Source of the DNA: an uncultured Collinsella sp.
Lineage (GTDB): Bacteria > Actinomycetota > Coriobacteriia > Coriobacteriales > Coriobacteriaceae
DNA: 22,336 nucleotides
Assembly (NCBI GenBank): GCA_934646965.1
Contig: CAKUEZ010000028.1
Coordinates: forward strand, 1-22,336
Direction: 5' to 3'
Under the pieces are notes generated by a model. It saw only the letters and a program-made list of their open reading frames with translations, did not search any database and was not told where the DNA came from. The stretch's first letter is position 1. Each line of letters starts with the position of its first letter. Shown here one piece after another: positions 1-22,336 of this stretch. A program made the translations under genes and the position numbers.

Positions 1-180
1 GTGTAGCTCGGACGGGTGCGTTATGGGCCGATGCTCAGAAAATGCAGCAATGGTCTACCTGCGCTAACGGACGCGGATGCAGATGAGTGGCTGTCTGCGC
101 GGCTGCGAGCCTGCTGCGCCTTCTCGTCCGCTCGAGTGCTCCATTTTGGGCCACATGGGTATGGGCATGTGCCTGTTTGC

Positions 181-199
181 TCGACATACTTAATGTCGA
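181..199. promoter_or_regulatory. 19-bp dyad upstream of the zinc-ribbon gene
   Basis: A perfect 7-bp inverted repeat (TCGACAT, spacer ACTTA, ATGTCGA) lies 12 bp before the Shine-Dalgarno sequence of the following gene. Its position and symmetry fit an operator overlapping a promoter, but no convincing -35/-10 pair could be placed and the regulator is unknown. It could also be a small hairpin in the 5' leader. The remainder of 1-227 holds no gene I can support; the GTG TAG at the very start may be the end of an upstream gene. Confidence 0.35.
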
Positions 200-227
200 C
201 AGCCCCTGTGCAAAGGAGGACGTTTCC

Positions 228-1565
228 ATGGACGAGATGTTTGCCATTAAATGCCAAAACTGCGGCGGCCCCATGTATTCGCACCAGGCAAAGCGTAGCT
301 TTGAGTGTGCCTACTGTGGAACGGTCATCCCGTGGCAAGCGGACGCCGGGGAGCCCAAGAGCGCCCTGGGTATTCGCCATACGCCGCTGACGGTGGTGGA
401 CGGGCTGCTCAAGCTCACCCATGTGTCGCAGCTCGAGCGCCCGGAGGACCCGGACTGGTATTTCTTTAACTCGCACTGGCGCAATCAGTCGGTTTTGGAG
501 CATCTGCTGTGGGAGGATCGCGGGACGGCGCAGGAGTTCCAAGAGGCCACGCACGTGAGCATTCCCTGCCCCTTCTGCGGCGCGTCCTTTGAGGGCGAGT
601 CCACTCAGCGTGTATTTGAATGCCCGTCCTGTGGCAATAAGATTGGTGTGGCCGACCTGCTCAAGCCCGGCACGTTTAGCAAACGCCTGACCATGGGCGT
701 TGGTGCCGAGTACGTGCCAGAGCAGGGTGTTCCGTGCGAGATATCGCCGCAGCAGGCGCGTGCCAACGCTCTGCAGCTGGTGCGTCAGTATCCAGATGCC
801 TTTGCCGGGCACGATGTGGAAGATGCGATCCAAAACGACATGATGCTCTTCTACTTTCCCATGGCGCTGGCGGACCTGCGCATGATGGCATCCTTCCCGG
901 GCAAGGGCCTGAGCAAGGAGACCCTGGTGTACTACGAGGTGCTCGATTGGGCATACCCCAGGGCCAACTACCTGGACGTTCGTCTTATGGGCATCTTGGA
1001 GCCGTGGGACTTTGGCAAGGTGGGGCCGTTCGACCCCGCCATGCAGGAAGGCGACTTCCGCGTCGTCTCCGTCGACGCGTCAACCAAGGACCAGGTGGTC
1101 ATTGATAAGCTGGCGCTCGATGTTGCGGGCAACGATGCCGAGGCCATGCTGGGGTTCAATAAAAAGAGCATTCGCACGTGGGCGCGCAAGGCCCGCAAGC
1201 ATAAGGACGGCCTGGTTATGGTGCCGGTCTACTTTGTCGATCGCCCGGCTTCGGATGGCCGCGACGGCGAGCAGGTACGCATTGCCGTGAACGGCCAGAC
1301 GGGCCGTGCGGCCGCGGTGGTGTTTAGCGATAAGCGCGAGACGCATATCGTGGCGCCGCTCAATCCCAGCGTGATGTTGTCGAGCGAAAGCACCGTGCAT
1401 GCCACGCCCATCGAGGTCAAATACGTCAAATCGCCGTTTTTGTACCAGATCGTGCGACGTGGGGGTGGCGAGCAGCCACGGCAGGTGGCGGCTGCAGCCG
1501 AGGGCTCCTATCGAGAAGAAAGGCCCAAGCGCAAGGGCTTGTTCGCGGCGATTTTTGGGAAGTAG
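228..1565 (+). CDS. Double zinc-ribbon protein (TFIIB-type zinc-ribbon family)
   Basis: The product is 445 residues and its function is not known. It carries two four-cysteine zinc ribbons: C9-x2-C12 with C27-x2-C30, and C114-x2-C117 with C132-x2-C135. Each has the usual spacing of about 14 residues between the cysteine pairs. The rest (about 140-415) is a mixed alpha/beta region without a motif I recognise. The tail is basic (KRKGLFAAIFGK). No signal peptide or membrane segment is visible, so it is probably cytosolic. The start is the ATG at 228 because AAAGGAGG lies 8 nt upstream; the reading frame stays open further 5' without a comparable ribosome site. Proteins of this type are commonly annotated as TFIIB-type zinc-ribbon proteins and may bind nucleic acid or act as scaffolds. 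It appears to be a single-gene unit, with hairpins after the stop. Confidence 0.8.
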   Translation: MDEMFAIKCQNCGGPMYSHQAKRSFECAYCGTVIPWQADAGEPKSALGIRHTPLTVVDGLLKLTHVSQLERPEDPDWYFFNSHWRNQSVLEHLLWEDRGTAQEFQEATHVSIPCPFCGASFEGESTQRVFECPSCGNKIGVADLLKPGTFSKRLTMGVGAEYVPEQGVPCEISPQQARANALQLVRQYPDAFAGHDVEDAIQNDMMLFYFPMALADLRMMASFPGKGLSKETLVYYEVLDWAYPRANYLDVRLMGILEPWDFGKVGPFDPAMQEGDFRVVSVDASTKDQVVIDKLALDVAGNDAEAMLGFNKKSIRTWARKARKHKDGLVMVPVYFVDRPASDGRDGEQVRIAVNGQTGRAAAVVFSDKRETHIVAPLNPSVMLSSESTVHATPIEVKYVKSPFLYQIVRRGGGEQPRQVAAAAEGSYREERPKRKGLFAAIFGK

Positions 1566-1626
1566 GGGAGTGAGAGCTACTGTCCGGTCGTTTAAGGTCG
1601 TTTAACAGGTGCTAGATGTAAATAAA

Positions 1627-1659
1627 CGGTGGAGCGGCTGCAAAAGAGCCGCTCCACTG
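1627..1659. terminator. Strong hairpin downstream of the zinc-ribbon gene
   Basis: A perfect 11-bp stem (GTGGAGCGGCT at 1629-1639 pairing with 1647-1657, loop GCAAAAG) lies 63 nt after the stop. The plus strand has no U-tract after it. The minus strand reads into CGTTTATTT. It may be a weak bidirectional terminator or a processing or stability hairpin. Confidence 0.45.
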
Positions 1660-1741
1660 GGTAACATCAGATTGTGCAGCGGAACCCGCTCCTCAGCTAC
1701 TCAAACTTCGGAGACGCGGGCAACGCAGGTGCCATTGTCTT

Positions 1742-1769
1742 AAAGGGTCGGCTGTAACCGGCCCTTTTC
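1742..1769 (+). terminator. Rho-independent terminator candidate
   Basis: A 10-bp stem with one G-U pair (AAAGGGTCGG at 1742-1751 and CCGGCCCTTT at 1758-1767, loop CTGTAA) runs straight into TTTT on the plus strand. It probably ends transcription from the zinc-ribbon gene before the convergent minus-strand genes. The rest of the 359-bp gap 1566-1924 shows no gene I can support. The sequence GGATTCGAAT near 1780 only resembles a tRNA T-loop. Confidence 0.6.
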
Positions 1770-1924
1770 TGCGGCAGCGGGGATTCGAATACCAACACGG
1801 TGTATGGCCTCACGGTACTTTGCTCTGTGTCGAACGGACCCATGACGGCGCATTCTGTAATCATCATTTATGCGGTCCCTTAATCATTTGCGTTGACTGA
1901 CATTGTCTTCGTTGAAGGCGTGTC

Positions 1925-2713
1925 CTAAAACAAACACCGTTCTATCAGCTCTTTACCGCGCAGGGTGTCGATCCACTCTTGCGGAATTGCGCCGATACCG
2001 TATGCCGTGCCTGCGAGGGCGCCGGCGACAGCTGCGGTGGTGTCGGTGTCGTCGCCCAGGTTGACGGCGGTAAGCACGCATTCCTCGTAGCTGGTGGTGT
2101 TCACAAAGCACCAAGTAGCGGCTTTAAGCGTGTCGCGCACGAAGCCGCCGGACCTGATTTCGTGCTCGGGCATGTCTTTCAGATGGAGCATCCACGAGGG
2201 AAGCGCGCCGTTCATCACGTCCCTCATCAGCTCGACAAATATGACGCATGCGTCGGTTGACGTTCTGTGGGCGTGCGTAATCGCGGAGACCTCGCAGATC
2301 TCTTCGTCTGTCGCATCGGTGAACGCCAGGGGCGCGATGCGCATGAGCGAACCGTTGCCGTTGTCGCGTTCACCGGAGCCTCCTTTGCCGGTGCGCAGGG
2401 CGCGAGCGGTGGTGCCACCGTAATCGAAAACGCCGTCGATCGTATACTCGCCACGGTCAATCCAACTTACGAACTTGTCGCGCATGTCTGCGGTGTCGAT
2501 GCGGTCGAGTTCCCTAATCGAGTCGCAGGTAGCAAGCGTCATGGACGTATCGTCGCTCCAGGTGCCGGCGGGCTGCCGGTGCGTGCCGTAGCCAATCATA
2601 TCGGTGCATTCGAACGTGCCACGAGGCCTGAATTCATATGGAACGCCCAACGCGTCGCCAACAGCGAGCCCATAGATGCAGTCGCGCAGCGTGGCTTTCG
2701 GTCTGTCTGTCAT
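1925..2713 (-). CDS. ADP-ribosylglycohydrolase family protein
   Basis: This 262-residue protein belongs to the DraG/ARH family of Mg2+-dependent hydrolases, which remove ADP-ribose from modified proteins or cleave related ADP-ribosyl compounds. The family signatures are in order: GLAVGDALG (15-23), WSDDTSM (52-58, metal-binding Asp pair), NGSLMR (120-125), THAH (147-150), and NLGDDTDTTAAVAGALAG (218-235), whose D-D-T-D-T supplies the remaining metal ligands. Length is normal for a stand-alone enzyme and no signal peptide is seen. The start is supported by GAGGAG 7-12 nt upstream. It lies 63 bp behind the DUF1016 gene on the same strand and may be co-transcribed with it. The physiological substrate cannot be read from sequence; reversal of regulatory ADP-ribosylation, metabolite salvage or toxin neutralisation are all possible. 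Confidence 0.9.
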   Translation of the reverse strand: MTDRPKATLRDCIYGLAVGDALGVPYEFRPRGTFECTDMIGYGTHRQPAGTWSDDTSMTLATCDSIRELDRIDTADMRDKFVSWIDRGEYTIDGVFDYGGTTARALRTGKGGSGERDNGNGSLMRIAPLAFTDATDEEICEVSAITHAHRTSTDACVIFVELMRDVMNGALPSWMLHLKDMPEHEIRSGGFVRDTLKAATWCFVNTTSYEECVLTAVNLGDDTDTTAAVAGALAGTAYGIGAIPQEWIDTLRGKELIERCLF

Positions 2714-2776
2714 GAAAAACTCCTCGTATGCCAGGTGGTGCGGAACGACTTAGGGGACGTCGGTCACACCGTGCCG

Positions 2777-3832
2777 TTACCCTTGCGCTTCGCCATTCGC
2801 CGCTTCGTTGATGGCGCGGTACTCGGCGCTCAGCTCGCGCGCCAGCTCTTCCTTGCTTGGAAGATACGGCAGATATTTGGCGGCAAACACTTGGTCGTTG
2901 TCTTCGGGCAACGTGTACTCGACAATCGAATCGCTTTTGTCCGCGCAGAGCACGATGCCTATGGGTGGATTGTCGCCTTCGTTCATGAGCTCGCGCGTGT
3001 AGTAGTTCACGTACATTTGCATCTGGCCCAAGTCCTGATGCGTGAGATCATCGGTTTTAAGGTCGATGAGTACAAAACAGCGCATCAGATAGTTGTAAAA
3101 CACAAGGTCAATATAGAAGTGGCGACCATCGAAGGTGATGCGCTTTTGGCGCGCCTCAAAAGCGAAGCCGCGGCCAAGCTCCAGCAGAAACTTCTGAAGA
3201 TGCGTGATGAGCGCTTGCTCTAGATCGCTCTCGCGAAACGCAGCGTCGTCCGAGAAGCCTAAAAACTCAAGTACATATGGGTCGCGGATGATGTCCTCGG
3301 GGCGACGAGCGGGGGCGCTCTTTTGGATTTCCTGAGCGACGGTCTCTTTGTCCTTGCTGGCAAGAAGACGCTCGCGGAACATGGTGTTGATTTGGCGCTC
3401 GAGCTGGCGCGTACTCCAGCGAGAGTCGGCGCATTCGTTCATGTACCAGGTGCGCGCTTCGGAGTCGGGAATGCGCATCAACCTGCGGTAATGAGTCCAG
3501 CTCAATTCGGGACGCAGTGAGTCCCGAATTGGAAATGTGAGATACAACTGGCGCATTTTACGCAGCTCCCTTGCCTCAAAGCCTTTGCCAAAATCCTTGG
3601 TAAGCTTGATTGCAAGGGCCTTGAGCAGCGCATCGCCGTACTTGGCGCGCTCTACTCCGCCTTGTTCTTCAACAATGCTCTTGCCGATTTCCCAATAAGC
3701 CTCAACCATCGCAAAGTTAACGGCGGTATAGGCCTTGTCGCGAGCGGCGTTGAGAATTGAGGAAACCTGCTTGTAAAAACCTTCGGGCACAATCGTCGCT
3801 TCTCCGCGGTTTGCCGGTTCGCTCATCACCAT
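2777..3832 (-). CDS. DUF1016 / YhcG-type PD-(D/E)XK nuclease-domain protein
   Basis: The 351-residue product matches the two-part YhcG architecture. An N-terminal DUF1016_N helical domain (AYWEIGKSIVEEQGG, residues 45-59) is followed by a C-terminal PD-(D/E)XK fold. In the latter, D242 of YIDLVFY and D257-L-K259 of LIDLKTD form the putative metal-binding core, followed by QDLGQMQMYVNYY. Family length is about 340-370, so it looks complete. I place the start at the ATG at 3830-3832 because AGGAAG precedes it by about 10 nt. An ATG 33 nt further upstream has no ribosome site, and one at 3826 is also possible. Members are often found in accessory or defence-rich regions and are presumed to act on nucleic acid, but a biochemical role is not established here. 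It is followed by the ADP-ribosylglycohydrolase gene. Confidence 0.85.
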   Translation of the reverse strand: MVMSEPANRGEATIVPEGFYKQVSSILNAARDKAYTAVNFAMVEAYWEIGKSIVEEQGGVERAKYGDALLKALAIKLTKDFGKGFEARELRKMRQLYLTFPIRDSLRPELSWTHYRRLMRIPDSEARTWYMNECADSRWSTRQLERQINTMFRERLLASKDKETVAQEIQKSAPARRPEDIIRDPYVLEFLGFSDDAAFRESDLEQALITHLQKFLLELGRGFAFEARQKRITFDGRHFYIDLVFYNYLMRCFVLIDLKTDDLTHQDLGQMQMYVNYYTRELMNEGDNPPIGIVLCADKSDSIVEYTLPEDNDQVFAAKYLPYLPSKEELARELSAEYRAINEAANGEAQG

Positions 3833-3944
3833 CGCCCACTTTCTTCCTGACGGAATGCATATCAAACTGCGTTTAGTTTAAGGCCTCGTGGGGACATGAA
3901 CTGCGCTGCTGCCCGGCGCCTTCGCGAGGAGGCCTCGAAGCGAC

Positions 3945-3950
3945 TAAAAT
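3945..3950 (+). promoter_or_regulatory. -10-like box before the small PH-like gene
   Basis: TAAAAT at 3945-3950 matches five of six bases of the -10 consensus and sits 46 bp before the chosen start codon. The best -35 (TTCGCG at 3921-3926, 18-bp spacer) is poor. The 8-bp palindrome GAGGCCTC lies between them. Confidence 0.3.
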
Positions 3951-3995
3951 GTGACCTTAGAGACAGTTTTAGCGAACCCCACGGGAGTGACGCGC

Positions 3996-4265
3996 ATGGA
4001 CAACAACACCTTGCTGTTCCAGGACAAGGGTTCGGGCAGATTTAAGGACGTCAGGATCTATCCCAACCGGATTGAGGCGCTCAAAAAAGGTGTGCTTTGT
4101 GGCAAGTACACTCAGATTGTCTGCCCTAAGGACATCACGGGGGTCAACAGGATCAAGGGTCGCGACGTTTTCCTGCGCAATCGGCTGCTGACTGCCTGCG
4201 CTTTCAGACTCAGCAGCCGCGCGAAAGCCCGGGAATTCGTTAACGTGCTGAACTCGGCGATGTGA
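3996..4265 (+). CDS. Small basic protein, possibly a bacterial PH-like fold
   Basis: This encodes 89 residues that I do not recognise by name. Alternating short beta-strand-like segments (LLFQDKG, DVRIYPNRIEAL, YTQIVCPKDITGVNRI, DVFLRN, ACAFRL) are followed by one C-terminal helix (SSRAKAREFVNVLNSAM). That order resembles small bacterial pleckstrin-homology-like proteins, an inference from pattern only. No signal peptide or membrane span is seen. The start is the ATG at 3996, with GGGAG 8 nt upstream; the frame also opens at a GTG at 3951 that lacks a ribosome site and overlaps the likely promoter. It converges on the hicB gene. Confidence 0.6.
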   Translation: MDNNTLLFQDKGSGRFKDVRIYPNRIEALKKGVLCGKYTQIVCPKDITGVNRIKGRDVFLRNRLLTACAFRLSSRAKAREFVNVLNSAM

Positions 4266-4318
4266 TTGGTAGGATGCGCACTTGGCTATCGATGCCGTCC
4301 GTTGTCTTGCTCTAGACT

Positions 4319-4780
4319 CTAACTTGTTGCGACGGTGCGCTTTGGTCTGCCTGCCTTTGGGGCGTCAGCCAGGCGCGCAGCGATACTGTCGACCGTGACA
4401 TACGTGCGGCGTCCCTTGCGGTAGCCCCTCAAGATGCCCGAGTCGAGCATGTGCGTAATTCTGCTAGGGGAGACGGAAAGCCTTCGGGCGGCTTCTGCTG
4501 CCGAAACCGTTTCGCCTTCGACGATGTAGCTTTCGTCGGTCGAAAAAGCGACCATCATGGAGAGTTCGCCGTCGGCGGGGTCAATGAACTGAGCTTCGGG
4601 CACCTTGAGCCCGTCTTTTAAAAGAGCGCCCACGTAGGTGCTTGCTGCATCAACCGCCTGCTCCGCCGCCTCGGCTATAGTCTCGCCGTAAGTAAAGCAG
4701 CCTGGCAAAGATGAGAACTCAACGTCATATCCGCCTTCGGAATCGACTGTGAGAATTGCTTGGTAAACATAGGTCTTCAT
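4319..4780 (-). CDS. hicB: HicB-family antitoxin with C-terminal helix-turn-helix
   Basis: The 153-residue product has two parts. Residues 1-60 form the degraded RNase-H-like HicB fold (YQAILTVDSEGGYDVEFSSL, then PGCFTYGETIAEAAEQA), which in this family wraps and inhibits the HicA toxin. Residues 90-140 form an excisionase/MerR-like helix-turn-helix (VSAAEAARRLSVSPSRITHM, then GYRKGRRTYVTVDSI), fitting operator binding and autoregulation. The tail is basic. It follows hicA by 26 bp in the same direction, with AAGGA about 9 nt before the ATG. HicA-first order with a longer DNA-binding HicB is the standard arrangement. Co-expression with hicA is expected. Confidence 0.85.
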   Translation of the reverse strand: MKTYVYQAILTVDSEGGYDVEFSSLPGCFTYGETIAEAAEQAVDAASTYVGALLKDGLKVPEAQFIDPADGELSMMVAFSTDESYIVEGETVSAAEAARRLSVSPSRITHMLDSGILRGYRKGRRTYVTVDSIAARLADAPKAGRPKRTVATS

Positions 4781-4806
4781 TTAGATCATTCCTTACTGGT
4801 TCGGGC

Positions 4807-4995
4807 CTAGAGCCAACCGGCAACCTTTGCAATCTTTCGGTACGTGCCTATCGGTATTTCTTTTTTGGAGGTCGGTACGCTGATTTGGATGCCGTCTTTG
4901 CGCACGACAACGTGGCTGCCTTTTCCGGTATAAAGCGTCCACCCTTCCTTTCGGAATCGTTTGAGCACCTGTGCGGGTTCCTGTTCTTTAGGCAT
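4807..4995 (-). CDS. hicA: HicA-family mRNA interferase toxin
   Basis: This small protein of 62 residues has the HicA double-stranded-RNA-binding-like fold signature: KRFRKEGWTLYTGKGSHVVV followed by VPTSKKEIPIGTYRKIAKVA. H28 of the GSH motif is the catalytic histidine of the family, which cleaves mRNA and arrests translation when not bound by HicB. The length is typical. A very strong AAAGGAGG lies 5 nt before the ATG. It is the first gene of the hicAB operon, downstream of an AT-rich promoter region with a perfect inverted repeat. Confidence 0.85.
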   Translation of the reverse strand: MPKEQEPAQVLKRFRKEGWTLYTGKGSHVVVRKDGIQISVPTSKKEIPIGTYRKIAKVAGWL

Positions 4996-5017
4996 GGGAC
5001 CTCCTTTCGATATCCTA

Positions 5018-5045
5018 ATTGTAAACTATTGATAATAATGGGCAA
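5018..5045 (-). promoter_or_regulatory. Candidate hicAB promoter
   Basis: On the minus strand, TACAAT (5018-5023) is a five-of-six match to the -10 consensus. TTGCCC (5040-5045) lies 16 bp upstream as a partial -35. The -10 is 22 bp from the hicA start and just ahead of its strong ribosome site. The surrounding 5015-5075 is markedly AT-rich compared with the rest of the window. Confidence 0.45.
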
Positions 5046-5068
5046 TATAAATATCAAGTATTTATATT
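5044..5068. promoter_or_regulatory. Perfect 10-bp inverted repeat, probable HicB operator
   Basis: AATATAAATA (5044-5053) and TATTTATATT (5059-5068) are exact reverse complements separated by TCAAG. The dyad touches the -35 side of the hicAB promoter, as expected for an autoregulatory operator. HicB here carries a helix-turn-helix, which supports the assignment. Confidence 0.55.
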
Positions 5069-5120
5069 TATGAAATGGCGCCTTGTGATTCTGCGAGCTA
5101 ATGAACGGGCACTGTTGGAC

Positions 5121-5161
5121 AAAAAAAACCGGGATGCAAGGAGTCGTACCTTGCATCCCGG
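5121..5161 (-). terminator. Rho-independent terminator of the first lipoprotein gene
   Basis: On the minus strand, a perfect 13-bp stem (CCGGGATGCAAGG at 5149-5161 and its complement at 5129-5141, 7-nt loop) is followed by eight T residues. It lies 38 bp after the stop of the lipoprotein gene at 5199. Confidence 0.9.
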
Positions 5162-5198
5162 CTGAGCTAAAACGGCGCCGCTGCATGCCGTTGGAGCT

Positions 5199-5792
5199 TT
5201 AGCGCTTGATCTCGATGTCGTCGAGCTTAACGTCCATGGCCTCGGTCTTTGCCTCGGCGATGTCGTCGGCAAACTCAAGGGACTTCATCATGGTCTCGAC
5301 GGCGTCCTTGTGCTCTTCGACGTTGTCGATGCGCACGTAGACGCTGCCGCCGCCCGCCTCGGTGAAGTACTCGGTCGTCACGCCGCCCGAATGAGTGTAG
5401 GAAGCGTTGCGCCAGGTCTTGCCGTTGTACTTGACGGGATCGTTCTCGGTCCACTCAAAGCTGGCATTCCATTTGGCCTCGTAGTCGAACAGTTCGTCGG
5501 CGTTCTTGTCGGAGTCAAAGACGGGGATGAAGCGGTCGCTGGCGTGCTCGCTCTCGGTGAACTTAAACTGGGCCCTGTCGGCGGTATCGCCGGCGACATC
5601 GGTGATTTCGACGCCCTCGGGGACCTCGACCTTAAACCAGATGAAGTCGGTCCTCATATCCACGGCTGGCTTTTCCGCACCGCCGCCACCGCCGCTGCCG
5701 GCAGCGCCGCCGCTTCCACCGCAGCCCACCAGGGCAATTGCGGCAAAGAGACTGATGCAGAGGGTGAGAATCGCAAAGGCCTTCTTTTTCAT
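5199..5792 (-). CDS. Lipoprotein of unknown function, paralogue A
   Basis: The 197-residue product starts with a lipoprotein signal peptide: MKKK, a hydrophobic stretch (5-20) and the lipobox LVGC with the acylated cysteine at C24. A Gly/Ser linker (25-40) leads to a single extracytoplasmic domain (about 45-197) with the motifs FIWFKVEVPEGV, DRFIPVFDS and NDPVKYNGKTW. It ends in a charged tail (KLDDIEIKR). I do not recognise the fold; it is predicted to sit on the outer face of the membrane. The start has GAGGAGG 8 nt upstream. It is clearly homologous to the next gene upstream (6022-6624), with the lipid cysteine at the same residue and the same motifs in the same order. The 229-bp gap with an intervening terminator suggests separate transcription. 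Confidence 0.8.
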   Translation of the reverse strand: MKKKAFAILTLCISLFAAIALVGCGGSGGAAGSGGGGGAEKPAVDMRTDFIWFKVEVPEGVEITDVAGDTADRAQFKFTESEHASDRFIPVFDSDKNADELFDYEAKWNASFEWTENDPVKYNGKTWRNASYTHSGGVTTEYFTEAGGGSVYVRIDNVEEHKDAVETMMKSLEFADDIAEAKTEAMDVKLDDIEIKR

Positions 5793-5866
5793 GGTCGTGT
5801 CCTCCTCGATCTGTAACCGTCCATGGATTACCTGCCTTTACTGTACGCGCGGGCGGCTCGTTCGGG

Positions 5867-5882
5867 TGGGCCATGTGTCCCA
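5867..5882. promoter_or_regulatory. Shared 16-bp dyad upstream of lipoprotein A
   Basis: TGGGCCATGTGTCCCA is an imperfect palindrome (TGGG, one base, CATGTG, one base, CCCA). It lies 75 bp upstream of the start codon of lipoprotein A. A nearly identical copy, with one base different, occurs upstream of paralogue B at 6823-6838. A TACAGT box that could be a -10 lies between it and the gene (5840-5845, minus strand). It may be a common operator. Confidence 0.45.
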
Positions 5883-5929
5883 TTCTGGGGGTCGGATTTG
5901 CGCCGACAAGTGGCAATATGCGTGGACTC

Positions 5930-5964
5930 AAAAGAGGGGAGGGCCGATGCTGTCGACCCTCCCC
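5930..5964 (-). terminator. Terminator of the second lipoprotein gene
   Basis: On the minus strand, GGGGAGGG (5957-5964) pairs with CCCTCCCC (5936-5943). The hairpin continues through one mismatch into a further 3-bp CGA/TCG stem and is followed by TCTTTTG. It lies 57 bp after the stop at 6022. Confidence 0.65.
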
Positions 5965-6021
5965 GGAGTTGGGTGCCCGCGCTTTTATTGGAACGCGTGC
6001 GCGGACGTGCGTGGACTCTTG

Positions 6022-6624
6022 CTACTTGATCTCGATGCTCGAAATCTCGACGCCGCGGGCCTCGCTCACGGCCACCTTCATGTCATCGGGGAACTCAATG
6101 GAGTTGAGGAGCGTCTCAGCTTCTTTCTCGTGAAGGTCGACGTTCCTCATCATGATGTAGATGCTTCCCGTGTCGACGTCGGTAAAGAGGTAGGTATAAG
6201 TACCACCATTGTCCTTGCACGTTCCGGTGAGCCATGTCCTGCCGTTGTACTCGACGGGGTCACCGTCTTCCCACTGGAACGTACCAGTATGCCTTTCGGC
6301 CTGCTGGGCAAAGGACTCTTCGGCCGTCATCTTCTCTTCCCAAACGGGGATGAAACGGTCGGTTGAGCTATTCTCGTCTTCGGGGAAGGTGAGTTGGACC
6401 CTGTCGGCATTCTTGCCGGCGGAGTCGCTTACGCCGACGCCCTCGGGCATCTCGACCTTAAACCAGACAAAGTCGGTCTTCTTAGCGACGGGGGCCTTTT
6501 CCTTGCCCTCGCCCTTGGCGGCACTGCTGCCTCCGCCCGAAGCGTTCCCGCCACAGCCCACAAGGGCGAGCGCGGCAAAGAGGGCGATGCAAAGGGAAAG
6601 GATCGATAGGGTCTTTTTCTTCAT
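6022..6624 (-). CDS. Lipoprotein of unknown function, paralogue B
   Basis: This 200-residue lipoprotein has the signal MKKKTLSILSLCIALFAALA and lipobox LVGC, with the acylated cysteine at C24. A short Gly/Ser/Lys linker is followed by a domain homologous to that of the gene at 5199-5792. The shared blocks are TDFVWFKVEMPEGV, ADRVQLTF, TDRFIPVWEE, GDPVEYNGRTW, a GSIY/GSVY strand and an I-E-I-K terminus. The ATG at 6622-6624 is chosen because AAGGAGG lies about 7 nt upstream and the signal peptide starts there; the frame remains open 129 nt upstream without a signal-peptide role. The pair looks like a tandem duplication that has since diverged. Function is unknown; a surface-exposed sensing, binding or protective role is possible. 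Confidence 0.8.
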   Translation of the reverse strand: MKKKTLSILSLCIALFAALALVGCGGNASGGGSSAAKGEGKEKAPVAKKTDFVWFKVEMPEGVGVSDSAGKNADRVQLTFPEDENSSTDRFIPVWEEKMTAEESFAQQAERHTGTFQWEDGDPVEYNGRTWLTGTCKDNGGTYTYLFTDVDTGSIYIMMRNVDLHEKEAETLLNSIEFPDDMKVAVSEARGVEISSIEIK

Positions 6625-6777
6625 GGTGGCGTCCTCCTTGTCTTTTGGTGACATCGCGGTGCCGCAGGGCGTCGGGGCATTGTTTCCGTTTGCGGCGGAT
6701 GCCTTTGCGTATGGTGCGGCGATACCTCCGTTCGTGGTTTGCGGCCGTTGCACGGCCGTGCCCCAACGGGTTCCTTA

Positions 6778-6783
6778 CTTATA
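6778..6783 (-). promoter_or_regulatory. -10-like box for lipoprotein B
   Basis: TATAAG on the minus strand lies about 154 bp upstream of the start codon, between the gene and its upstream dyad. No good -35 was found. The 362-bp gap 6625-6986 otherwise holds this region, the 16-bp dyad at 6823-6838, the perfect palindrome GTTGCGCAAC (6913-6922) and a TAGACT box (6944-6949, plus strand) that could be the -10 of the gene at 6987. Confidence 0.3.
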
Positions 6784-6822
6784 GATATGCCCCAGTTTGT
6801 GCTGCCGGGGAGTCTCGAAAGG

Positions 6823-6838
6823 TGGGCCATATGTCCCA
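6823..6838. promoter_or_regulatory. Shared 16-bp dyad upstream of lipoprotein B
   Basis: TGGGCCATATGTCCCA is the second copy of the dyad seen at 5867-5882. The central CATATG makes it more symmetric than the first. It is in the shared upstream region of lipoprotein B and the divergent plus-strand gene at 6987, so it could serve either. Confidence 0.45.
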
Positions 6839-6986
6839 TGTTTGCGTGCGCGGGCCGGCCATAAAGCGAGCCTGGAGCTGGGCAAGCGGGCGGCTTGGCT
6901 GATTCTCCCAATGTTGCGCAACAGCGATGCCGACTTAAGGTTTTAGACTTGGCTGTGACAAAAGCTAAACCACGAAAGGTCGAACG

Positions 6987-7838
6987 ATGTTCTGTCAAAA
7001 ATGCGGACAGCAAGTTCCCGATGGGTCGACGTTTTGCACGCATTGCGGTGCCTCGCTAGCGGGCGGTTCCGCGCCGACGCCCGCGGGCGCTGCTTCGACT
7101 TCTGCGCCCACGACCGGCCCGGGCCTGACCCAGTCGATGCCGCCGGTCGCGCCTGCGCCTCAAAAGCCAAAGAGCAAAGCTCCGATCGTTATTGCTGTAG
7201 CGTGTGCCGCCGTGGTGCTTATTGGCGGCGGCACGGCGTTTGCACTCACGATGCTTAACGGCTCGAAGAGCTCCGACACGCAGATTTCGGTGATCGATAC
7301 CGGGTCTTCGGACGAGAAAGATTCTTCTGCCAAGAAGAAGAGCGACAAGTCCAAGTCCGAGGAATCTTCGTCGTCGGATGACGAGGCCGTCCCCGAGGAC
7401 GAATCGGCATACTACGGCTCGGGCGATTCGGACGATTACCTGACCGACGTGCATACGTACGCGAACGACATGCATCCTTATAGCATGTCGATTCCCAATC
7501 GCTTTGAGATGGAAGATACTCCCAGCGGCAGTGGCACCAGGTATAAGGACCCAGAGACGGGTTTTGTGATCAGCCTGTTTGGCTTCGCTAACGTCAACGA
7601 CGAAACCGTGGGTGAGGTGTTTGCCCACGAAAACGCCTCGGGCAAGACTGACCTTTATACTGCGACGGACGACGACTGGTATGTGATCTCGTGGCGCGAG
7701 GGCGATACGATCATTTACGAAAAGACGATTGTCGCAGATTCGACAATTGCCACGGCGCACCTGGAGTACTCGACCGCGAACCGCAATATGGGATCGAAGA
7801 TTATCGACACGCTGCTGCCGACGTTCCAGGTGGACTAG
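6987..7838 (+). CDS. Zinc-ribbon membrane protein with extracytoplasmic domain
   Basis: The 283-residue product begins with a short zinc ribbon (C3-x2-C6 and C17-x2-C20, MFCQKCGQQVPDGSTFCTHC). This is followed by a Pro/Ala/Thr-rich linker (25-62), one transmembrane segment (about 66-90, PIVIAVACAAVVLIGGGTAF), a highly charged Ser/Asp/Glu/Lys linker (100-150) and a C-terminal domain (about 155-283). The layout implies a cytosolic zinc ribbon and an outside domain, as in many Gram-positive zinc_ribbon_2 proteins. The C-terminal domain contains HPYSMSIPNRFEMED and RYKDPETGFVISLFGF, loosely like other bacterial surface stress or host-interaction proteins, but no function is assigned. AAAGG lies about 8 nt upstream of the ATG. 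It is transcribed alone, divergently from the lipoproteins. Confidence 0.75.
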   Translation: MFCQKCGQQVPDGSTFCTHCGASLAGGSAPTPAGAASTSAPTTGPGLTQSMPPVAPAPQKPKSKAPIVIAVACAAVVLIGGGTAFALTMLNGSKSSDTQISVIDTGSSDEKDSSAKKKSDKSKSEESSSSDDEAVPEDESAYYGSGDSDDYLTDVHTYANDMHPYSMSIPNRFEMEDTPSGSGTRYKDPETGFVISLFGFANVNDETVGEVFAHENASGKTDLYTATDDDWYVISWREGDTIIYEKTIVADSTIATAHLEYSTANRNMGSKIIDTLLPTFQVD

Positions 7839-7886
7839 GCGCCCGTACCTATAGCCGGCAATCGGAAACGCCGATAGCCAGAGCTC

Positions 7887-7915
7887 CTGACAGCCTTTGT
7901 CTTATGGGTTAGACT
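7887..7915 (+). promoter_or_regulatory. Candidate promoter of fchA-folD
   Basis: CTGACA (7887-7892) and TAGACT (7910-7915) are separated by exactly 17 bp and lie 111 bp ahead of the fchA start. TAGACT is a -10 form common in actinobacteria. The predicted start site (about 7922) is upstream of the hairpin at 7936, which would then be in the leader. Confidence 0.5.
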
Positions 7916-7935
7916 GGGCATCGATAAAACCGATG

Positions 7936-7975
7936 AATGGGACAACCGCTTCCTGGCGTCGTTGTCCCATTTTAT
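7936..7975 (+). terminator. Terminator-like hairpin between the zinc-ribbon gene and fchA
   Basis: A perfect 11-bp stem (AATGGGACAAC at 7936-7946, GTTGTCCCATT at 7961-7971, 14-nt loop) is followed by a T-rich run (TTTTATT counted from the stem's last bases). It can terminate the upstream gene. If the promoter at 7887 is real, it is also a possible attenuator in the fchA leader. Confidence 0.65.
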
Positions 7976-8025
7976 TCCGGCGTGCGGCGCCCGTGGTTGC
8001 CGACGTGCCAGGCAGGGGTGTTTCG

Positions 8026-8658
8026 ATGAGCCAAGAGATGATGGATAAAACCTGTCGCGGTTTTGCCGAGGCGCTGGCCGCGCGCGAACCCGTTCCGGGT
8101 GGCGGTAGCGCGAGCGCATTCGTGGGCGCGCTGGGCGCCTCGCTGTGCGGGATGGTTGCCCGCTATGGTGCGACGAATCCCGCCCTTGCCGATCGTGCGG
8201 ACGACTTGACGCGCGCGTTTGCCCAGGCGGATGAATTGGCTCAGGAGCTTGTCGACTTGGTTGCCGAGGATGTTCGAGCCTATGGGCAGGTGTCCGCTGC
8301 GTACGGTATTCCGCGCGAGGACCCGGCTCGAGCGACCGCGATTCAGGATGCGCTGCATGTGGCCGCCATGCCGCCGTACCGCATCATGGATGCCTGCGGC
8401 CGTGCGCTGGCATTGCTCGAGGACATGGCCGATAAGGGTTCGCGCCAGCTGCTGTCCGATGTGGCGTGCGGTGCCGTCTTTTGCCGCGCCGCCATGCAGG
8501 GTGCGAGCTTGACGCTCTTTGCGAACACCACGTCCATGAAGGATCGCGCTCGTGCCGAGGAGCTCGAGGCCGCATGTGACGAGTTGCTCGATACGTGGCT
8601 ACCGCGCGCCGATGCGCTGGCACGCCGCGCCGCCGACGCTGCAAGGAAGAGGGGATAG
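8026..8658 (+). CDS. fchA: Methenyltetrahydrofolate cyclohydrolase (FchA, cyclodeaminase fold)
   Basis: This 210-residue protein belongs to the formiminotransferase-cyclodeaminase family and matches the stand-alone FchA size. The diagnostic glycine-rich motif PVPGGGSASAFVGALGAS starts near residue 24, followed by the MVARY helix, and the fold is all-helical as expected. Stand-alone members next to folD interconvert 5,10-methenyl- and 10-formyl-tetrahydrofolate in the cytosol. The alternative activity, formimino-THF cyclodeaminase, is less likely because no histidine-degradation gene is nearby. The start at 8026 has AGGGG about 9 nt upstream; ATGs at 8038 and 8041 are alternatives. It ends 2 bp before folD, so the two are almost certainly co-transcribed and translationally coupled. 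It probably supplies the cyclohydrolase step that the neighbouring FolD appears to lack. Confidence 0.88.
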   Translation: MSQEMMDKTCRGFAEALAAREPVPGGGSASAFVGALGASLCGMVARYGATNPALADRADDLTRAFAQADELAQELVDLVAEDVRAYGQVSAAYGIPREDPARATAIQDALHVAAMPPYRIMDACGRALALLEDMADKGSRQLLSDVACGAVFCRAAMQGASLTLFANTTSMKDRARAEELEAACDELLDTWLPRADALARRAADAARKRG

Positions 8659-8660
8659 CC

Positions 8661-9515
8661 ATGGCCGAACTGCTAAAGGGTGCTCCCGTCGCCCGAGCTT
8701 TGACTGAGGAGCTTGCCTCTCGCTGCGCTGCGCTGCGCGAGTGCGGCGTTGTTCCGACGTTGGCTATCGTTCGTGTGGGCGAGCGCGAGGACGACCTATC
8801 CTACGAGCGTGGCGCCCTTAAACGCTGCGAAAAGGTGGGCATCGAAGCTCGCCGCGTGTTGCTTCCTGCCGATGTTTCGCAGGACGAGCCGTTGGCGGCG
8901 ATCGAGGACATCAATGCCGATTCGGCTGTTCATGGTTGCCTGCTGTTCCGTCCGCTGCCCGCCGGTCTTGACGAAGGCGCCGTTGCTGCGGCGCTTGATC
9001 CCGCCAAGGACGTTGACTCCATGACGCCGGCTTCGCTGCTTACCGCGCTTTCGGGTCGCGGCGAGGGTTTTGCCCCCTGTACGGCCGAAGCCGTTCTGGC
9101 GATTCTGGATCACTACGGTGTTGAACTGGACGGTGCCAAGGTTGCCGTTGTCGGTCGCTCGCTGGTGATTGGCCGTCCTGTTGCCGCCATGCTTACGGCA
9201 CGCAATGCTACGGTGACGACATGCCACACGCACACGCGCGACCTTGCTGCCGAATGCCGTGCCGCCGATATTGTGGTTGCCGCGGTTGGACGCGCACGCA
9301 CGATTGGCGCGGATGCGGTTCGCGAGGGCCAGACGGTCATCGACGTTGGCATTAACTGGGACGAGGCGGCCGGCAAGTTGGTCGGCGACGTCGATTTTGA
9401 TGCCGCGGAGCCGATTGTTGGCGCAATCACGCCTGTGCCGGGTGGCGTGGGCGCCGTGACGACGGCGATTCTCGCCAAGCACGTGATTGAGGCGGCCGAA
9501 CGCACGGCAAAATAG
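8661..9515 (+). CDS. folD: Methylenetetrahydrofolate dehydrogenase, FolD family, lacking cyclohydrolase residues
   Basis: The 284-residue protein is a full-length FolD. It has the N-terminal catalytic domain (1-120) with the HG-x-L and KDVD motifs, and the C-terminal nucleotide-binding domain with VAVVGRSLVIGRPVAAML (about 157-174), ATVTTCHTHT and the terminal ITPVPGGVGAVTTAIL. It oxidises 5,10-methylene-THF to 5,10-methenyl-THF using NAD(P)+. In the catalytic loop the family pattern Y-x3-K-x-K-x-C-x3-G-I reads YERGALKRCEKVGI. Y48 is kept but the catalytic lysine (K56 of the human enzyme, K54 of E. coli) is A52. The LVQLPLP motif reads LLFRPLP, so the partner glutamine (human Q100) is F96. 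D119 of KDVD remains. Loss of that Lys/Gln pair is known to abolish cyclohydrolase but not dehydrogenase activity, fitting the adjacent fchA. The start has AAGAGGGG upstream. Confidence 0.93.
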   Translation: MAELLKGAPVARALTEELASRCAALRECGVVPTLAIVRVGEREDDLSYERGALKRCEKVGIEARRVLLPADVSQDEPLAAIEDINADSAVHGCLLFRPLPAGLDEGAVAAALDPAKDVDSMTPASLLTALSGRGEGFAPCTAEAVLAILDHYGVELDGAKVAVVGRSLVIGRPVAAMLTARNATVTTCHTHTRDLAAECRAADIVVAAVGRARTIGADAVREGQTVIDVGINWDEAAGKLVGDVDFDAAEPIVGAITPVPGGVGAVTTAILAKHVIEAAERTAK

Positions 9516-9558
9516 GCGTTCCGCGGCTATTTAGGGGGTTGGTTAGATACCCCGTGGT

Positions 9559-9778
9559 CAAAAAATGCCAAATATGAGTACTGTTGCCTTGTTGGTTACA
9601 TATTTTTGAGATTGATTTAACTCCCTAATGATATTAAATATCGTTAGGGAGTCTCTTTTATTGGACCTTTGGGGAATTACTTTACTCAATTTTTGGACAA
9701 ATGTGGATTTCTATCGTCCAGGACAGTGAGATTTGCTGCTACTAAATTGGTGACAGTACTCATATTTGGCATTTTTTG
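9559..9778. repeat. AT-rich 220-bp element with perfect 26-bp terminal inverted repeats
   Basis: The 26 bases at 9559-9584 (beginning CAAAAAATGCCAAATATGAG) are the exact reverse complement of 9753-9778. A less exact extension continues outward into CCCC...GGGG. The 168-bp interior is AT-rich, unlike both neighbouring genes, and contains the palindromic terminator at 9620-9652. No coding sequence is credible and no clear target-site duplication is seen. It occupies most of the 355-bp gap between folD and the dipeptidase gene. Candidate identities are a non-autonomous MITE-like element or an invertible segment. Confidence 0.75.
9620..9662 (+). terminator. Strong palindromic terminator after folD
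   Basis: A 16-bp arm (ACTCCCTAATGATATT at 9620-9635) and its partner (9637-9652) pair throughout with one T-G wobble around a single central A, so in RNA the apical pairs open into a small loop. It is followed by CTCTTTTATT. It lies 104 bp after the folD stop, inside the inverted-repeat element. Confidence 0.8.
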
Positions 9779-9804
9779 CACACAGGGGCTGCTGGAGTCG
9801 CGGT

Positions 9805-9834
9805 TTCGCCCTTTTTGCGCCGAAGCGATACACT
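9805..9834 (+). promoter_or_regulatory. Candidate promoter of the C69 dipeptidase gene
   Basis: TACACT (9829-9834) is a fair -10, with TTCGCC (9805-9810) 18 bp upstream as a weak -35. It lies outside the inverted-repeat element and 37 bp before the start codon. Confidence 0.4.
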
Positions 9835-9870
9835 GTTACCGTTTGATTTCTTCGCTCGAGGAGGATGCGC

Positions 9871-11394
9871 ATGCCGTGCACAACGATTTTGGTTGGTAAG
9901 AACGCGAGCTATGACGGGTCGACGCTGGTTGCCCGCAACGAGGACTCGTCCAACGGGGTGTTTGAGCCCAAGCGTATGCGCGTGGTGCATCCCGACGAGC
10001 AGCCGCGCGTCTACACGAGCGTCCTGAGTCACCTGACCGTTGAACTGCCCGATAACCCCATGCGCTACACGAGCGTCCCCGATGTTGTTCCGGGCCACGG
10101 CATCTGGGCCGAGGCCGGTTTCAACGAGCTCAATGTGGGCATGTCCGCAACCGAGACGCTCACCACCAACGAGCGCGTCCGCGGCGCCGATCCGCTCGTG
10201 GACTATGTGCCCGCCAAGGGCAACGAGGGCGAGGACGGCTACGTCCCGGCGCAGCCCGGCGGCCTGGGCGAAGAGGACATGGTGACCCTGGTGCTGCCGT
10301 ACGCCAAGTCTGCCCGCGACGGCGTGCGTATCCTGGGCGATCTGCTCGAGCGCTACGGCACCTACGAGAACAACGGCATCGCCTTTAGCGACGTGGACGA
10401 GATCTGGTGGCTCGAGACCATCGGCGGTCATCGCTGGATCGCCAAGCGCGTGCCCGATGACGCCTATGTGACCATGCCCAATCAGCTGGGCATCGACAGC
10501 TTTGACCTGGACGACGCCGAGGGCGCCCAGACCGACCACATGTGCTCCGCCGACCTGCGCGCCTGGATGGCCGAGTGGCATCTGGACCTGACGTTGGGCG
10601 TCGAGGGCGACGGCCCCGCTGCGGTCTTTAACCCGCGCGAGGCCTTTGGTTCGCACAGCGATAGCGACCATGTCTACAACACGCCGCGCGCCTGGTACAT
10701 GCAGCGCTGCCTCAACCCCAGCGACGTGTGGGATGGTCCCGACGCCGACTACACGCCCGAGAGCGACGATATCCCCTGGAGCCGCGTGCCCGAGCGCAAA
10801 GTGACCATCGAGGACATCAAGTACGTGCTCTCGAGCCATTATCAGGGCACGGAGTACGACTGCTATGGCAGCAAGGGCACGCCTGCCACGCGCGGCGCCT
10901 ATCGTCCCATCGGTATCAACCGCAACAGCCAGCTCGCCGTGCTGCAGCTGCGCCCCTATGCGAAGCCGGCATACCGCGCCGTGCAGTGGATGGCGTTTGG
11001 CTCCAACTCGTTTAACGCGCTGGTTCCGCTGTACGCCAACGTCGAAACCATGCCCGAGTACTGCGCCGACACGCAGGCTCGTGTGACGTCCGAGAACTTC
11101 TACTGGGCCAACCGCCTGATCGGTGCGCTCGCCGACGTCCGCTTCCATGAGTGCGGCCGCGCCGTGGAGGACTACCAGGAGAAGGTTGGCGGCATGGGCC
11201 ACAAACAGATCCATGACGTCGACGCTGCCGTAGCCGCGCTGCCCGAGGCCGAGGTGCCCGCCGAGCTTGCGCGCGCCAACGAGGAGTTTGCCGAGCGCGT
11301 ACGTGTGGAGACCGATGCCCTGCTGGGCAAGGTGCTCTACACCACGAGCTGCGCCATGAAGAACTCCTTCGCGATGAACGACAACGTCAGGTAG
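9871..11394 (+). CDS. C69-family dipeptidase
   Basis: The 507-residue product is a peptidase family C69/U34 (N-terminal nucleophile) dipeptidase, cleaving a broad range of dipeptides in the cytosol. C3 in MPCTTILVGKNASYDGSTLV is the expected nucleophile exposed at or near the N-terminus. It is followed by the family's ARNEDSSNGVFEPKR segment and by NELNVGMSATET (about 92-103). Length fits the family (about 470-540), and no signal peptide is visible. The ATG at 9871 is preferred over the in-frame ATG at 9865. AGGAGG ends directly at 9864, leaving no spacing for the latter but 6 nt for the former, which also keeps Cys near residue 2-3. It likely supports amino-acid fermentation or peptide salvage. 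No terminator is evident after it. Confidence 0.9.
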   Translation: MPCTTILVGKNASYDGSTLVARNEDSSNGVFEPKRMRVVHPDEQPRVYTSVLSHLTVELPDNPMRYTSVPDVVPGHGIWAEAGFNELNVGMSATETLTTNERVRGADPLVDYVPAKGNEGEDGYVPAQPGGLGEEDMVTLVLPYAKSARDGVRILGDLLERYGTYENNGIAFSDVDEIWWLETIGGHRWIAKRVPDDAYVTMPNQLGIDSFDLDDAEGAQTDHMCSADLRAWMAEWHLDLTLGVEGDGPAAVFNPREAFGSHSDSDHVYNTPRAWYMQRCLNPSDVWDGPDADYTPESDDIPWSRVPERKVTIEDIKYVLSSHYQGTEYDCYGSKGTPATRGAYRPIGINRNSQLAVLQLRPYAKPAYRAVQWMAFGSNSFNALVPLYANVETMPEYCADTQARVTSENFYWANRLIGALADVRFHECGRAVEDYQEKVGGMGHKQIHDVDAAVAALPEAEVPAELARANEEFAERVRVETDALLGKVLYTTSCAMKNSFAMNDNVR

Positions 11395-11428
11395 GGATTT
11401 CCCATCGGTCGAATGGCGCTAAAACGCT

Positions 11429-11458
11429 TTGTCGCTTTCGCTCAATCTTGGGTACAAG
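11429..11458 (+). promoter_or_regulatory. Candidate promoter of the phasin-like/ABC1-kinase operon
   Basis: TTGTCG (11429-11434) and TACAAG (11453-11458) are 18 bp apart and lie 36 bp before the start of the phasin-like gene. Confidence 0.4.
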
Positions 11459-11493
11459 AACGCCAATGCAGTTGTTTGTGATTGGAGACAACC

Positions 11494-11910
11494 ATGGTTA
11501 TGAAACTCGATCAGCTTGTTAACGGCGCCATCAACGTTGGCTTTGGCGCTGCCGCCGTTGCCGTCGAGGGCGGCAAGAAGGTCCTCGACGACCTCAACAC
11601 CAAGGGCGAGCAGGTCCGCAAGGATACCGCCACCCCCGATATCGCCCGCAGCGTGTCCGACATGTTCGAGCAGGCTGGCGGTACCATCTCCGACCTCACC
11701 GAGCGCCTAGGCATGCAGGGCGAGACCGCGGCCCAGCGTGTACTTGACGAGCTCATCCTTGCCCGCGTCCGCGTTATGACCGCCCCCGAGCGCACGGCCT
11801 TCCTGGCTCACGTGCGCGACATCGTCGATTCGGTCGAGGACAACGTGACCTCGGTGCCCGTCGAGTCCGTTGAGCCCGACGATGCAGAGGATGCCGAAGA
11901 GGCCGAGTAG
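11494..11910 (+). CDS. Phasin-family-like coiled-coil protein
   Basis: The 138-residue protein has an N-terminal amphipathic/hydrophobic stretch (LVNGAINVGFGAAAVAVEGG, about 7-26). A long helical region rich in Asp/Glu/Arg/Lys follows (27-110), ending in a very acidic tail (EPDDAEDAEEAE). This resembles the PhaF/PhaI-type phasin family, usually lipid- or polyhydroxyalkanoate-granule-associated, but also found in bacteria without such granules next to ABC1 kinases. No polyhydroxyalkanoate synthase is in this window, so a granule role should not be assumed. The ATG at 11494 is chosen because GGAG lies 6 nt upstream; TTG at 11482 and ATG at 11500 are alternatives. It stops 8 bp before the kinase gene, so the two form an operon and may act together at the membrane. 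Confidence 0.7.
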   Translation: MVMKLDQLVNGAINVGFGAAAVAVEGGKKVLDDLNTKGEQVRKDTATPDIARSVSDMFEQAGGTISDLTERLGMQGETAAQRVLDELILARVRVMTAPERTAFLAHVRDIVDSVEDNVTSVPVESVEPDDAEDAEEAE

Positions 11911-11918
11911 CAGCGCAG

Positions 11919-13682
11919 ATGGCAGATTCCACCACCGATTACAACAATCAAGATCCCTTGTGTGACGAGGCGGCGGTTATCGACGAGGTCGAAGCCGCCG
12001 TCTCGGGCGCTCGCAAGAAGCCGCGTGCCGTCGATATGGTGCCCGAAGAGCCCGACGCCATGGCGCCGTGTGATGAGTACCAGCTCACGCCGGCCGGCCG
12101 TCGCGAACGCATCGGGCAGATTATCCGGTTGGTCAAAAAGTACCGCGTGTGGGATAACCTCACACCGGTTCGCCTGCGCCGCCTGCTCGAGGAGCTCGGC
12201 CCCATGTTCGTCAAGATGGGGCAGATTCTGGCCAACCGGTCCGAGATTCTGCCGCAGCGCTTTTGCGACGAGCTGCGCCGTCTGCGCTCCGACGTGGAGC
12301 CGGTGCCGTACGAGGTGGTGCTTCGCTGCCTAGAGGAGGAATACGGCCTGCGTCTGGGGGAGATGTTCGACGCGATCGATCCCAACCCGCTTGGCAGTGC
12401 CTCGCTCGCGCAGGTGCATCGTGCTCGCCTGGTGACGGGCGAGGACGTGGCCGTCAAGGTGCAGCGCCCCGGTGCGCAGCAGGTCATGGCCCAGGACATC
12501 GACATCATTCGCTCGGTGGTGCGCATCGTTTCCAAGTTCGTCAACACCGATCAGTTCGTTGACTTGCACGGCGTGGTCGAGGAGCTGTGGACCTCGTTTC
12601 GCGAGGAGACCAACTTTTTGGCCGAGGCCAAAAACCTCAACGACTTTTACGAGTTCCATAAAAGCGTGCGCGGCGTGTCGTGCCCCAAGTCCTACTTGGA
12701 TCTGTGCACCGAGCACGTCGTGGTCATGGATTATATCGAGGGCATCTCGATTGCCGACCCCGAGCGCCTCGTGGCCGAGGGCTACGATCTGGAGAAGATT
12801 GGCTCGACCATCGTCGAGGACTACTCGACGCAAGTGCTCGACGACGGCTTTTTCCATGCCGATCCGCATGCGGGAAACATCATCCTCAAGGACGGCATCG
12901 TCTACTTTATCGACCTGGGCATGGTTGGGCGCATGTCGAGCCACGACCGCGGTATCGTCAAGGACATGATTTTTGCCGTGGCCGAGGGTGACGTGCCCAA
13001 GCTTAAAGACTCGCTCATGCGCTTTGCCGTGACGCGTGGCGATTCGGCCGAGCTCGATCATTCGGCGTTTTTGTCCGACCTAGACTTTATCGTGGCCGAC
13101 TTTGCGGGCCTCAACCTTAAAGATCTGGATATCGGCGAGTTTTTGACCTCGCTCGTGAACCTGGCGCGCAAGAACGACGTTGAGCTGCCGAGCGTGGTGA
13201 CGATGTTCGCGCGCGGTATGGTGACGCTCGAGGGCTTGCTGACCGAGTATATGCCCAACGTCAACATGATCCAGATCATCCAGACGCACATCAAAAACGA
13301 GAAGAGCACCTATGCGCGCGTGCGCGAGATGGGTCGCGACTTTGCCGCAAGCAGCTATCGCGCGGCCAAGGGCTCGCTCGAGGCGGCTGAGTATCTGGGG
13401 CTGGCGTCGCGCATGCTCACGCGCGGGCAGCTTAAGTTGAATCTGCAGCTCATGAGTAGTGACAAGGCACTGCGCCAGATAGGCGGCATCGTCGACCGCA
13501 TGTCGATGGCCATCGTTATCGCCGGCCTGTTTATCGGTTCGTCGGTGGTCTACTACGCGCGCATCGAGCCGGTTGTGTTCGGTATTCCGATCATCGGCCT
13601 TTTTGGCTACGTGAGCGCGCTGGTGCTGGCGCTGATGCTGGGTCGCGAGATCTGGCGCAACAGCCACGGCGGCAAGCGGTAG
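11919..13682 (+). CDS. ABC1/UbiB (AarF-type) atypical kinase-like protein
   Basis: The 587-residue product belongs to the ABC1/ADCK/UbiB family of membrane-associated atypical kinases or ATPases. The hallmarks are present: the KxGQ motif in FVKMGQILANRSEILP (K99), the Ala-rich loop GSASLAQVHRA (159-169), the ATP-site lysine in VAVKVQRPG (K180), the catalytic HADPHAGN (H313, D315, N320) and a DLG metal motif (D332) in place of DFG. Two C-terminal transmembrane helices (about 530-549 and 553-577) anchor it. The N-terminal 60 residues are acidic and low in conservation. Family members support ubiquinone synthesis in Proteobacteria. Here the partner is probably another lipid or quinone process, unknown from this sequence. 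The ribosome site is weak (spacing 8 bp from the upstream stop), suggesting translational coupling. Confidence 0.9.
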   Translation: MADSTTDYNNQDPLCDEAAVIDEVEAAVSGARKKPRAVDMVPEEPDAMAPCDEYQLTPAGRRERIGQIIRLVKKYRVWDNLTPVRLRRLLEELGPMFVKMGQILANRSEILPQRFCDELRRLRSDVEPVPYEVVLRCLEEEYGLRLGEMFDAIDPNPLGSASLAQVHRARLVTGEDVAVKVQRPGAQQVMAQDIDIIRSVVRIVSKFVNTDQFVDLHGVVEELWTSFREETNFLAEAKNLNDFYEFHKSVRGVSCPKSYLDLCTEHVVVMDYIEGISIADPERLVAEGYDLEKIGSTIVEDYSTQVLDDGFFHADPHAGNIILKDGIVYFIDLGMVGRMSSHDRGIVKDMIFAVAEGDVPKLKDSLMRFAVTRGDSAELDHSAFLSDLDFIVADFAGLNLKDLDIGEFLTSLVNLARKNDVELPSVVTMFARGMVTLEGLLTEYMPNVNMIQIIQTHIKNEKSTYARVREMGRDFAASSYRAAKGSLEAAEYLGLASRMLTRGQLKLNLQLMSSDKALRQIGGIVDRMSMAIVIAGLFIGSSVVYYARIEPVVFGIPIIGLFGYVSALVLALMLGREIWRNSHGGKR

Positions 13683-13713
13683 TGATCCCCCGGGGACGGA
13701 GGAAAACGGATCA
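13683..13713. repeat. Short inverted repeat after the kinase gene
   Basis: TGATCC (13683-13688) and GGATCA (13708-13713) flank a GC-rich loop starting CCCCGGGG and are followed by TTTCG. It begins at the base after the kinase stop codon. It could be a weak terminator or an intergenic palindromic repeat; the stem is only 6 bp. Confidence 0.35.
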
Positions 13714-13750
13714 TTTCGCCTTGCGTCGCGCCGGCGTGGGCTGGTCCGAA

Positions 13751-13904
13751 CAAAACTATGCCGGTTTACGGGGCTGGAGCGTCGAACCTCGACCATGTCG
13801 AAATCCGCGCTTTTAAAACCGCAGGTAGATGAGTCGTAGGTTTTCGAAAATAGCGGGTATGGTTGCGAAGTAGCGAATCAGCGCCGTAATCCGGCATAGT
13901 TTTG
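13751..13904. repeat. 154-bp intergenic element with near-perfect 26-bp inverted ends
   Basis: Positions 13751-13776 (CAAAACTATGCCGG then TTTACGGGGCTG) match the reverse complement of 13879-13904 at 24 of 26 bases. Weaker inverted similarity continues inside (ACCAT and CCGC...TTTT...AAAACC blocks on both sides). No coding sequence is credible. The form fits a palindromic intergenic repeat or MITE-like element lying between the kinase gene and the cobalamin operon. Confidence 0.65.
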
Positions 13905-13919
13905 AACCGAACTGTTTGT

Positions 13920-13995
13920 AAAGGCCCGACAGCGTCCTTTTCTATCGCAAACCATAGCTTTTACCTTGGGCTTCGCCTGTGTGCGGGGCCTTTTT
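13920..13995 (+). terminator. Long-stem terminator ahead of the cobalamin riboswitch
   Basis: AAAGGCCC (13920-13927) pairs with GGGCCTTT (13986-13993), with further pairing inside (ACAG with CTGT), and the 3' arm runs into TTTTT. It probably insulates the riboswitch operon from upstream transcription. The large internal loop makes it less certain than a compact hairpin. Confidence 0.5.
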
Positions 13996-14022
13996 GCGTG
14001 CTACCATGTTGACGGTAATAAT
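13994..14022 (+). promoter_or_regulatory. Candidate promoter of the cobalamin-riboswitch operon
   Basis: TTGCGT (13994-13999) and AATAAT (14017-14022, within TAATAAT) are 17 bp apart. Predicted initiation near 14029 is immediately before the first riboswitch helix at 14032. Confidence 0.55.
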
Positions 14023-14031
14023 CGATGGCCT

Positions 14032-14204
14032 AGATGGTGGTGCGGAGACGCACGAATGCGCGGTTTTCCTGCGCGTTTGGGAGAATCGGGGTGCAAATCC
14101 CCGGCTGTTCCAGTAACCGTAATTCCTCTTGGCCCGGGATGTTCGCATCGCAGATCGGACGATGCGCCCGGGTCGTTAAGGTTAAGTCGGATCGCCTCCC
14201 ATCT
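14032..14204 (+). promoter_or_regulatory. Cobalamin (B12) riboswitch
   Basis: The core matches the cobalamin riboswitch consensus. GGGAGAATC (14079-14087) is followed by GGGGTGCAAATCCCC (14088-14102) and GGCTGTTCCAGTAACCGTAA (14103-14122), equivalent to the conserved GGGAA-GGTG-AA-CC-GC-CCC-AACTGTAA series. A B12-box-like AAGTCGGATCGCC lies at 14184-14196. Closing helix P1 is AGATGG (14032-14037) with CCATCT (14199-14204). A 5-bp hairpin (GTGCG-GAGA-CGCAC) occupies the P2/P3 region and a long CCCGGG/GCATCG hairpin the 3' half. No intrinsic terminator follows before the gene, so control is probably of translation. Binding of adenosyl- or aquocobalamin would normally lower expression of the genes downstream. 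Confidence 0.85.
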
Positions 14205-14347
14205 TGCACGCGGCCACGGCGCACACTGCCGGCACGCGTTGGGCTCTGGAAGGAAGGGGGACCCCGATGGGGGTACTCAAGCGCAATGTGCGCGATGACG
14301 TGGGGCAGCCGTTGGGCAATGCTCCAAGTTCAGACAATAGGAGACAA

Positions 14348-17300
14348 ATGGATATGTTTGAGGACGAGCGCCAGCGCGCTTCGTGGCGTCGTCATGGGGC
14401 GATCGCACGCGGCGTAGCCAAGCGCGGCCTGGTGGCGTTCCTGGCCTTCGCGATGGCTTTTGGTACCACGCCTGCCCAGATGTGGGCCGACGGCGCCGAG
14501 GGCATTGCCGGGGCTGTTGCTGCTGCGACGGCTGGCGAGGACGCGTCGGCTGATAACGCCGCGGCTGGCAATGCCGATGCCGCCGCGAATGGTGATGGCG
14601 CCGAGGACGGTACAAGTGCCGGCGAGTCTGCCGCGAATGCCGCCGCCAACGATAGCGCGCCGGCAGATGACGCCGCTAGTGCTCAGAATGCCGCTGTGGC
14701 ATCCGTCGCTTCGGAGCAGGGCGAGACAAAGGCTGCTGCCGCCTCCGCCACGACGCTTTCCGACGAGGCCAAGGTCTACATCCAGGATTCCAAGGATAAG
14801 GACAACTCGTATTCTACGAAGTACGGTGCGCTCAGCGCGGGCGATACGCTCTGGGCCAATGTGTACGATGAGGTCGAGGACGACTGGTATGGCACGTCGA
14901 CTGAGTCTGTCGCCAACCCCGGCACCTGGACCTACACCTGGCTCGCCGGCACGACCAGGGCGAGCAGCGACGCCGCCGATTACACCGAGGTCGTAGGCCA
15001 CGAGCAGTCGCTCACCGTCACTGACGCGATGGAGGGCAAATACTTCATCTGCAAGGTGACGGCAGATGGCAAGGACTACTACGGCCCCTCCGTTTCGTAC
15101 GGCTCGGGCATTAATTCCAACAGCATCCCCGGTCCCGTGCTGGGCGCCGGGCAGATGGAGCTTAACAGCGTCAAGCTGAATAGCGACGCGCCTAGCATAG
15201 GCGACACCCTGACGGCGACTCCGTACATAAGCTATTATCAGCAAGCCCCTGCCGACGCCAAGGTTACCTACACGTGGTCAGCATCCACCTCGCAGTACTC
15301 GGGCTTTACCAAGATCGAGGGCGAGACGGGCGCTTCCCTCACGGTAACCGATGACCTCGAGGGCAAGTACGTCAGAGTCGAGGCCACCGCTGGCGTCAAC
15401 ACGGTGAACAAGACCACTTCCAGCAAGGTCAAGCAGGCCGGCGAAGTCGAGATTTCGGCCGTGTCCATCGTTAACACCAAGGACAACACGAGTGTCTTCG
15501 CAGTAGGGGATACCGCTAAAGCTCGCGCTAAGGAGAAGGGCGGCGCGTACGGCGCGTTCGTCGACGCGGACAAGCTCAACTTCCAGTGGCAGAGCTCCGA
15601 CACCAAGAGCGGCACGTATACCGATATCGCGGGCGCCACGGGGGAGACCCTCGAGCTTACCGACGCTTTGGGCGGCAAGTACCTCAAGTGCAAGGTGTCC
15701 TCGAAGATCGGCTCTTCGAGCTTGACCAACTCGACGGGCGCTCTCGTTGCTGCTGCCGGTTCAATTAATGTCACGAGCGTGACTATGAGCCCGACTTCGG
15801 GCAAAATCGAGGTTGGTTCCACGATTACGGCGACTGCCAAGGCGGGTTCCACTGACGTTACCACCGATTCGCATGTCACGTGGCAGTGGTATAAGGGCAC
15901 CTCGGGCTACGCGAGCTCGTGCAACGCGCCTATCGAGGGTGAGACCGGTAACACCCTGACAGTGACCGCCGCCCTTAAGGGCTACTACGTCGTGGCCAAG
16001 GCCAACGGCGGTTACGGTGAGCAGGGGCCTAACTATTATGCGGCGGGTCCTGTCTCCGTCGCTGGCCAAGTTGAGCTTTACGATGTGCAGTTCGAGGGCT
16101 CTCCTGCCACCAACGGCGTACATGTGGGTGATACGCTCAAGACTAAGGTCCGCAAAAAGGATGGTTCGAGCTACAGCTATATCGGCCGCACCGATAATGT
16201 GACCTACCAATGGCAGTATGCAAACAGTAGCTCGAGCTACGACCCTGCTTACACCGATATCCCCGGTGCCACCGAGGCAACCTACACCGTGGACGCCGCC
16301 TATGCCGGCAAGTACCTGCGCGTGAAGGTGACGAGCGAAAATACCGTTTCCAGCACGCAGAAAAAGAGCTCGTACGGCACGCAGTCCGTTGCCCCGCTTG
16401 GTCCGGTGACGCTCAAGGGCCAGTACAAGCTGGCGGGCATTGAGCTTGCCGATAAGAACGTTACGCTGAGCGTGGGTTCAAAGATCACGCCGAGCGTGCA
16501 GGTTCCGGGCAGCTGGTCGGGCTCGACCAAGGACGTGCCCGACGATGCCGAACTCACCATGGCGTGGTATGCCAAGGGCGAGGGCGATGCCGACTGGACC
16601 GAGCTTACCGACGGCATTGACCTCGAGACTGGCGCACTGACGCTCAACGATTCCCTCATCGGCAAGCGCATTAAGCTTACGGCAAGCGCACTCGACAACA
16701 CCGTTGAGTGGGTTTCTTCCGATAGCGTTACGGCGGCGGGGGAGTACAGCCTGCTGCGCGTGATTGCCAAGCCGCAGATTAACAGCGATTCGACCCATCT
16801 CGTCTCGGGCGATAGCGTCAAGGCGACGGTGCAAGCCAAGCGCGCTGACGGTTCGACCACCAACGGTATCGACGTTACCGACAAGACGATGGTTGCCTGG
16901 TACGCGGCCGACGACGCGAAGGCAAACGCCGCCGACTGGACGCTGCTGTCTGACATGTCGGGTGCCTCGGCAACGGTCTCGGCTTCTGCGGCGGGCAAGT
17001 ACCTGAAGGCTGTCGCTACGAGCGGCAACTCGACGGTCGAGCTCGTCTCTGCCAATCCCGTGATCGCTGCCGGCTCGCTCGAGGCTGCAGTCCAAAAGCT
17101 CAACGATGCCAATAGGCAGATCGCTGTTGATTACAGCGCCAAGGGCGGCAACGTCAACGATGTTCTGAAGGCACAGCTTGCCGATCTGGGATTTACCGAC
17201 GTTGACGTTAAAGTCTCCGAGGGCGGCGTTGCCTTTAAGGCCGAGGACGCCAAGGCCACGGTTGGCATCTCCGACGCCCAAGATAAGACCAACGGCGATG

Positions 17301-20300
17301 TAACGTTCTTCTACATGAATCCCGACGAGTACACGGGATACAACCTCGACCAGCTTCGCAATGCCGACGTGGTGTTTGAGCTCTCGCGCGCGGGCGAGGA
17401 GACTGAGTACTACCAGCCCAACAAGGCGGTCAAGGTCGCCTGGGACGAAGATAAGCTTCAGGATCTGCTCGACGAGGCCGCTGAGCAGCTCGTCATAGGC
17501 TATGCCACGGGTGACACCGCCGAGAGCGTTACCCAGAACCTGACGCTGCCGTACAAGGCGGGTGCCAACAAGAAGTTCTCCGTTGAGTGGAAGAGCTCTG
17601 ATACGGATGCCCTGTTTGTCTCTGGCTACGGTTGGAGCGATTATACGGGCAAGGTCGCGCGCGCTTCGAGCGATCGCGAGGTTGCGCTGACCGCCAAGGT
17701 TGCCGTTCCGTCGAACGTCTCCGACGGTGTCAAGGTGACCGGCGAGGCTACGCATACCGTGACCGTCAAGGGCGATCCCGAGAAGGTCGCCGCCGACAAG
17801 AAGGCACTGCAGGAGAAGGTCGATGCGGCCTTTACCTACGATAATATCAAGTACTCCGGCACCGAAACGGTTGCCAACAAGGATGGCCTGACCGCCGACC
17901 TGCAGATGCCGCGCACGAGCACGCTCAAAATCGACGGCAAGTATTACGAGGTCAAGTACTCCGCCAGCACCGATGACATCACGTTCAACGGTTACAAGGG
18001 CACGGTCTACCAGCCGCTGCCTGGCGCCGAGGCGGCGAAGACCAAGGTCACCCTTACGGTGACCGATAAGTCCAATGCCGAGGTCACGGCAAGCAAGACC
18101 CTCGACTTTGCCATTGCTCCGCAGGACCAGGGCGAGCTCGATGCCGAGCTGTTCTACCTCGGCCTTGCGAAGTCTTCGTTCTACCTGGGTATTCTTGACG
18201 GGCAAAATATCTCCGATGTGACGGGAAACCTACATGCGCCGCTGAAGGTGTATGGTCAAGGGTCCGGTCTGGGATCTGCTGTTAATTGGTGCTACACCAC
18301 CGAGGAAGCCGCTGGCCATTATGGTTTCGTGTTCAGCGAGCTCCCCGGCGGCACGGAGAGTACCTATCGTCTGCTTAAGTCGAGCAAGCCGAGTGTTATC
18401 TCGCACGAGAACCTTCTGCTTAAGCAGCCCAAGTACAACACGAAGGTTACGATCAGCGGTCGCTTGAAGAGCGAGCGATTCGCTCGTTATGCCGAGCGCT
18501 ATCCCGACGATTCTGACTACGCGGTGCTTGCCGGCCTGGATGTATCCGCGACGGTCACCGTCAAGGGAACGACGGGTCTCGATAACCCCAACGAGGGCAA
18601 GGCCATTACGGTAACGGCCAAGGTCACGGGTGTGTCGGCAAGCGATGCCGACGGTAACTACACCGAGCAGTCGGTCGTGCCGCTGACTGAGGTCACGCTT
18701 CCTGCCGATGAAGACACGACGGCCGAGTCGGTGCTCGAGCAGCTAATGACGACTGCCGGCTGCACTGACCTCAAGGCAAATGGTTTGGGCCTTACGAGCG
18801 CGACGATGCCTGATGGTCGCGTGCTTAGCATGACGGACACCGCGCCGTACAGCTATTGGTCGTTCTATGTGAACAATGGCTACGCAAATACTGGCGCTCC
18901 GAGCTACTACCTCAAGAATGGCGATTGCGTCGAGTTCCGTTATGTTAAGGGCGACGGCGCGCAGAAGCCCTCGAAGGCTCCTGCTACCAATCCTGGGGCC
19001 GAGCATCCCGATGTCGATACGGCATGGAACGGCTTTGCGAACGGTGGCTCGGGATCCGCAACGGATGCCCTTACGCCTACGACAAAGACCGATACGCCCT
19101 CATGGGCGCTTAATCTTCTGACCGAAGAGCAGCGGAAAGCGGGCGCAAACGTCTCTGCATCTGATCCCATTGTCGCGAATGGAAAGGTGTACCTTGTCAC
19201 GGGCGCTTCGGTATGGAACGGAAAGACATGGAATGCTGTCCTCAACGAGATTGACTCCAAGACGGGTTCCGTCGTGCGATCGCTTGAGCTTGGCTCTTCC
19301 ATGGATACCACGTGCCGTCCTGTTGTCGCGCAAGGCATTATCTTAATTCCGCTTTCTGGCGGTTACCTGCAGGCCGTTTCGGCGAAAACGTTCGAGACGC
19401 TGTGGTATTCCGACGCTTTTACCAAACAGAATCTGTCTTCGCTGACCGTTGATGGCGATTACGTCTATATCAACACCCTAGATTATTGGTCCGGCAACGA
19501 CGTGCAAAACGGCACCGTTAAGCGCATTAATATTCATACGGGTGCAGTTGCCGGCAGTGCCACTGTTGACGACGGCGGCTACTACTGGTCCGGTGGACTG
19601 ATGGTCAATGGCTACTACGTTGTCGGCGGCGACTTCGGCCAGGTGCGCGTGTATTCCGCCGATCTGTCGAAGCTTGTTGGTTCGATTAAGCTCTCTGGCG
19701 GAAATATTCGCTCGGCGCTTACCGTTCATGACGGCTATGTATATGCCGTCACGCGCGACGATGGCACCCTGCATAAGCTCACCATTGGTTCCGATGGCTC
19801 CATTGCCGAGGTTGCGAAGGTGCAGTTTGCCGCCTATTCGACTTCGACGCCTGTTTTCAGCGGAAATTACGCCTTTATTGGCGGCGCAACCGCGAACAAT
19901 TGGAACGCTAAGGGCCTGCTTTCAATCGTTGATCTTTCCGATATGAGTGTGAAGCAGATTTCGAAGGCCGATGGCGAAGAGCTTGGCTTTGAGTCCAAGA
20001 GCACACCGCTCGTCTCGACGCATGATGGCGAGACGTACGTATACTTCACCTTGAACGGTGCCAAGGGCAATTGGCCTAATTACACTAGCGGCGGTGGCGT
20101 GTACATGTACAAGCTGGGCGATGCCGAGGCAACCGAAGTTTTCGGTCCTGGTTCTGGATATGCCAACTACTGCATGGCTTCGGTTGTCTGCGATCAGTTC
20201 GGCAATCTGTACTACGCGAACGACTCGGGCCACCTGTTCTGCGTGAAGTCTCAGGCACATCGCGTCAAGTTTGATGCCAAGGGCGGCTCGTCGGTTGATA

Positions 20301-20914
20301 GCCAGACCCCCGCTTCGGGCTCGACTGTCACCAAGCCGGCCGATCCGACGCGTGAGGGCTATACCTTCGCTGGCTGGTATACCGATGCGGCTTGCACGAA
20401 GGCGTACGACTTTAGTGCTGCGGTGACGGCAGATATGACGCTGTATGCCAAGTGGACCGAGAATGCCGTCAACCCTGGTGGTAACGGTGGTTCTGGCTCC
20501 AACGGCGGCAATAGCGGATCTAATGGCGGTTCGGGTAATGCCGGTGCTGGCGCTGGCTCCGGCAACGGTACGAACGGCCAGCAGGCTGGCGGCGCTGTTG
20601 CTCCGGGCCAGAAGCCGGTGTCTACTACGACTAAGACCGAGACCAAGGACGACAAGGATTCCAAGAAGGATTCCGATAAGTCCGACAAGAAGTCCGACAA
20701 GAAGTCTGACAAGAAGGACGGCAAGTCCGGCTCCAAGTCCGGCACGGGTTCGGCCGCTACGACTACCGCTAAGAAGTCCGCAAAGGCTTCCCAGCAGCAG
20801 TCTGGCTTCAACCCGCTCGCCATCGTCGGTGTTGCGGCTGGCGTGATCGGTCTTGCCGTCATCGCCGTCTTCGTGCTGACCAAGCGCGGCAAGGGTGACA
20901 GTGATGTCCGATAA
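14348..20914 (+). CDS. Giant surface-anchored protein: Ig-like repeats, transcobalamin-like DUF4430 domain, beta-propeller
   Basis: The 2188-residue product is exported and membrane-anchored. In order: signal peptide (hydrophobic 27-42, likely cleavage after A47); Ala/Asp/Gly-rich spacer (48-140); seven Ig-like modules of about 95-130 residues starting near 141, 270, 367, 473, 575, 693 and 800, most ending in a GKYL/GKYV-type strand; a linker domain (911-1032); three atypical bacterial Ig-like domains (1033-1141, 1145-1260, 1263-1412). Then a DUF4430 domain (1418-1534: TTAESVLEQLM, SYWSFYVNNGYANTG, SYYLKNGDCVEFRYV; C1472 and C1527 could pair), a PQQ-like beta-propeller of about 7-8 blades (1583-1970), an InlB/Flg_new repeat (1971-2038), Gly/Asn- and Lys/Asp/Ser-rich linkers, and a transmembrane helix (2157-2179). 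No LPXTG motif. AGGAG lies 4 nt before this ATG; an in-frame ATG at 14267 with AAGGAAGGGGG upstream is the alternative. Cobalamin binding is inferred from the riboswitch and DUF4430. Confidence 0.85.
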   Translation: MDMFEDERQRASWRRHGAIARGVAKRGLVAFLAFAMAFGTTPAQMWADGAEGIAGAVAAATAGEDASADNAAAGNADAAANGDGAEDGTSAGESAANAAANDSAPADDAASAQNAAVASVASEQGETKAAAASATTLSDEAKVYIQDSKDKDNSYSTKYGALSAGDTLWANVYDEVEDDWYGTSTESVANPGTWTYTWLAGTTRASSDAADYTEVVGHEQSLTVTDAMEGKYFICKVTADGKDYYGPSVSYGSGINSNSIPGPVLGAGQMELNSVKLNSDAPSIGDTLTATPYISYYQQAPADAKVTYTWSASTSQYSGFTKIEGETGASLTVTDDLEGKYVRVEATAGVNTVNKTTSSKVKQAGEVEISAVSIVNTKDNTSVFAVGDTAKARAKEKGGAYGAFVDADKLNFQWQSSDTKSGTYTDIAGATGETLELTDALGGKYLKCKVSSKIGSSSLTNSTGALVAAAGSINVTSVTMSPTSGKIEVGSTITATAKAGSTDVTTDSHVTWQWYKGTSGYASSCNAPIEGETGNTLTVTAALKGYYVVAKANGGYGEQGPNYYAAGPVSVAGQVELYDVQFEGSPATNGVHVGDTLKTKVRKKDGSSYSYIGRTDNVTYQWQYANSSSSYDPAYTDIPGATEATYTVDAAYAGKYLRVKVTSENTVSSTQKKSSYGTQSVAPLGPVTLKGQYKLAGIELADKNVTLSVGSKITPSVQVPGSWSGSTKDVPDDAELTMAWYAKGEGDADWTELTDGIDLETGALTLNDSLIGKRIKLTASALDNTVEWVSSDSVTAAGEYSLLRVIAKPQINSDSTHLVSGDSVKATVQAKRADGSTTNGIDVTDKTMVAWYAADDAKANAADWTLLSDMSGASATVSASAAGKYLKAVATSGNSTVELVSANPVIAAGSLEAAVQKLNDANRQIAVDYSAKGGNVNDVLKAQLADLGFTDVDVKVSEGGVAFKAEDAKATVGISDAQDKTNGDVTFFYMNPDEYTGYNLDQLRNADVVFELSRAGEETEYYQPNKAVKVAWDEDKLQDLLDEAAEQLVIGYATGDTAESVTQNLTLPYKAGANKKFSVEWKSSDTDALFVSGYGWSDYTGKVARASSDREVALTAKVAVPSNVSDGVKVTGEATHTVTVKGDPEKVAADKKALQEKVDAAFTYDNIKYSGTETVANKDGLTADLQMPRTSTLKIDGKYYEVKYSASTDDITFNGYKGTVYQPLPGAEAAKTKVTLTVTDKSNAEVTASKTLDFAIAPQDQGELDAELFYLGLAKSSFYLGILDGQNISDVTGNLHAPLKVYGQGSGLGSAVNWCYTTEEAAGHYGFVFSELPGGTESTYRLLKSSKPSVISHENLLLKQPKYNTKVTISGRLKSERFARYAERYPDDSDYAVLAGLDVSATVTVKGTTGLDNPNEGKAITVTAKVTGVSASDADGNYTEQSVVPLTEVTLPADEDTTAESVLEQLMTTAGCTDLKANGLGLTSATMPDGRVLSMTDTAPYSYWSFYVNNGYANTGAPSYYLKNGDCVEFRYVKGDGAQKPSKAPATNPGAEHPDVDTAWNGFANGGSGSATDALTPTTKTDTPSWALNLLTEEQRKAGANVSASDPIVANGKVYLVTGASVWNGKTWNAVLNEIDSKTGSVVRSLELGSSMDTTCRPVVAQGIILIPLSGGYLQAVSAKTFETLWYSDAFTKQNLSSLTVDGDYVYINTLDYWSGNDVQNGTVKRINIHTGAVAGSATVDDGGYYWSGGLMVNGYYVVGGDFGQVRVYSADLSKLVGSIKLSGGNIRSALTVHDGYVYAVTRDDGTLHKLTIGSDGSIAEVAKVQFAAYSTSTPVFSGNYAFIGGATANNWNAKGLLSIVDLSDMSVKQISKADGEELGFESKSTPLVSTHDGETYVYFTLNGAKGNWPNYTSGGGVYMYKLGDAEATEVFGPGSGYANYCMASVVCDQFGNLYYANDSGHLFCVKSQAHRVKFDAKGGSSVDSQTPASGSTVTKPADPTREGYTFAGWYTDAACTKAYDFSAAVTADMTLYAKWTENAVNPGGNGGSGSNGGNSGSNGGSGNAGAGAGSGNGTNGQQAGGAVAPGQKPVSTTTKTETKDDKDSKKDSDKSDKKSDKKSDKKDGKSGSKSGTGSAATTTAKKSAKASQQQSGFNPLAIVGVAAGVIGLAVIAVFVLTKRGKGDSDVR
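20681..20716 (+). repeat. Three 12-bp tandem repeats in the surface-protein linker
   Basis: TCCGACAAGAAG occurs three times in tandem with one base change in the third copy, encoding Ser-Asp-Lys-Lys repeats in the linker before the membrane anchor. Such in-frame repeats could change copy number and alter linker length without breaking the frame. Confidence 0.75.
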
Positions 20915-21812
20915 GTCCAAAGACGCTGATGCCAAGCAGTCGGACGCTTCGTTCATCCAGCTCGATAACGCCACGCAAAAGGGCGCCGCTTCGGCGGCGT
21001 CCGCCCCTCGGCGAAAGGCGCTCGTTGGCGTCCTGACGGCCGCTTGCATCGTGCTGATTGTCGTCTCGCTTGGCTTTGTTCACCCCTCCGCCAGCGGCGC
21101 ATGGTCCATCGACTGGATCGTCCAGACCGTGACGGGGGAGAGCGTCGTTGCCAAGGGTGCGTCGGTTTCCGGCTCGACTGCCGCTTCGGGAAAGACGGGA
21201 GCCAAGGACTCCAAATCCTCGAATGATGCGAAGGATGAGTTTAAGGATTCGGACGAATCTGACTCCAAGGACGATTCCGAGTCTTCGGACAAGAAGTCGG
21301 ACAAGGACTCGAAGGAGAAGAAGTCCGAAGGCAAAGGTGGCAAGAAGTCGGGGGACAAATCGGGTTCGCAGAATTCTGAGTCCACTGGCGGATCGAGCGC
21401 TTCTGACGACTCGTCTTCGGGCGGGGGATCGACGACCGGCGGTGGGTCCACTTCTAACGGCGGTGGAGCCTCTGCAGGCAGCCAGGGCGGCTCACAGGAG
21501 TCCGACCGCGTTACCGTGACGGTCTCGGTCACATCGAGTGCCGTGGGCAATCCTGTGTCCTCTGGAGGCACGTTCACCTTTAACGAGGGCGCCACTCCCT
21601 ACGACGCACTGTGCGCGCTGGGCCTTTCTATTAATGCGCACGGCTCCTCGTACGGCACCTATGTTGCCGCCATCGGCGGCTTGGCCGAGAAGGAGCACGG
21701 CGGCACGAGTGGCTGGATGTACTCTGTCAACGGTACAACGCCCATGACGGCCTGCAGCAACTACGTTCTCTCCAATGGTGACAACGTGGTCTGGTATTAC
21801 GTAACGGGCTAG
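20904..21812 (+). CDS. Membrane-tethered transcobalamin-like (DUF4430) protein
   Basis: The 302-residue product has a short cytosolic N-terminus and one uncleaved-looking transmembrane helix (about 39-59, ALVGVLTAACIVLIVVSLGF). A long Ser/Asp/Lys/Gly-rich extracellular linker (about 85-200) leads to a C-terminal DUF4430 domain (about 203-302). Its strand motifs include FTFNEGATPYDALCALG, YVAAIGGLAEKEHGGTSGWM, YSVNGTTPMTACSNYVLSNG and a final DNVVWYYVTG. This is the beta-domain fold of transcobalamin and intrinsic factor. C-A-L and A-C-S cysteines could form a disulfide. The ATG at 20904 overlaps the end of the preceding gene by 11 bp, with AAGGGTG about 6 nt upstream, so translation is coupled. 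It shares the cobalamin riboswitch. I infer a cell-surface corrinoid-binding protein that works with its larger neighbour, probably handing ligand to a transporter encoded elsewhere. Confidence 0.85.
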   Translation: MSDKSKDADAKQSDASFIQLDNATQKGAASAASAPRRKALVGVLTAACIVLIVVSLGFVHPSASGAWSIDWIVQTVTGESVVAKGASVSGSTAASGKTGAKDSKSSNDAKDEFKDSDESDSKDDSESSDKKSDKDSKEKKSEGKGGKKSGDKSGSQNSESTGGSSASDDSSSGGGSTTGGGSTSNGGGASAGSQGGSQESDRVTVTVSVTSSAVGNPVSSGGTFTFNEGATPYDALCALGLSINAHGSSYGTYVAAIGGLAEKEHGGTSGWMYSVNGTTPMTACSNYVLSNGDNVVWYYVTG

Positions 21813-21835
21813 AGGCCTCGATATAACACGCCAAG

Positions 21836-21874
21836 CGGGTGGTTCGGACAAACATCCGGGCCGCCCGTCTTTAT
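21836..21874 (+). terminator. Terminator of the cobalamin-riboswitch operon
   Basis: CGGGTGG (21836-21842) pairs with CCGCCCG (21861-21867) and TCGGA with TCCGG inside, each with one G-U pair. The loop is CAAACA, followed by TCTTTAT. It lies 23 bp after the stop codon. Confidence 0.8.
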
Positions 21875-21879
21875 GCGAA

Positions 21880-22049
21880 TGGGACGGAGTTTCCCGATCG
21901 AGGCTCAACCGGAAAGGGCATCCCATTCTGAGAGCGGATTCTGGGACGCGGTTTCCGGTTGGAGGCCCATCGGGAAACTGCATCCCGCTCTGGCGGCTGA
22001 TTCTGGGACGCAGTTTCCGCTTGAGACCTCATTGGGAAAGCGCGTCCCA
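21880..22049. repeat. Three 46-bp hairpin repeats at an exact 62-bp period
   Basis: Units at 21880-21925, 21942-21987 and 22004-22049 each begin TGGGACG, contain GTTTCC near base 10 and GGAAA near base 32, and end in TCCCA or TCCCG. Each can fold on itself. Two 16-bp spacers (21926-21941, 21988-22003) also resemble each other and both end in GATTC. The third unit pairs best, TGGGACGC with GCGTCCCA. They fill the 338-bp gap between two terminators and contain no gene. Confidence 0.85.
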
Positions 22050-22085
22050 TTTTGGCTCCGTAGCCCGTCTCGCACGCGTCCTCGG

Positions 22086-22124
22086 CAAACAAAAAGCCGG
22101 TTGGAACGTGAATTCCAGCCGGCT
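22086..22124 (-). terminator. Terminator of the GtrA-family gene
   Basis: On the minus strand, a 12-bp stem with one G-U pair (22113-22124 with 22095-22106, loop TTCACG) runs into TTTTTGTTTG. It lies 26 bp after the stop at 22151. Confidence 0.85.
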
Positions 22125-22150
22125 GCAAATGCAAGGTTATGTTTGGCTGT

Positions 22151-22336
22151 CTACTGCTGCGCGCCCTCGAGGAAAAAGCGGCGGCTGAAGTAGTTGTACC
22201 AGGTGACCAGGAACGTAGCGATGGCCTTCATGGCCTGGTAGCCGATGCTCAAAAACGTGACGCCCACAAACATGTACAGGTCGTTGAGGCCCAGGCCAAT
22301 CACCGACAGGATGGTGAAGATCGTGAACTCGCGCTT
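22151..22336 (-). CDS. GtrA-family membrane protein, C-terminal part
   Basis: Only the last 61 residues are in the window; the gene continues past the right edge. The sequence includes REFTIFTILSVIGLGLNDLY, then MFVGVTFLSIGYQAMKAIA and TFLVTWYNYFSRRFFLEGAQ. It contains two hydrophobic segments and the conserved YN-Y-F-S-R-R-F-F ending of GtrA-like proteins (PF04138). These small four-helix membrane proteins are linked to flipping or transfer of polyprenyl-phosphate sugars for cell-surface glycans. The complete protein would be about 130-160 residues. It converges on the cobalamin operon. Confidence 0.85.
   Translation of the reverse strand, partial: KREFTIFTILSVIGLGLNDLYMFVGVTFLSIGYQAMKAIATFLVTWYNYFSRRFFLEGAQQ

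Follow-up and report, generated by a model that had tools for sequence, protein, structure and literature searches.

The window analysed here, a stretch of 22,336 nucleotides from a Collinsella-like bacterium, contains a cobalamin-type riboswitch followed by two overlapping genes, and every feature described below lies on its forward (+) strand. The first gene (14348..20914) is an open reading frame that encodes a large surface protein of 2188 residues when read from 14348. The second (20904..21812) is an open reading frame of 302 residues whose product, itself present in the database as entry P0123 (302 residues), consists of an N-terminal hydrophobic stretch, a low-complexity linker, and a C-terminal DUF4430 domain. 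The genes share 11 bases, with the ATG of the second at 20904 and the TAA stop of the first at 20912-20914; the two overlapping genes of 2188 and 302 residues described in the initial annotation are thus borne out if translation begins at 14348 and 20904. Where the large gene begins is uncertain, as an alternative ATG at 14267 would yield 2215 residues. However, substitutions among six relatives show no third-position excess over 14267-14347, so coding there is not favoured and we rejected the upstream start. The start MFEDE, two codons after 14348, is found in five of the seven database homologues listed.

The large protein has a modular architecture. A hydrophobic stretch near its N-terminus (14426..14488), identified by eye and conserved in close relatives, is a likely export signal, to judge by sequence. 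It is followed by Ig-like repeats (14741..17443), recognized through shifted-register matches to relatives at about 25-36% identity; NF040485 occurs in three stretches of this region and scores 55.1 bits, less than the 100 that its cut-off requires, and the repeats may serve as a spacer stalk. An atrophied bacterial Ig domain, PF20578 (17471..17707; 37.6 bits, cut-off 27), comes next, then a DUF4430 domain (18599..18949) and, directly after it, a PQQ-like beta-propeller of the BamB/YxaL type (18974..20254) that the initial annotation overlooked. A Listeria-Bacteroides repeat domain, PF09479 (20261..20452; 79 bits, cut-off 27), precedes a C-terminal hydrophobic stretch (20804..20878), also seen by eye and trailed by a basic tail, which is a likely membrane anchor. 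The LPxTG-type motif (LPxT[GAN]) is absent from the large protein, and sortase anchoring is thus not indicated.

What do the DUF4430 domains resemble? Pfam assigns PF14478 to both proteins, as had been claimed, with 30.5 bits in the large protein and 63 bits in the small one (21600..21803), the cut-off being 23.8; in the large protein the match is confined to the profile's second half (18836-18946), and the domain limits given above come from alignment. The predicted structure of the small-protein domain (pLDDT 94) has a helix at 40-46 followed by strands at 51-56 and 59-65, and its best fold match in the PDB is the transcobalamin beta domain (E 6e-7). At E up to 0.001 this domain has 19 PDB matches, every one of them to transcobalamin, haptocorrin, intrinsic factor or RUMGNA_00854, a bacterial protein. 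A single-sequence search of the PDB with the small protein returned zero matches. The kinship of DUF4430 to the beta domain of transcobalamin and intrinsic factor, on which the initial annotation was built, is therefore upheld by the predicted fold. The isolated transcobalamin beta domain has been crystallised holding cyanocobalamin, according to the part of the source available to us (PMC5599065).

A cobalamin riboswitch with a promoter directly upstream had also been placed before these genes, with Rfam as the proposed check. No Rfam model reaches its gathering score in the riboswitch region of the window; under an E-value threshold, RF01689 matches 14080-14196 at 30.1 bits (E 7e-5 in 851 bases), short of its cut-off of 36.5, which is exceeded in four relatives of the same genus (G013, G015, G022 and G023). 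Because Rfam alone remained below the cut-off, we built a model from relatives. The riboswitch alignment drew on 37 of 44 RF01689 places, namely those within the fetched loci; alignment A6 holds 23 of these 37 plus the window, and A7 is A6 minus four rows (the window, L031, L041 and L039). The covariance model R1, built from 20 relatives with the window excluded, detects the aptamer at 14031..14206 with 156.1 bits (E 7.9e-36), its P1 arms lying at 14032-14037 and 14199-14204, and covariation supports it: double changes that keep the pair occur in 11 of the 19 predicted pairs among 24 aligned sequences. The riboswitch therefore stands, on the relatives' model and not on RF01689, but the promoter does not, since a consensus scan of 13680-14360 found none (0.3 expected). 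A terminator-like stem before the leader (13968..13991; nine pairs and a T tail) is weak, as one such site was found against 1.0 expected in shuffles.

The riboswitch recurs in relatives. We examined named loci, the best 80 of 191, some of which are the same contigs as those in our genome set, so that the two data sets overlap. A sense-strand riboswitch lies upstream in 64 of these 80 best loci, some of which are also rows of the riboswitch model, and none was found upstream in the other 16, three of which have fewer than 100 bases upstream of the match. The model scan covered 77 of the 80 (L102, L140 and L164 have the short upstream sequences), and one of its 51 matches, in L161, is on the opposite strand and was not counted. 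A further scan took 29 of the 32 loci lacking a loose class-I motif, with L102, L140 and L161 omitted; the loose pattern itself was uninformative (one locus upstream, four downstream, three on the opposite strand) and was not used. Of the 32 genus genomes with a riboswitch match, 31 have one on the DUF4430 strand no more than 9 kb ahead of that domain. Beyond the genus, the 9 kb downstream contain no listed DUF4430 at 21 of 38 riboswitch places, and both counts used a hand-copied list of DUF4430 places that does not include all repeats of each protein. A riboswitch match also occurs in three of the seven genomes without DUF4430.

Which transporter might accept the ligand? Importer genes (CbiO/CbiQ-like) were not seen within the window, and the initial annotation expected a partner elsewhere. 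Relatives do have a candidate: each of the 34 same-genus genomes carrying DUF4430 also carries a CbrT-like ECF importer, in most cases not adjacent to that domain. The S-component of relatives (profile A2) matches chain A of 6fnp with E 4.4e-19, establishing homology to CbrT; 6FNP is the ECF-CbrT B12 transporter, as its primary description states in the portion available (PMC5997447). Across 58 genomes, DUF4430 and the CbrT-like S-component are both present in 47, DUF4430 alone in four, the S-component alone in none, and neither in seven; in the 48 good genomes, selected by hand on completeness and contamination and equal in number to the automatic tally, both are present in 42, either alone in none, and neither in six. 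Among the best 80 of 191 loci, a second DUF4430 gene is present in 74, an EcfT-like gene lies downstream in 40, and EcfT plus S-component genes, again downstream, share the strand and lie no more than 14 kb away in 39; ECF genes are near DUF4430 in 12 of the 16 loci without an upstream riboswitch. Within the genus, the ECF genes are more than 10 kb from DUF4430 or on another contig in 30 of the 34 genomes, with seven of the 30 having them on the DUF4430 contig at 57 kb to 1.4 Mb and 23 on other contigs of these draft genomes. None of ten genus importer regions remote from DUF4430 that we examined shows a riboswitch, which leaves no sign in them that capture and import are regulated together. 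We rejected BtuCD as the importer, since FecCD (E up to 1e-10) was not found in 16 of the 58 genomes, including the nearest (G001), and all 16 have DUF4430.

Together, the riboswitch, a DUF4430 domain with the predicted transcobalamin beta-domain fold, and the CbrT-like ECF importer support the surface corrinoid capture first suggested for this locus. We propose that the locus is probably an operon for the capture of vitamin B12 (corrinoid). One account (PMC11477304) treats cobalamin riboswitches as off-switches, and low cellular cobalamin would accordingly permit expression of both genes. The large protein would stand on the surface, its Ig-like stalk presenting DUF4430 beside the beta-propeller, and the small protein is predicted from its sequence to be membrane-tethered with DUF4430 outside. 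One or both DUF4430 domains may hold the corrinoid in the manner of the transcobalamin beta domain; the propeller would perhaps close over the ligand like the alpha domain in transcobalamin, and the ligand could then be handed to an ECF transporter with a CbrT-like S-component, which lies apart from the capture genes in most genomes of this genus and adjoins them in many other genera. To our knowledge, ECF transporters are thought not to need an extracellular binding protein, as the membrane S-component binds the vitamin. A more detailed relay, which we advance tentatively as something close to an even bet, is that a stalked DUF4430-propeller antenna encloses the corrinoid and passes it to the tethered DUF4430 protein and on to CbrT, the capture step alone being riboswitch-controlled in most of the genus.

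The operon could instead capture corrinoid precursors or other cobamides, such as cobinamide, rather than B12 itself, a variant of the proposal that we regard as a real possibility while leaning against it. ECF-CbrT accepts cobinamide besides cobalamin, as the accessible text reports (PMC5997447), and cobI/cbiL occurs together with the capture genes in G018 and G019. However, cobI/cbiL (E up to 1e-20) was found in only three of the 35 genus genomes, these two included, and not seen in the other 32, and the present data do not separate corrinoids. In favour of the capture proposal as a whole, the third cobI/cbiL genome, G032, is the sole genus genome without DUF4430 and without a CbrT-like gene; against it, DUF4430 also occurs in seven genomes with cobI/cbiL. 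As to why B12 would be needed, the B12-dependent ribonucleotide reductase was rejected as the reason, since only eight of the 35 genus genomes have one. It also speaks against the proposal that in five genus genomes with DUF4430 (G005, G015, G030, G033 and G034) no B12-binding domain was detected at E up to 1e-8 and no B12-dependent ribonucleotide reductase at E up to 1e-50.

Alternatively, the large protein might hoard B12 on the surface against competitors, with import not its main role. In relatives a single protein can carry as many as four copies of DUF4430, no importer was found next to the capture genes in the 30 genus genomes mentioned above, and the ten importer regions have no riboswitch, all of which would suit storage; the same-strand importer genes downstream in 39 of the 80 best loci speak against it, and we consider it unlikely. 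It is more unlikely still that DUF4430 binds metal, heme or sugar and that the surface protein is an adhesin merely responding to B12: adhesins often contain Ig repeats and the PF09479 repeat, and the bacterial structure 3u7z, matched by the DUF4430 domain, is named a putative metal-binding protein, but the S-component that adjoins or co-occurs is CbrT-like and the closest folds are B12-binding domains.

How does the proposed capture operon compare with known systems? In animal transcobalamin, intrinsic factor and haptocorrin, the beta-domain fold is shared with the modelled small-protein DUF4430, whereas their alpha-alpha barrel is not among the Pfam matches here and a beta-propeller lies beside DUF4430 instead. 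The Bacteroides proteins BtuG, BtuH and BtuJ are surface B12 binders of gut bacteria and so, by analogy, resemble the role proposed here, except that no outer membrane step would be expected. Neither PF16819, which we take to be BtuG's family, nor DUF4465 (BtuJ) appears among the Pfam matches up to E 1, and the BtuG structure 3dsm is absent from the 36 PDB sequences matched (E up to 0.1) by profile A1, which contained two long database proteins omitted from A4. No match in these searches thus supports the propeller as a BtuG homologue, and we set that reading aside, though a distant kinship may exist. In the text available, BtuG is a propeller too (PMC10404256) and PF16819 is a propeller family named beside DUF4465 genes (PMC13398666). 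BtuG is seven-bladed, whereas the propeller here best matches YxaL, BamB and eight-bladed designs among the matches listed, with BtuG not among them; a single-sequence PDB search with the propeller gave only three weak matches. The S-component of relatives is clearly homologous to that of ECF-CbrT (6FNP), but purified ECF-CbrT transports B12 alone in liposomes, according to the accessible description (PMC5997447), whereas many relatives pair a CbrT-like S-component with two extracellular DUF4430 proteins.

The core idea of bacterial transcobalamin-like B12 capture was already published in 2007. Burroughs and colleagues predicted that bacterial surface proteins resembling transcobalamin, accompanied by CbiO/CbiQ genes, scavenge B12 (PMC1796856), and a second 2007 paper mentions SLBB domains and transcobalamin (PMC1949818). 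The transcobalamin-like SLBB clade of the former shares with our locus a secreted or anchored transcobalamin C-terminal domain, in some cases with a propeller, a second paralogue often in the operon, and CbiO and CbiQ genes, for which the EcfT-like gene downstream in relatives is the candidate counterpart here. Its clade passage names low-GC Gram-positives, planctomycetes and euryarchaea, whereas here the bacteria are Coriobacteria, and the word riboswitch does not occur in the portion of that text at hand, whereas here there are a riboswitch, a CbrT-like S-component, and an importer that is mostly non-adjacent in the genus (PMC1796856). What is added beyond 2007 is thus the riboswitch, the CbrT assignment, the Coriobacteria and the unlinked importer. 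In the open literature we found no work joining transcobalamin-like proteins with a cobalamin riboswitch, and a later report may exist outside open papers.

Finally, gut bacteria compete for B12, and the ways in which Bacteroides captures it at the cell surface are well documented. We found no laboratory-tested Gram-positive gut counterpart in the open literature. If our proposal holds, a bacterial counterpart of the human B12 carrier is at work in Collinsella, Slackia, Eggerthella, Olsenella and some Clostridia. The analysis turns the 2007 prediction into specific tests on named parts, gives DUF4430 a likely function, and suggests that surface partners are possible for an ECF importer.

How is the expression of the two DUF4430 proteins controlled? 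The initial annotation placed a cobalamin riboswitch ahead of their genes. At the gathering threshold, an Rfam search finds no cobalamin riboswitch match in the leader, and in E-value mode the Rfam model RF01689 scores 30.1 bits in the window, under its cut-off of 36.5. Because of this low score, the leaders of relatives were aligned. RNAalifold analysis of 24 sequences, including the window, yields 19 pairs, 11 of which show at least one kept double change; in the P1 stem, 5 of 6 pairs show kept double changes. A covariance model (R1) built from 20 relatives, with the window and its closest kin left out, has one significant match within the window, scoring 156.1 bits (E 7.9e-36) at 14031-14206; the runner-up has E 1.9. 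The riboswitch assignment is upheld by R1 and by covariation, and it falls short by the Rfam cut-off. The aptamer is followed by the gene for the approximately 2188-residue protein (14348-20914) and then by the overlapping gene for the 302-residue protein (20904-21812). A consensus scan found no terminator-like site between the aptamer and the larger gene. We conclude that the B12-riboswitch operon encoding two transcobalamin-like surface proteins is a real finding, and the predicted role in surface corrinoid capture is very likely right in outline.

Three features give the window a Collinsella-like character. The DUF4430-propeller core of the large protein is 90% identical in L101, a locus of an uncultured Collinsella sp., the domain region of the small protein is 94% identical to P0221, a database protein named Collinsella sp., and a Collinsella-1 RNA (RF01700; 149.6 bits) lies at 1575-1764 on the plus strand. 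Elsewhere the window contains clustered minus-strand genes for an ADP-ribosylglycohydrolase, a YhcG-type (DUF1016) nuclease and a HicB-like protein (1925-4780), and, on the plus strand, a formiminotransferase-cyclodeaminase-type (FTCD_C) ORF overlapping a FolD-type ORF (7897-9515).

Is the riboswitch linked to DUF4430 in relatives? DUF4430 occurs in 51 of 58 related genomes at E <=0.001, in 50 of them above the cut-off. Within the genus, it lies at most 9 kb downstream of 31 of 34 riboswitch places, covering 31 of 32 genomes; in other genera the figures are 17 of 38 places and 13 of 17 genomes. Among named loci encoding a DUF4430-propeller protein (the best 80 of 191, from Coriobacteria and some Clostridia), R1 and RF00174 together place a sense-strand riboswitch upstream in 64 and find none upstream in 16. 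R1 accounts for 50, at distances of 137 to 6298 bases (77 of the 80 loci searched), and RF00174 for 15 (29 genomes examined), one being common to both. Each of the 15 RF00174-positive genomes has one match, always upstream of the propeller gene. Across the 80 loci, a strict riboswitch motif is found upstream in 48, downstream in 0 and on the opposite strand in 1. Two genus genomes carry, besides their own RF01689 match, an RF00174 riboswitch (47-48 bits) away from DUF4430 (G006:C13:46020-46146 and G029:C19:16298-16424). In L161, on the contig of G057 (also represented as L070), the riboswitch (4776-4914, minus strand) is opposite in strand to the propeller gene, and the strand of the riboswitch has a DUF4430 ORF downstream of it.

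A second DUF4430 gene is present in 74 of these best 80 of 191 loci, and 39 of the 80 have EcfT and S-component genes at most 14 kb downstream on the same strand. Searching the PDB with the S-component profile returned 6fnp chain A (E 4.4e-19), followed by 4hzu (1e-5); 6FNP is ECF-CbrT, which transports cobalamin and cobinamide (PMC5997447). Across the 58 genomes, 47 have both DUF4430 and the CbrT-like S-component, 4 DUF4430 only, 0 the S-component only and 7 neither (Fisher 1.1e-6, a guide value only since the genomes are related). The four exceptions (G046, G050, G054 and G058) are draft assemblies whose completeness ranges from 59 to 89%; among 48 good genomes the corresponding counts are 42, 0, 0 and 6. 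Both occur together in 34 of 35 genus genomes. In 4 of these, DUF4430 and the ECF genes are no more than 10 kb apart; another 7 have them on one contig but at a great distance, and the remaining 23 on different contigs. No cobalamin riboswitch was seen in ten regions, nine of them in genus genomes, where the ECF cassette lies apart from DUF4430; thus, in most of the genus, riboswitch control appears to cover the capture genes and not the importer.

Does the genus need B12? Of the 35 genus genomes, 3 yield a match to cobI/cbiL and 30 a match to a B12-binding domain. G032, the sole genus genome lacking both DUF4430 and the CbrT-like gene, has cobI/cbiL. Over all 58 genomes, cobI/cbiL occurs in 7 of 51 with DUF4430 versus 4 of 7 without. 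In a gut-genome survey, Collinsella aerofaciens is listed among species requiring B12 in culture, yet is counted with a complete B12 gene set (PMC6593275); this entry agrees with a need for uptake and does not fit simple gene loss. Five genus genomes (G005, G015, G030, G033 and G034) show no B12-binding domain and no NrdJ, yet both DUF4430 and the CbrT-like gene are retained in them.

Burroughs et al. (2007; PMC1796856) described a bacterial transcobalamin-like clade with signal peptides and anchors, a propeller fusion in Clostridium, a second paralogue often in the operon, and CbiO and CbiQ genes, in carriers that usually lack B12 synthesis. From these features they predicted B12 scavenging, so the core of the capture interpretation is already 19 years old. 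To this, the present analysis adds the riboswitch and the DUF4430-propeller core. It also identifies the S-component as CbrT-like, traces the system through Coriobacteria and finds the importer apart from the capture genes in most of the genus. BtuG of Bacteroides is a B12-binding seven-bladed propeller (PMC10404256); the comparisons run do not support a common origin with the operon's propeller. The latter (model me00884410a26, residues ~145-563) resembles mycobacterial Rv3035, solved alone and with FecB (9p3g, 9p3f), a complex that may hint at such propellers partnering binding proteins. Our literature search found no laboratory test of the 2007 prediction. We regard the interest of the operon as moderate to high: it opens this long-standing prediction of B12 scavenging to testing, and an ECF transporter with partners at the cell surface would come as a surprise.
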